A stretch of 47,668 bases of DNA from a virus. The position numbers were made by a program, and so were the translations under genes. How positions within the stretch are numbered: the stretch's first letter is position 1; each line of letters begins with the position of its first letter. The stretch is taken from positions 1 to 47,668 of IMG/VR virus record IMGVR_UViG_3300037157_000019; one strand, given 5' to 3'. Shown piece by piece: positions 1 to 47,668 of the stretch. The notes beneath the pieces were generated by a model that was not told the origin of the DNA, ran no database searches, and saw only the letters and a list, made by a program, of their open reading frames with translations.

Positions 1-827
1 GGGGCCGGGACTCCTGTCGAGGGCTCACTCCCCCAGCCCGTCTGCTGGGTGTGCGGTTTCCAAGGGTAACACGGGTTCGAATAGAACCAAGGGCTCTTGC
101 CGTCCGCTGGGTTGGGATTTACAGGGTAGGCCGCATCCTCTGCTTTTTTACGAAGTAACTCTTTTTCCCGCTTCAGTCTGGTCTTCGCACTTCTCTCCCA
201 TCTGAAATCAGGGACGTACCCGAGAAAGATCGGCTCTACGCGGAACTCCGCCCCACCCTTACCCTGCCGTTCTTTCAATATTCGCTTCACCCGGTTCTCG
301 GCCCGTCGCTCCGTCGAGTACCGATTTGGGTGATAGAGCGCAGGATACCACGTCTCAGAATCCCCGCTCGATTTCCCCTTCGGTAAACGGCATTGTATCT
401 CGTAACACCAGTGCTCGGGCGGGAACGCATTAGTATTGAAGACGGTCTCCTGATACGGCGGGACCAAATTAGTATCGCCGTTCTTGTAGTCCGCTGAGTG
501 ATCCACCCCCTTCCAGGCATTTGGCCAGCCATTGGCTGCGACACCCGTAATCGGCCCCACGAACCCCGTCGCAGTGGACGGCCCGTCTTCTTTCTTTTTT
601 AGATATGAAAGGGGAGGGGGATAGAAAGTCTGGTTGAGAGACTGGAGAGCCTGGCCCGATTTCAGAGCCTCTACGGCGGGCATGTCGTACGGGGTGATGC
701 CCGCCTTCGCCAGCATTTTTACGGCATTCTGGAGCATCTCCGTCGTGATCGTGACGTCTCCCATCCAGGCTAGGGAAGGGGGTTGCCCGGGCATCGGGTA
801 TCCGTTCGGACTATCTTTCTCAGTCAT
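1..827 (-). CDS. Hypothetical protein, partial (runs off left edge)
   Basis: The frame is open from an ATG at 827 to the window edge, about 275 codons with no stop, so the C-terminus is missing. The protein begins MTEKDSPNGYPMPGQPP. It has a Pro/Gly-rich start, a helical stretch (VTITTEMLQNAVKMLAKAGI), then an aromatic-rich part (WPNAWKGVDHSADYK, WCYEIQCRLPKG) and a basic helical region with RRAENRVKRILKERQGK. An AGGGG lies just before the ATG, and the start overlaps the stop of the upstream gene (ATGACTGA). I do not recognise the family. The even length without stops, the translational coupling and the codon pattern argue that it is a real gene. It is the most downstream member in view of the leftward operon. 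Confidence 0.7.
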   Translation of the reverse strand, partial: MTEKDSPNGYPMPGQPPSLAWMGDVTITTEMLQNAVKMLAKAGITPYDMPAVEALKSGQALQSLNQTFYPPPLSYLKKKEDGPSTATGFVGPITGVAANGWPNAWKGVDHSADYKNGDTNLVPPYQETVFNTNAFPPEHWCYEIQCRLPKGKSSGDSETWYPALYHPNRYSTERRAENRVKRILKERQGKGGAEFRVEPIFLGYVPDFRWERSAKTRLKREKELLRKKAEDAAYPVNPNPADGKSPWFYSNPCYPWKPHTQQTGWGSEPSTGVPA

Positions 828-1020
828 CTACGCCCCTGTCGGTTAAATCCAGGACTACCTGAGCGTAGCATGCAGGCAACTGCGAGTCAAGGCTATACGG
901 TCGACGGTTCCATTGGACACCGCACTCGAACCCACGGGCCCCTACCGCCCTCCACAGGAGAGGCCACGGCACGTAGTCGCTGTCCATACTTGGATACGAT
1001 TTCGATCTATCTCGGATCAT
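820..1020 (-). CDS. Small hypothetical protein (66 aa)
   Basis: The start at 1020 is preceded by GGCAGGAGAA, a strong ribosome site. A longer upstream in-frame start exists but would run through the preceding gene. The ATG overlaps that gene's stop as ATGA. The protein (MIRDRSKSYPSMDSDYVPWP and on) is rich in aromatic residues and has two Cys (FECGVQW, LPACYAQV). No domain is recognised. It is one link in a chain of at least seven tiny leftward genes joined by 4 nt or similar overlaps, which suggests obligate translational coupling. Confidence 0.65.
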   Translation of the reverse strand: MIRDRSKSYPSMDSDYVPWPLLWRAVGARGFECGVQWNRRPYSLDSQLPACYAQVVLDLTDRGVDD

Positions 1021-1169
1021 TTCTCCTGCCTTTCCGCTTCTTTTTCCATTAGGTACTTCTCGTAGGCCACAAGAGTGTATACGTACAAGTGGTCTGCTGG
1101 CCACACCCTATTCTGTTCGTCCAGCCACTTCTGCGCCCGTGCTATGCGTTGCTCATCGCCTGGGGTCAT
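1017..1169 (-). CDS. Small hypothetical protein (50 aa)
   Basis: The start at 1169 is chosen because GGAGGAGAA precedes it directly and the ATGA overlaps the stop of the gene upstream. The protein MTPGDEQRIARAQKWLDEQN continues into WPADHLYVYTLVAYEKYLMEKEAERQEK and looks almost entirely helical, with a charged C-terminus. No family is recognised. Small acidic/basic helical proteins like this are common in phage early operons, where they often bind host proteins, but nothing here shows a specific target. Confidence 0.65.
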   Translation of the reverse strand: MTPGDEQRIARAQKWLDEQNRVWPADHLYVYTLVAYEKYLMEKEAERQEK

Positions 1170-1408
1170 TTCTCCTCCAATCGAACCGTCTGATTCGCCA
1201 GAAAGCCATCCGAGCCGAACCACTCTTCAGGCCGAACGTCGTCGGGGACAGAAACGATGTATGTCCAGACGGGAACATCCGCTGTGCTCGACTTCCTATC
1301 GTTCGCCGCCCACATCGAAAACCGTAACTCGGCGATCTCTCGACAGGGATAACACGCTCTGAAGTATGGCGTGCTCTCGTTCTTGTGGCTGAAGATGGCG
1401 TACTTCAT
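1166..1408 (-). CDS. Small hypothetical protein (80 aa)
   Basis: It starts at 1408 after GGAGCAATC, with an ATGA overlap to the upstream gene's stop. The sequence begins MKYAIFSHKNESTPYFRACY and contains CYPCREIAELRFSMWAANDR and VPVWTYIVSVPDDVRPEEWF. The alternation of strand and helix suggests a small alpha/beta fold. Two Cys (ACYPC) could bind a metal, but no second pair is present. The family is not recognised. It sits in the leftward chain of coupled small genes. Confidence 0.65.
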   Translation of the reverse strand: MKYAIFSHKNESTPYFRACYPCREIAELRFSMWAANDRKSSTADVPVWTYIVSVPDDVRPEEWFGSDGFLANQTVRLEEK

Positions 1409-1626
1409 GATTGCTCCAACCAAGGGACATCACATCTCGGGCACTTACTCATATGATGCGGGTCTTCCTTCGCCTCAGGGATCGTGAGCCCGCGATACCC
1501 GCAGTCGCACGGGCACGTCGTGACGATCCAGTCTGTCCGAGTTGAGTCCGATATCGGCAGGACGAAGAACAGCGGATTGCCCGCCTTCGGCCATTCGAGG
1601 ATTTCGTACGCTTCACTTTCGGTCAT
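1405..1626 (-). CDS. Small zinc-ribbon-like protein (73 aa)
   Basis: The protein has two Cys knuckles, CPCDCGYRG in the middle and CPRCDVPW near the C-terminus, spaced about 25 residues apart. This is a classic zinc-ribbon layout for a protein that binds nucleic acid or another protein. The N-terminal half (ESEAYEILEWPKAGNPLFFV) has no recognised motif. The start at 1626 overlaps the stop of the GNAT gene upstream as ATGA. Function beyond zinc binding is not shown; zinc binding is inferred from the Cys pattern. Confidence 0.65.
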   Translation of the reverse strand: MTESEAYEILEWPKAGNPLFFVLPISDSTRTDWIVTTCPCDCGYRGLTIPEAKEDPHHMSKCPRCDVPWLEQS

Positions 1627-2051
1627 AGGACCAACCTCATTCTCAAACCGTCGGTCTGCGGTTCGTAGTAATCTTTCAGCATAGCGACGACAAGATACCC
1701 GCTCTTGAGATACAGGATCTGAGCGTCGACATTGTCCTGCTTGACTGTGAGGTCAATCTGGGTTTCCGTCGGTTGGTAGTAATTCCTGATCTCGGCGAGT
1801 AACCATCGGGCGTGTCCCAGCCCCCGATATTCCTCCTTCGTGGCGATCTGCCAGATGTACGCTCGACCAGGGCGGTGCTCCACAATGGCGTAAGCGACGA
1901 TATCATCCACGCAGTTGACGAAGACGTCGTCTTCCTGAAGATGACGAAGGAACTCAGCCCTGGGCGGGACTTCAATCCCAGAGAAGCAGGCGTAACTCAT
2001 CGCAAGCAGTTTGTCCGCATAGACAGCCTTCATCTCGTTAGTTAGTTTCAC
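1623..2051 (-). CDS. GNAT-family N-acetyltransferase
   Basis: The protein of 142 residues matches the acetyl-CoA-dependent GNAT fold. Around residues 68-90 lies IWQIATKEEYRGLGHARWLL, carrying the motif A signature R-G-x-G-x-A that binds the acetyl-CoA pyrophosphate. It is followed by a beta strand (IDLTVKQDN) and the typical end motif AQILYLKSGY (A-x-x-L-Y-x-x-x-G-[FY]). The start is a GTG at 2051 with GGAAGG seven bases upstream; it overlaps the upstream gene by 14 nt. An alternative ATG six codons downstream lacks a good ribosome site. The substrate is unknown. Phage GNATs can modify host or phage proteins or DNA-linked groups, but no evidence here decides. Confidence 0.85.
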   Translation of the reverse strand: MKLTNEMKAVYADKLLAMSYACFSGIEVPPRAEFLRHLQEDDVFVNCVDDIVAYAIVEHRPGRAYIWQIATKEEYRGLGHARWLLAEIRNYYQPTETQIDLTVKQDNVDAQILYLKSGYLVVAMLKDYYEPQTDGLRMRLVL

Positions 2052-2361
2052 GGAACCGCCTTCCTTCCCGTTTCAGCCTTGGCTTATCCAACGTATACCC
2101 TGCGGGATCTATCGTTAGCACGGGTTCGATTTTCCCATCATGTGTATGCAGAGCGACGAACTTCTGTGTCGCCCAGTCGATTTTCTCCGCCGTCGGGGGA
2201 GTCGGACCGATCAACATCTGGTGGCACTTCGTACAACTAATCTTCATGCGCTCGCCAGGATGTCCCCATTGATGCTGGGTGAATTCGAGAACGAGGTTCG
2301 GCGAGACCGTTGCGAGCCACTTCCGAAGATATGACTCACGAAGATTTTGGATCATTGCCAT
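2038..2361 (-). CDS. Hypothetical protein with CxxC knuckle (107 aa)
   Basis: It starts at 2361 (MAMIQNLRESYLRKWL) after AGGGGTGAACG. It has one clear Cys knuckle, SCTKCHQML, near residue 43, with nearby His residues (FTQHQWGHPG, ALHTHDG) that could complete a zinc site. The C-terminus is basic (DKPRLKREGRRFRETN). No family is recognised. It is the first gene downstream of the tmRNA gene in the leftward direction and its stop lies inside the start region of the GNAT gene. Confidence 0.6.
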   Translation of the reverse strand: MAMIQNLRESYLRKWLATVSPNLVLEFTQHQWGHPGERMKISCTKCHQMLIGPTPPTAEKIDWATQKFVALHTHDGKIEPVLTIDPAGYTLDKPRLKREGRRFRETN

Positions 2362-2377
2362 CGTTCACCCCTAGAAA

Positions 2378-2689
2378 TTTGCTGGGATTCTGTTGCCAGG
2401 TTCCCAGCGGACCCCGCTACGCTTTAGGCGTGAGCAGCAAAGGCTTTGACGTTAGTCTTAGCATTTGTGATTTCCGTGTCCTGTTGACGGTGGCCACAGC
2501 ATCCCGTACGGTCCAACGCCCTCATCATCCCCATCGATACCATGACGCCCCCATCAAAGTCACCCGAGTAGGGTTACCCGCTTTTAAGTAGCGTACGCTC
2601 TCGCGGACGAAGTCGGGTGACTTTGGTGGAGGCGGCGGGAGTCGAACCCGCGTCTGGCAATGACTACAACGCCTTCATACCGTAATAAC
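2378..2689 (-). ncRNA. ssrA: Circularly permuted (two-piece) tmRNA
   Basis: Read on the minus strand, the acceptor piece comes first. A T-arm GCGGG-TTCGACT-CCCGC (2651-2635) is followed by CGCCTCC (2634-2628) and A-CCA ending at 2624, the typical tmRNA 3' end. A 71 nt intervening segment follows (2623-2553), closed by a perfect 12 bp inverted repeat AAAGTCACCCGA (2556-2567 with 2613-2624). The coding piece then starts at 2552 with GGGGGCG, which pairs fully with CGCCTCC, followed by the hallmark ATGGTATCGATGGGG. ACCGTA in the coding piece can pair with TACGGT in the acceptor piece. A tag frame from GCT at 2462 encodes AKTNVKAFAAHA and TAA (2426-2424), followed by a GCTGGGA/TCCCAGC hairpin (2381-2408). 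The outer ends are approximate. Its role is ribosome rescue and peptide tagging. Confidence 0.85.
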
Positions 2690-2914
2690 TTATACCAATC
2701 TCGGTGCTGCGACCGTCTGGTAATAAACCTTGTCGCCAATCACCACGTACTCACCCATAAGATGTTCATTCACCACAGAGCACTGAATGATGTCCACCGT
2801 GTCCAGGGATGCTATCATCAGTTCGAGCATGTCAAGCGGATGGATTTTGATGACGCTCCCATTCTCAACGGCTCTGCCGATTAACGCCTGAGTCTCTGCA
2901 ACGTAGTTTTTCAT
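2690..2914 (-). CDS. Hypothetical protein (74 aa)
   Basis: The start at 2914 (MKNYVAETQALIGRAVENGS) has a near-perfect ribosome site, TAGGAGGACT, and this decides it over a longer in-frame start. The protein is mixed alpha/beta and acidic (DMLELMIASLDTVDIIQCSVV, then GEYVVIGDKVYYQTV), consistent with a small globular protein. The family is not recognised. Its stop codon at 2690 directly abuts the acceptor piece of the tmRNA, so the two may be co-transcribed and the tmRNA cut out by RNases. Confidence 0.7.
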   Translation of the reverse strand: MKNYVAETQALIGRAVENGSVIKIHPLDMLELMIASLDTVDIIQCSVVNEHLMGEYVVIGDKVYYQTVAAPRLV

Positions 2915-2935
2915 AGTCCTCCTAAAACTTTCGGG

Positions 2936-2968
2936 GCGGGGGTCCATCGGTCTAGAGTACGACCCCGC
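2936..2968 (-). other. Hairpin in the 5' leader of the 74-aa gene
   Basis: GCGGGGTC pairs with GACCCCCGC (one bulged base) around a loop of about 16 nt. It lies in the 139 nt gap between two leftward genes. On the transcribed strand it is followed by CCCGAAAGTTTT, so a weak terminator or a leader structure are both possible. Nothing else is seen in the gap apart from a small CGCTA/TAGCG hairpin. Confidence 0.4.
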
Positions 2969-3053
2969 TTTGCGTACTGTGACGCTATCCCTATCCTGTC
3001 GTAGCGGTAACCTAGGACACTACGGAGGAACCAAGACCCAGAACTCAGTTTTG

Positions 3054-3755
3054 TTACTCCTCTATAGGAGCCGTATCGATGTCCACCGTCACGGGCACGA
3101 TGACCGTCGGGAACAGCGGGTTGATTAGGACATAACCGTCTGGCGTGACTTGAACATACCAACCAGCGATCTGGTACTCAGGCAAGAACACGAAAGGCCC
3201 GAACCCGAAGTAGACGCCGCCGAAGAAGAACGGCGAACCGAACGGAGAACCGAACCAGAATCCAGGTGCCCCGAAGACAATCGGGAAGCCAGGACCGAAG
3301 TGTGATCCGTAGTATCGGTCGTTGAATCGTCCGTTACGGAACGCTCTGCGTCCGCCCTTGTAGTCGTTGCGACGGGACTTATTGCGATCACGGCGTTCAT
3401 TGCGCTCGTGCTTCTCTCCGTCACGACGGACCTTCTCGGCCTGTCGGTCGGTATTGCGTTTGTCGCGGTCGATACCCTGCTTGCGCTGACGCTCGCCACG
3501 AGCCTGGTCGTTCTGATTCCTCTGCTCGTTGCGATTGTTATTCGTGTTGTTGCGGTCAATCCGCGTGTTGTTGTTGCGCGGTGCCTGGGGTCTTGGGGCC
3601 TGAGGACGCGGTGCTTGGGGGCGAGGTGCTTGTGGTCGGGGCGCAGCGGGCGCGTGATAGGTCGACTTCGGCGGGGTGTACTTCGGCCTATTCTGGGCGA
3701 AGGACGGCAACGCGAAAGCAAGAGTAGCCAGTGCTACGAGTACAAAGTTCTTCAT
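3054..3755 (-). CDS. Secreted basic repeat protein (PRPQA repeats)
   Basis: The 233 aa protein opens with a clear signal peptide (MKNFVLVALATLAFALPSFA, cleavage after AFA likely at about residue 20). A Pro-rich linker follows with four near-identical APRPQ units (about residues 39-59), then about 90 residues of Asn/Arg/Gln/Lys-rich low-complexity sequence. The C-terminal third is Gly/Phe-rich (FGSPFGSPFFFGGVYFGFG) and ends in a strand-rich part with GWYVQVTPDGYVLINP. The start at 3755 follows AGGAGGAATC. A sigma70-type promoter lies about 100 nt upstream. The layout resembles bacterial envelope proteins of unknown function more than any phage family, so acquisition from a host is likely. A role in the host envelope is an inference from the signal peptide. 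Confidence 0.75.
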   Translation of the reverse strand: MKNFVLVALATLAFALPSFAQNRPKYTPPKSTYHAPAAPRPQAPRPQAPRPQAPRPQAPRNNNTRIDRNNTNNNRNEQRNQNDQARGERQRKQGIDRDKRNTDRQAEKVRRDGEKHERNERRDRNKSRRNDYKGGRRAFRNGRFNDRYYGSHFGPGFPIVFGAPGFWFGSPFGSPFFFGGVYFGFGPFVFLPEYQIAGWYVQVTPDGYVLINPLFPTVIVPVTVDIDTAPIEE

Positions 3756-3853
3756 GATTCCTCCTAAAGATTAAGGGGGTGTCATCCGTAAGCGAAGGCG
3801 GAGTTCAGTTTTCCCCTACTCCTCACTCTCGGGTTCGGTTCCCCCTATCTACA

Positions 3854-3883
3854 ATACTACGTGATATCATCTACGATTGTCAA
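3854..3883 (-). promoter_or_regulatory. sigma70-type promoter for the secreted repeat protein
   Basis: On the minus strand the -35 box TTGACA is at 3883-3878 and the -10 box TAGTAT at 3859-3854, with an 18 nt spacer. The predicted start is near 3847, leaving a leader of about 90 nt before the gene at 3755. It lies across the 3' end of the upstream gene. No extended -10 TGn is present here. Confidence 0.65.
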
Positions 3884-4036
3884 GTCTTTTCTTGTCCGAA
3901 CAGAACGGATCGACTCCCGTAGGAATGCCGCGATCTCTTCGGCCCGATCTTTCGTCCCTTCAAAGAACAGACGAAACCCTGCGATACGAACCGAATACGA
4001 ATTAGACTTCCATGTTTCAACTATGTCAATTTTCAT
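3857..4036 (-). CDS. Small hypothetical protein (59 aa)
   Basis: The frame starts at 4036 after AGGGGGAAGAA and overlaps the upstream stop as ATGA. The product (MKIDIVETWKSNSYSVRIAG, then a helix DRAEEIAAFLRESI) has a beta-beta-alpha pattern: two strands ending in FRLFFEGTK and one amphipathic helix. No family is recognised. The -35/-10 elements serving the next gene lie inside its last codons. Confidence 0.65.
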   Translation of the reverse strand: MKIDIVETWKSNSYSVRIAGFRLFFEGTKDRAEEIAAFLRESIRSVRTRKDLTIVDDIT

Positions 4037-4224
4037 TTCTTCCCCCTCTGAATCTTATCGTGCTCCCTTAATGCCTTCCTGAACATCTTCGCAAACCACA
4101 AGCATTCATCCTTGTCGTACCGTTCGCATATGGTGAAGTGCTGGTGATCCTGGGAAACAACCGTTTGCCACTTCGTGAGGCCACCATTGTCGGTCTTGTT
4201 CGCCTCTTTTACAGTTACTTTCAT
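4033..4224 (-). CDS. Small hypothetical protein (63 aa)
   Basis: It starts at 4224 with AGGAGGCACC upstream. The protein MKVTVKEANKTDNGGLTKWQ continues into VVSQDHQHFTICERYDKDECLWFAKMFRKALREHDKIQRGKK. Two strands followed by an amphipathic basic helix give it the same plan as the 59-aa protein encoded just downstream, so the two may be distant duplicates. It follows the DNA polymerase gene by eight bases in the same leftward operon. Confidence 0.65.
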   Translation of the reverse strand: MKVTVKEANKTDNGGLTKWQTVVSQDHQHFTICERYDKDECLWFAKMFRKALREHDKIQRGKK

Positions 4225-4232
4225 GGTGCCTC

Positions 4233-6245
4233 CTATTTCTTGTAGTAGAAACCTTCGTACCCTTCAGACTTCAGTACGACTCCCATACCCTGTGCCCACT
4301 CAGGAATTATACACATACAGGCCAGCAGTGTGTCAAGGTTTAATTTCGAACCGATGAGTGACTCGGCCACGATTTCGTCGTGGATGGTCATCAGGATTCG
4401 GAAGCCCGCCTTCTCCGCTTCGAACATACCCGACAATAGCAAATCCCGAGCGATAGCCTGGACGACGTTTTCAACAATCAGCCCGCCATACAGGCGTCCT
4501 ATCCGAGAACCCTTAGAATCATACTGAGTGAAGTTAACCTGTTCCGTCGGGCGACCGAATGTCCTGTCGATCACGACGATGGGGTTGAAGTAGTGGAGAC
4601 AGCGGCCTGAAGGCAGTTTGATCTTCAGAACCCTGGGGTCCCTTCCATCAACGATGCAACCTTTCACATAAACGCATATATTTGACTTCACCGCACGGAT
4701 AGCCGCCGTATTGAACTCTTTCCACAGATCGGGAATCTCGGGGTACGTCTCGCGGAATCCGTAAACGCACTCTTTCGCTTCTTTCTCGGTTAAAGTCATA
4801 CCTGCGGTTGCAGCGAAGTCAATGAACTTCTCCCAACCCATGCCGAAGCCACATCCAAGAATTTGAATCTTTCCCTTATCGCGATGCGCCTTCGTGACCT
4901 CGCTCATCGGAATGCCCAGTTGTCGGCTCATGCACTCTTTATACAAGTCTATGCCATTTGCATAGGCGTCGAGCATCGCCGTACACCGCGCTAAAGCGGC
5001 GAGTACACGACTCTCGATCTGGGCGAGATCACCGACGTCCAGTTTGTAGCCGGGAGTTGCGATGAACGAACATCGGATCGTCGATGCCACGAGATTCATC
5101 GGCGTAAACGGCGAGTAGATCTTCTTGCCGAGCCGAATCGCCCGAGCGTAGATATCAAGCCGCTTCGTAGTGTCTTTCTCCCACGAATACGCGAGGACAT
5201 TGCGGTCGGGTTTGAATAGGTTCTGCAACTGGACGCCGCGTCCTGACCATCGGCCCGTGTGTGCGCCGTGATAGATGAACTGATCACGGAGCCGCCCATC
5301 AATCCCCATGCGGGCGAGAATTGATTCTAGTTTTTTATAAGCCGAACCACCCAACTTTTGCTTGAGTTCGAGTATTTGTCTGACCAGTGGCTTGAGAGTA
5401 TGCCCAGGCTTAAGAGCCTCTTCGACATGCTCTTTGTCAAGGGAATCGTGAGGGTACCCCCGATCTTTGAGCCATCCCAGAAGTTGATCTCGGCTATTAG
5501 GATTTTCCAGACCTGTGTTGGCTTTGATTTCGAAGAGGATCCCGTCCGCTTCGGCTTCGGCGAGTTTCTTTGCGTTCGTGACGTAGGCTTCATCGATATA
5601 CACTCCTGTGTCGTTCATCCGCTGGTCGAGTTGCCAGGCACGGAATTCTTCATCCGTCATCGGGCAGTTCAACGCTACGGCAGCGTGATACGCATCCCGT
5701 TCAGCACGGACGTCCTGCAGACAGTAGTCGCAGAACTTCTGCCACTCTTCGGGATGGCTGTTCCAGTCTTTGTAGTAAGTAGGCTCGGCTCCCGCCTTCA
5801 GCATTTTCTTCGTGGACTTGCTCGGCTCCGAAAAGAGTTTCACACCCCGCTTCGCCCCAGTCTCGTGGATCTTCTTCTCGGCGAGGCCTAGGGCCTTGGA
5901 TGCTCGGTCCAAACCAATCGGGAGAGACATGTATGCGCAGAGGACCGAAGGATCGAACCACTCTCCCTGCGGGACCGCAATCCCGTTCTGGAATTCCAGG
6001 ATGTCTTTCTCGAAATTATAGTTCCACGCACCCTTGCGAATTTCAGGGTCGAGGAACGCGGCCCGTAGTTCAGCGGGCATCTCTTCGCCCGTCCAGATCT
6101 TCCAGAGTTTCGGTTCTTCGTCATTCAGGGCATAGGCCATCATGAGCGGCTGGGTCGAGGGATCCTTGGCATAGCGATCCAGACCGACGTCTCGCAGCTT
6201 GATGTGGGACCGCGTCTCGAAATCAGTCCAAAGTCGTTGGATCAT
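4233..6245 (-). CDS. polA: DNA polymerase, family A, with 3'-5' exonuclease domain
   Basis: The 670 aa protein is the phage replicative polymerase. The N-terminal DnaQ-like exonuclease has motif I TDFET (D8, E10), motif II NYNFEKD (D81) and motif III CLQD (D178). The polymerase domain has motif A GDLAQIESRV (D406), motif B R455-x3-K459-I-Q-I-L463-G-C-G-F467-G and motif C IHDEIV (H622, D623, E624). Leu463 is at the position of E. coli PolA Phe762, and Phe467 replaces the usual Tyr766. No 5'-nuclease domain is present, as usual for phage forms. The start at 6245 is set by the ATGA overlap with the upstream gene; ribosome binding is weak, so translation is probably coupled. It acts with the primase-helicase and ssDNA-binding protein encoded upstream. 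Confidence 0.95.
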   Translation of the reverse strand: MIQRLWTDFETRSHIKLRDVGLDRYAKDPSTQPLMMAYALNDEEPKLWKIWTGEEMPAELRAAFLDPEIRKGAWNYNFEKDILEFQNGIAVPQGEWFDPSVLCAYMSLPIGLDRASKALGLAEKKIHETGAKRGVKLFSEPSKSTKKMLKAGAEPTYYKDWNSHPEEWQKFCDYCLQDVRAERDAYHAAVALNCPMTDEEFRAWQLDQRMNDTGVYIDEAYVTNAKKLAEAEADGILFEIKANTGLENPNSRDQLLGWLKDRGYPHDSLDKEHVEEALKPGHTLKPLVRQILELKQKLGGSAYKKLESILARMGIDGRLRDQFIYHGAHTGRWSGRGVQLQNLFKPDRNVLAYSWEKDTTKRLDIYARAIRLGKKIYSPFTPMNLVASTIRCSFIATPGYKLDVGDLAQIESRVLAALARCTAMLDAYANGIDLYKECMSRQLGIPMSEVTKAHRDKGKIQILGCGFGMGWEKFIDFAATAGMTLTEKEAKECVYGFRETYPEIPDLWKEFNTAAIRAVKSNICVYVKGCIVDGRDPRVLKIKLPSGRCLHYFNPIVVIDRTFGRPTEQVNFTQYDSKGSRIGRLYGGLIVENVVQAIARDLLLSGMFEAEKAGFRILMTIHDEIVAESLIGSKLNLDTLLACMCIIPEWAQGMGVVLKSEGYEGFYYKK

Positions 6246-6676
6246 AATTTTTCTACCATCAATTGCACAAACTCTCGAAGTTCGGGTGAATACTGAAACC
6301 ACTCACCTGATAGTCGGTATTCATTAAAACGAGAATGCAGTCGGTCCTCCTGCCAGTCTTTCAGAGACATTTCTGTCAAAATCAGTTCGAGGGTAAGCCT
6401 CTCCGCATTGGCGGTTTGTAACGTTCGCAATCTAGCGTGAGGGGTGTCTGACTTTCCAATCTTTATGACGCCCCTACTTTTGTCAGCAATGAAATAAGTA
6501 CACGGAGTCGTTATTCCTCGTCGCACACAAATCCGTTCTAGGATCTCCGCTGCACCGAGCCCCGCGCTTTGTTCGTGAGAGACGTCCAATCCTACGTGCA
6601 ACCCTCGCGCTAGCGCCTGAGACATCAAAGTCAAGGCCCAATCGCGCTGTCCTTTGGGAATCAGATTATTCGACAT
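6242..6676 (-). CDS. T5orf172/GIY-YIG-like DNA-binding protein
   Basis: The 144 aa protein carries a C-terminal half typical of the T5orf172 (GIY-YIG-related) domain: CTYFIADKSRGVIKIGKSD is the strand-turn-strand GIY-YIG-like core. It is followed by HARLRTLQTANAERLTLEL, with the conserved Arg and the LQ-x-x-N segment, then EDRLHSRFNEYRLSGEWF, with the catalytic-type H-x-x-[FL] and GEWF motif. The N-terminal 70 residues form helices of unknown role. The start at 6676 follows AAGGAGA and overlaps the primase-helicase gene by 11 nt. It could be a nicking endonuclease or a DNA-binding replication accessory. Its position between two replication genes favours either a mobile endonuclease or a recruited repair enzyme. 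Confidence 0.75.
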   Translation of the reverse strand: MSNNLIPKGQRDWALTLMSQALARGLHVGLDVSHEQSAGLGAAEILERICVRRGITTPCTYFIADKSRGVIKIGKSDTPHARLRTLQTANAERLTLELILTEMSLKDWQEDRLHSRFNEYRLSGEWFQYSPELREFVQLMVEKL

Positions 6677-8795
6677 TAGGAATCTCCTTCTTTTCGTGAT
6701 TTGGTAACGCCCATACCCATTTCTTCTCTCCATCAAGTGTACTCTCTGTTGATTTAACTTTCAAGTCAGACTTAACCTGCTTGACTAGGGTTTCTCCAAA
6801 CCCCAAACCCGTGGCCGTGTCTTGCATGAATTTGGCAGGTTGAGGCCCTTTTTCAAGGGCGGTGACCATCCACGTAAGGCACTTATCTGACTTCGTTATC
6901 TTCGTAGGTTTATCGCCAGGCATTAAATCCGTCATTGAGATGGACGAAGAGAGACCCCACTTAATCTTTCCAATCTCTGTTTCTTTTCCGTTAATAAAAA
7001 TCATCTCTCCGACAGTTTCATAAGAGAGACTCAACCCCGCATTGGCGAGATTAGATTTCATCGGAGTCATATACCGTAATCCTTCTTCGTCCTTCGATTC
7101 CATAAAACGCCATGCGGAGCGTATACACCCAACAACTGCCATCGCACCCCCTGCTGAAGCAATAGCCTCAACATCGGTCCGTTTATTCGGATGGGTGACT
7201 ATGATGATCGCGGCATTGAACTCGCGTGCGAGATCTCCGAGGGGTGTCAAAGCTGAACGGACGTCTTGCTCTTTGTTGCCATTCAGTTTGCCAAGATGAT
7301 TCAACAGCGGGTCTATGATGACCAGTTTAAGATTTGGGTTATCTACAAAAGCATTACGCAAAGCAGGTAAGTCTGTGTCAAGAGAAAATTGCTTTACACC
7401 ATCAACCCCCGTAGTGGTTTCTACGATGCCCACTCTAGCCAAGTCCGCTTTCGCCGCCATCAGTCGGGGGACGAGGGTATCAGAGGCAGCATCTTCTGAT
7501 GAAAAAACCAAGACATCCATAACAGGATAATTATTGGAACAATCAGGGAAGGGTGATGCTGTCGTCACCCGTGCCGCAACATCCATCGTAATAAGGCCCT
7601 TACCAATTCCGGGATGTCCGAGAAAAAGCGTTAATTTTCCAAGGGCGATTCGATTCTCCCAGAGCCACGTAATAATCTCGGGCTTGATCTCGCTCGCCTT
7701 CTGAACGTTTAGTTTCATAGAGGCGGATGCACCGGGCGAGGTCACTTCCACATTCGTATGAAAGAAAAATTTCTTTCCCGTTTGTTCTTGAAGCAGTTTA
7801 TGGTAGTCAGAGAAATGCTTATCGCAACAATCCGCTGACGAATGAAAACATTTAAATCCTGGAGTTCCGTCAGCGGTAAGAAAAATCGCGTACGCATGCT
7901 CAGGATTAAAAGGACACGAGTCTACGTGCCACATCAACCCGCCACCTGTTTGCTGTTGGGCTTCGCTATAGTTCAATCCATAGAACTCTAAAAAAGCTAC
8001 CATCTTATCGGTCGTTACTGGGGGTAATGCAGTCTGGATTTGGCTCTTATTTTTCTTGATAATAATACCCGCGGGCACGAGGGTGGTCAATAGTTCAAGC
8101 GAAACGGGGATGATCTCTTCGGGCACTCGACGAAGTGCAGAACGTCGATGCGGCCTGTCGGGCGTTGCTTCTCCTTTACAAGCCAGAGTACCGTACGCTT
8201 TAGTAATCCGATTCGGATCATGGACGGCGGTGTCAATCTTTACCTTGTCGTCAGAGAATTTCTTGTCGAGATGTTTTAGGACAGATCGAACTGCGGCATC
8301 GACTTCCGCCGTATTAGGGAGATCCAACTTGTAGAGTGCGTGATACCCGTTGCCCGAATCTGCCGTAACAGGCGAGGGGAATCCCCTACTGGCCAAGTGG
8401 TTCACCACCTTCTGAAGAGTTTCCAAGGCATAAAGTTTTTCTTCATCCGTGGAAGATATCCCTGATGGCCGTACAGGGTCGGCATCGATTAACATCCAAT
8501 CTCTTCGAACTATATCTTGACCGCTTGTAGTGGCTTTTGCAGGGGCCAGTTTATTGGAACAGCGAGCGAGAAGTGCGGGATTACAACTGTTGAGCGTATA
8601 ATAAATGGCAGGGTGCTTCCCGTCCTGCTCGGATATTGCTTGAGCGGCTTTCTCAAGGTCGTCGAACCAACCACTGAGGGTGGCTTTTGAATTCGAATGT
8701 TTCGGAATGCGAACTTCGATCACCTTCGGGTTTGGATGCAATATCATCGCGGCCACAACCCCGCTAGGTGCCAGAACGGTCGAAGTATTTGCCAT
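6666..8795 (-). CDS. Primase-helicase (AEP-like primase + RepA-type AAA helicase)
   Basis: The 709 aa protein joins a primase-like N-terminus to a hexameric-type helicase. The N-terminal part has RRDWMLIDADPVRP (D-x-D near residues 104-106), DSGNGYHALYKL (about 146-157) and DTAVHDPNRITKAYG (about 188-202), consistent with archaeo-eukaryotic primase motifs. A Cys/His segment (CPFNPEH near 294, FKCFHSSADCC near 314) may bind zinc. The ATPase has Walker A GHPGIGKG (393-400), Walker B LVIIDP (D495) and a sensor-like VTHPNKR, as in RepA/AAA_25 helicases. The C-terminal 90 residues look like a winged helix. The start is placed at 8795 because GAGAGGAGAAAT precedes it; the longer in-frame start at 8831 would begin inside the repeat array. 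Confidence 0.9.
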   Translation of the reverse strand: MANTSTVLAPSGVVAAMILHPNPKVIEVRIPKHSNSKATLSGWFDDLEKAAQAISEQDGKHPAIYYTLNSCNPALLARCSNKLAPAKATTSGQDIVRRDWMLIDADPVRPSGISSTDEEKLYALETLQKVVNHLASRGFPSPVTADSGNGYHALYKLDLPNTAEVDAAVRSVLKHLDKKFSDDKVKIDTAVHDPNRITKAYGTLACKGEATPDRPHRRSALRRVPEEIIPVSLELLTTLVPAGIIIKKNKSQIQTALPPVTTDKMVAFLEFYGLNYSEAQQQTGGGLMWHVDSCPFNPEHAYAIFLTADGTPGFKCFHSSADCCDKHFSDYHKLLQEQTGKKFFFHTNVEVTSPGASASMKLNVQKASEIKPEIITWLWENRIALGKLTLFLGHPGIGKGLITMDVAARVTTASPFPDCSNNYPVMDVLVFSSEDAASDTLVPRLMAAKADLARVGIVETTTGVDGVKQFSLDTDLPALRNAFVDNPNLKLVIIDPLLNHLGKLNGNKEQDVRSALTPLGDLAREFNAAIIIVTHPNKRTDVEAIASAGGAMAVVGCIRSAWRFMESKDEEGLRYMTPMKSNLANAGLSLSYETVGEMIFINGKETEIGKIKWGLSSSISMTDLMPGDKPTKITKSDKCLTWMVTALEKGPQPAKFMQDTATGLGFGETLVKQVKSDLKVKSTESTLDGEKKWVWALPNHEKKEIPNVE

Positions 8796-8812
8796 ATTTC
8801 TCCTCTCACTTC

Positions 8813-9053
8813 CACAGGGGTCGTTTTTCAAAAGCTCAGCTATATGGAGCGACCCCTGTCAAAAACGACTCCTGTCAAAAAGTGTCACTTGACCACAGGG
8901 GTCGTTTTCGTCCGTAAGAGCGACCCCTGTATCTAAATACTATATATTACTTATATATAGAGGACAGGAGTCGCTTTATGACTAGAACAAGGGACCTCTT
9001 TAAAAAAGCGACCCCTGTCCTTCTTAGTGCACCCCCCAGGGGTCGTTTTTAAA
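8813..9053. repeat. Eight-copy ACAGGRGTCGYTTTT array; candidate replication origin or operator
   Basis: Eight copies of a 12-15 bp element lie in this 240 bp gene-free stretch. Plus orientation: 8814-8828, 8893-8908, 8963-8977 and 9037-9050. Minus orientation: 8849-8860, 8861-8876, 8920-8930 and 9003-9019. Several neighbours face each other, making inverted pairs with CGACCCCTGT arms. Two copies carry GAGTC or GACTC in place of GGGTC/GACCC. A strongly AT-rich core (8931-8960, with TATATATTACTTATATATA) lies in the middle. The array sits between the ssDNA-binding gene's terminator and the primase-helicase gene. Iterons flanking an AT-rich segment fit an origin; operator sites controlling the replication operon are the main alternative. 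Confidence 0.75.
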
Positions 9054-9061
9054 TACGGACG

Positions 9062-9097
9062 AAAAAACGAAGATGGGGCCGCTGGCACGACCCCACC
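9062..9097 (-). terminator. Rho-independent terminator after the ssDNA-binding gene
   Basis: On the minus strand GGTGGGGTC pairs with GGCCCCATC (two G-U pairs) around an 8 nt loop, followed by TTCGTTTTTTCG. It ends the leftward ssDNA-binding transcript just before the repeat array, so the primase-helicase operon needs its own promoter or read-through. Confidence 0.75.
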
Positions 9098-9118
9098 TTT
9101 TACATCTACAAACAGGGA

Positions 9119-9514
9119 CTAGACCTGTTCGACGCCACGCTTCACGGGCACGAAGCTCATGATGTTGGCATACACATTACCATCCTCAGACGTGTTGTGC
9201 TGCACGACGACCTGGGCCTTCAGTCCGATCAGATCATCCAGATCGAACTCATCGCCTGAGGTGACCTTCAAAGCGACGAGCATCAGACCTAACTTGGACT
9301 TCCGCGTGATCTTCTTGCTCACCACGTAACGAAGGTCGACGTCCGATCCGTCCTTCGCTGACTGGTCGAGACAGGTGAAGAAGATTGCGGCCATGTCCTT
9401 CGTTCCGTACAACTTGGTCTCGACGAGGCCCACGTCATCGATGCGGCTGATGACGACGTTGTGCAGTCCCTCGTCGGCGAGTTCGTACTTTGGCTTTTTC
9501 ACGATGATTCCCAT
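9119..9514 (-). CDS. Putative ssDNA-binding / OB-fold replication protein
   Basis: The 131 aa protein is strand-rich. It starts MGIIVKKPKYELADEGLHNV, has a central KKITRKSKLGLMLVALKV, and ends with FDLDDLIGLKAQVVVQHNTS then DGNVYANIMSFVPVKRG. The L-x-x-L-I-G-x-x-x-x-V-x-V-x-H-N followed by D-G-x-x-Y-x-N-I is the pattern seen in phage single-stranded-DNA-binding and DUF669-like OB-fold proteins. The start at 9514 follows AAGGAGTCAAT. It has its own strong promoter (9616-9588) and terminator, which fits a protein needed in large amounts during replication. The assignment rests on the strand pattern and context, not on catalytic residues. Confidence 0.6.
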   Translation of the reverse strand: MGIIVKKPKYELADEGLHNVVISRIDDVGLVETKLYGTKDMAAIFFTCLDQSAKDGSDVDLRYVVSKKITRKSKLGLMLVALKVTSGDEFDLDDLIGLKAQVVVQHNTSEDGNVYANIMSFVPVKRGVEQV

Positions 9515-9587
9515 ATTGACTCCTTCTGCCCGTAGGCTGTGGTTCTTTGGGTGGTACTATGAGGCGAAGTTCTACCTCCACTTCTCA

Positions 9588-9616
9588 ATACTAGCATGTC
9601 CACAGGATGAAGTCAA
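9588..9616 (-). promoter_or_regulatory. sigma70-type extended -10 promoter (leftward)
   Basis: TTGACT at 9616-9611, a 17 nt spacer ending in TGC, and TAGTAT at 9593-9588 on the minus strand. The predicted start is near 9581, about 65 nt before the ssDNA-binding gene. It forms a divergent pair with the rightward promoter 15 bp away. Confidence 0.75.
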
Positions 9617-9629
9617 GTGAAAATAACTC

Positions 9630-9658
9630 TTGCCTTTCGGCGCAACCCGTGATACATT
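9630..9658 (+). promoter_or_regulatory. sigma70-type promoter (rightward)
   Basis: TTGCCT at 9630-9635, a 17 nt spacer ending in TGA, and TACATT at 9653-9658. The start is predicted near 9665, ten bases before the ATG of the first rightward gene. The weaker -35 is offset by an extended -10. Confidence 0.55.
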
Positions 9659-9674
9659 CTTAATAGGGGGATAC

Positions 9675-9839
9675 ATGGCCATACTTTACATATGCGACAG
9701 GTGCAAGTCTCGCCAGGCCTTCATGAGCCGAGTGGACATGTCAACGCTGTATATCGGTCGTAATTACGCTGACCTGTGCTGTGAGTGTCGTTCTGAGTTG
9801 TCTCAACTCGTAACCAAGTTTCTCCAAGAGAGGAAGTGA
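9675..9839 (+). CDS. Small zinc-ribbon protein (54 aa)
   Basis: MAILYICDRCKSRQAFMSRV starts at 9675 after AGGGGGATAC. Cys pairs CDRC (residues 7-10) and CCEC (about 37-40) make a zinc ribbon; the linker has a strand-rich YIGRNYADL. This looks like a DksA/TraR-like or generic phage zinc-finger protein, but no family is certain. It is the first gene of the rightward operon next to the divergent promoters, a position often used by early regulators. Confidence 0.7.
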   Translation: MAILYICDRCKSRQAFMSRVDMSTLYIGRNYADLCCECRSELSQLVTKFLQERK

Positions 9840-9841
9840 TC

Positions 9842-10039
9842 ATGTCATTCAACATCGGCACCAAGGTCTACTCGCAGTTCTGCGGCGGCGGGGTGGTCAT
9901 TTCGGATATCATCCAAGAGGAACCTGGCGCACCGAAACGCCAGATGGTCAATTTCGAAAACGGGCTCATCGGCCTACGGGCCTACGAGATCCACAAGTTG
10001 GACAGGATTGGGGAAGACGACGATGGCTCGCAAGCGTAG
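9842..10039 (+). CDS. Small hypothetical beta-rich protein (65 aa)
   Basis: The ATG at 9842 has AGAGG eight bases upstream; a GTG two codons earlier is too close to the ribosome site. MSFNIGTKVYSQFCGGGVVI continues into PKRQMVNFENGLIGLRAYEIHKLDRIGEDDDGSQA. The G-x-x-V-x-x-x-x-x-G-G-V-x-I pattern followed by V-x-F-E-N-G suggests a small SH3/KOW-like beta barrel. That would fit a protein binding RNA polymerase or nucleic acid, which is only an inference. Confidence 0.6.
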   Translation: MSFNIGTKVYSQFCGGGVVISDIIQEEPGAPKRQMVNFENGLIGLRAYEIHKLDRIGEDDDGSQA

Positions 10040-10229
10040 GGCACTACGGGCCCTCGACTACCAGCGGGCTGAATATTGGAATCGACTATTGGTCCAGGAG
10101 GGTCTCAGTATGAGACAGGGAGAGCATCCGCATCTCGTATACACGGGCGGAGCACAGGATATCGAGGCCCTGGACGGGGCACTTTATACAGATGACGGGC
10201 GAATTAAGCCTAAGCCGCAGGCGGAGTAG
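10023..10229 (+). CDS. Small hypothetical protein (68 aa)
   Basis: MARKRRALRALDYQRAEYWN starts at 10023 after GGGGAAG, overlapping the previous gene by 17 nt. The N-terminus is a very basic helix; the C-terminus (EALDGALYTDDGRIKPKPQAE) is acidic and Pro-rich. No family is recognised. The basic helix may bind nucleic acid. Confidence 0.55.
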   Translation: MARKRRALRALDYQRAEYWNRLLVQEGLSMRQGEHPHLVYTGGAQDIEALDGALYTDDGRIKPKPQAE

Positions 10230-10234
10230 TGACT

Positions 10235-10590
10235 ATTTTTGTTAGTGATTCTTGTTGATTATAAAGGGGTTACAGGGATTCACGACCCGAAAAAACCCCC
10301 AAGACAGGCATTTTCTTCAAGAGAGCGAAGAAGACTGACAAGTTTAGGCTCGGCGAGAGCCACCCTAATGAGGTATACGCCACGACACATACGGGCGACT
10401 CAATTAAAGAAATCTCGCCACCCTTTAGTCTGAGATGGTGGGCTAGATAAGCTCTTGACCTCGCTGGTGAGCGTTAAGACGCATTCTACCTGCTTCAGAA
10501 CGCCAGCAAAGTTTGATCTACACGACAAACGGATAGGTTCCTCCCCCTCGAAAGAGGGAAAGCGCAGTGAACCTGCCGCCTATCCGACTA
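10235..10590 (+). other. Gene-free, hairpin-rich stretch; candidate structured RNA
   Basis: No open frame with a ribosome site fits this stretch. It holds nested inverted repeats. CGGATAGG (about 10527) pairs with CCTATCCG (about 10578) and encloses AGGTTC/GAACCT and a CCCTC-GAAA-GAGGG hairpin with a GNRA loop. Just upstream GTTTG/CAAAC (10509-10530) and GCTGG-CGTT/AACG-CCAGC (10463-10507) also pair. A TATAAA box lies at 10260-10265. These stacked helices suggest a noncoding RNA or a long regulatory leader for the sugar cassette. It matches no riboswitch I know. Confidence 0.45.
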
Positions 10591-10593
10591 CCA

Positions 10594-10625
10594 GAACCCA
10601 CCCAGTTGCCAGACTTGGTGGGTTC
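10594..10625 (+). terminator. Hairpin, probable terminator
   Basis: Perfect 9 bp inverted repeat GAACCCACC / GGTGGGTTC around a 14 nt loop, followed by ATTATCTTT. It separates the hairpin-rich stretch from the small membrane protein gene. The T-run is short, so it may be leaky. Confidence 0.5.
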
Positions 10626-10642
10626 ATTATCTTTGGAGCCTT

Positions 10643-10777
10643 ATGCATGACGATCCCCAAGGCGAGCGCGTAGCGGGCTGGTACCACGTCGGCTTCACCG
10701 CCGCATACGTCATCGCTGCGATATGGCATCTCAAGGGGGCGCTAGAACATTGGAGGAGAAATGGGCGTAAACATTGA
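10643..10777 (+). CDS. Small membrane protein (44 aa)
   Basis: MHDDPQGERVAGWYHVGFTA continues as AYVIAAIWHLKGALEHWRRNGRKH. The ATG at 10643 has GGAG six bases upstream. One hydrophobic segment (about residues 16-30) is flanked by an acidic N-terminus and a basic C-terminus, so it probably spans the membrane once with its C-terminus inside. It overlaps the next gene by 17 nt, and the ribosome site of that gene lies inside it. It may anchor or regulate the glycan enzymes encoded downstream; this is inferred from position only. Confidence 0.55.
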   Translation: MHDDPQGERVAGWYHVGFTAAYVIAAIWHLKGALEHWRRNGRKH

Positions 10778-11456
10778 TCGTCGACTCCCCGGACGGCCAG
10801 TCATATTGTTAGTAAGTTGCGCCCCGTATCGCACCAACGGATTCGACCAAGTGGTTCGAGATACCTGGCTCAAAAGATGGGGCCATCTTGTCGATTGTAG
10901 GTTTGTTCTAGGTCGTGGTTGTACCGACCCGAAGCCCGATGAAGTTATCGTTGACGCAGATGACGGATACCAACACACAGCCGAGAAACAACAAGCCGTC
11001 GTCCGATGGGCGCTTGACGAGGGATATACCCATCTTCATATAGCCTGCTCAGACACATACACCCCTGTTCCTCGCCTGATGACTTCTGGATACGCGGAAC
11101 ACGAGGCGGTTGGCTGTGTCGTGTTTAATTGGAACGGCGAGGGTTGGCTTGGCGGTGGATGCGGGTATTGGCTGGGTCCCAAGGCATCGAGATTCATAGC
11201 GGACAACGCTCCCGAGTCCTGGGCGGCGGATTGCGCGACGGGGCATGCGATGCGTAAAGCGGGCATCCCGATGACGCACGACACGAGATATTGGACAGAC
11301 AACGGCGGCGGGGGAGCATTCCCTTACTGGGAAAAAGATATTTGGCAGAAGGATGGAGGGTACGTCTCGGTCCACATGTCCTCACGAGATAGGGGTGGTT
11401 ACGACCCTAAGTGGATGGAAGAGTGCCACGCAAGTTATCTGGGAGGGGCGAAATGA
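10761..11456 (+). CDS. GT31-like glycosyltransferase
   Basis: The 231 aa protein resembles the beta-1,3-galactosyltransferase (GT31-like) fold. It has an opening strand (PVILLVSCAPYRTNGFDQ) with the family-typical R-x-T-W (VRDTWLKRW) and a D-D-x-Y-x-H/N-x-x-x-K segment (DADDGYQHTAEKQQAVVRW). A degenerate metal-site motif follows (LHIACSDTYTPV where D-x-D is usual), then the acceptor-site block GWLGGGCGYWLGPKA and a C-terminal E/D-D motif (SWAADCATGHAMRKAGI). The start is at 10761 after GGAGGAGAA. It is homologous to both halves of the tandem protein encoded at 15470-17053. Sugar donor and acceptor are unknown. Confidence 0.75.
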   Translation: MGVNIDRRLPGRPVILLVSCAPYRTNGFDQVVRDTWLKRWGHLVDCRFVLGRGCTDPKPDEVIVDADDGYQHTAEKQQAVVRWALDEGYTHLHIACSDTYTPVPRLMTSGYAEHEAVGCVVFNWNGEGWLGGGCGYWLGPKASRFIADNAPESWAADCATGHAMRKAGIPMTHDTRYWTDNGGGGAFPYWEKDIWQKDGGYVSVHMSSRDRGGYDPKWMEECHASYLGGAK

Positions 11457-12608
11457 TTTGTCGAAGTTGCCGCGGCACGTCTATAACTCATCGAATCCTT
11501 TCTCTGAGAAGCATGCCGCTAGTCAACAGACTGCTGGACGGCCAGTACGACACCTGCGAGAGTCATTCGCTGGAAGTCATGTACTGTGACCATTGCTCTC
11601 TCGGTCAACTCCGAGACATCGTGCCTCCGATGGAGATGTTCAGCGAGTATTCTTTCTACTCTTCTGTCATGACTCCTATTGTGGAGCGTGCACAGGAATT
11701 AGTTACTCGACTTATCAAAGAGTGCTGGCCACTCCATGTAATGGAAGTCGGTAGCAATGACGGATATCTCCTCCAATTCTACCATCAAAAAGGTATCTCC
11801 GTGTTAGGCGTAGACGTTGCACGCGGACCCGCGAACACGGCGGCGCTCAAGGGTGTACCTACGGTTCAAGAGTTATTCTCGCTGGCATTGGCAAAGACGT
11901 TGCCTAAGGCGGATATCATCCACGCCAATAACGTCCTCGCGCATTGTCCCGACGTCAATGATGTTGTCGCGGGCTTCGCTGAGGTTCTGACGCAAGAGGG
12001 CACCGTTATCGTTGAAGTTCCTTACTTAGGCGACCTCGTAACCCAGGCAACGTTCGTTCACGGTCTACCACGAGCACATTTTCTATTTCTCTAAGAAGTC
12101 GCTAGTCATGCTGTTCCAGCGTCATGGGTTGAAGATTACCAAGATAGAGTCCTTGCCTGACGTTCTCGGCGGCTCTCTTCGTATCTTCGCGGGCAAGACA
12201 GGCCGCACGGTCCCGGGGATTGACACCAACTTGGAACAGGTCTCCGCTCTCCAGACTCGTACCGATGAATACGCCAAAGATCTTAAAGGCGCTCTGGTCC
12301 GGCTCAAGAACGCAGGCCGCAGTGTGTGGGGATTTGGCGCGGCGGCGAAGGCTACAGTCTTCTTGAACTATGCAGGTATTGACCAGGAACTCATCGAGGC
12401 CGTGGCCGATGACACGCCAGTCAAGCAGTACAAGTTCATCCCTGGCACAGGGATTCCGATTCGGAGCACCCAGGACTGGATCAAGAGTCAACCACAGCAT
12501 ACGTGCATCTTCACATGGAACTACGCGAACTACATCGCCCACAAGTATGCGCTGACGTACAAGGGAAATTTCTTCACCTCACGGATGCCAGGACTCATCG
12601 TATTATGA
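11453..12608 (+). pseudogene. SAM-dependent C-methyltransferase, frameshifted
   Basis: Two frames make up one Methyltransf_13/23/14-type sugar C-methyltransferase. The first (11453-12094) has a Cys-rich N-terminal zinc part (CRSCRGT, MYCDHCSLGQL), the SAM site VMEVGSNDGYLL and HANNVLAHCPDVNDVV. It ends at EVPYLGDLVTQATF and then runs to a stop. Reading one base later from about 12070 restores YHEHIFYFSKKSLVMLFQ and continues to 12608 with the C-terminal domain (GGSLRIF, VWGFGAAAKATVFLNYAGI). The break is one extra base in TTCGTTCACGGTC near 12050-12070. The family normally is one chain of about 400 residues, so this is a frameshift, a sequencing error or, less likely, a recoding site. ATGA overlaps link it to both neighbours. 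Confidence 0.8.
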
Positions 12609-13699
12609 ACTGCGACGTTCTCATCGTAGGCGCAGGTTTCGCGGGACTGGTCATGGCGGAACGTTTGAGCAGTGTCGGAAAGAAATGTATCATCGTCGAG
12701 AAGCGAGCGCACGTTGGCGGAAACGCCCATGACGAGTATAACACTGACGGGGTGCTGGTTCATCCATACGGCGGTCACCTCTTTAGTACGAACTCGGACA
12801 GAGTGTTCAACTACCTCTCCCGATTCACCGAGTGGATCCCTGCGATCTACACCGCGAAGAGTTACACCCAGGGAAAACTTTGGAGTTTCCCTATCAATCT
12901 CCAGACTTATGAACAACTCATAGGTCACCCGAGCACGACTGAAGACATGGAGAAGTACCTCGCTGAACGGCGAGTGCCTATCGCGCATCCTCAGAACTCC
13001 GAGGAAGCTATCATCTCTCAGGTCGGCTGGGAACTATATGACATGTTCTACCGTGGATATGTCGAAAAGATGTGGGCGTGCTCCGCGAGAGATCTTGACC
13101 CTTCCGTCTGTCTGCGGATTCCGATCCGTATCACCCGAGACGACCGACGACTCGATGGGAAGTACACTTGCATGCCGAAGTATGGGTATGACGCGATGTT
13201 CCAACGACTCCTGGCGGCATCACCGCTGGTCGAAGTTTTGACAGGCGTGTCGTACGAACAGTTTCAGGGATCTATCAAGCACCTAGTCTATACGGGGTGC
13301 ATCGACCGTTTCTTCAACTACGAGTACGGCGTGTTGCCCTACCGCTCAATGCGGTTCGAGCACCAGACGTATGAACAGGATTTCTTTCAACCCACGGTCC
13401 AGGTCAATTATCCGAACGATTTCGATTTCACTCGTATCATCGAGATCAAGCATGTAACGGGACAGCAGTGTCCGAACACGACAATCGTGAGAGAATTTCC
13501 TGAAGCATTCACGCTCGGGAAAGAACCTTTCTACCCTGTCCTGTCTCCTGAATCGACGGCGACCTATGCGAAGTACAAGGTCCGAGCCGATGCGATTCCA
13601 GACATGACGTTCGTCGGGCGACTGGCGACGTTTAAGTATTTGCAGATGGATCAGGTAGTTGGAATGGCCCTGCGAGCAGCAGACAAATTGGGGGGATGA
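12605..13699 (+). CDS. glf: UDP-galactopyranose mutase
   Basis: The 364 aa flavoenzyme converts UDP-galactopyranose to UDP-galactofuranose. It begins MNCDVLIVGAGFAGLVMAER, the Rossmann FAD site (G-x-G-x-x-G). Typical blocks follow: VEKRAHVGGNAHDEYN, HPYGGHLFSTNSDRVFNYL, RGYVEKMWACSARDLDPSVC, then FNYEYGVLPYRSMRFEHQTY and the C-terminal VGRLATFKYLQMDQVVGMAL. Length matches the family. The start at 12605 overlaps the methyltransferase stop as ATGA. With the epimerase and glycosyltransferases around it, it implies that a galactofuranose-containing glycan is built or altered during infection. Confidence 0.95.
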   Translation: MNCDVLIVGAGFAGLVMAERLSSVGKKCIIVEKRAHVGGNAHDEYNTDGVLVHPYGGHLFSTNSDRVFNYLSRFTEWIPAIYTAKSYTQGKLWSFPINLQTYEQLIGHPSTTEDMEKYLAERRVPIAHPQNSEEAIISQVGWELYDMFYRGYVEKMWACSARDLDPSVCLRIPIRITRDDRRLDGKYTCMPKYGYDAMFQRLLAASPLVEVLTGVSYEQFQGSIKHLVYTGCIDRFFNYEYGVLPYRSMRFEHQTYEQDFFQPTVQVNYPNDFDFTRIIEIKHVTGQQCPNTTIVREFPEAFTLGKEPFYPVLSPESTATYAKYKVRADAIPDMTFVGRLATFKYLQMDQVVGMALRAADKLGG

Positions 13700-14634
13700 T
13701 GAAGACGCTGATAACTGGAGGTAGCGGCTTCGTAGGAAAAAGATTATGTACGGCTCTCCTGGGTCAAGGGCACGAGGTACGTTGCCTTAGTCGGGGAGTA
13801 ATACCCGTCCACGAAGATGTGGAGTGGATACAAGGTGACTTCTCCGACGCGGAGTTGGTTAGCAGCGCCGTTCGGGGTGTGGATGTGATTTACCATCTTA
13901 TATCTACGACGCTTCCATCATCCTCCAACAGAGACGTGAAGTTCGATCTGGTATCAAACGTATTGCCGACTCTACACATGTTGCAATCGGCCAGACTCAA
14001 CGGGGTTAAGCGAGTGATCTACACATCTTCTGGCGGCGCGGTATACGGAGCGCCCAAACGTTGCCCAATACGGGAAGAGGATAGTACAGACCCCATATGC
14101 GCCTACGGCGTTCACAAACTGACCGTAGAGAAATACTTGGGTTTGTTCTATCACGCCTGGGGACTAGATTATCGGATCCTGAGAATCTCGAATGCTTATG
14201 GCACGGGCCACACGGTAGGAAAGAACTACGGAGCGGTCTCGCAGTTTATCCACAACGCGACGAATCATAGGCCCATAGAAATCTGGGGAGACGGGACGAC
14301 CGTACGAGACTACGTTCACGTAGACGACGTCGTCAAGGCCCTTGTCCTAGCGTTACGGCACGCAGGCCCCTCCAGGACGTTAAACATCGGAACCGGGAAA
14401 GGTCATACCCTGCTAGACCTGGTTTCTATCATTGAAGAAGTTCTAGGTGAGAGGGTAGAAGTTTCGTTCTCGGAAGCACGAACGGTCGATGTCGCAAACA
14501 ACGTGCTCGACATCACCAAGGCAGTCGATGAGTTGGGTTGGTGCCCGACTAGGAACCTTGAAGAGAACATACAGGAAATGGTAAGGGGGAGCCATGAAGA
14601 ACGATCTCGTAGTGTCGTGTTGCCGAGGATTTGA
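13696..14634 (+). CDS. NAD-dependent epimerase/dehydratase (extended SDR)
   Basis: The 312 aa protein has the NAD site MMKTLITGGSGFVGKRL (G-x-x-G-x-x-G), IQGDFSD and a D-V-I-Y-H-L-I-S strand, then YTSSGGAVYGAPK. The catalytic YGVHK (Y-x-x-x-K) follows, with RILRISNAYGTGHTVGK and GDGTTVRDYVHVDDVVKAL for the nucleotide-sugar part. This pattern fits a UDP-glucose 4-epimerase or a related UDP-sugar epimerase. In this setting it most likely supplies UDP-galactose to the mutase encoded upstream. The start overlaps the mutase stop; its end overlaps the next gene by 41 nt. The exact substrate cannot be read from sequence. Confidence 0.9.
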   Translation: MMKTLITGGSGFVGKRLCTALLGQGHEVRCLSRGVIPVHEDVEWIQGDFSDAELVSSAVRGVDVIYHLISTTLPSSSNRDVKFDLVSNVLPTLHMLQSARLNGVKRVIYTSSGGAVYGAPKRCPIREEDSTDPICAYGVHKLTVEKYLGLFYHAWGLDYRILRISNAYGTGHTVGKNYGAVSQFIHNATNHRPIEIWGDGTTVRDYVHVDDVVKALVLALRHAGPSRTLNIGTGKGHTLLDLVSIIEEVLGERVEVSFSEARTVDVANNVLDITKAVDELGWCPTRNLEENIQEMVRGSHEERSRSVVLPRI

Positions 14635-15463
14635 CTGGCCCCTGGTTAGATACTACGCTAAGTCTCTCGTGATGTCTGGGTTCGACGGACGAAAGATCAT
14701 GTTCGTAGATCGGATGCCAGAAGAGTCCAAAAACGAACTTCGGAATCTAGGGTTTGAGGTAATCGACTTCACCGTCGACGGGATTAACGATACCAATTTC
14801 CTTTCACAAGGACGGTTCGTCTCGATGCTGGAGTTCTTGAAGGACCGATATCAGGAGTTTAGATACATCATCTGGACGGATGTGGGGGACGTGATCTTCC
14901 AGACGGACCCGTCGGTCTGGTTGGAGAGGAACATCGGACAGCATCACCTGGTCGCGGCGAACGAATGCTGGCGCATCAAGGATGAAGGCTTCAACGACAT
15001 GTTGCTCCGAGATTCCATGTTTGACGATGGTTACGCGCAAGTGCGGGAGCACGAGGCCTTGTGTTGTGGAACATTAGGGGGAACGTCGGAGTGGGTGTAT
15101 AGAACATTTCTAGATGTTTACACCTGGGTTCGAGATACGATGGTTCGTAAGGGTAGGTTCAACAACTACTCCCCTATCGACCAGTCGGTGTTGAACTATT
15201 TCCTTCGGCAATCACCCTACAAAGAGGTGACGACAGTCCCACGGATGTCCGAGGGTTTTACGGCGACCTGTTCGGCCTTTCGAGGCAACGGCTTCAACAG
15301 CCACATCACCTTCAACCGTGATTTGTTGACGGATGCGACTCCGATCTTCGACAAAGGATCTGCCACGGTCTTCACCCCTAACGGCAAGATGCCGTTCTCG
15401 ATAGTCCATCAGTACAATCGGGATGCGGAGTGGAAGGCGCTGATCGACAAGAAATATCAGTGA
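14594..15463 (+). CDS. GT-A-type glycosyltransferase-like protein
   Basis: The 289 aa protein begins MKNDLVVSCCRGFDWPLVRY and has a nucleotide-diphospho-sugar-transferase-like layout. FVSMLEFLKDRYQEFRYIIW leads into TDVGDVIFQTDP, a D-x-x-D metal/donor site at about residues 96-107. Later CCGTLGGTSEWVYRTFLDVY and YSPIDQSVLNYFLRQSPYKE form the acceptor half, and SIVHQYNRD carries the C-terminal His often seen in these enzymes. A ribosome site AAGGGGGAGCC precedes the ATG, which lies inside the end of the epimerase gene. It probably transfers a hexose in the same pathway; donor and acceptor are unknown. Confidence 0.8.
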   Translation: MKNDLVVSCCRGFDWPLVRYYAKSLVMSGFDGRKIMFVDRMPEESKNELRNLGFEVIDFTVDGINDTNFLSQGRFVSMLEFLKDRYQEFRYIIWTDVGDVIFQTDPSVWLERNIGQHHLVAANECWRIKDEGFNDMLLRDSMFDDGYAQVREHEALCCGTLGGTSEWVYRTFLDVYTWVRDTMVRKGRFNNYSPIDQSVLNYFLRQSPYKEVTTVPRMSEGFTATCSAFRGNGFNSHITFNRDLLTDATPIFDKGSATVFTPNGKMPFSIVHQYNRDAEWKALIDKKYQ

Positions 15464-15469
15464 GGAGCC

Positions 15470-17053
15470 ATGAAGATTCTCATCGCCATCGTGAGTTGTC
15501 GTCGAGATGCCCGCAATGGGTTTAACCAGGCGGTACGAGATACATGGCTGAAAGATATCTCGAAGTTTCCTGAGGTCGAGTACAAGTTTTTCATTGGAGA
15601 CAACACTCTCGCGAGTGCTGAAGAAGAGAAAGCGATTCGGGAATCCGTAGGAAACCCATCCGACCCAAATCGGGGGATTAACTACAGGGAGAAGTGCGAC
15701 GAGTGCGCGAGAAGCGCGGCGAGGGAGGGATTGTATACCCCCAGGGTCGACGAAATCGTTCTTCCCGTCCCTGATGATTATCTCCATCTCCCCGTGAAGA
15801 CGCGGGAGGTTCTGCGCTGGGCGGACGAGCGCGGGTATGACTTCGTTTACAAGTGCGACACAGACACCTATGTGGCTCTCGACCGATTGCTTAAGAGCGG
15901 CTTCGAGAAGTACGACTTCAGCGGCGGGCCTTCGGGCGAGAACGTCGCGGGCGGTGGCGGGTGGTGGGCTAGCCGAAAGGCTATCGGTTTTGTTATTTAT
16001 AGAAAGATCGATAGCTGGGCAGAAGACTGCTGGCTGTCGGGCGTTCTGCGGAGTCAAGGGATTCCTCTTCATCAGGATAAGCGATACAGCGACGACGTAG
16101 TCCGTCCGACGAACGATCTCATTTCTACGCACGTCGGGTTTCGGGTTGGGTACGAGGTCGAACGTATGTATCGCGTGCATCGCGGTATGGAGGGTGAAGC
16201 ACCAAAAGTTCTCATCACGGTTTCGGGCTGGGTCACAGGCGCGAAGAACGGCGACCATCAAGCGATTCGGGAAACATGGGCGACTAGAGTTGCGAAGTAT
16301 CCGAACCTCGATTACAAGTTTTTCATTGGAGACGGAACTCCGATAAGCGACACGGATGAGGCGCTGTTAGCGCCCTCGTTGCAGCACGCAGGTCGAGGTC
16401 ACAAGCAGAAAGCATTGACGACTAGGGACCAGCCCAAGACGGATTACGCCCCGCAGGACGACGAGATTCTCGTTCCTTGTCCAGACGGTTATCTGTACAT
16501 GGGTCATAAGACGTGGCACAGTCATCGATGGGCACTCGATCGCGGATTCGAGCACATCTTCCAATGTTTCCCCGACACGTTCATCGACGTGGATAAGTTG
16601 ATGAAGAGCCGATTCGAGGATCATTCCTTCATAGGAGCACCTATCGGCAGTACGGGTGGAAAGTTGAAATTCGCCGCAGGCGGATGTGGATATTGGTTGA
16701 ATAGGAAAGCGACCGAGATCGTGCTGGCAACAAAACCAGACGACTGGGCGGAAGATCGCTGGGTCGGAAAGGCCCTAGGGGACCAGGGAGTCTATCTCTG
16801 GCACGACAATAATTACGGCGATAAGAACCGTCAACCTCGCACGAACAATGCATTCATCACCCAGCATCTATGCGAGACGCCGATGGTTTACAACAACCAG
16901 ATGATGCGTGATGCATACGCGGCGAGCAAGACCGACGCCCCGATTGAACCATTGAGTTCTGCTAGACAGCGTCGTGTTGTTAATAAGACCACCAGACGAC
17001 CTCTACGGAACGACCTTTGCCGGGACTGGTTTGACACCCACCCCCGTAAGTAA
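15470..17053 (+). CDS. Tandem GT31-like glycosyltransferase (two catalytic-like domains)
   Basis: The 527 aa protein is a fusion of two copies of the fold found in the 10761-11456 protein. Domain 1 (about 1-240) has NGFNQAVRDTWLKD, the intact metal motif YKCDTDTYV, GENVAGGGGWWASRKA and SWAEDCWLSGVLRSQGI. Domain 2 (about 245-490) has KNGDHQAIRETWATR, the altered FQCFPDTFIDV where D-x-D is expected, FAAGGCGYWLNRKA and DWAEDRWVGKALGDQGV. Both share YKFFIGD after the first helix. So domain 1 is probably active and domain 2 may be a binding or regulatory copy. The start follows GAGGAGCC. It closes the sugar cassette and is followed by a basic tail. Confidence 0.8.
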   Translation: MKILIAIVSCRRDARNGFNQAVRDTWLKDISKFPEVEYKFFIGDNTLASAEEEKAIRESVGNPSDPNRGINYREKCDECARSAAREGLYTPRVDEIVLPVPDDYLHLPVKTREVLRWADERGYDFVYKCDTDTYVALDRLLKSGFEKYDFSGGPSGENVAGGGGWWASRKAIGFVIYRKIDSWAEDCWLSGVLRSQGIPLHQDKRYSDDVVRPTNDLISTHVGFRVGYEVERMYRVHRGMEGEAPKVLITVSGWVTGAKNGDHQAIRETWATRVAKYPNLDYKFFIGDGTPISDTDEALLAPSLQHAGRGHKQKALTTRDQPKTDYAPQDDEILVPCPDGYLYMGHKTWHSHRWALDRGFEHIFQCFPDTFIDVDKLMKSRFEDHSFIGAPIGSTGGKLKFAAGGCGYWLNRKATEIVLATKPDDWAEDRWVGKALGDQGVYLWHDNNYGDKNRQPRTNNAFITQHLCETPMVYNNQMMRDAYAASKTDAPIEPLSSARQRRVVNKTTRRPLRNDLCRDWFDTHPRK

Positions 17054-17073
17054 TAGGAATTAAAGGAGATATC

Positions 17074-17427
17074 ATGGCATTACTTGCAACGCTTGAACCC
17101 GCTGGCGCAGGAGTATCGGGCCAACAGACGAAGGGCATCACCGCCCAGTACCAACTCGACGGCACCAAGCCCACCCCCGAGACCCCGAATGTCTCTGGTG
17201 TTCATCCGTATGACAGCGGAACGATTGTCATCAACACGAAACCTGGTCACGCGCCCGAGAAGCTCGTGTCTGGAGTCGTACAGCGTTCCTCGCAACTCCT
17301 GTGCACGCTATCACCAGGCGCGGTAGGCAACGCTCTGACTGCGACGTCAGGTGTCGGGCTTATCCCGACTGTCCCCGCAGGATCGAATGTGGTGGACGGA
17401 CTTTCGCAAGCGCCCAACCACGAGTAA
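17074..17427 (+). CDS. Hypothetical virion-like protein (117 aa)
   Basis: It starts at 17074 after AAAGGAGATATC. The protein MALLATLEPAGAGVSGQQTK is rich in Thr, Gly, Pro and Val with almost no charge, and ends NVVDGLSQAPNHE. That composition is typical of small virion or capsid-associated beta proteins. No family is recognised. It follows the sugar cassette and begins the run of virion-like genes. Confidence 0.6.
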   Translation: MALLATLEPAGAGVSGQQTKGITAQYQLDGTKPTPETPNVSGVHPYDSGTIVINTKPGHAPEKLVSGVVQRSSQLLCTLSPGAVGNALTATSGVGLIPTVPAGSNVVDGLSQAPNHE

Positions 17428-17465
17428 TCTGTCAGATTGGTGCACGGTTCTTACAAGGAGATCTT

Positions 17466-17633
17466 ATGATGATGGATATGGTTTTTGCCGCTGCAGGTTT
17501 CGGCGTCGGCGTGTTCTGCCCTGCCGTAGCACGGGAAGTGAAATCGTGGTTTTCGAAAGAAGCCACTGTAGCCAAGACCGCCGCAACTTCGGTTGTGTCT
17601 GGTGCAGTGTCTGCCGAAGTTAAGAAACTGTAG
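17466..17633 (+). CDS. Small Ala-rich membrane-anchored protein (55 aa)
   Basis: The ATG at 17466 has AAGGAGATCTT upstream. MMMDMVFAAAGFGVGVFCPA is a hydrophobic N-terminal segment, followed by VAREVKSWFSKEATVAKTAA, an amphipathic helix, and a basic end (AEVKKL). One N-terminal membrane helix is likely. The function is unknown. Confidence 0.6.
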   Translation: MMMDMVFAAAGFGVGVFCPAVAREVKSWFSKEATVAKTAATSVVSGAVSAEVKKL

Positions 17634-17655
17634 CTGTCAGGCAGCGTCACGATAC

Positions 17656-17683
17656 GGGGGCTGCTGATAACAGCCCCTATTAA
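17656..17683 (+). terminator. Hairpin terminator GGGGCTG-N7-CAGCCCC
   Basis: Stem 17657-17663 with 17671-17677, loop CTGATAA, then TATTAAAA. The identical stem and loop occur again at 36622-36642. It lies between the 55-aa protein gene and the SprT-like gene. Confidence 0.55.
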
Positions 17684-17697
17684 AACACGGTGAACCT

Positions 17698-18084
17698 ATG
17701 GATTCAGGGTGGACTCAGATGATACGCAAGGACAAATCGGATCCTAACCTGAAACGGTATTACCGCCTGCTTAACACCAAGTTTTTCAACGGCACCTTAC
17801 CAGACAATGTTATCGTGCGTTGGGCTCGTGTAGGAGAGGAAGCAGACTGTGCGAGTACAGGTCATTGCAAACCGCAGGATCCGAACCAATATGTGATCTT
17901 GCTAAACCGTAAGAAGTGTGCATCGCCCTCGATCAAGGTCGTGCACCTACTCCACGAGTGCGTACATGTGGCGACCCACATGAAAGACGATCACGGACCA
18001 GAGTTCGATGCTTGGCACAAACTGCTCACCCAACGGGGGGCATTCGTCAAAGGCGCAGTCTTAAAAGATACTACGTTGTTCTAA
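17698..18084 (+). CDS. SprT-like zinc metallopeptidase
   Basis: The 128 aa protein has the SprT-like zinc site LLHECVHVATHMKDDHGPEF (H-E-x-x-H with a downstream H-G-x-E-F) near residues 84-103. The N-terminal part (YYRLLNTKFFNGTLPDNVIV) is the family-typical L-N-x-x-F-F-x-G-x-L-P segment, and an Asn-Arg strand (YVILLNRKKC) precedes the helix. SprT/Spartan-type enzymes cleave proteins, in eukaryotes DNA-protein crosslinks. In phages the role is not known; protein removal from DNA or capsid maturation are possible. The ribosome site is weak (GGTGA), so the start could be Met8. Confidence 0.85.
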   Translation: MDSGWTQMIRKDKSDPNLKRYYRLLNTKFFNGTLPDNVIVRWARVGEEADCASTGHCKPQDPNQYVILLNRKKCASPSIKVVHLLHECVHVATHMKDDHGPEFDAWHKLLTQRGAFVKGAVLKDTTLF

Positions 18085-18106
18085 CCAAAATCTGGAGGGG
18101 TCTCTA

Positions 18107-18430
18107 ATGCCAGGGAAAAACATCCCGCGAGCGAAGAAGCGATGTCGCGATGAGTACATTCGCATGCTGAAAGACCACAAAACGGGGAAAGCGCCGCTGA
18201 TAGCGTTGATGCGGAGATCAGTCACTGACAGGATCGCAGTACTTGACGGGCTCTTCCCGAAAGAGATTCTGTACACCGAACCCCGACCTATAAGGCAGAC
18301 TGCCGCCCCGACCGTCGAAGAGTTAGACTTCGACGCGGAAGTCCAGAAGTTACGAGACAAGAAACAGAAAGAGCGGGAGGAATCAGATGGTCATAGCCAC
18401 AGTGACGGAAGCGCAAGCCCGAGAGTATGA
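18107..18430 (+). CDS. Hypothetical protein, possible small terminase-like (107 aa)
   Basis: The start follows CTGGAGGGGTCTCTA. MPGKNIPRAKKRCRDEYIRM is basic and helical. The middle (APLIALMRRSVTDRIAVLDG) could form a helix-turn-helix, and the C-terminus (FDAEVQKLRDKKQKEREESD) is a charged coiled coil. A DNA-binding head plus oligomerising coil upstream of the large terminase would suit a small terminase, but about 4 kb of other genes intervene and no signature is clear. It overlaps the next gene by 44 nt. Confidence 0.5.
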   Translation: MPGKNIPRAKKRCRDEYIRMLKDHKTGKAPLIALMRRSVTDRIAVLDGLFPKEILYTEPRPIRQTAAPTVEELDFDAEVQKLRDKKQKEREESDGHSHSDGSASPRV

Positions 18431-18683
18431 GAAGCATGCGTGGCATCTAGGCGGTATTAAGCCCCTTCTCGATAAAACCACGATGCGGTTCGCGACCGAT
18501 TTCGCCAATGTCGTTCTCAAAGGTTTTGTGGCCGAATATTCGGTCGTCATCAAGAAGCAAGTCGTCGACGAGATTCGGGCACTCGCTCAGAAGAAGCGGG
18601 ATGAAGGGGCTACAGACGCTATCGCATCGCAGCCGGTAGGCGCTTCAACTCCGCAACCTGGAAAGATAGTCCTTACGGATTAG
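18387..18683 (+). CDS. Hypothetical helical protein (98 aa)
   Basis: It starts at 18387 after GGGAGGAATCAG. MVIATVTEAQAREYEKHAWH is followed by long helices (RFATDFANVVLKGFVAEYSV, VVDEIRALAQKKRDEG) and a flexible Thr/Pro-rich end. No family is recognised. It overlaps the previous gene and precedes a run of beta-rich virion-like proteins. Confidence 0.6.
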   Translation: MVIATVTEAQAREYEKHAWHLGGIKPLLDKTTMRFATDFANVVLKGFVAEYSVVIKKQVVDEIRALAQKKRDEGATDAIASQPVGASTPQPGKIVLTD

Positions 18684-18691
18684 GAGATATC

Positions 18692-19198
18692 ATGCTTAGT
18701 TACGTTGGAAGAGTTTCACCCCCGACAATGCCTGTACCGCCCGAAGGGGCGCTGTATTGGGATTTCGTAAACGGGAGTCTGTACGGTTCTCAACCAGGTT
18801 CAGGTACGTGGGCGTTCATCGCAGGTACGAGCGCAGCGGGAGTTCCCGCAACACCCGTCGTTGAAGCCCGCTTGCAAGCGGTCAACACTACGATTCCGCA
18901 ATCATTGAGTTTTCTTACGACCACGACTCAGATGTACGATCTATCGATCTATCTGAAGTCCACAGGCGGGGGAATATCGGGCTCGACCTACACGAAGACG
19001 GTTTCCTATACGGCAGCCGACGGGTCTGGAGTTCAGACGATAGTAATAGTTCTGCATCTCGATGTTGCAAACGTCATTATGGAGACCTACCCACTCCTGG
19101 CACTCGCTAACACCACAATCAGCACCGTTGGGGTGTATAGTGCTGGAGCAGCTGGAACGCCGTACACGATTGCCGAACGCATCGTGGCGATGACCTAG
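18692..19198 (+). CDS. Beta-rich virion-like protein (168 aa)
   Basis: It starts at 18692 after TTAGGAGATATC. The N-terminal PPEGALYWDFVNGSLYGSQPG is a common motif of phage structural and fibre proteins (display of a printed-ring or cap domain). The rest alternates strands rich in Thr/Val/Ser (TKTVSYTAADGSGVQTIVIV, ANVIMETYPLLALANTTIST). A tail or head appendage role is likely, by composition only. Confidence 0.6.
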   Translation: MLSYVGRVSPPTMPVPPEGALYWDFVNGSLYGSQPGSGTWAFIAGTSAAGVPATPVVEARLQAVNTTIPQSLSFLTTTTQMYDLSIYLKSTGGGISGSTYTKTVSYTAADGSGVQTIVIVLHLDVANVIMETYPLLALANTTISTVGVYSAGAAGTPYTIAERIVAMT

Positions 19199-19206
19199 GA
19201 GATTCT

Positions 19207-19734
19207 ATGTCACAACACTATATGGGGGGAAATTCTGTAATCACGAACACGGAAGCAATCCTGTTCGCCGATGGCACTCTACAGACGACCGCCGCAACAG
19301 GCGGGGCTCCTGCGGTACAGCAGGCCTCGGTAACTCTTACATCAGCCCAGTTGCTGGCGTTGAGCACTACGCCCGTGACGCTGATTCCTGCGCCAGGAGT
19401 AGGTTTCTATCTGTTCCCGCAGTATTACGTCATGGAGTACACCTTCGGGGGCACCGCATATTCATCGCCCGCCCACTCGAACGCTTGTTACTTCACTCTC
19501 GGCCCTCCGCCTGTCACCACCTCGAACGAGATCGTAGTCTACGACTGGGCGAGTGCGACGACAGGTATTATCGAGTCCGCCGTATCTTGTCTCTTCTACG
19601 GACTCTGTGGTGAAGGTCTTGTACCTTTCACGATTGGAGTCAACGCCCCGCTGGTCTTTAGCGCACCCGCTGCGCTCTCGCTCGGTAACGGCACGTTGAA
19701 GATTACGGTCAATTACTCCGTCGTCGCAGTATAG
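19207..19734 (+). CDS. Virion appendage-like protein (175 aa)
   Basis: The start follows TAGGAGATTCT, a leader also used at 20099. The N-terminal NTEAILFADGTLQTTAA is a frequent motif of phage tail-fibre and receptor-binding proteins (x-A-I-x-F-x-D-G-T-x-Q-x-T-A). The remainder is Thr/Pro/aromatic-rich beta sequence ending TLKITVNYSVVAV. This fits a capsid fibre or tail-spike component. It is followed by a shorter protein of similar style. Confidence 0.6.
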   Translation: MSQHYMGGNSVITNTEAILFADGTLQTTAATGGAPAVQQASVTLTSAQLLALSTTPVTLIPAPGVGFYLFPQYYVMEYTFGGTAYSSPAHSNACYFTLGPPPVTTSNEIVVYDWASATTGIIESAVSCLFYGLCGEGLVPFTIGVNAPLVFSAPAALSLGNGTLKITVNYSVVAV

Positions 19735-19742
19735 GAGCCGAC

Positions 19743-20090
19743 ATGAACATCGTCAATCTAGCTTTTTCGGACAGCACCAACCAGGGTACCGCCGCTCAAC
19801 CTCCGCTAGTTTACCAGACGGCGAGAGTGCATCTGGGCGTGATTGCTTCCGCCACACCTTCTACCCCGCCCACAGTTCTAAATTGGACGACTCCCTTCGC
19901 CAACAATAATTACACCGTCACAGGTTCGGTAACTGTAGCGGAGACCCCTTCGGATGGGGCGGCTACCGCTATCTGCTGCATCGGCATGATTCAGTATCAA
20001 CCTGGCGGAGTGGGTATCGTCTTCGTGGTCTGCAACGCCGATGGCGTGACGCACGATGTAACCGCACAGTTCATAGCGATTCACGATTAG
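19743..20090 (+). CDS. Virion appendage-like protein (115 aa)
   Basis: MNIVNLAFSDSTNQGTAAQP starts at 19743 after TAGGAGCCGAC. The protein is strand-rich (NWTTPFANNNYTVTGSVTVA, VGIVFVVCNADGVTHDVTAQ) and resembles the H-type C-terminal domain of phage fibre proteins that ends in an A-x-x-H-D segment (here FIAIHD). It forms a set with the two preceding genes, perhaps head fibres. Confidence 0.6.
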   Translation: MNIVNLAFSDSTNQGTAAQPPLVYQTARVHLGVIASATPSTPPTVLNWTTPFANNNYTVTGSVTVAETPSDGAATAICCIGMIQYQPGGVGIVFVVCNADGVTHDVTAQFIAIHD

Positions 20091-20098
20091 GAGATTCT

Positions 20099-20503
20099 AT
20101 GAGGCCACGCACATTACGTGCGGCCCTCAACGCAATCGAGGAGATGTTAACAGGCAAGGAATACTCGGGGGCTTTGTGGGACGTACTCACATGCCTAAGA
20201 GGTCCCGACTCTCGCAATCGGAAATTGAAATACGCCACGACAGCGGTCATCAGGTCGGCGGCATTTCCCAGTAGGCCATGTGAAGAGAGAAGCATCTTCG
20301 GGCGGGATTCAGAGAGGTTGGCGAAGCGGCGAAGAAAACTCTTTCGCAAACGCAAAGATCAGAACCATTTTCGAGAGCATGTGGCTGATGCCTTTCTCGC
20401 ACTAGAGTTGAGTATCGGAGGAGTCAATGGCATACAAACCCATTCTCGAAGAAGTAATTCCTCATCTCTGGGTGGGCGACGAGGAGGCGGTGCCCGGGGC
20501 TAA
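20099..20503 (+). CDS. Basic hypothetical protein (134 aa)
   Basis: The start has the same TAGGAGATTCT leader as the gene at 19207. MRPRTLRAALNAIEEMLTGK is helical; the middle is very basic (RDSERLAKRRRKLFRKRKDQ) and could bind DNA or RNA. The last 25 residues (SLGGRRGGGARG at the end) are read inside the following gene, a 77 nt overlap, which is unusually long and may be functionally unimportant. No family is recognised. Confidence 0.55.
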   Translation: MRPRTLRAALNAIEEMLTGKEYSGALWDVLTCLRGPDSRNRKLKYATTAVIRSAAFPSRPCEERSIFGRDSERLAKRRRKLFRKRKDQNHFREHVADAFLALELSIGGVNGIQTHSRRSNSSSLGGRRGGGARG

Positions 20504-20954
20504 TCGACGGGGATATTCTATCCTTGCGGCTTGCAAGGATGGGTCTCCTGATTGCCATCGTGCGATGCTGCTTTATGAAAGTCTCGCAGCGCCTCACGAC
20601 GCGAATTATTATTTCTATCGTTCGGACAAGAAGCACCTCGCTCTGAATCTCATCGACGTTGATGATACCTCGTTGATCCCCGATGTGGTTATTGATGCAG
20701 GGTTGAATTTCATCAAAGAGCGATATGACGCAGGCGAGAAAGTTTTTGTTCACTGCGTTGCGGGACATAGTAGAGGTCCGACGATGATGCTCATGTTCCT
20801 CCGAACCATTGGGGAGTTCCCCGAAGGCTTTGCAAGAGCCGAGCATAAGTTCAAGACGCTCTACCCCCCGTATGATCCAGGAACAGGCATGCGCTCATAT
20901 GCACGAGAACGTTGGAAAGAATTATCCAAGTTTTTCGATAAATCACCAGTCTAA
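20427..20954 (+). CDS. Dual-specificity phosphatase (Cys-based)
   Basis: The 175 aa protein has the active-site loop VFVHCVAGHSRGPTMMLMFL (H-C-x5-R; Cys and Arg about residues 110 and 116) of the dual-specificity/protein tyrosine phosphatase family. It also has the upstream general-acid region (LIDVDDTSLIP) and the opening strand VIPHLWVGDEEAVPG. The usual Ser/Thr after Arg is Gly here. The start follows GGAGGAGTCA. Phage-borne copies are uncommon. It could dephosphorylate host proteins, nucleotides or RNA 5' ends. It stands between virion-like genes. Confidence 0.85.
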   Translation: MAYKPILEEVIPHLWVGDEEAVPGANRRGYSILAACKDGSPDCHRAMLLYESLAAPHDANYYFYRSDKKHLALNLIDVDDTSLIPDVVIDAGLNFIKERYDAGEKVFVHCVAGHSRGPTMMLMFLRTIGEFPEGFARAEHKFKTLYPPYDPGTGMRSYARERWKELSKFFDKSPV

Positions 20955-20965
20955 TTAACTGGTGA
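20943..20965 (+). other. Perfect 8 bp hairpin at the phosphatase stop codon
   Basis: TCACCAGT / ACTGGTGA around a 7 nt loop spans the last codons and stop. The sequence after it is G-rich, not T-rich, so it is more likely a translation or RNA-stability element than an intrinsic terminator. Confidence 0.4.
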
Positions 20966-20996
20966 TGGGGGCGGTATGGTCACAAAGGAAAATAAA

Positions 20997-21329
20997 ATGT
21001 CAATCTATGATGTTCTCCACGATAAGTCGAAAGGCCCGAAGAAAGAGATCAAGTCGATCACTCACACTAAGACCCACAATGGCAAGCATGTAATGACGCA
21101 TAAGCATCATGCGCCACACGATTCTGAGAAGCACGACGAAGTTCACATGCACGACAACATGGCTGACGTCCACGATCACATGGAGAAGCACGCTGGGACA
21201 GAAGCACCCGGCGAGGCCCCTGGCGATATGGCCGGTGGGGCACCGCAGTTGACGGCCTCTCCCTCGCCCGCACCGCCCGCAGTACCCGGCGCAGGCGCAG
21301 GTCCGATGGCCCCGCCCGCAGGCATGTAA
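20997..21329 (+). CDS. His-rich protein (110 aa)
   Basis: I place the start at 20997 (AAGGAAA seven bases upstream); an ATG seven codons earlier has no good site. The middle third is very His-rich (THTKTHNGKHVMTHKHHAPH, then VHMHDNMADVHDHMEKH), with more than a dozen His in about 45 residues. The C-terminus is Pro/Ala/Gly-rich and disordered. It could bind divalent metals. A virion-internal or assembly role is a guess from its neighbours. Confidence 0.6.
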   Translation: MSIYDVLHDKSKGPKKEIKSITHTKTHNGKHVMTHKHHAPHDSEKHDEVHMHDNMADVHDHMEKHAGTEAPGEAPGDMAGGAPQLTASPSPAPPAVPGAGAGPMAPPAGM

Positions 21330-21346
21330 AGATTTACTGGAGACAT

Positions 21347-22357
21347 ATGGCACAAGAGACGCCGATAGGCACCGAGTTGAACGAGAAGGTGAAGATGCGG
21401 AACGCGGCGGATCAAGCCTTGAATCCCGCACCCGCTCCCGCTGAATCCCCGCGTACAGGTTCCGAACCACTCCCAGGTGCGGACAAACCGCGCAAGCTCA
21501 TTAAGGGAGAGGTTCCCATCCCTAGGAAAGACATCGAAGACTGGTCCCGTCCTCTATTGTCGCAGAAACCCGTGAAGAAGTATGACGGGGGTGGCAGAGT
21601 CAACGTCAACGACGGTAACCACGAACTCGCTATCCTTCAAGACGGTGAGCGTGTCTTGACGCCCGAACAAAATCGAAAGTATGAAGCGAAGACCATGGCG
21701 AAAACCGCCGCAGGAGCCGCACCTAGGTTGGATTGCTATGACAACGGCGGAGTTGTAAAGACTGCTGCTGGGGCCGACCCTAAGATCGCTTGCTACGATA
21801 AGGGCGGGGTCGTTCATTCCACAGACGAGAAATCTCACTTCCACCGCGCTATGGCGCACCTCAACCACGGCGGATTGCATCGTGCTCTAGGCATTCCCGA
21901 AGACCAGGATATCCCGCTGGCGAAGAAACAAGCGGCGGCCAACAGCGAAAATCCCCACACAGCGAAGATGGGTGCAATGGCGACCGCCATGCACGGATGG
22001 GCAGGTCAAGCAGGCGGTAAGGCGAAGTGTTACGACAAAGGCGGCGTGGTAGGCGAAGATGCGGATAAAGGTACTCCCGCCTCGCCGAGCACTCTCCCCT
22101 CCCCAGGAACTAGCACCAGCACAGGCGGCGCTACGGCTCATCGTAACACAGGCGCGGCGACAGGCGGAGCGGTGACTATAACTACGTCTGGATCAAGCAG
22201 CACTGATACGTCGACTGCGACAGGAGCGGGAGCAAAAGGCAGCGGTAAAGGAGAAGGCAACGGCAAATCTCCCGAGAAAGCCCACCCACTTCATATCACG
22301 GTTAACTCGATGGGGAAGAGTGGAAACGCCATAGACGCAAAAAAGGGCAACATTTAA
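21347..22357 (+). CDS. Low-complexity virion-like protein with CYDxGGVV repeats (336 aa)
   Basis: MAQETPIGTELNEKVKMRNA starts at 21347. Around residues 78-105 lies KKYDGGGRVNVNDGNHELAI followed by LQDGERVLTPEQN, similar to a motif common in phage tape-measure and internal virion proteins. Four related units, KKYDGGGRV, CYDNGGVV, CYDKGGVV and CYDKGGVV, are spread along the protein. The C-terminal 100 residues are Ser/Thr/Gly-rich and disordered. It precedes the large terminase. A structural or internal virion role is likely; no enzyme motif is present. Confidence 0.6.
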   Translation: MAQETPIGTELNEKVKMRNAADQALNPAPAPAESPRTGSEPLPGADKPRKLIKGEVPIPRKDIEDWSRPLLSQKPVKKYDGGGRVNVNDGNHELAILQDGERVLTPEQNRKYEAKTMAKTAAGAAPRLDCYDNGGVVKTAAGADPKIACYDKGGVVHSTDEKSHFHRAMAHLNHGGLHRALGIPEDQDIPLAKKQAAANSENPHTAKMGAMATAMHGWAGQAGGKAKCYDKGGVVGEDADKGTPASPSTLPSPGTSTSTGGATAHRNTGAATGGAVTITTSGSSSTDTSTATGAGAKGSGKGEGNGKSPEKAHPLHITVNSMGKSGNAIDAKKGNI

Positions 22358-22375
22358 CATTTTGATGGAGGAGTC

Positions 22376-24370
22376 GTGACAGTAGAAAAGTTAGCGGCGC
22401 TGTTTGAGAAGCATCTTCACGACAAAAATTACCAGCACCGCGATATGACTCCCGAGGAATTTCTGGCGAGAGCAAAGACTAGTTTCTTCCGTCTTACTTC
22501 TGACCAGCAGATGAAAGTTGTAACGATTTGTGATCTCAAGGGCATCACGAAGGACGCAGATATCTTTCGCTACCGATTCTTGGCCCAGACCAATCTTTTC
22601 TTCTTGTGCCGTCTTTTAGAAAAATACTGCGACCTAAGCGATCAGGAATATACTTGGATAGACGGTACCGTTCATACGACGCATGAATCGATTTGCAATG
22701 AGTTCTTTGTAAAAAAAGATCCGACTAGGGCGACGTTCAAAGAATTTGCCGCCAAGAACAACTACATCGACCAGAAGGAACGCCTACTCCTAGTCCCTAG
22801 AGGCGGGTTCAAATCCTCAATGAACATGGCGGACTGTGTTCAGTGGATCATCACCTACCCAGAAGTCACGATCCTAGTACTGACGGGCGTGCTCGACCTT
22901 GCCAAGGATTTCGTCAGCGAGATCAAGGGACATTTCACTCTGAATGACGGCGGACTGACAGGTCTCTTCATTAAGAAGAAATGCCTAAGTCCCCGCGTCA
23001 TGCTCGACGGGACAGAGAGTATGTTCCAGGTACTCTTCCCCGAGCACTGCATTGAGAAGGATGATGGTAAAGGTTACGAATATCAGACTCCTGCAGTCTC
23101 TGTGGTTGAGAAGGAATGCACGGTCTTCGCCGCCTCTATCGAGCAGAACTTGGCTGGTTGGCACGTCTGTGTTATGAAACTGGACGACGTCGTGACTAAC
23201 GAGAACTCACAGACGGTTGACCGCATCGTCAATATCAACAAGCAAGTCAGCATCAATGCTGCGATGTTGCACCCCTTCGGATTCTACGACAAGATCGGGA
23301 CTTGGTACGACTCACAAGATACTTACGGCCAGGACATCCTCAACCTCAAGAAGTGGGTCGAGGAGGGCGGGGCTCCTGAGCAGTACCCGATGAAGGTTTA
23401 CATCCGTGCCGCGTGGTGGCCTAACGCCGCCGCACGAGCAATCGGCAAAATCGGTGCCGAGATGTCTGAGGCCGATTACGACTTCTGGTTCAACGTCGAC
23501 GATAACGAACACTCGTTGACTTATAAGTTACTGCTGCACAAGAAGAAGACCGATCCCTGGTTCGCGATCAAGTATCTGAATGATCCGACCCTAATGCACG
23601 TCATCAAGTTCCCTCGGGAACTCCTGGTGCGCAAGACGGTCCCTGCCGCGATGTTGCCGAATATGGGCATGATCGTAACGTGCGTGGATACCGCATACTC
23701 GACTAAGTCGTGGGCGGATTACACGGTCATCTTGACGGCGCTGATCTACGGTGGACGCTTCTACATCATTGACATGAAGCGAGACCGATACAACGAAGCT
23801 GAATTACCCGCTATGATCGCGGCGACTGCACTCCAGTGGAAACCCCGAAGGATGTGCATCGAGGAATCCGTCGGTGTGAAGTGGATGGGTCGTGAGGCCT
23901 ATCACGAGATGGACAAATTGAAAGTGCGAGTGCCGATTGAATGGGTCTCGCTTGGTCAAGGCAAGAAGACTAAGTCGAAATCTGAGAAGGCGGGTCCCGT
24001 ACTTCGGTATCTGGAGGAAGGTAAATTACTCTTCCTAAATACCTGTCCGAGTCTCGACGAACTCTACGACGAGTTGTCGAAGTTCGGTACCGCTGCATCA
24101 ATGCACGATGATATCGTGGATGCGCTGGCTATCCTCGTAAAACAGTTCTGCGCATACGCGGAGAATGAGGCGAAGGTTTCGGCGGCTCAGGATCAGTACT
24201 TCGATCCCAAGCAGCAGGCGGCATACAAACAAGTTTACGAGGGTAAGGCAATAGACCAGTCGCAGTTTGCGGCGTTGGCTTCGGGATTCCCTGACCAGTC
24301 AGGTGAACCGATGCCCACAGGTATAGGTCTTGGCGAGTTTCACGATCCTCTAGCGGATTTATTTCAATGA
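22376..24370 (+). CDS. terL: Terminase large subunit
   Basis: The 664 aa protein powers DNA packaging. The ATPase has a variant Walker A, LLLVPRGGFKSSM (K146), and after it strands such as VTILVLTGVLDLAKDF. The C-terminal RNase H-like nuclease shows GMIVTCVDTAYSTKSWADY (first Asp), RRMCIEESVGVKWMG (Glu) and SMHDDIVDALAI (last Asp). The start codon is GTG at 22376 after GGAGGAGTC. Length is slightly above the usual 450-600. Its product docks on the portal encoded next. No intron interrupts it, unlike the portal and capsid genes. Confidence 0.93.
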   Translation: MTVEKLAALFEKHLHDKNYQHRDMTPEEFLARAKTSFFRLTSDQQMKVVTICDLKGITKDADIFRYRFLAQTNLFFLCRLLEKYCDLSDQEYTWIDGTVHTTHESICNEFFVKKDPTRATFKEFAAKNNYIDQKERLLLVPRGGFKSSMNMADCVQWIITYPEVTILVLTGVLDLAKDFVSEIKGHFTLNDGGLTGLFIKKKCLSPRVMLDGTESMFQVLFPEHCIEKDDGKGYEYQTPAVSVVEKECTVFAASIEQNLAGWHVCVMKLDDVVTNENSQTVDRIVNINKQVSINAAMLHPFGFYDKIGTWYDSQDTYGQDILNLKKWVEEGGAPEQYPMKVYIRAAWWPNAAARAIGKIGAEMSEADYDFWFNVDDNEHSLTYKLLLHKKKTDPWFAIKYLNDPTLMHVIKFPRELLVRKTVPAAMLPNMGMIVTCVDTAYSTKSWADYTVILTALIYGGRFYIIDMKRDRYNEAELPAMIAATALQWKPRRMCIEESVGVKWMGREAYHEMDKLKVRVPIEWVSLGQGKKTKSKSEKAGPVLRYLEEGKLLFLNTCPSLDELYDELSKFGTAASMHDDIVDALAILVKQFCAYAENEAKVSAAQDQYFDPKQQAAYKQVYEGKAIDQSQFAALASGFPDQSGEPMPTGIGLGEFHDPLADLFQ

Positions 24371-24386
24371 GAAACAAGACTCGACG

Positions 24387-24415
24387 TTGACAAAATCGGC
24401 CTCTTGTGCTAAACT
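24387..24415 (+). promoter_or_regulatory. Extended -10 promoter of the GIY-YIG gene
   Basis: TTGACA (24387-24392), 17 nt spacer ending in TGC, TAAACT (24410-24415). The start is predicted near 24422. It gives the endonuclease gene its own transcript between terminase and portal. Confidence 0.75.
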
Positions 24416-24436
24416 CAAAATGGGGGAGAAAAGCCT

Positions 24437-24991
24437 ATGCAGGTTTACGCCATATCCAACACGGCGAATGACAAGATTTATATCGGGATGCATTCTAAGG
24501 ACGACTTGCAGGCGTACCTGCGATATAATGTACGCCACGCCCTAGCGAATAGCGGCAATAAGACTTATCTTTATCGGGCGATTCGCAAATACGGACCTGA
24601 AGCATTCTCCATAAAATCTTTGGTTAGAGCGGTTGATAAAGACCAAATGGACGCTCTAGAAATCTTTTTTATTCGGACTCTCGAAACCCAGAATCCAGAA
24701 ATCGGATACAACATTACCGCAGGTGGCGGAGGACGGCTTGGAACGAAACGTCCCCATACGGAGGCTGAAAAAGCACACATGAAAGAAGTAATGACTGGGC
24801 GTAATGTAACTTGGGGCGACAAGATTAGCGCTACTCAAAAGGGTAAAACTTTAACGCCTGAACACATCGCTGCTCTGAAAATAGGGCAGAAAGGGTGTAA
24901 AAAACCACCACGGTCTCCTGAACATTTGCGTAAGATCAGCGAGAATAGTAAGGCACGGTGGGCAAAACTGAAAGCGAGGGTCAATGCCTGA
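24437..24991 (+). CDS. GIY-YIG homing endonuclease
   Basis: The 184 aa protein has an N-terminal GIY-YIG nuclease (MQVYAISNTANDKIYIGMHS, then YLYRAIRKYGPEAFSIKSLV, with E in ALEIFFIRTLETQNPEIGYN as the catalytic Glu). It has C-terminal NUMOD3-like DNA-binding repeats (KRPHTEAEKAHMKEVMTGRN, GKTLTPEHIAALKIGQKG, RSPEHLRKISENSKARW). It is free-standing: its stop overlaps the start of portal exon 1 by 8 nt. The nearest intron is 170 nt downstream, so it may mobilise that intron or its own flanks. It has a ribosome site GGGGGAG and its own promoter. Confidence 0.92.
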   Translation: MQVYAISNTANDKIYIGMHSKDDLQAYLRYNVRHALANSGNKTYLYRAIRKYGPEAFSIKSLVRAVDKDQMDALEIFFIRTLETQNPEIGYNITAGGGGRLGTKRPHTEAEKAHMKEVMTGRNVTWGDKISATQKGKTLTPEHIAALKIGQKGCKKPPRSPEHLRKISENSKARWAKLKARVNA

Positions 24992-27592
24992 TAATTCATT
25001 AGGTGTTATGGACGCCGTCATTCGTGATGGTGACCCAAACGGAAACCTAGATCCTAGGGATTTCAAGAACAACCAGACGGGCGATCTACCAATAGATAAA
25101 GAGCTCACCCTCGTTTGCAGAAGTGCCGAGCTTGCCAAAGCGTTTATCCAAAACAGACAGTAAACAAAATCTGCCGTCTATAAACCCACTCTGATTGACT
25201 CGAAATCTGAAATGACAACGAGGCGGAACCCTAGCGGGACCGTGAGAGACTAAGCGAGAGGGCACCGCAAGGTGATGCAATAGTCCGAACTATACGGGAA
25301 TAGAAACCGTATGAGGTTAGCAGAAATGCCTAACCCTGCGAAAGCAGTAACAACATTGATAACGAACATAACGCGAAAGAGTTTTATGTAAGTTGTTGAT
25401 AATGGGACACTTCTTTGGCGAGACGCAGATATTTTGTTTCAGTCGCCACGACCGATGACGGTTTACGAGAATACCTTAACATAACGGGGGCACCTCACTG
25501 AAAGGTGAGAATGCGAATCTTCTTTAATCAAGCTGAACCCTGAAACGGGAACAGACTGCAAGCAGCGAAAGCGGGCAGCAGTAGAGACTAAACAAGAAGA
25601 CATCCTTTGGGATGATGCGATAGTCCGATCATTACGGGAATCAAAACCGTAAGAGATGAACAGAAATGATTCATCCCGCCGCAAGGCGAGTAACATAATG
25701 ACGTACTCGAACCGAACGTCCAGCGGTTCACCGTCGCGAAGGTTTGCAACGCGATTGTGCCGCAACTATACAAAGGCTTGTTCTACGCCGATCCGCCGAT
25801 GCTACTTCGGCCAAGACCAGGCACGTCCCAGAAGGTCGTCGACGCCAAGACGGCGTTGTATTCCTATATCCTGGACGAATGCAAGTTCAAGAACCATGTG
25901 AAGTGGGGCCTGGAACAGATGGCCCACCTAGGCACAGGTATCTTCAAGTGGGGATACGACTGGCAAGAGATCGTGACGCTCAAACGTTCCGCGACCACGC
26001 GACACGTCGATCTCCCAAATCCAGACGGTTCGACGACCCGCAAAGAGTTCCCGACAGACGATCCGCCGAATATCGAGCGGTCGGTACAGATCGTGCCGAT
26101 GCCGTTCTTCGAGCATCGTCCGCTCAATCGCGTTCTCCTCGACCCGCAGTTAGAGGTCTCGGACATTCGCGAAGCACGATGGGTCATCGACATCCGATAC
26201 ATGGACTGGTATCAGTTCACGGATTTGAAGAAAAACATCACTGGTGCGATCCAGGACGGCGAAGAAGGCGTGGCTATCGACGGTTGGAAGTTCCCGACTG
26301 ACGCACAGATTGCGTCAATGTGGGACGGCCAGCCTGGCCAACAGCTACAAGATCTGGACATGACGACTCAGGTGCGTGGTGTGGTATTCCATGCCGAGGA
26401 AGTCAACGCTCAGACGAGCCCTGACCCCCGACGCACGAAGCTCGAACTCATGGAGTATTGGGACAGCGGTCGCAAGATCATCGTCCTCAATAAGGAGAAG
26501 GTCGTCTACACAGGCGTCAACGAGTTCAAAAAGATCCCGTTCTTGTCATCCAACTGGTGGAATCGCCCTCGGGCGTTCTACGGTATGGGTCTGGGATTGA
26601 TTGTCGGACAGAATCAACGTGTCGACCAAGGCACGATTAACTCAATTCTGAAGATCCTGTCATACGGCGTCAATCCAATATATCTGCGCAACAGGGACGA
26701 CAACGCCCCGACGCAAACGATCCGCACAGGCATTGGTAAGATCCTGAGCGTGACCGACACTGAGAAATCGTACAGGTTGCTCGAATCTCCGAAAGTCCCG
26801 CCCGATATCTGGTCGGCGATGAAGGAGAACGAGTCGGCGACCGAATCTTCCTCGGGTGCAGACCAGACGTTGGTTCAGGGGAGTTCCGCTGGCCCACGGG
26901 CAGGTATGGGACGCTCGGCGGCAGGCGCAAACCTTATGGCAGGCGCGTCCGCAACCCGCCTTGACGGCCCTCTGGACAACTTCATCGATCAGGTATTCAA
27001 ACCGTTCATCGGCGTCATCGACATGCTGGTGTTCACGGTGATGTCGGGCGCTGCCATCAACCATATCCTCGGTAAGGAAATGGGTGAGGACTTCTTGAAG
27101 GATCTTAGCCTTCAGGAGTTTTACGATGCACAGATCGAGTATGAGATTCTTGCAGGATCGTCGCTCGCTGCGAAGCGGACGATGGCCCAGTCTATGGTCA
27201 TGCTCACGCAGATCCTGGACAACCCGCAGATTCAGCAATCGTTGGCCGAGATCAACCAAGAGTACATCGACTTCAAGCCGATTATCGCGATGTGGATGGA
27301 AGCTAGTGAGTGGAAGAACAAGAACGACATCATCAAGGCGATGACGCCCGATATGATCGCTCGCCAGAAGGCGAATTCCAAAGCGGCCCTCCAGCAGGGG
27401 GCGATGCAGGCCAAGCAGCAGGGCGACCAACAGAAGTTTGTTCAGAAACAACAGTTGGAAGACCAAGCCAGCAACAACCGAATCAAACGGGATATCACTC
27501 GTGAAGCTGCGAAAGCGAGCGGCATGAGCGAGACCGTGAACGGCACTCCATCCCAGACAGGTCTGGAAGGGCAGATGCCGACCGTAGAGTAA
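24984..27592 (+). CDS. Portal protein, split by two group I introns
   Basis: The portal forms the DNA channel at the capsid vertex. Three exons join in frame: 24984-25161, 25405-25476 and 25701-27592, giving 713 residues. Exon 1 ends RSAELAKAFIQNRQ. Exon 2 adds TLLWRDADILFQSPRPMTVY and ENT. Exon 3 starts VLEPNVQRFTVAKVCNAIVP and continues LYKGLFYADPPM. The joined text reads naturally through both junctions (split codons TGG and TAC). Exon 3 has portal-typical LNKEKVVYTGVNEFKKIPFL and WWNRPRAFYGMGLGLIVGQN, plus a long helical C-terminus. Without splicing, exon 1 stops at TAA (25161-25163) and exon 2 at TAA (25480-25482). Confidence 0.88.
25162..25404 (+). ncRNA. Group I intron 1 in the portal gene (ORF-less, 243 nt)
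   Basis: The last exon base is T (25161) and the last intron base is G (25404), as group I introns require. Exon AGACAGT pairs with the guide GCCGTCT (25173-25179), with T-G at the cut and one A-C mismatch. The core has GAGACTA ... ATAGTCC (P7), a CACC-GCAA-GGTG hairpin between them, and TACGG/CCGTA after it. It opens with AAACAAAAT, like the capsid intron, and ends ATAATG like portal intron 2. It carries no ORF. Confidence 0.85.
25477..25700 (+). ncRNA. Group I intron 2 in the portal gene (ORF-less, 224 nt)
   Basis: It follows exon T25476 and ends at G25700. The core matches intron 1: GAGACTA ... GATAGTCC for P7, a CATCC/GGATG hairpin between them, TACGG/CCGTA after, and the shared block CAGAAATG; both end in ATAATG. 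The guide pairing is weak (CCT with GGG at 25485-25489), so the exact 5' cut is less sure than for intron 1. The frame across the junction (NT-Y-VLEPN) supports it. Confidence 0.8.
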
Positions 27593-27670
27593 CCGTTCTC
27601 TGTCGGGAGTATAAACCGACCACGGGCCACCGTGACCGTGAGGTGGGTGGCACAAGATTTAGGAGGGGAT

Positions 27671-28033
27671 ATGGCTGAGGAGAAAGATCTAGCCAAAATA
27701 GGGATGGAACCTATATCAAGAATGGACCCGCGCCATCGGTTGGTAATCGCGGGTTACGTCCACACCGAAGGGTTCATCATCCTGCAACGTTTGATGGAGG
27801 ATGAACTCAAACTGCTCAACCAGAACCTGATCAACACGGATGGATCCGATGACAAAGCTATCCTAGCCAACTTTCATCTGGTGAAGGCCGCAGGGATGTT
27901 CTACGCGGGCATCATGCAGCGGATCAAGGAAGAGATCACCCTTGCGAGTAGTGAGGCCTCGACCGTCGGTTCGATCAGCGATCCAGAACGACCGTACTAC
28001 CCGCCCGAGTTCGATGGGCAGGATCTATTTTAG
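27671..28033 (+). CDS. Hypothetical virion-module protein (120 aa)
   Basis: The start at 27671 (MAEEKDLAKIGMEPISRMDP) follows GGAGGGGAT; a longer in-frame start lacks one. The protein is mainly helical (VHTEGFIILQRLMEDELKLL, LVKAAGMFYAGIMQRIKEEI) with a Pro/Tyr-rich tail (PERPYYPPEFDGQDLF). It sits between portal and scaffold, the usual place for small head assembly factors. The leader ACAAGATTTAGGAGGGG recurs almost exactly before the gene at 34660. Confidence 0.65.
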   Translation: MAEEKDLAKIGMEPISRMDPRHRLVIAGYVHTEGFIILQRLMEDELKLLNQNLINTDGSDDKAILANFHLVKAAGMFYAGIMQRIKEEITLASSEASTVGSISDPERPYYPPEFDGQDLF

Positions 28034-28041
28034 GAGGAGCA

Positions 28042-29205
28042 ATGCCATATACCGTAGCCCAGATTGACGCGATGTCCGCCAGCGAGTACTCGGCGAACTT
28101 ACGAGACCCAGAGTTCATCAAGGCGGTTGACGCCATGAGCCCGCAGCCCATGACCACGCCTGATATGATCGACCCCGAGACGGGGATGACCGTAGTACCA
28201 GGGACGCCGATGGCTCCGCTTGAGCCCGTGGCCGTGGTTCCCGTCGTGGAACCCGTAGCGCCAGTAGTCGTGGCACCAGCCGCACTGACTGAACAGCGGT
28301 ACGAATGGCAACCAACGGACGAGAACAACATCCCTCTCGGCGGCAGACAAGTTATTATCTATAAAACCCAGGAAGAGTTGATCCAGAAGTTCACCGATCA
28401 GAACACCTCGATCCTGCGCCAGATGAAGAAGCTCTCGCGTGACGCACGCTTGGGACTGACTCCCGAGGCGGACGTACCCGCGAGCGCGGCCCGTCTTCCT
28501 AAGAACTTCGAGGGGTTTAAGCCGAAGCATCTGTCGGTCGACGAACGGTTCCAATTACAGCAGGATCTTCAAGACCCTGCGAAGATGGAGGACGCCAAGA
28601 ACAAGTTGGCCGAAGCCACGTACGGAGCAACACCTGAGGTTCTGTCAGATACCCTGAATCGAGCCCAGAGGTTGTTGATGGAGAATGAAGTACGTCGCAA
28701 CTTCGACGAATTTTTAGACCGCGTAGGAAACGGTTTCAACGATATTGAATCAAACCGTGTAGTTATTACGTCGTGGATGCAAGAGAGAGATCTCGCGCCA
28801 ACCACCGACAATTTCGAAATCGCCTTTGCGAGAACTGCCGTATTGCAGACTCCCGCTATGGTTGTCCAACCATCACAGGCTATCGCGACCGTACCAGTGG
28901 TCGCGAGAATAGAATCGGAACCGAAACCGCAGGTTCCCACGGCAGCAGCTAGTCGAATTACTAGCGAAGCTCCGTCGGTACAAAACGCCAGATCTCAGGT
29001 CCCCTCAGGATTGAATGAGCGAGTCTCTTCATCCAACGGAGCATCATCCGTGAGCGTGCGAACCCTGACCCTGGCAGAAGTTGACAAAATGTCCGCCACT
29101 GAATATGGAACTAGGGCCAAGTCTGACCCGACATTCCTTCCGAACGTTGATAAGCTTCAGCAAGAAGCAGACCAGCGTCGGGCGGTGCGACAACGTCAAG
29201 GGTGA
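28042..29205 (+). CDS. Scaffold-like head assembly protein (387 aa)
   Basis: MPYTVAQIDAMSASEYSANL starts at 28042 after AGGAGGAGCA. The layout fits a scaffold: Pro/Val-rich N-terminal linker, a long charged helical middle (LSRDARLGLTPEAD, FQLQQDLQDPAKMEDAKNKL) and a flexible Ala/Ser/Pro-rich C-terminus. It lies directly upstream of the capsid gene. A short motif is repeated at both ends: VAQIDAMSASEYSANLRDPE near the start and LAEVDKMSATEYGTRAKSDP near the end. The two copies could be capsid-docking sites. Confidence 0.75.
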   Translation: MPYTVAQIDAMSASEYSANLRDPEFIKAVDAMSPQPMTTPDMIDPETGMTVVPGTPMAPLEPVAVVPVVEPVAPVVVAPAALTEQRYEWQPTDENNIPLGGRQVIIYKTQEELIQKFTDQNTSILRQMKKLSRDARLGLTPEADVPASAARLPKNFEGFKPKHLSVDERFQLQQDLQDPAKMEDAKNKLAEATYGATPEVLSDTLNRAQRLLMENEVRRNFDEFLDRVGNGFNDIESNRVVITSWMQERDLAPTTDNFEIAFARTAVLQTPAMVVQPSQAIATVPVVARIESEPKPQVPTAAASRITSEAPSVQNARSQVPSGLNERVSSSNGASSVSVRTLTLAEVDKMSATEYGTRAKSDPTFLPNVDKLQQEADQRRAVRQRQG

Positions 29206-29210
29206 TTTAA

Positions 29211-30914
29211 ATGTCCTTTTCACCAGCCGGGAATCAGTTAAGTAATCTCCCGCAATCCACTGTAAAGTATTCATAGTACTTGCCCTGAAATACAGAGATT
29301 GACAAATGCTGGTAGTTGTAGTAAAGTATGACAAACGCTTCAGGGAGAACTTGAAGGCACAGACGCCGTTCGTTCGATGCAGTCAGAGACTTGATTTGCC
29401 TAAGAACAGCGGAAATCAATACGAAATGTTTATGTACGTTCCGTTGGCTGCGTTGACCACACAGACCACAGAAGGTACGGTAGGCAGTTCGTTGAGCGTC
29501 AACGTCCTCAACACCACGGCAACGATTGGTGAGTACGCTAAACAAAATTGGCGTATTGTTTTTATAAACTTGACTATATCCGTCAAAGTCTGATAGTATC
29601 AGAAGAGACGGAGGAAAGACCTAAGATGATGACTAATGATAAAACGAAGTGGGCACGACTAGCGGCGTTTATTGATGCTGAGGGTTGCATAGGGGTTTCC
29701 CGAACGATCCTACACACTAGCACGGGCAAAGACTACTGGGGTTACGACTTGAAGGTATCAGTTGCCAACACAAGCATGAAATTGATGCGGTGGTTGGTAC
29801 GATATTTTGGCGGCGAGTTTCGTCCTAAGCAAAAAGGCAAACTTGGCGTTAAACCATGTTTTGAATGGTTCGTAACAGGTGGTTACGAGAAGATAGAAAT
29901 CATTCTTCTTAGCACGCTTCCTTATCATATCATCAAGCGAGAGCAGGCGTTAATCGCACTGGAATGGGTTCGTATGCGAGGGCAAGAAAACCCTCAAAGA
30001 CGAGCAGAACTCCATAAAGCGTGTATGGCTCTCAATTCTGGGGACTCCCCAACGACTAATACGTCAAGCATCGATACTCCCGTATCGTAAAGATAGAGTC
30101 TGAACTGCATAGCGATATGCAGAGCGAGCCAAGGGTGATCTTGGTTTCCTAAACAAAATTGGATTACGCGAACTTCAGTTCGCTGAGTCTTGCGACAGCT
30201 ATCGATAATACGGTAGAAAATGTCGCGAAGGAGCTGTCGTATCAGTTGGGCGAGTCCCTGTCGGCTCTGGTCCGTGCGACTGCAGACGGTGCGAACAGCA
30301 TCGACTCCAGCGTCCTGATCGAGTTGGCTGCGACGACCACTGCTAGCTTCACTGCGTTGTCTCTGAGCCAAATCAGAAACAGCGTCCAGTCGCTGGCTGG
30401 CCGTTCCGTGAAGCCTTTCGCGAAGGATATGTTCGTAGGCGTCATCCACCCGTTCGCCCTCGGCGACGTGTTGGCTGACAACTCGAACGATTCCCCCATC
30501 GACATCCTGAAGCACACCGCTCAGGGTCAGATGACTATGGAAGACCTGATCAGCACCGACCTCGAAGATAGCATTGAGTTGCCTTCTTCAGGCGTGCGGT
30601 TCTTCCAGACCAACCTCGTCACCCAGACCGCGAACTATCAGGGTGTGACAGGGTTGACCGCGCTTCGGACCTACATCTTCGGGCAAGATGGTATCTTCTC
30701 CATCAACCTCGGAGCACAGAACGATACCACGTTCGGTGAAGGTCAGTGGCAGAACATCAAGTGCAACGTCGTGCAGAACGCCGCACCAACCGTTGCCGAT
30801 CCTGAAGGCTTAATTCCGGGTTGGACTTCGTATCGTGTACATTTTACCACGAGTTTAGGACCGGATACCACAATTCGCATCAGAGAAATAGACGCGGCCA
30901 GCGCAATAAGTTGA
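29211..30914 (+). CDS. Major capsid protein (N4-gp56-like), interrupted
   Basis: Reading MSFSPAGNQLSNLPQSTVKY (29211-29270), then DKRFRENLKAQTPFVRCSQR and on to TATIGEYA (29330-29539), then DYANFSSLSLATAIDNTVEN to the stop (30162-30914), gives about 340 residues of an N4-gp56-like capsid protein. Typical blocks are the LP/YDK opening, NSGNQYEMFMYVPLAAL, TEGTVGSS and DYANFSSLSLATAID. Two things break it. A group I intron with a LAGLIDADG gene lies at 29540-30161, and a 59 nt gap with an immediate TAG (29274) and direct repeats lies near the 5' end. If the gap is not crossed, translation could start at ATG 29306 (MLVVVVKYDKRF), but its ribosome site is weak. Confidence 0.83.
29262..29329 (+). 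repeat. 9 bp direct repeats flanking a 50 nt insert in the capsid gene
   Basis: GTAAAGTAT occurs at 29262-29270 and 29321-29329, 59 nt apart. The insert starts TCATAG, giving a stop two codons after the first TAT, and shifts the frame. AAGTA/TACTT can pair across the first repeat and stop. The insert also contains TTGACA-N17-TAAAGT (29299-29327), a promoter-like element. Joining the two TAT codons restores the capsid frame. Confidence 0.7.
29570..29599 (+). promoter_or_regulatory. Promoter of the intron-borne LAGLIDADG gene
   Basis: TTGACT (29570-29575), 18 nt spacer, TAGTAT (29594-29599). The start is predicted near 29606, 20 nt before the ATG and just before a GGAGGAAAG ribosome site. Confidence 0.55.
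29626..30090 (+). CDS. LAGLIDADG homing endonuclease
   Basis: The 154 aa protein starts MMTNDKTKWARLAAFIDAEG, with LAAFIDAEG as the LAGLIDADG catalytic helix (last acidic residue metal-binding) near residues 11-19. It continues CIGVSRTI and WWLVRYFGGEF-like secondary strands (RWLVRYFGGEFRPKQKGK). A YEKIEIILLSTLPYHIIKRE segment is typical of the C-terminal part. There is one motif, so it probably acts as a homodimer. The start at 29626 is chosen for GGAGGAAAGACCTAAG; the frame is open further upstream but without a site. It lies wholly inside the capsid intron, whose spread it should promote. Confidence 0.9.
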   Translation: MMTNDKTKWARLAAFIDAEGCIGVSRTILHTSTGKDYWGYDLKVSVANTSMKLMRWLVRYFGGEFRPKQKGKLGVKPCFEWFVTGGYEKIEIILLSTLPYHIIKREQALIALEWVRMRGQENPQRRAELHKACMALNSGDSPTTNTSSIDTPVS

Positions 30915-30933
30915 TTCTAAACGACTTAGAGGG

Positions 30934-31500
30934 TTAGCATTTCACTAACCCTTCTGGTCGTTTGTGCCAACGGCGTTGCCGACGATTGTTATTCTGTGTG
31001 ATGGGGTTCGCCCATCGAAGGTTATCCATGGCGTAACTTTTGTCGTTGTTGATTCTGTCTATCGACCAATACCGCTCATAGCCAAATACTAAGGGCGGTT
31101 TTGGTCCGATAGAGGTTTCGATATCGTATAGGAAAGTTTGAAAGCCATCCCATTCCGGATTGAAGGTAATGCCACGACCGCCGTAATCCTCAAAACGAGG
31201 ATGCTGCGGATTTTGACATCGTGCTCTTAGATTGATCCACAGCGTATACAAAGCGGATTGCTTTTTACTCCCCTTCGTGACACTGCGGTGACCATGTTTG
31301 GTTACGAAAGTTCCACTTCTGGAGTAGCACCCACAACTCATCGTGTGTCCACTACGGAGTTCAGAGCCAAGTGCTACAAACTCCTTTTCACAGAAGCACT
31401 TGCATTTCCATAGGCTTTTGCCATGAACGGAAACGCCTGCTGGCGCTACGACAACCACGCCAGAGTCAAGGATTTTGCCTGTCAAGTTTAGTTTCTTCAT
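30934..31500 (-). CDS. HNH-type homing endonuclease-like protein (opposite strand)
   Basis: The 188 aa protein is the only minus-strand gene in the virion module. It has an N-terminal zinc part (LWKCKCFCEKEFVALGSELR, SCGCYSR), a middle with LWINLRARCQNPQHPRFEDY and GGRGITFNPEWDGFQTFLYD, and a C-terminal HNH-like block WSIDRINNDKSYAMDNLRWA followed by NPITQNNNRR. This D-R-I-N-N-D...N-L-R-W-A pattern is common in free-standing phage HNH/NUMOD endonucleases. It has its own promoter at 31535-31507 whose start point falls at or next to the ATG, so the message may be leaderless. It was likely inserted after the capsid gene. Confidence 0.82.
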   Translation of the reverse strand: MKKLNLTGKILDSGVVVVAPAGVSVHGKSLWKCKCFCEKEFVALGSELRSGHTMSCGCYSRSGTFVTKHGHRSVTKGSKKQSALYTLWINLRARCQNPQHPRFEDYGGRGITFNPEWDGFQTFLYDIETSIGPKPPLVFGYERYWSIDRINNDKSYAMDNLRWANPITQNNNRRQRRWHKRPEGLVKC

Positions 31501-31506
31501 GATCCT

Positions 31507-31535
31507 AGATTAGCACAGGCGGCATCAGTTGTCAA
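31507..31535 (-). promoter_or_regulatory. Extended -10 promoter of the minus-strand HNH gene
   Basis: TTGACA (31535-31530), 17 nt spacer ending in TGC, TAATCT (31512-31507) on the minus strand. The predicted start is about 31500, at the ATG itself. Confidence 0.75.
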
Positions 31536-31555
31536 TGCCAGAAAAGGAATAATCT

Positions 31556-32170
31556 ATGCCTAGTTCTAATCCAACAACTGGACTCGGTGTCGCAGCCTAT
31601 GTCCAGATCTCTGGACCGAACGTCACCCCCGCAGGCGGACTTACTGGCGCTCCTACCAACGATGCTTTTGGCGCAACCAGTGGATTCCCCCAGGGTCAAG
31701 GTTCTGGCGCAGTACCTAGCGTTAACCATCCTTGCGCACAATACGCTCTGACTCTGAGTCTGAGCGGTGCGACTGTCAACGGAGTGAAGTATAGCTCTGC
31801 GGCAGAGTTGGTTGCTATTCTGAAGGACGTTGCTGACACCACCATCGTCAACGGCGGATACAACGTTGCTGATGTTGTGTGGGAAGCGTATTGCGCTCCC
31901 CTGTCGAACGCTGCCGAGGGTTGGTACCGTCCGAACAACGGAAGCATCGCGGGCAAGCAGTACAACGCCGCTGTGGTAACTCTGGGTGCTGGTTATGGCA
32001 CCTATGACGCGGACGTGGTTGTGACTGCTAACGCCGTTGGACAGTGCGTTGTGGAAGCGCAGTTCCCGACTTTCGACAACACGCTGGGCGACAACGACGG
32101 GTACAATACCCCCGAACAGACTCCGATCATGATGATCTATGCACAGGTCGTGGTCTCCGTCATCCCGTAA
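31556..32170 (+). CDS. Virion decoration-like protein (204 aa)
   Basis: MPSSNPTTGLGVAAYVQISG starts at 31556 after AAGGAATAATCT. The protein is Gly/Ala/Val-rich beta sequence with CAQYALTLSLSGATVNGVKY and ends VVEAQFPTFDNTLGDND then MIYAQVVVSVIP. Both ends match the protein at 32403-33659 (NPTTGLGVA at the start, FPTFxN and a strand-rich finish at the end), so the two are paralogues. Position right after the capsid gene fits a head decoration protein. Confidence 0.7.
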   Translation: MPSSNPTTGLGVAAYVQISGPNVTPAGGLTGAPTNDAFGATSGFPQGQGSGAVPSVNHPCAQYALTLSLSGATVNGVKYSSAAELVAILKDVADTTIVNGGYNVADVVWEAYCAPLSNAAEGWYRPNNGSIAGKQYNAAVVTLGAGYGTYDADVVVTANAVGQCVVEAQFPTFDNTLGDNDGYNTPEQTPIMMIYAQVVVSVIP

Positions 32171-32225
32171 CCGGACTAACTCGAAGCGGGCTCTACGGAG
32201 CCCGACTTCTTTTCTTGGAGGATCT

Positions 32226-32396
32226 ATGGGCGGTTCATCAAAGCGCGTAGGTGGACAGAACTTCCACCCAAATCAGTTGACGGAAGAGTGGGTGCCGAGG
32301 GAATTACGAAATGCCCCGAAGTTACCTTCGCAACAAATCCCTGTCCTACGAAGACTCGATGACGGGCAAGATGTAGCGGCACTGCCGCAGAAATGA
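32226..32396 (+). CDS. Small hypothetical protein (56 aa)
   Basis: MGGSSKRVGGQNFHPNQLTE starts at 32226 after TTGGAGGATCT. The remainder (WVPRELRNAPKLPSQQIPVL, RRLDDGQDVAALPQK) is Pro-rich and probably extended. No family is recognised. It lies between the two decoration-like paralogues. Confidence 0.55.
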   Translation: MGGSSKRVGGQNFHPNQLTEEWVPRELRNAPKLPSQQIPVLRRLDDGQDVAALPQK

Positions 32397-32402
32397 GATA
32401 TT

Positions 32403-33659
32403 ATGGCTGATCCAAATCCAACAACTGGCCTCGGAGTCGCTACGGCAGTTGAACTCACTGGCACGGGCGTCGTACAGGTTGTTCCCGCTGTCGCGGGCAC
32501 GCGGGGCGTTGCGCAATACGCGGTGAGTATTGCTATCGGGAGTTCCGTTGCTGTTACGGCTCTCGCGATTGATGACGCGGGCGTTGTTGTCCCTGGCACC
32601 GCTCCTGTCCCCGCTCCCCCGAACCATCTCCTGACGGCTCAGAACTTTGCCATCCTCGCGTATAGTGCAGTCACAGGTTCCACAGGCGCGGGTTCTCCCG
32701 TTTCAGGCGGAAACATCGGCATCTATCCCGATAACGCTTCGAGCGTCACGAACTTCCCGCCTTCGACATTGACAGGCGGCGTCTTCCACTACGCCGACAC
32801 GGCGGCGTTACAGGCACAGACCGATTTGACGGCTGCCCTGTCGTATTTCGAAGGGTTGCCCACCACTCTGGTCCTCACGACAGGCGATATCGGCGCTCTT
32901 GGCACACAGCACAGCGTCGGTTCCGCAAACGGCACTTATACGGCTGGCGTGTATGTCAGTCCGAGTTCCATCGCGATTAACACCCCCGTCACACTCGACG
33001 CTCAGGGTAATCCTGCGGCGATCTTCGTGTTCTACGCTACCGCATCGACGATCACCCAGGCTGTCGCTGGAACGATGCTCTTGGTCAACGGTGCACAAGC
33101 GGCCAACGTTTATTGGGTCAACGGTTCATCGTTTACCTCTATCGGGCCAGGCTCGGTTACGGTTGGCAACATTCTCGCTCTCGCTAGCATCACCCTAGGC
33201 GGCGGAACGTTGAACGGTCGCGCACTCGCTAGCACAGGCGCGGTTACACTATCCACGACTGAGGTTATCACCATGCCCGCGATTGGCGGCGGCGGTAGCG
33301 TCGGCGGTCCATCGAATGCGATTGTTCTTGCAGCGGCCCCAGCATCGACAGGTTATGGGGTAGAGACTCTGCCGTCTTGGTACAAACCGAATCCATTCGG
33401 TGGTGCGAATGTACTAGGCGCGAAGGCTTACGCGGGCTTTGCGTCCGATATGGCTTCGGCCACAGTCGATGACACGGATAACAACCCGTGGACGGTTCGC
33501 GGACACTTTCCAGGTCAGGTAATCCTGTACTTCCAGATTCCGACTTTCGGGAATAAGGAAGGTCAGAGTCTGGTCGACACGAACACTGTTATGGATGAAA
33601 CTTACATCGATACGATTGACGCTGAGTTGATCGTGACTGTAACTGGCGGAACCTCCTGA
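32403..33659 (+). CDS. Decoration-like virion protein with inserted DUF3494 ice-binding-like domain (418 aa)
   Basis: The ends (MADPNPTTGLGVATAVELTG; VILYFQIPTFGNKEGQSLVD near the C-terminus) match the 31556-32170 protein. Inserted between is a DUF3494-type (ice-binding protein fold) beta-solenoid of about residues 78-290. It begins NFAILAYSAVTG, has SGGNIGIYPDNASSVTNFPP, a helix ADTAALQAQTDLTAALSYFE, GTYTAGVYV, VTLDAQGNPAAIFVFYATAS, AQAANVYWVNGSSFTSIGPG and ILALASITLGGGTLNGRALA. The family includes antifreeze and adhesion proteins. Here it would be shown on the virion surface; ice binding itself is not proven by sequence. Confidence 0.85.
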   Translation: MADPNPTTGLGVATAVELTGTGVVQVVPAVAGTRGVAQYAVSIAIGSSVAVTALAIDDAGVVVPGTAPVPAPPNHLLTAQNFAILAYSAVTGSTGAGSPVSGGNIGIYPDNASSVTNFPPSTLTGGVFHYADTAALQAQTDLTAALSYFEGLPTTLVLTTGDIGALGTQHSVGSANGTYTAGVYVSPSSIAINTPVTLDAQGNPAAIFVFYATASTITQAVAGTMLLVNGAQAANVYWVNGSSFTSIGPGSVTVGNILALASITLGGGTLNGRALASTGAVTLSTTEVITMPAIGGGGSVGGPSNAIVLAAAPASTGYGVETLPSWYKPNPFGGANVLGAKAYAGFASDMASATVDDTDNNPWTVRGHFPGQVILYFQIPTFGNKEGQSLVDTNTVMDETYIDTIDAELIVTVTGGTS

Positions 33660-33710
33660 TTCTAAAGGATTTAACATCCACAATAATCTCTGGATTAATT
33701 ACCCAGGGCA

Positions 33711-33750
33711 GTGCGGGGTGAGACCTGTAATCTCACCCCCACGTTCTTTA
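33711..33750 (+). terminator. Hairpin terminator or leader of the HNH gene
   Basis: Perfect 9 bp stem GGGGTGAGA / TCTCACCCC (33715-33723 with 33731-33739), followed by CACGTTCTTTA and then the ribosome site of the HNH gene. The CACGTTCTTT tail recurs after the hairpin before the HNH gene at 36669. Confidence 0.6.
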
Positions 33751-33765
33751 CAGGAGAAAAAAACT

Positions 33766-34245
33766 ATGGCAAAGACAGAGGAACAACGTCTCGCGTACAA
33801 CGCTTATATGCGGGCGTATATTAAACGCCCCGAACAAGTGGCGAAAACGAGACCACGGCAAACAGCATACATAGCTGGGGTAAAGGCAAACCCTGAGGGG
33901 CGCAAGAAACTCTCTGACCAAAGTAAAGCAACACACGCTAGATTTCGTAAAAAGCATCGAGAAAGATTGCGGGACGAGCGAACATTCCAGAGATTTGGAA
34001 TATCGCGTGCGGAGTATGACTCACGACTGGCTTCTCAGAACAATATTTGCGGCATGTGCCACAAGCCGTTTGATACTTCAGTTGAACTTTTAAAGCCAGT
34101 TTTAGACCACCGTCACAAGCCGTGGCGACTTCGAGACTTTTTACACCGTAGTTGTAATCTTGCGATAGAGCATCTTCAGGAGAGTGTGGACAACGCTCGA
34201 TTCGCAATCGAGTATCTAGAGCGATATTCGGACGGAGAGCAGTAA
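33766..34245 (+). CDS. Endonuclease VII-like HNH protein (159 aa)
   Basis: MAKTEEQRLAYNAYMRAYIK starts at 33766 after ACAGGAGAAAAAAA. A basic N-terminus is followed by a recombination endonuclease VII-type core: CGMCHKPFD (zinc knuckle), PVLDHRHKPWRLRDFLHRSC with DHRH as the catalytic D-H and the second zinc Cys, and NLAIEHLQESVDNARFAIEY. This family is common as free-standing phage homing endonucleases. It sits between a decoration gene and a coiled-coil gene and does not interrupt a reading frame. Confidence 0.88.
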   Translation: MAKTEEQRLAYNAYMRAYIKRPEQVAKTRPRQTAYIAGVKANPEGRKKLSDQSKATHARFRKKHRERLRDERTFQRFGISRAEYDSRLASQNNICGMCHKPFDTSVELLKPVLDHRHKPWRLRDFLHRSCNLAIEHLQESVDNARFAIEYLERYSDGEQ

Positions 34246-34261
34246 ACAAGAAGGAGGAGTT

Positions 34262-34537
34262 ATGGAAGAGATTCAAGTAGTGTCAGCTCTACAGGAGTCG
34301 AACGACATCCTACAGGATGAAGTCACAAGGTTGCGGGATACCAACACAACCCTTCGCACCGTTATTCGTACGTTGCGTCGGACGAACGAGAGTTTACGAG
34401 TACAGGTTTCGAACGCAGCCGAGAACGACGACACGTTCAAGCAATATTGCGCGGGCGAGTTTGACGCTGATGTTGAACTGCCATCTGATGGATTATCGGA
34501 TGCCACAGGCTCAGTGGAACCTTTGTCTGCAGACTAA
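34262..34537 (+). CDS. Coiled-coil protein (91 aa)
   Basis: MEEIQVVSALQESNDILQDE starts at 34262 after AAGGAGGAGTT. Residues 5-50 are one long heptad-like helix (VTRLRDTNTTLRTVIRTLRR, TNESLRVQVSN), then an acidic tail with a single Cys. It should form a dimer or trimer. The function is unknown; position in the head region suggests an assembly or minor virion role. Confidence 0.65.
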   Translation: MEEIQVVSALQESNDILQDEVTRLRDTNTTLRTVIRTLRRTNESLRVQVSNAAENDDTFKQYCAGEFDADVELPSDGLSDATGSVEPLSAD

Positions 34538-34599
34538 GGGAAAGCGTCGGGGGCGATTGCGATTTGCTATCGCAGCACGTACCGATACTCAGTGAGTGG

Positions 34600-34640
34600 A
34601 CCCCCCGTGAGGCGGGTTAAGAACCGTAATCGGGGGAGTC
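34600..34640 (+). other. Leader hairpin before the 34660 gene
   Basis: GACCCCCCG and CGGGGGAGTC can pair around an inner GGTT/AACC stem. It lies in the 122 nt gap that also has TGCGAT/ATCGCA near 34560-34577. The following ACAAAATTTAGGAGGGG nearly matches the leader of the gene at 27671. No gene fits the gap. Confidence 0.4.
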
Positions 34641-34659
34641 TACAAAATTTAGGAGGGGT

Positions 34660-35361
34660 ATGCCAACTAACGAAGAGTATATGCAGCGATGGGAAGACGC
34701 CGCACCCGAGTTAGTCGATTCGTACACGGAGGAGCAGAAGAAAGCCGCCCAGAGCGCCAAGTCAAGAACGTACGAGACATTTGACGAAGACATGATGGGT
34801 GAGTTCAGCGATCCCGTCCTAGCCGCTGCGATTGAGGAATACTCCCGGCGAGTATCCGACGCCGCGCCCACCGCTCAGACCGAAGATGAACTCTGCCGAC
34901 TGCAAGAGAACAACGAACACTCGGCGAAGGAATACCAGTGGCTTGATCCGAGCGAATACGCAGATGCTGGGGCAAGAATCGGCAAAGTAAAAGGAGTAGC
35001 AACCTTCATTACGGAATTACAGCGGGCAGGCATGACGTGTTGGTATCGACGACACCCTCACAAGGATAAGTTGACCATTGTAGCAGTCAATCCCCGTTCA
35101 CACGAAGCGGAAGTTGCTTGCTGGGTGCAATTCGGGTACATGCCTGAATTAAGCGTTTTTCGTTTCGACGATCATGGCATCCCAACAACGGAGAGGTGGA
35201 GAGGTTGGCGAACCGCTTTACTGCAGATTTTGTTAAAGACATTTATTACGTTGGAGAAAGCGGAAGAAGTCTTTGGTAAGACTCCAACTACATCAGAATT
35301 TCACCGATACAATCGGACGCTCCAATCATTCCGAAACCAGGGGAGGAGATTGGCCAGATGA
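34660..35361 (+). CDS. Hypothetical virion-module protein (233 aa)
   Basis: MPTNEEYMQRWEDAAPELVD starts at 34660 after AGGAGGGGT. The N-terminal half is acidic and helical (AAAIEEYSRRVSDAAPTAQT). The C-terminal half has a compact core: RIGKVKGVATFITELQRAGM, CWYRRHPHKDKLTIVAVNP, VACWVQFGYMPELSVFRFD and ERWRGWRTALLQILLKTFIT. I recognise no named domain. Its place downstream of capsid genes suggests a structural or assembly role. The stop overlaps the next start (ATGA). Confidence 0.6.
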   Translation: MPTNEEYMQRWEDAAPELVDSYTEEQKKAAQSAKSRTYETFDEDMMGEFSDPVLAAAIEEYSRRVSDAAPTAQTEDELCRLQENNEHSAKEYQWLDPSEYADAGARIGKVKGVATFITELQRAGMTCWYRRHPHKDKLTIVAVNPRSHEAEVACWVQFGYMPELSVFRFDDHGIPTTERWRGWRTALLQILLKTFITLEKAEEVFGKTPTTSEFHRYNRTLQSFRNQGRRLAR

Positions 35362-35804
35362 GTCAAAAAGGGAAAACCAAGAATTTCATAATCGACGGAT
35401 TTAAGATTTGCCCTCGGTGTGAGAAAAATAAACCTGTTGAAGAATACCACTTCTCTCTGAAAAAGATGTCGAGTTATTGTAAACCCTGTCATGGTTTGAT
35501 GACGCGGGCGAATTGGTTGAAGACCAAGTTAATCCAGAGATCTCAGGAGCTCATGAGACTCTGCGGCATTACCCTTGAACAGCGAGATGCTCTGTTTGTT
35601 GCTCAGGGTGAGAAGTGCGATATATGCGGTGCGGTTGGAGAATCTGTGATATGGCATACAGACCACGATCATGCTACTGCGAAGTTTCGGGGCGTCTTGT
35701 GCAGCTTCTGCAATAATATGCTGGGCATGGCAAAGGACAATCCTGAGACGCTAAGACGAGCGATTGAGTATCTAACCGCCCCGTCCGTTGTAGAAATAAT
35801 ATAG
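35358..35804 (+). CDS. Endonuclease VII-like HNH protein (148 aa)
   Basis: It has two Cys pairs up front (ICPRCEKNKPVEEYHFSLKK, YCKPCHGL), then CDICGAVG, WHTDHDHATAKFRGVLCSFC with DHDH as the catalytic part, and NNMLGMAKDNPETLRRAIEY. That is the recombination endonuclease VII pattern. Its ATG overlaps the previous stop and follows GGGGAGGAGATTGGCCAG. No separate promoter is seen, so it relies on read-through from the virion operon. Confidence 0.88.
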   Translation: MSQKGKTKNFIIDGFKICPRCEKNKPVEEYHFSLKKMSSYCKPCHGLMTRANWLKTKLIQRSQELMRLCGITLEQRDALFVAQGEKCDICGAVGESVIWHTDHDHATAKFRGVLCSFCNNMLGMAKDNPETLRRAIEYLTAPSVVEII

Positions 35805-35812
35805 GAGGAGTT

Positions 35813-36523
35813 ATGATAGAAGAGATTAAGAAAGACCCCATTGCGGCGAAGGTAGTATACGTTCCGACCTCGCCCGCGCCACCTACCGTCACCGACCAGT
35901 TGGAAGCGGCCCGCTTACAGGCTGCCCAACTGGACATCCAGTTGAAGAACGAAGAACTGACGGCGAAGAAGTTGGAGATTCAGGAGCGCCTCGCCAATAT
36001 TGACGAGAGCAAGAAGCGTCAGTCAGATCGAGAGATCAAGCGGAAACAGGCCGAGAACGATTTGAAACAGAAGGCCCGCGTATTCGGCCAGCAACGAGCG
36101 ACTGATACATTACGTCAGTCTGTATGCTCACACCGCAAGGGCGGTATGGCACACGCTCGTGACTTGCGCGTCCTCCACGAGGGCGGCGATTCCGAGAAAC
36201 GGTCTATCATCCGTCACCGCATGATCAACGGCGATATGTGGATCCGCTGCACTCGCTGTGGCAAGACTTGGTGCCCGCCCGTCGAGAAGATGTTCTACTT
36301 CGACGCCAACGGTTATCAGGTTGCTCCCGCCGATGGGACTCTCGACAAGACGGCCTTTCAGAACGCGGACCGTGATTATAGAGAGGCCTGCAAGTTCACC
36401 ACGACAGGCCACCCATCATCGTCCGTCATATGCTCCTTCCATAAGTGGGATGCTACCACCCGTAAGTGGGTCGATGGCAATCAGGAATACAAGGAGAGTA
36501 TGGCCGCAACGAATCTAAGATGA
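35813..36523 (+). CDS. Hypothetical protein with coiled coil and zinc ribbon (236 aa)
   Basis: MIEEIKKDPIAAKVVYVPTS starts at 35813 after AGGAGGAGTT. A long coiled coil covers about residues 28-95 (LEAARLQAAQLDIQLKNEEL, TAKKLEIQERLANIDESKKR). A zinc-binding part follows: SVCSHRKGGM, IRCTRCGKTWCPP and later CSFHKWD. The coil suggests oligomerisation and the Cys-rich part a metal-stabilised head. A minor virion or assembly role is likely from position. Confidence 0.6.
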   Translation: MIEEIKKDPIAAKVVYVPTSPAPPTVTDQLEAARLQAAQLDIQLKNEELTAKKLEIQERLANIDESKKRQSDREIKRKQAENDLKQKARVFGQQRATDTLRQSVCSHRKGGMAHARDLRVLHEGGDSEKRSIIRHRMINGDMWIRCTRCGKTWCPPVEKMFYFDANGYQVAPADGTLDKTAFQNADRDYREACKFTTTGHPSSSVICSFHKWDATTRKWVDGNQEYKESMAATNLR

Positions 36524-36546
36524 GCGAAATCAAGCACTTACGGTGC

Positions 36547-36575
36547 TTGACAAGTCCATCCCGTCGTGCTATACT
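36547..36575 (+). promoter_or_regulatory. Extended -10 promoter of the HNH gene at 36669
   Basis: TTGACA (36547-36552), 17 nt spacer ending in TGC, TATACT (36570-36575), the best sigma70 match in the window. The start is predicted near 36582, leaving an 85 nt leader that contains two hairpins. Confidence 0.8.
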
Positions 36576-36619
36576 AACAATAGCAAAAAATCATGCTCAC
36601 ACCCTCATGAAGTGTGGGA

Positions 36620-36654
36620 GAGGGGCTGCTGATAACAGCCCCTCACGTTCTTTT
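36620..36654 (+). terminator. Attenuator-like hairpin in the HNH leader
   Basis: Perfect 9 bp stem GAGGGGCTG / CAGCCCCTC with loop CTGATAA, then ACGTTCTTTT. It lies between the promoter and the ribosome site of the gene it precedes. A second pairing, CTCACAC with GTGTGGGAG just upstream (about 36596-36620), shares the GAG of the first stem, so the two may compete. Confidence 0.65.
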
Positions 36655-36668
36655 ATCAGGAGAATATT

Positions 36669-37136
36669 ATGTATAGTAGAAAAGCACCCCCGACGCACTG
36701 TCGTCACGGACACGCCATTATAGGCGACAACATCATCCACCACAAATCTGGTCAACTTAGTTGCAAACAATGCGATAAAGATAGGTATCAGGCAAAGCGC
36801 CTTGTCATATTGGAGCAGCATAAACAGTATTGGGCGAGTCTCGACCCTAAAGAGCGAAAAGACCGAAATCAACGAAGGGCGCTTATGTGGTCATACGGCA
36901 TAACCCCTGAAGACAAACAAAAGATGTTTATTGACCAGAAGGGTCTATGCCACATCTGCCTCCGCCTGATGGAATCTTGCGAGAAATCCGTGATTGACCA
37001 CAATCACTATACTGATGAAGTTCGTGGACTCGCCCACGACCCCTGCAATACCCGGCTCGGCACAATTGAGTGCCTTCTCAAAAAAGACCCGGATACGCTC
37101 GTGCGTATGTTGGGTATTGTAGACTTCAAAGGATAG
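36669..37136 (+). CDS. Endonuclease VII-like HNH protein (155 aa)
   Basis: MYSRKAPPTHCRHGHAIIGD starts at 36669 after TCAGGAGAATATT. Zinc-like CRHGH and CKQCDKDRY pairs lead to the nuclease core CHICLRLMESCEKSVIDHNH, where DHNH is catalytic, then YTDEVRGLAHDPCNTRLGTI. This is the recombination endonuclease VII family. It has its own promoter and a hairpin leader, and stands just before the adaptor gene at 37141. Confidence 0.88.
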   Translation: MYSRKAPPTHCRHGHAIIGDNIIHHKSGQLSCKQCDKDRYQAKRLVILEQHKQYWASLDPKERKDRNQRRALMWSYGITPEDKQKMFIDQKGLCHICLRLMESCEKSVIDHNHYTDEVRGLAHDPCNTRLGTIECLLKKDPDTLVRMLGIVDFKG

Positions 37137-37140
37137 ACTC

Positions 37141-38247
37141 ATGGCAAACTCCAGTTACACGATTCAGAACCTCGTAGATATGGCCCGCACTATGGGCGAC
37201 CTCGCCCCGACCCTTCCAACAGGTGGCTTTTACGAGACGCTAGCCCTCAGCATCACGAATGATGTGATGACCGATCTGCTGCTGGGTTCGGCGAAGGGTT
37301 CCCGTTTCAACTTCAAGTTCAACCGCATCAACATCACTCCGTTCTTCATAAACTCCTGGCAACAAGACTACGCCTCGTCCCTGACCAACCTCGGTTGGAT
37401 CGAATCGTGCCGCGCCTATAATACGAGCAGCACGGTTGTGCCTAAACCCACCGCCGTCATTGAAGCGAAGCGTGACCTGCTCTTGACGGGCGTTAACGGA
37501 CAGGGTGCGAGATACGCCCAAGTCTGCTGGATGCAGAACAGCACATTGACCTTCGGCACTTGGGGACAGAGTACCATCGATAGTTTCTCGGGTCTCGCCA
37601 ACCCGGGTCCTGGCGTGAAATACACAAATCCCCTCGGGCTCACCGCTCTGCCGATCAATAGCATCACCCAAGTTCAAGACGCATTCGGCAATCTCTGGAT
37701 TATCACTCCGTCAACAACCTTCAATCCAAATGGAGGATACGGGACGTGCGGGAACGTAAACCCGTTCCTCACCAATCTCAACCCAGTCTTTCCTACATTC
37801 GCCGCACCGACGACCGTGGCCACGACGGTCATGGACGGTAGTGTGCAGTGGACAGCCGTCTGGCCGCAGGGTCAAGGTTTCCGTATCGCCCCGATGCCGT
37901 CCCAAACGGGACCCGTGTGGCAGATGGCACCTATCGCCCAGGCACGCATTCCACAGTTCACAAACATCGATCAAATACTTGATCCGATTCCCGACGATTA
38001 TTTCCGCTACTTCAAGCAGGGCTTTTTCGCGTATTGCTACGGAGCCTCTCCCGACCCCAAGGTTCGGGCGAAGTTCCCCGTTGAGAAAGCACGCTGGATG
38101 GAGTCGTTGAACCTGTCAGTCAGTCAGGGTTCTCGCGAAGACGACGCCTTCGGGTTCGTGCCGAGCGAAGCGGGCGTGATGGACACAGGTTTTGGATATC
38201 AGACCTATGTCAGTCCTATGTGGCCATACGGCCCCACGGGTTTTTAG
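37141..38247 (+). CDS. Head-tail adaptor-like virion protein 1 (368 aa)
   Basis: MANSSYTIQNLVDMARTMGD starts at 37141 after AAGGATAGACTC. The N-terminal helices and the C-terminal PIPDDYFRYFKQGFFAYCYG followed by PVEKARWMESLNLS follow the pattern of podovirus tail tubular A/adaptor proteins. The P-D-Y-x-x-x-x-x-x-x-A/G-x-x-x segment and following helix align with the protein at 39078. A beta-rich insertion (about residues 120-270) lies between. It should sit under the portal at the head-tail junction. Confidence 0.65.
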   Translation: MANSSYTIQNLVDMARTMGDLAPTLPTGGFYETLALSITNDVMTDLLLGSAKGSRFNFKFNRINITPFFINSWQQDYASSLTNLGWIESCRAYNTSSTVVPKPTAVIEAKRDLLLTGVNGQGARYAQVCWMQNSTLTFGTWGQSTIDSFSGLANPGPGVKYTNPLGLTALPINSITQVQDAFGNLWIITPSTTFNPNGGYGTCGNVNPFLTNLNPVFPTFAAPTTVATTVMDGSVQWTAVWPQGQGFRIAPMPSQTGPVWQMAPIAQARIPQFTNIDQILDPIPDDYFRYFKQGFFAYCYGASPDPKVRAKFPVEKARWMESLNLSVSQGSREDDAFGFVPSEAGVMDTGFGYQTYVSPMWPYGPTGF

Positions 38248-38322
38248 TTCCTAGTATGAACCGAGAGCAGGGGATAGCAGTATTTTTCTCGGGATAAAAA
38301 AGGATGCCCTGTCGGAGCCTGT

Positions 38323-39069
38323 ATGAAAAAATTTATCGCAACCCTTCTGGTTTCACTTCTCGTAGGACCCCTTCTCGGCATGTCCAAGAAGGACCTCAAG
38401 GTCAAAGAGCACGACTCGATGCACATGATCGTGATGGTCGACCGCGACTCTACGGGCCAGGTCGTAGGTGGTGGATTGTGTACCGCCTACGCCATCGGAC
38501 CGCACACCCTGTTGACGGCCAACCACTGCAATGATCCGTACACGAACGCAGTTTACATCGATTCGTCTAAGGATGATGTTCATGAGAATCGTGCGATGTC
38601 TTACACGGTTTCTCGCCAGTTTGACCACGAAGATCACATGCTGCTGGATGTCTCGGGCGTGTATTTCAAAGATTACGTTCCGCTAAGCGCAGCCACTAAG
38701 GTGCCGATCCAGGGCGGGCATTTCTATTTCTGGGGCAACCCTGCAGGTATCAAGAATCAGTATCGTGAAGGTGTCGTAATGGGGCAGATGCCCTTCAAGA
38801 CAGATCCAGATATCGACGTCACTGGCAACGTTCTGTATACCCTGACGGGACCCGTCATTGGCGGCGATTCGGGCTCTAGCATTTTCAACATGAAGGGCGA
38901 GCGTATAGCGATTGTCACTTACGGGATGGACGAAGGGGCGATTATCGGGGTCTTCCCGATTCAGTTTACGCAAGCACAGATCGATAAGTCCCTGCAGGAC
39001 GTGGTTCCTGAAACTCCGCTTGTTCGACCTCTAGCACCTACACCCGACCCGGGTCTTGGCATTTTCTAA
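38323..39069 (+). CDS. Trypsin-like serine protease with signal peptide (248 aa)
   Basis: The N-terminus MKKFIATLLVSLLVGPLLGM is a signal peptide or membrane anchor. The chymotrypsin-fold triad is clear: LLTANHC (His, about residue 65), HEDHMLLDVSG (Asp, about 106) and GGDSGSSIF (Ser, about 187). Other typical strands are VGGGLCTAYAIGP and ERIAIVTYGMDEGAIIG. A Pro-rich tail ends the protein. It starts after GGAGCCTGT. It lies between two adaptor genes, an odd place for an exported protease. It may act in the host periplasm or process virion proteins. Confidence 0.85.
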   Translation: MKKFIATLLVSLLVGPLLGMSKKDLKVKEHDSMHMIVMVDRDSTGQVVGGGLCTAYAIGPHTLLTANHCNDPYTNAVYIDSSKDDVHENRAMSYTVSRQFDHEDHMLLDVSGVYFKDYVPLSAATKVPIQGGHFYFWGNPAGIKNQYREGVVMGQMPFKTDPDIDVTGNVLYTLTGPVIGGDSGSSIFNMKGERIAIVTYGMDEGAIIGVFPIQFTQAQIDKSLQDVVPETPLVRPLAPTPDPGLGIF

Positions 39070-39077
39070 GGAGTATC

Positions 39078-40076
39078 ATGGCAGCATCCAACCGAACGAT
39101 CCAAGATACTATAAATTGGGCGAAGCGACTCTGCTTCAACCACAATCCCGTTATCGGCAATTCGCTGGAGCCCGCGTTGACTTCAGCGAACATTGTCATG
39201 CAGACCATTCTCGGACCCCCGTTTGTCTGGTGGTGGAATACTGAGGATCTTGTGTTCACCTGTTCCCCAACCGCGCCTTCGGCTACATCTTCGACAGCAA
39301 CCCTTGCAGCGGGCGTTCTCACAGTGACCGCTCCGAATAGTTTCTCGGTCAATGCCGCGCTCACAGCAGCGGGCTTCACGGGTGCTCTCGCGCCCATCAA
39401 CGGCAGACTCATCGCCATACAGAGCGTCATCGGCACATTTCCGAGTTACACAGGATTTACTGCTTTGGTTCCTCTTGGCCCTCTCGGTCCCGACACCTCG
39501 GCAGCGGTTTTTACATCTACCACGACCCAGGATTATGTTGTCGCACCACCCGCAGGGTATGACACGGCGGGCGGGGCTACGACGGGGTGGTTTTCGCACA
39601 TCGAGCACGCATCGGTATATGATATCACCAATGCCACTCCGAATTGGATGGAGTTAACGGTCAAGGAAAATCTGTCGTTGAATAGCACGCTTGGACGCTG
39701 TACCTTCTTGAGTCCAGACTCGGAAGATGCCAACGGGAACGTGACGTTCCGTGTTATGCCTTCGCCGAACAAGGCCTATCCCGTCAGCATTCACATCTTG
39801 CTGACGCCTCCAGTTATCACGAGCGTCAACCAGACGTGGGCACCTCTCCCCGACTATCTCCAGTTGATCTACAGTCTCGGGTTCCTCGGATGGATGCTCG
39901 CATTTAACGACGACCCCCGAGCGCCGATGTATAACTCCCAGTTCAAAGCGGCTTTGCTGGCTCGCCAAGGGGGTATAAGCGATCAGGATCGTAACGTGTT
40001 CCTTAATCAATGGGACTTGCTCACTTCTGGTCAAATGATGAAGAAACAACAAGCGAATCAGGCTCGTCAGGTCTAG
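39078..40076 (+). CDS. Head-tail adaptor-like virion protein 2 (332 aa)
   Basis: MAASNRTIQDTINWAKRLCF starts at 39078 after AAGGAGTATC. The same plan as the protein at 37141 is seen. N-terminal helices lead to a beta-rich middle (TATLAAGVLTVTAPNSFSVN), followed by VNQTWAPLPDYLQLIYSLGF with LGWMLAFNDDPRAP, then a helix SQFKAALLARQGGI. This fits a tail tubular A/adaptor protein. The two are diverged paralogues, probably stacked rings of the neck. Confidence 0.65.
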   Translation: MAASNRTIQDTINWAKRLCFNHNPVIGNSLEPALTSANIVMQTILGPPFVWWWNTEDLVFTCSPTAPSATSSTATLAAGVLTVTAPNSFSVNAALTAAGFTGALAPINGRLIAIQSVIGTFPSYTGFTALVPLGPLGPDTSAAVFTSTTTQDYVVAPPAGYDTAGGATTGWFSHIEHASVYDITNATPNWMELTVKENLSLNSTLGRCTFLSPDSEDANGNVTFRVMPSPNKAYPVSIHILLTPPVITSVNQTWAPLPDYLQLIYSLGFLGWMLAFNDDPRAPMYNSQFKAALLARQGGISDQDRNVFLNQWDLLTSGQMMKKQQANQARQV

Positions 40077-40083
40077 GAGGGTT

Positions 40084-40605
40084 ATGAGCAACAACAAATG
40101 GCTGGAGTCCCTGTCAGAGGATGCTCGAAATCTCTATAAAGAGAAACTCTACGCCCGTCGTCGCCTGCGATACGCTACCGATGCCGAGTGGCGAAGTCTA
40201 TTTAAAGGGGATAAACAACAGATTCGATATCAATCAAAACGGGAAGCTGCAATCGCCTATCTTGGTGGACGATGTGCTGATCCCCGATGCGGTTGGATTA
40301 ATTCTGACGGAACTAAGGGTTGCACGGTTTTAAGTTGTTTACAAATTGATCATGTGCTCGGCGATGGAGCAAAACGACGAAAAACCTCTGGTCAGGAGGG
40401 TTCTAAACTTCTGGATACCGTGTTGAGGACATTACCCGGAGAGATATATCAACTTTTGTGTGCCAATTGTAACTGGATCAAGCGACATGAAAATCACGAG
40501 TTGCCTCAAGCTCGCCATGTCGACAATTCTTTTGTTGCAGTTCCATACCCCCGGGGAAAAGATTCTACCACAGGTCGATTTCTGACAGCAAGGGGCGGTT
40601 CCTAA
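40084..40605 (+). CDS. HNH endonuclease-like protein (173 aa)
   Basis: MSNNKWLESLSEDARNLYKE starts at 40084 after AGGAGGGTT. It has basic helices, then a zinc site CADPRCGWINSDGTKGC, the HNH core LQIDHVLGDGAKRRKTSGQE with I-D-H as catalytic and LLCANCNWIKRHENHELPQA as the second zinc/N-terminal H part. It is a different HNH subtype from the endonuclease VII-like proteins nearby. No own promoter is seen. Its stop TAA shares a base with the next ATG. Confidence 0.85.
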   Translation: MSNNKWLESLSEDARNLYKEKLYARRRLRYATDAEWRSLFKGDKQQIRYQSKREAAIAYLGGRCADPRCGWINSDGTKGCTVLSCLQIDHVLGDGAKRRKTSGQEGSKLLDTVLRTLPGEIYQLLCANCNWIKRHENHELPQARHVDNSFVAVPYPRGKDSTTGRFLTARGGS

Positions 40606-40907
40606 TGCCGCAGAAATGCGTTATTAGCGGCGGCGGGTTTCAGGATGCAGAGGGTAACGCCCTCGCCCTAGGGTCTGTAGTTGTATATCTCCAGCAGGAT
40701 ATTCAGGTCGGCACCGTTCAAATCTGTGCAGGTATCCGAGGCACGCTCAATCTCGACTCGAATGGAAACGTCACAGGTAGTCCTACTCTATGGGGCCCTG
40801 TGACATATCTGATGAGACCCATGACGGCTTCTGGTTTACGGGCATCGATCCAACCCATCGTCATCAGCGTACCTGATCTGTCCTCGTTCAGCTTGACCCC
40901 AGCTTAG
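40605..40907 (+). CDS. Tail appendage protein, short paralogue (100 aa)
   Basis: MPQKCVISGGGFQDAEGNAL followed by ALGSVVVYLQQDIQVGTVQI matches the N-terminal 90 residues of the next gene (GGGFQDxxGNxLAxGxxxxxL). The domain resembles the beta-sandwich attachment domains of phage tail fibres. It likely arose by duplication. It is coupled to the HNH gene upstream. Confidence 0.65.
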   Translation: MPQKCVISGGGFQDAEGNALALGSVVVYLQQDIQVGTVQICAGIRGTLNLDSNGNVTGSPTLWGPVTYLMRPMTASGLRASIQPIVISVPDLSSFSLTPA

Positions 40908-40915
40908 GAGTATTC

Positions 40916-42142
40916 ATGGCCACAAAGACACAACTTATGGGGGGCGGTTTCCAAGACTGTCTCGGCAACCCGTTAGCGGGCGGGACTCTGAAGCTCCACC
41001 TGAGTCAGGACTGCTCGATTTCAGGTATCGGACTGGTCTGTTCTGGGATTGACATCACGATTCAACTTGACTCTGCGGGTAACGCGGCCTCGTCGACGTC
41101 TACACCAGCAGCGGCCAATCAGTACGTCTGGTCGAATCTGGTGATGGCCCCGCAGAACAATTACTATCGTGTGACGGGCTATACGGCAGAGGGACAGCGA
41201 GCGTTCGGTTCGAACAATCAGCAGGTAGGTTCGGGCGCAAGTTTCAATCTGGATGCGTGGGTGCCAAATTCCGTGATTTCGTGGTTCCCGCCAACTACGA
41301 TTCAGTCCCTCGCGATAGAAGTACACGGCGTGCCCGCCCTAGACCAAGAACTTCTGAATTTCTACAGCAGCGACTCGACGGTCACGATCACGGATGAGGG
41401 CAGCGGCAATATCAATTTCCAGGCTGTCTCTACCCCACCGACTCCTCTAGCCATCTCCATCGCAGGAACCCCGACTGCCGACCAGGCAGTACTCGACTTC
41501 GAGAGTACGGACGGTTCCGTTACGATCAGTAACCCTAGCGGAGGTCTCATCAATCTCATTGCCCACGCGGGAACTACCTTCGGCGGCGGCGGGGCATTCT
41601 TCATAGGTCCTGGCATACGCTCTCTCGCGGACGTCCTCGGGGCTAGCTGGAATCCTGTGCAATCTAACGTGGTCAATGGGAATCTATTAGCTGCGGGCAC
41701 ACTCACCGCATATCTATTCCAGTTGGATGTGAGTTTCACGGTAAGCAAGGCAACGGTACAAGCTACCTCAGGCGTACTCGGAGCGACGTCTAACTTCGGA
41801 ATCTACTCCCGCGCGGGAGGTTTACTTCTGGATACGGGATCGTTCAGCACCATCGCAGGCGCTCCACTGACCAACACCTTCACCTCAGTTACTCTACCCC
41901 CTGGAGTATACTGGCACATACAGGCTAGTTCAACCGCATCGCCAGGAGCTACCTTTCAAGGTCTACCTGCGACGAACGATAGCGGGAACATACTTCCCGC
42001 GTATGTTAAGAACGCCACACGGGCGGCTATCGCAGCCAATCTAATGGTCGGCGGTACTCTCCCTGCTACGCTCGGGACATTGACGCCGTTTACGCCTATT
42101 AGCGCGGAGGGCGACGGGCCGTGCTGTCCTGTGTACGAATAG
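40916..42142 (+). CDS. Tail fibre-like protein (408 aa)
   Basis: The N-terminal domain (MATKTQLMGGGFQDCLGNPL, AGGTLKLHLSQD) is shared with the 100-aa protein. Two tandem repeats of about 38 residues follow: LAIEVHGVPALDQELLNFYS with DSTVTITDEGSGNINF, and LAISIAGTPTADQAVLDFES with DGSVTISNPSGGLINL. The C-terminal 190 residues form a beta-rich receptor-binding-like domain (LFQLDVSFTVSKATVQATSG, FGIYSRAGGLLLDTGSFSTI). It ends GDGPCCPVYE. It starts at 40916 after TAGGAGTATTC. A receptor-binding or head-fibre role is likely. Confidence 0.7.
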   Translation: MATKTQLMGGGFQDCLGNPLAGGTLKLHLSQDCSISGIGLVCSGIDITIQLDSAGNAASSTSTPAAANQYVWSNLVMAPQNNYYRVTGYTAEGQRAFGSNNQQVGSGASFNLDAWVPNSVISWFPPTTIQSLAIEVHGVPALDQELLNFYSSDSTVTITDEGSGNINFQAVSTPPTPLAISIAGTPTADQAVLDFESTDGSVTISNPSGGLINLIAHAGTTFGGGGAFFIGPGIRSLADVLGASWNPVQSNVVNGNLLAAGTLTAYLFQLDVSFTVSKATVQATSGVLGATSNFGIYSRAGGLLLDTGSFSTIAGAPLTNTFTSVTLPPGVYWHIQASSTASPGATFQGLPATNDSGNILPAYVKNATRAAIAANLMVGGTLPATLGTLTPFTPISAEGDGPCCPVYE

Positions 42143-42144
42143 TC

Positions 42145-42173
42145 TTGACAGACGAGTAGGGATGTGTTAGACT
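42145..42173 (+). promoter_or_regulatory. Extended -10 promoter of the mini HNH gene
   Basis: TTGACA (42145-42150), 17 nt spacer ending in TGT, TAGACT (42168-42173). The predicted start (about 42180) coincides with the ATG at 42179, so the message could be leaderless. Confidence 0.65.
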
Positions 42174-42178
42174 AAACT

Positions 42179-42313
42179 ATGGGAAAATATCATCCACAAT
42201 TCGTGCTCTCGAATTGTCTTCCCTGTTGTGTGGTGTGCAATCACATGAAACACGTTTTGTCGTATGAAGATTTTCTACGACACGTGAATCGAATTGCGGA
42301 ACATAGAGGGTAA
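42179..42313 (+). CDS. Mini HNH-like remnant protein (44 aa)
   Basis: MGKYHPQFVLSNCLPCCVVC continues as NHMKHVLSYEDFLRHVNRIAEHRG. The C-L-P-C-C-x-x-C-N-x-M-K-x-x-L-S-x-x-x-F-L-x-H-V pattern matches the C-terminal half of small phage HNH endonucleases, zinc knuckle plus the last H/N helix. The N-terminal catalytic part is missing, so it is probably a remnant or a DNA-binding peptide. It has no Shine-Dalgarno site, but its promoter places the start point at the ATG. Its stop lies one base before the giant gene's ATG. Confidence 0.6.
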   Translation: MGKYHPQFVLSNCLPCCVVCNHMKHVLSYEDFLRHVNRIAEHRG

Positions 42314-42314
42314 T

Positions 42315-45300
42315 ATGGCGAATGCACTCCAAAGTTCAGGGGCAAATCCAGGTAAAGCGGTTCGCTTTGCTCCCATCTACACCGGGAGATACTTTAGTGG
42401 TATCAACACGAATCGGTCTCCGCTACGGGATGCTCGCAGCACGCGCTATGAAGAGAAGTTCATCGGCCCTACGGGCGATGCGCTCATCGACGGACAGAAT
42501 CTTGAAGTTACGAACAAGTTGACCCTCGGTCGACGCCCCGGAAACCCGATCTACGACACGGTGAACGATTGGCAGAACGTCCTATCGTTCGACGACTTTC
42601 GAATCAGCAAGGCACTCCCAGATATCTTCGGGGAGATTACCGAACAGATTGACGTCATGGTCAGCGAGGGTCCTGGTCCGTCGGACTATAACTACGCGCC
42701 GAACGCCTCCCTGTCGGCCATCAATTCATCGTTTCAGAAACAGGTCGGCGATCCCGCATCCGCTCCCGCAGTCTGGGAGAGCGCGTCTGCAAGCGCAGGC
42801 CAGGCGTACGGCGTCCAGGTCGGTAATGAATGGTATTTCGGCAATGGAGTTGACAACAAGAAATGGCTGCAGTCTCTCTTTGTCCGTACGGCGTCGAACA
42901 ACAGCCAGAACCTCCCCGTCAATACCTATCCGTTCATGACGACGTATTACATCGATCCGAACGGAAATATCGAGCAACTTATTGGCGCGGTCGTTCAATC
43001 GACGAATCAGAATTCACCCGCGACTCCGAACGTCGCAAACGTGTACATCACGCATGTCGCTGTCGCGGATAACGTGTTGACGTTGACTGTCAGCGCGGCT
43101 CCGTATAACGCTCCAGGCAATCCCCCGATTCCTGTCGGAACGCAGTACATGATCTGGAGCGCGGATAACAACCCCACTACAGGCCAGTTCGGCGTTCTAG
43201 GGAAACTCGCCTTCTTACAGGGCATGACGATCACGACTGCCAGTCTTTGGTCGGGAACGACTATCACCGCAAGTATCGATGAGGCTAATCTCGCCTCCAC
43301 GGCGGTTGCGGTTCCGGATACGGCTGTGCTCCAGATCGAACAAGGCGGAGCGGCTAGCGTCAACAACACCGTTCTATTCGGGTCTACAACTCCAGTATGG
43401 GGCACGCAAGTTCCCAGTGCGGCTGATAACTTCAGCGGAAGTATTACGATTGACGGCCAAGCGATCTGGGTCAATCGCGGCGAGACTGTGGAGAACTGGG
43501 GGATTGCTGCGCCTACGATTAGTCTCGCAACACCAGGTCTGATTACCACCTTCGGCGCGGCTGCAGGAAACTTCCAACCAGGCACGTTTTACGCGCCCGC
43601 TAGCATTACGCAAGACAGCGCGGGCAACCTATGGCTCGTCACCAAACCTGGAATCAATCCAGGTCCTGGAAGTACGTTCCCCGCCGTTGTGACATTCGCT
43701 AAGAAGTTCGATATCTACACGGTGCAATTTACAGCGACTCAGGGTACGGTGATATTCGGCATTGAAGCTCCTGGCGCGGCTCTCGTGGATGGTGATACCT
43801 TTCAAGTCAGTCGACTTCGAGTCCTGACTCCGAATGACACGGCTTTGAACACTCCGCCATTGATCCTTGGAACCAATCTCGTCTTTAAGGTCGTGTCTAA
43901 GACCACAGGCAGCGTTGCTCTCGGAGCGGCGGAGTTCGTCACCGCAACTTGCGCAACCCTACCCATCATAGCAGGCACTCCGGTCACGGGAGATGCAGGA
44001 TATATATGGACATTGACGCAGGGCGGTCCGCACGCGCCTACCGTGTATCCCGCGACTCCGACTGCGGTTGAAGCACAATGGACGGCGATTCAGACAGCCG
44101 CGAGTTTGGTGTGGCAACCGAACACCCATTACTATGAAGACGACATTCTCATTCAGGGCGGCGATTACAAGATGCTGTATAAGGGCGTCCAGCCGTTCGT
44201 CCATAGTTTGCCCCCTGGGGGGAGTGCTGCTGGATTACACCCCACAGGCGGAACAGACGGTTCGGAACCCGAAGGTCCGTGGGATGCTCCAGTAACTCCA
44301 GTCACAGGATATTTCTTCGCCAACAATAACGTCGCGCACGTCGCGACGGGAAATCCGTCATTCGGTGACGCGGTCGGTTCGTGGCCGTACCTAGGATACA
44401 CAGCCCCCATCACGCCTGGCGGCAGTCCTGGTCCTGGTGGACAAGTATTTCCGAACACTCCGTCTTTGTTTTTTGAAACTCTGGCTGCACAGAATCAACC
44501 GACGGGTCCTACGAATTCGAGTCACCTCACATATCTTACGGGCCAGACAGGCCACCTCTTCTTCTACTACGTGGGGGGCAATGGTTACCTAAACATCGAA
44601 GGTTCGCCAGGCGTTCTAACGCCGGGCGGGGCTGTCGATTCAGGCCAGGCCGCTGATCAACAGTACGGCATTGCAACCGTCGCGAATATCTACGTTCCGT
44701 TGGCGGGTGTCCAGATTACATTCAACCTGACTCACAATTCTGGAGGTTTCTTTGGTTTCGTTGGAGCGACCCTTTCAGGACCGCAAGTCAACCTTATCGA
44801 TGGGATCACAGACGGTTCAGTAGCCTATGGGATTCAGATAGGCGGACTCGTCGGTACGAACACCCGAGTACCTAGCGGCACTATCGACAACTCGTGGAAC
44901 GATGCAGGCGTCGTGACGTTTGGTGCCCCAGGCAATTACATTATTGAGATCGATTGGACTCCCCCGCAGAATTCTGATGCGTACATGATCGTATCGACGG
45001 GAGGAAGTTTCGTCCTGGCTCCAGTGAACACTTGTCAACTCCTGTCTGTAGGCCAGGATCTGAGTTGGCCCTCGATGAGTTGGAACGGCTTCGTTAGCCC
45101 TCCTGCGACAGGGACTGCCACTCCGCCCGCAGGGTTTAACGTCTCGCCCTTTATAAACGAGATCAGTTGGGCTAACCCATCCGTTGACCAATCGAACATC
45201 TATTGGTGGATGGATATCGGACCTACGAGCAATTACGCCAACATCCCCGCAGGTGTCCCTGTGACCATCTCGGGAGTAGGCATCGTCTATAACAATTCCC

Positions 45301-47624
45301 TGTTCTTCCCATATACGGGGGGCGTCTCAGGTGCGACAGTGCCAACTTCGAGTTTTGCGAGTGCAACCGTCATCGGTACCGTGGTATTTGACGCCGGAAC
45401 TCTGCAGTGGATCTTCGTTGGCCAGAGTAGTGTAACTTCATCGGCGGTCGCAGGCACGATCACAGCCCTCGGTCCACAAGGGTTTGTGTATGGCATCGCG
45501 CTAGTCAACACGCTGGATAACACCGTGTCAAATCTCGGCCCGACGAACGAGATCAACGGAGTCGGAATCGAGATCGTCGGCGGCAAGATCGCCTTCGCTC
45601 CGGGTGCAGGACTTAACATTACCGCCATCGATCCTCAGGCAGATTACGTCGCCATCTTCCGTACGGTCGCGAACGGTTCGATTGAACTCCTCGTTCCGAG
45701 CAACGGGAACACGATCTACACCGTGCCCCTCGTGCAATATCTTCAGTATGGGTATATAGATAACACGCAAGATACGAGTCTGGATATCCTAGTGCAAGGC
45801 GCAACGGCCCAGCAGAATACGCCGCCTCTCCCTGGCGCAGCGAATCTTTCCTATTTCCTCAACAGGATCTGGTATAGCATCGGGAACACCGTGTACTACA
45901 CGACAGGACCCGCAGATCCTTCGGGCAACGGACTCAACGGTACCGCGCCGGGAAATACCGAGACGACACTATCCAGGGTGACCAAACTCGTGCCGAGTTC
46001 TATTGGCATGCTGGCCTTCACGCTGTCTGACGTATATGTAATACCCGTGAGCAACGGGACTATCCTGCCCGCGCAAGTATACGTCCCCGGCGTGGGTCTC
46101 AGCAGTTACAACGCGCTCGACGTGTGCGGAACGCTCATCGGGTTCTTCACAACAGACCATCAGTTCGTGGTGTTCACCCCGACGGTTGGTGTCGATCATA
46201 TCGGCAACCCGATTGCCAATCTTCTACGACTGGAGATCGACGAGCCCGGCATGGATTGGAATCCGGCCCTGGCTTACGTCTCGTGGTATGTGAACGGCGA
46301 AGATATGGGTTGGTTCCTCGCGGATGGATCGCAAGGATGGTTCAGGTTAGTCAGTACACCCGCGCCTGAAAAAGGTGAAGCCTGGAGTCCATTCGCGGAG
46401 ATCTTACCCCTTGGACAAGGCTGTGGCGCAATCAAAGCGGTTGAGGTCTATCCTGGAGACCACCGTCTCCTGATTGGCCCTTCTACGACAGGCCTGGCCC
46501 CTACCCCGAATCCATCACAACTCGGCAGTGCAGCGAACTACGCAATTCTGGCGGCTGCGGGTATTACGAACACAGGTTCGTCCGTCATTACGGGCGGGGA
46601 CGTCGGTTCGTATCCAACGACCAGCATCACGCCCGGGGCGTGGACACTCGTCGCTCCTTCGGTCGTAGACAACGCGGACGCGGCAGCGGCATTGACGGCG
46701 GCTCTCGCAGCGTACAATTACTATGCGGCCCTCACCCCGACTCTCTCGGGATTATCCGACCTAAGTACGGGCGGCAACGGCTCAACACCGTCGACCTATA
46801 CTCCAGGAGTCTACGTCGGGTCATCCAGCTTGACGATGCCTACGGGAATCATTCTGGACGCACAGGGAAACCCGAACGCGATCTTCGTGTTCATCTCAGG
46901 GTCCACGGTCAATCTCGCCAGCGGACAATCGGTAAGTCTGATCAACAACGCCCAGGCGGGTAACGTTTATTGGGTTGTCGGAAGCAGTTTCACTTCCGTC
47001 GCGACCAGCACGATGGTTGGTACCATTCTGGCGCATACGTCGATCACTCTCGGCGGGGGCGTCCTTGACGGGCGAGCACTCGCGGGTATCGGAGTCTCCA
47101 GCGGAGCCGTGACTATCTCGGCAGCGACATCGATTTACGTCGCAGGGGCAACACCCGCACCTATGGGCACGGGTAACATCTTGTATCGAGATCTAGACGC
47201 CTCGACCGATGGTGGCGACGGTGACTATGCGGGCGGATATCTTGTGAACGGCACGACCTATCCCGCGTACGGAGTATTCGGGTCATACGTCTGCGCCCAC
47301 CCGGGTCAAGTGGCGATGATCAGTTTCATAACGACCGACCAGGTCAACACAGGTTCGCCTTGCATCATTGGCGTGATCTTCGACGAAGCTTTGCCGTACT
47401 ATCAAGGCAGTTTCGACATCCTAAAGAACTGGGTGTCTGACCCTCCGAATCTACCCGAGTCGTCTTCTATCCTGGGACAGAGATTCTATATGTCCGAAAC
47501 AGGAGACGGGGAGACGGCGGCACTTTGTCGACATATGCAGGTCATGATCCAATGGCCAGCGGAAGCCGCTCTCAATGAATTACAGTCGTTCACTGTGTAT
47601 GGTAGTTTTGGACAAGAGTCATAA
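42315..47624 (+). CDS. Giant tail protein: tail tubular B-like head, C-terminal DUF3494 domain (1769 aa)
   Basis: The start is put at 42315 (MANALQSSGANPGKAVRFAP) after GAGGG; a longer in-frame start lies in the mini HNH gene. Residues 20-110 (YFSGINTNRSPLRDARSTRY, ALIDGQNLEVTNKLTLGRRP, GNPIYDT) match the podovirus tail tubular protein B/nozzle family. A long beta-rich middle follows, with more nozzle-like blocks late (LSYFLNRIWYSIGNTVYYTT and SIGMLAFTLSDVYVIPVSNG). About residues 1397-1612 form a DUF3494 ice-binding-like domain (YAILAAAGITNTGSSVITGG, TYTPGVYVGSSSLTM, ILDAQGNPNAIFVF, AGNVYWVVGSSFTS). A C-terminal domain of about 155 residues ends it. Typical nozzle proteins are near 800 residues, so this one is greatly extended. 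Confidence 0.8.
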   Translation: MANALQSSGANPGKAVRFAPIYTGRYFSGINTNRSPLRDARSTRYEEKFIGPTGDALIDGQNLEVTNKLTLGRRPGNPIYDTVNDWQNVLSFDDFRISKALPDIFGEITEQIDVMVSEGPGPSDYNYAPNASLSAINSSFQKQVGDPASAPAVWESASASAGQAYGVQVGNEWYFGNGVDNKKWLQSLFVRTASNNSQNLPVNTYPFMTTYYIDPNGNIEQLIGAVVQSTNQNSPATPNVANVYITHVAVADNVLTLTVSAAPYNAPGNPPIPVGTQYMIWSADNNPTTGQFGVLGKLAFLQGMTITTASLWSGTTITASIDEANLASTAVAVPDTAVLQIEQGGAASVNNTVLFGSTTPVWGTQVPSAADNFSGSITIDGQAIWVNRGETVENWGIAAPTISLATPGLITTFGAAAGNFQPGTFYAPASITQDSAGNLWLVTKPGINPGPGSTFPAVVTFAKKFDIYTVQFTATQGTVIFGIEAPGAALVDGDTFQVSRLRVLTPNDTALNTPPLILGTNLVFKVVSKTTGSVALGAAEFVTATCATLPIIAGTPVTGDAGYIWTLTQGGPHAPTVYPATPTAVEAQWTAIQTAASLVWQPNTHYYEDDILIQGGDYKMLYKGVQPFVHSLPPGGSAAGLHPTGGTDGSEPEGPWDAPVTPVTGYFFANNNVAHVATGNPSFGDAVGSWPYLGYTAPITPGGSPGPGGQVFPNTPSLFFETLAAQNQPTGPTNSSHLTYLTGQTGHLFFYYVGGNGYLNIEGSPGVLTPGGAVDSGQAADQQYGIATVANIYVPLAGVQITFNLTHNSGGFFGFVGATLSGPQVNLIDGITDGSVAYGIQIGGLVGTNTRVPSGTIDNSWNDAGVVTFGAPGNYIIEIDWTPPQNSDAYMIVSTGGSFVLAPVNTCQLLSVGQDLSWPSMSWNGFVSPPATGTATPPAGFNVSPFINEISWANPSVDQSNIYWWMDIGPTSNYANIPAGVPVTISGVGIVYNNSLFFPYTGGVSGATVPTSSFASATVIGTVVFDAGTLQWIFVGQSSVTSSAVAGTITALGPQGFVYGIALVNTLDNTVSNLGPTNEINGVGIEIVGGKIAFAPGAGLNITAIDPQADYVAIFRTVANGSIELLVPSNGNTIYTVPLVQYLQYGYIDNTQDTSLDILVQGATAQQNTPPLPGAANLSYFLNRIWYSIGNTVYYTTGPADPSGNGLNGTAPGNTETTLSRVTKLVPSSIGMLAFTLSDVYVIPVSNGTILPAQVYVPGVGLSSYNALDVCGTLIGFFTTDHQFVVFTPTVGVDHIGNPIANLLRLEIDEPGMDWNPALAYVSWYVNGEDMGWFLADGSQGWFRLVSTPAPEKGEAWSPFAEILPLGQGCGAIKAVEVYPGDHRLLIGPSTTGLAPTPNPSQLGSAANYAILAAAGITNTGSSVITGGDVGSYPTTSITPGAWTLVAPSVVDNADAAAALTAALAAYNYYAALTPTLSGLSDLSTGGNGSTPSTYTPGVYVGSSSLTMPTGIILDAQGNPNAIFVFISGSTVNLASGQSVSLINNAQAGNVYWVVGSSFTSVATSTMVGTILAHTSITLGGGVLDGRALAGIGVSSGAVTISAATSIYVAGATPAPMGTGNILYRDLDASTDGGDGDYAGGYLVNGTTYPAYGVFGSYVCAHPGQVAMISFITTDQVNTGSPCIIGVIFDEALPYYQGSFDILKNWVSDPPNLPESSSILGQRFYMSETGDGETAALCRHMQVMIQWPAEAALNELQSFTVYGSFGQES

Positions 47625-47653
47625 TACTGAAAACAAAGGACTTAAATAATCCA

Positions 47654-47659
47654 TTGACA
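47654..47659 (+). promoter_or_regulatory. Possible -35 box cut by the window end
   Basis: TTGACA lies 30 nt after the giant tail gene, in an AT-rich spacer; the -10 position is outside the window. It may start another promoter of the kind seen before the endonuclease genes. Confidence 0.3.
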
Positions 47660-47668
47660 TATCTTTAC

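Follow-up and report, generated by a model that had tools for sequence, protein, structure and literature searches.

Transfer-messenger RNA (tmRNA) has two roles, ribosome rescue and tagging for destruction, and which of the two matters is debated. In the permuted tmRNA families (RF04321; RF01849 for alpha, RF01850 for beta, and RF01851 for cyano), the gene order is acceptor piece, spacer, and coding piece. The RNA has a tRNA-like domain with a G3:U70 pair, a D-loop-like TCGA motif, and a 3′ hairpin with a ACCUnGnAACAGAA loop, and its tag reading frame starts with Ala and closes with a stop codon. The gene described here resembles these families in each of those features and differs from them in its tag: tags of the families end in −AA, whereas those of the window clade end in −HA, −GR, or −GM. 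In a published survey, 402 of 18,146 phage genomes were found to encode tmRNA; of the 133 unique structures among them, 53 were two-piece (PMC9004378). Permuted tmRNAs are encoded by the OM43 phage Melnitz and by marine phages (PMC9004378); however, a glutamine riboswitch and SAR11 affinity mark the Melnitz tmRNA, whereas our gene lies among leftward replication genes of a Tunturi_3-like phage, and an Rfam scan of the window gave no riboswitch. Caulobacter phage phiCbK and its relatives also carry a permuted tmRNA with a similar 3′ end, but phiCbK is a distinct and much larger phage whose tag, VAANDNDVVAFASAREAIAA, has a canonical end. The phiCbK record also contains a GOLLD RNA (L002:694-1180, minus strand; 165 bits) that overlaps a tRNA-Gly gene.

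The isolates Tunturi_3 (L140), Tunturi_4 (L139), and Tunturi_5 (L290) each contain one permuted tmRNA of the same gene form, and structural genes are common to Tunturi_3 and the window; their tags, in contrast, are long (25, 33, and 34 aa, respectively) and have the ends LAA/VAA/MAA. A tag ending in a charged residue (Lys) is possible in Carsonella ruddii, the only case known as of 2014 (PMC4131195). Carsonella, however, is a reduced endosymbiont with decaying ssrA and smpB, whereas the ending in the window clade is conserved across diverged phages. A preliminary description of the DNA studied here had proposed a two-piece tmRNA borne by a phage; that proposal holds, and RNAs of this kind had already been described (PMC9004378). 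What is new is their occurrence in Acidobacteriota-type phages and a conserved tag ending other than Ala-Ala.

Identity and structure of the locus

The window, meaning the whole stretch of DNA analyzed, is a 47,668-base IMG/VR virus record. The permuted tmRNA gene is located on its minus strand at 2729–2378; the preliminary description had given no strand for the element. The covariance search that it recommended was performed with cmscan and gave two matches above curated cut-offs: RF04321 (tmRNA_permuted) at 2684–2430(−), which scored 94.6 bits (cut-off 47), and RF01849 (alpha_tmRNA) at 2729–2378(−), which scored 72.8 bits (cut-off 50). ARAGORN, which is independent of cmscan, called a permuted tmRNA at 2333–2716(−) with the tag AKTNVKAFAAHA followed by a stop. 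The parts of the gene are as follows.

2624..2684, minus strand: acceptor piece (3′ tRNA-like piece), from the RF04321 and RF01849 alignments, ARAGORN, and stem coordinates
2553..2623, minus strand: intervening segment, 71 nt, with a closing stem of 12–13 bp, from coordinates and RNAfold
2378..2552, minus strand: coding piece, from the full-length RF01849 match to 2378 and acceptor covariation
2424..2462, minus strand: tag reading frame GCT..GCC TAA, encoding AKTNVKAFAAHA and a stop, from ARAGORN and the codon-position pattern
2381..2408, minus strand: 3′-terminal hairpin GCTGGGA-ACCTGGCAACAGAA-TCCCAGC, with a conserved loop and a stem that covaries between phages

The acceptor piece contains the T arm GCGGGTTCGACTCCCGC, the acceptor 3′ strand CGCCTCC (2628–2634), and ACCA with an encoded CCA (2624–2626); its 5′ end is uncertain and may lie as far upstream as 2716–2729. 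The coding piece, from 2552 down, contains the acceptor 5′ strand GGGGGCG (2546–2552), the D-loop-like ATGGTATCGATGGGG, the resume codon, the tag coding sequence, and the 3′ hairpin. These coordinates bear out the architecture given in the preliminary description: a CCA-ending acceptor piece precedes the coding piece, the two acceptor strands form a full stem with a G3:U70 wobble, the spacer is exactly 71 nt, and the tag frame consists of 12 codons plus TAA. The spacer stem reaches its perfect 12 bp when the final A of CCA is included; in the RNAfold structure it has 13 pairs, at −31.4 kcal/mol for the segment with three flanking nucleotides on each side. This segment would be expected to be cut out in processing.

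In another scan of the window gene the beta model (RF01850) was reported as a clan match with 66.8 bits, which is below its own cut-off. Most relatives reach no lineage cut-off, with alpha and beta scores near or below the cut-offs, and the merged model RF04321 is the only one passed by most of them. Because the scores conflict, placement of the gene in the alpha, beta, or cyano lineage was dropped.

The acceptor stem was compared in 19 related genes, and all seven pairs form in 19/19. Pairs 1, 2, 3 (G3:U70), and 7 are invariant, and pairs 4, 5, and 6 covary, with three to four pair types each. For the 10 distinct acceptor stems, 100% of cells are paired; the covariation score was 0.616 versus 0.114 in shuffles, a value reached by 0/500 shuffles, and covariation was far lower in slid controls. 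Pairing in the 3′-terminal hairpin, whose loop is ACCUnGnAACAGAA, is kept in related phages although the stem sequence varies between them. By this comparative evidence, selection on the RNA structure of the locus is shown. A chance match was ruled out by the covariance-model scores and E-values, by the acceptor and hairpin covariation, and by the codon-position signal described below. The reading of the locus as a permuted tmRNA borne by a phage, with its tRNA-like domain complete and its reading frame genuine, is supported.

Two relatives, L006 (9430–9470) and L268 (about 1555–1560), have ACTG in place of the ACCA of the others, and their 3′ CCA would therefore need to be added post-transcriptionally. 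The T loop of L006 is also shortened.

Genome neighborhood, related phages, and probable host

The tmRNA gene is part of a leftward gene block that also contains the DNA polymerase A (PolA) gene and a primase/helicase gene (6666–8831); the rightward block contains morphogenesis genes. The neighbors and landmarks are listed below.

2690..2947, minus strand: small ORF of 85 aa, upstream neighbor whose end adjoins the acceptor piece, no Pfam match
2038..2361, minus strand: ORF of 107 aa, downstream neighbor starting 17 nt past the coding piece, no Pfam match
4233..6302, minus strand: DNA polymerase family A, upstream (PF00476, phrog_17)
22376..24370, plus strand: terminase large subunit (TerL), 46% full-length identity to Tunturi_3
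30159..30914, plus strand: major capsid protein (MCP), C-terminal part, 80% identical to Tunturi_3 gp6

The major capsid gene (29306–30914) seems to be split, with an N-terminal part before about 29560 and a C-terminal part from 30159. Between these parts lies a homing-endonuclease-like ORF (29548–30090), which suggests an intron-like insert. A sugar cassette at 10761–17053, with a methyltransferase, a UDP-galactopyranose mutase (PF03275), an epimerase (PF01370), and galactosyltransferase-like proteins, had no match in the comparison with Tunturi_3.

In addition to TerL and MCP, the portal protein (56%) and further proteins match those of Tunturi_3 in order, and the syntenic morphogenesis genes are common to the window and Tunturi_3-like phages. 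The host of Tunturi_3 is Tunturiibacter psychrotolerans, a member of the Acidobacteriota (PMC11924767). From the structural genes shared with this one isolate, the window phage probably infects Acidobacteriota as well. The preliminary description had associated permuted tmRNAs with their classical bacterial lineages; the permuted tmRNA itself stands, but the likely host phylum is not one of those lineages. A host search by a single scan of GTDB genomes gave one phage contig only, its MAG bearing the label Bacteroidetes, and this placement was treated as possible mis-binning.

In the PolA relatives L004–L009 and L011, the permuted tmRNA follows polA downstream, at a distance of between a few hundred nt and 1.2 kb. 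By major capsid protein, 166 IMG/VR relatives were found. Of the related records (by MCP or PolA) that are 58 kb or longer, all that contain the locus (15/15) have the permuted tmRNA; the sole exception in this size class, G040, breaks off about 240 nt past polA. A 59.9-kb phage contig from a MAG bin has the gene too. The tmRNAs of Tunturi_3, Tunturi_4, and Tunturi_5 are missing from the annotation fetched, and tmRNA is unmentioned in the paper on these phages (PMC11924767). Many phages, these three isolated Acidobacteriota phages included, thus carry two-piece tmRNAs that are missing from deposited annotation.

This distribution bears on whether the gene is a host ssrA fragment, captured or in decay, or what is left of an attachment site. 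Such an origin would fit the frequent use of ssrA genes as integration sites (PMC9004378; PMC11915505), but we consider it extremely improbable: the gene is complete, selection acts on both its structure and its frame, every related long phage record containing the locus has it, and no integrase was recognized among the subset of window proteins scanned.

The phages would depend on SmpB from the host in the mechanism considered below; no SmpB was found in 19/19 phage records searched, and SmpB is present in 45/46 Acidobacteriota genomes (PMC11633108). Neither the window nor its close relatives yielded an RF-1-domain gene. RF-1-domain matches were seen in Tunturi_3, Tunturi_4, G013, and G020, and the Tunturi_4 gene (L136:43946-44293, minus strand), possibly ArfB-like, is directly upstream of its tmRNA. 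Only 8/46 Acidobacteriota genomes contain arfB (PMC11633108).

The tag peptide and its C-terminus

The window tag, AKTNVKAFAAHA, ends in AAHA, i.e., in −HA, and the classical hydrophobic-Ala-Ala C-terminus is absent from it. The other nine window-type tags are ATPKRAFAAAAGR, ATTEKPKAFAAAA, ATTEKPKAMSATAGM, AKTNTLAMGAAAGR, AETEKPRAFAAAAGR, AETKPLAMAAAAGR, ATTKPRAMAAAAGR, ATKPLTFAAAAGR, and AETKPLAFAAAA. Six of the ten end in −GR, one in −GM, one (the window) in −HA, and two in −AA; the last two, from L005 and L236, end in AAAA. The non-standard tag noted in the preliminary description is therefore reinforced by the relatives, since most tags of this phage clade have no terminal Ala-Ala.

Across the ten tags, codon positions 1/2/3 differ 0.30/0.24/0.66, and we therefore conclude that the tag frame is kept as a peptide. 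One neighboring frame stops at once (TGC TAA), and the codon-position pattern favors the annotated frame; alternative frames were therefore rejected. In eight −GR tags, the frequency of differences over the last six codons is 0, 0.09, and 0.56 at the first, second, and third codon positions; the Gly codons used are GGA, GGT, GGG, and GGC, and the Arg codons are CGC and CGG. Only six of the eight are unbiased, because the two from phages with other structural genes (L279 and L281) came from a pattern search that required this ending. The third-position differences show peptide-level selection on the −AAAAGR ending. Three further matches to the −AAAAGR pattern (L278, L282, and L284) were discarded because they look like protein-coding sequence rather than tmRNA.

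Most subclades of the PolA tree contain the −GR ending, which is therefore probably ancestral in the clade. In the same tree the window (−HA) is the sister of L004 (−GR), and its ending looks derived. It is a milder change than −GR, with the last Ala kept and the penultimate residue changed.

For background, 53 other viral permuted tmRNAs were gathered by T-arm patterns; their tags, taken from ARAGORN, which possibly favors Ala ends, terminate in Ala-Ala in 51/53 and in Ala in 52/53. Ala-ending tags make up 3/10 of the window-type set versus this background (Fisher p about 1.7e-6), a value that is descriptive only because the window-type phages share ancestry and their tag counts are not independent.

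Tags of clade 2 (the Tunturi_3 type) are 25–36 aa long and close with −AA, −MA, or −LA, preceded by hydrophobic residues. Those of L229–L235 and L237 are 26–36 aa; four share a YDxM...LVMA/LVLA-like pattern wholly or partly, and others have a basic SRKVR-type stretch in common with Tunturi_3.

Proposed role in ribosome rescue and in the fate of tagged chains

We favor, with some reserve, the view that the locus encodes a working two-piece phage tmRNA and that the tag is best read as making the rescued chains of the clade poor ClpXP substrates. The tmRNA would be transcribed along with the replication genes, its two pieces would be cut out by host tRNA-processing enzymes, and it would be charged with alanine by host AlaRS via G3:U70. 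With host SmpB and EF-Tu, it would free ribosomes stalled on damaged mRNA in infection. The tag C-terminus of the clade may have drifted from Ala-Ala to −GR, −GM, or −HA, and rescued chains would then be poor ClpXP substrates; the phage would regain ribosomes while its truncated proteins would enter ClpXP degradation in the host at less than the full rate. For the AAHA of the window only a partial effect would be expected, given its retained final Ala.

Among the elements recognized by ClpXP, the terminal Ala-Ala-COO− matters most, and KM rises when either Ala is altered (PMC7652416); for that reason our leading, though tentative, reading for the window-type clade is that ribosomes would be rescued with little efficient proteolysis of the tagged chains. 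In M. pneumoniae, C-terminal Lys or Arg gave a higher protein level and hydrophobic residues a lower one (PMC7246954). As counterpoints, the tag ending of the clade could be normal for its host, and 2/10 clade tags still have Ala-Ala.

More tentatively, this soil-phage lineage may have conserved its tag as a non-degron (−AAAAGR and derivatives), with rescue uncoupled from ClpXP proteolysis; tagged proteins would then be spared or differently routed. A clade with a kept tag frame but a different conserved ending would constitute a natural separation-of-function experiment.

The RNA could also be a plain two-piece tmRNA that reinforces normal trans-translation, with a tag that is still a degron for host ClpXP or for Tsp/Prc, Lon, or FtsH, though we find this rather doubtful. 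The AAAA endings of L005 and L236, the terminal Ala of the window tag, and the endings of every clade-2 tag would agree with it, and a host protease might accept the other endings. Against it, −GR is kept as a peptide through synonymous codon change with both terminal Ala residues gone, Ala-Ala-COO− dominates ClpXP recognition, and the sole charged precedent is that of Carsonella.

The RNA might instead act as a competitor that titrates SmpB or occupies stalled ribosomes, blocking host tmRNA, a role suggested for the DS6A tmRNA, which has no tag. We regard this as improbable, since a selected tag frame, an alanine identity pair, and the retention of both pieces would be needless in a pure competitor; in its favor, DS6A-type RNA inhibits tmRNA (PMC4131195; PMC11915505), and a distant relative, L012, has a tag-less RNA. 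This 82-nt, one-piece, tmRNA-like RNA (L012:6950-7031, plus strand; RF00023, 56.4 bits), also found in L269, is similar to the tmRNA of mycobacteriophage DS6A, which consists of the TLD only, and in L012 it ends directly at the start of the distant PolA gene.
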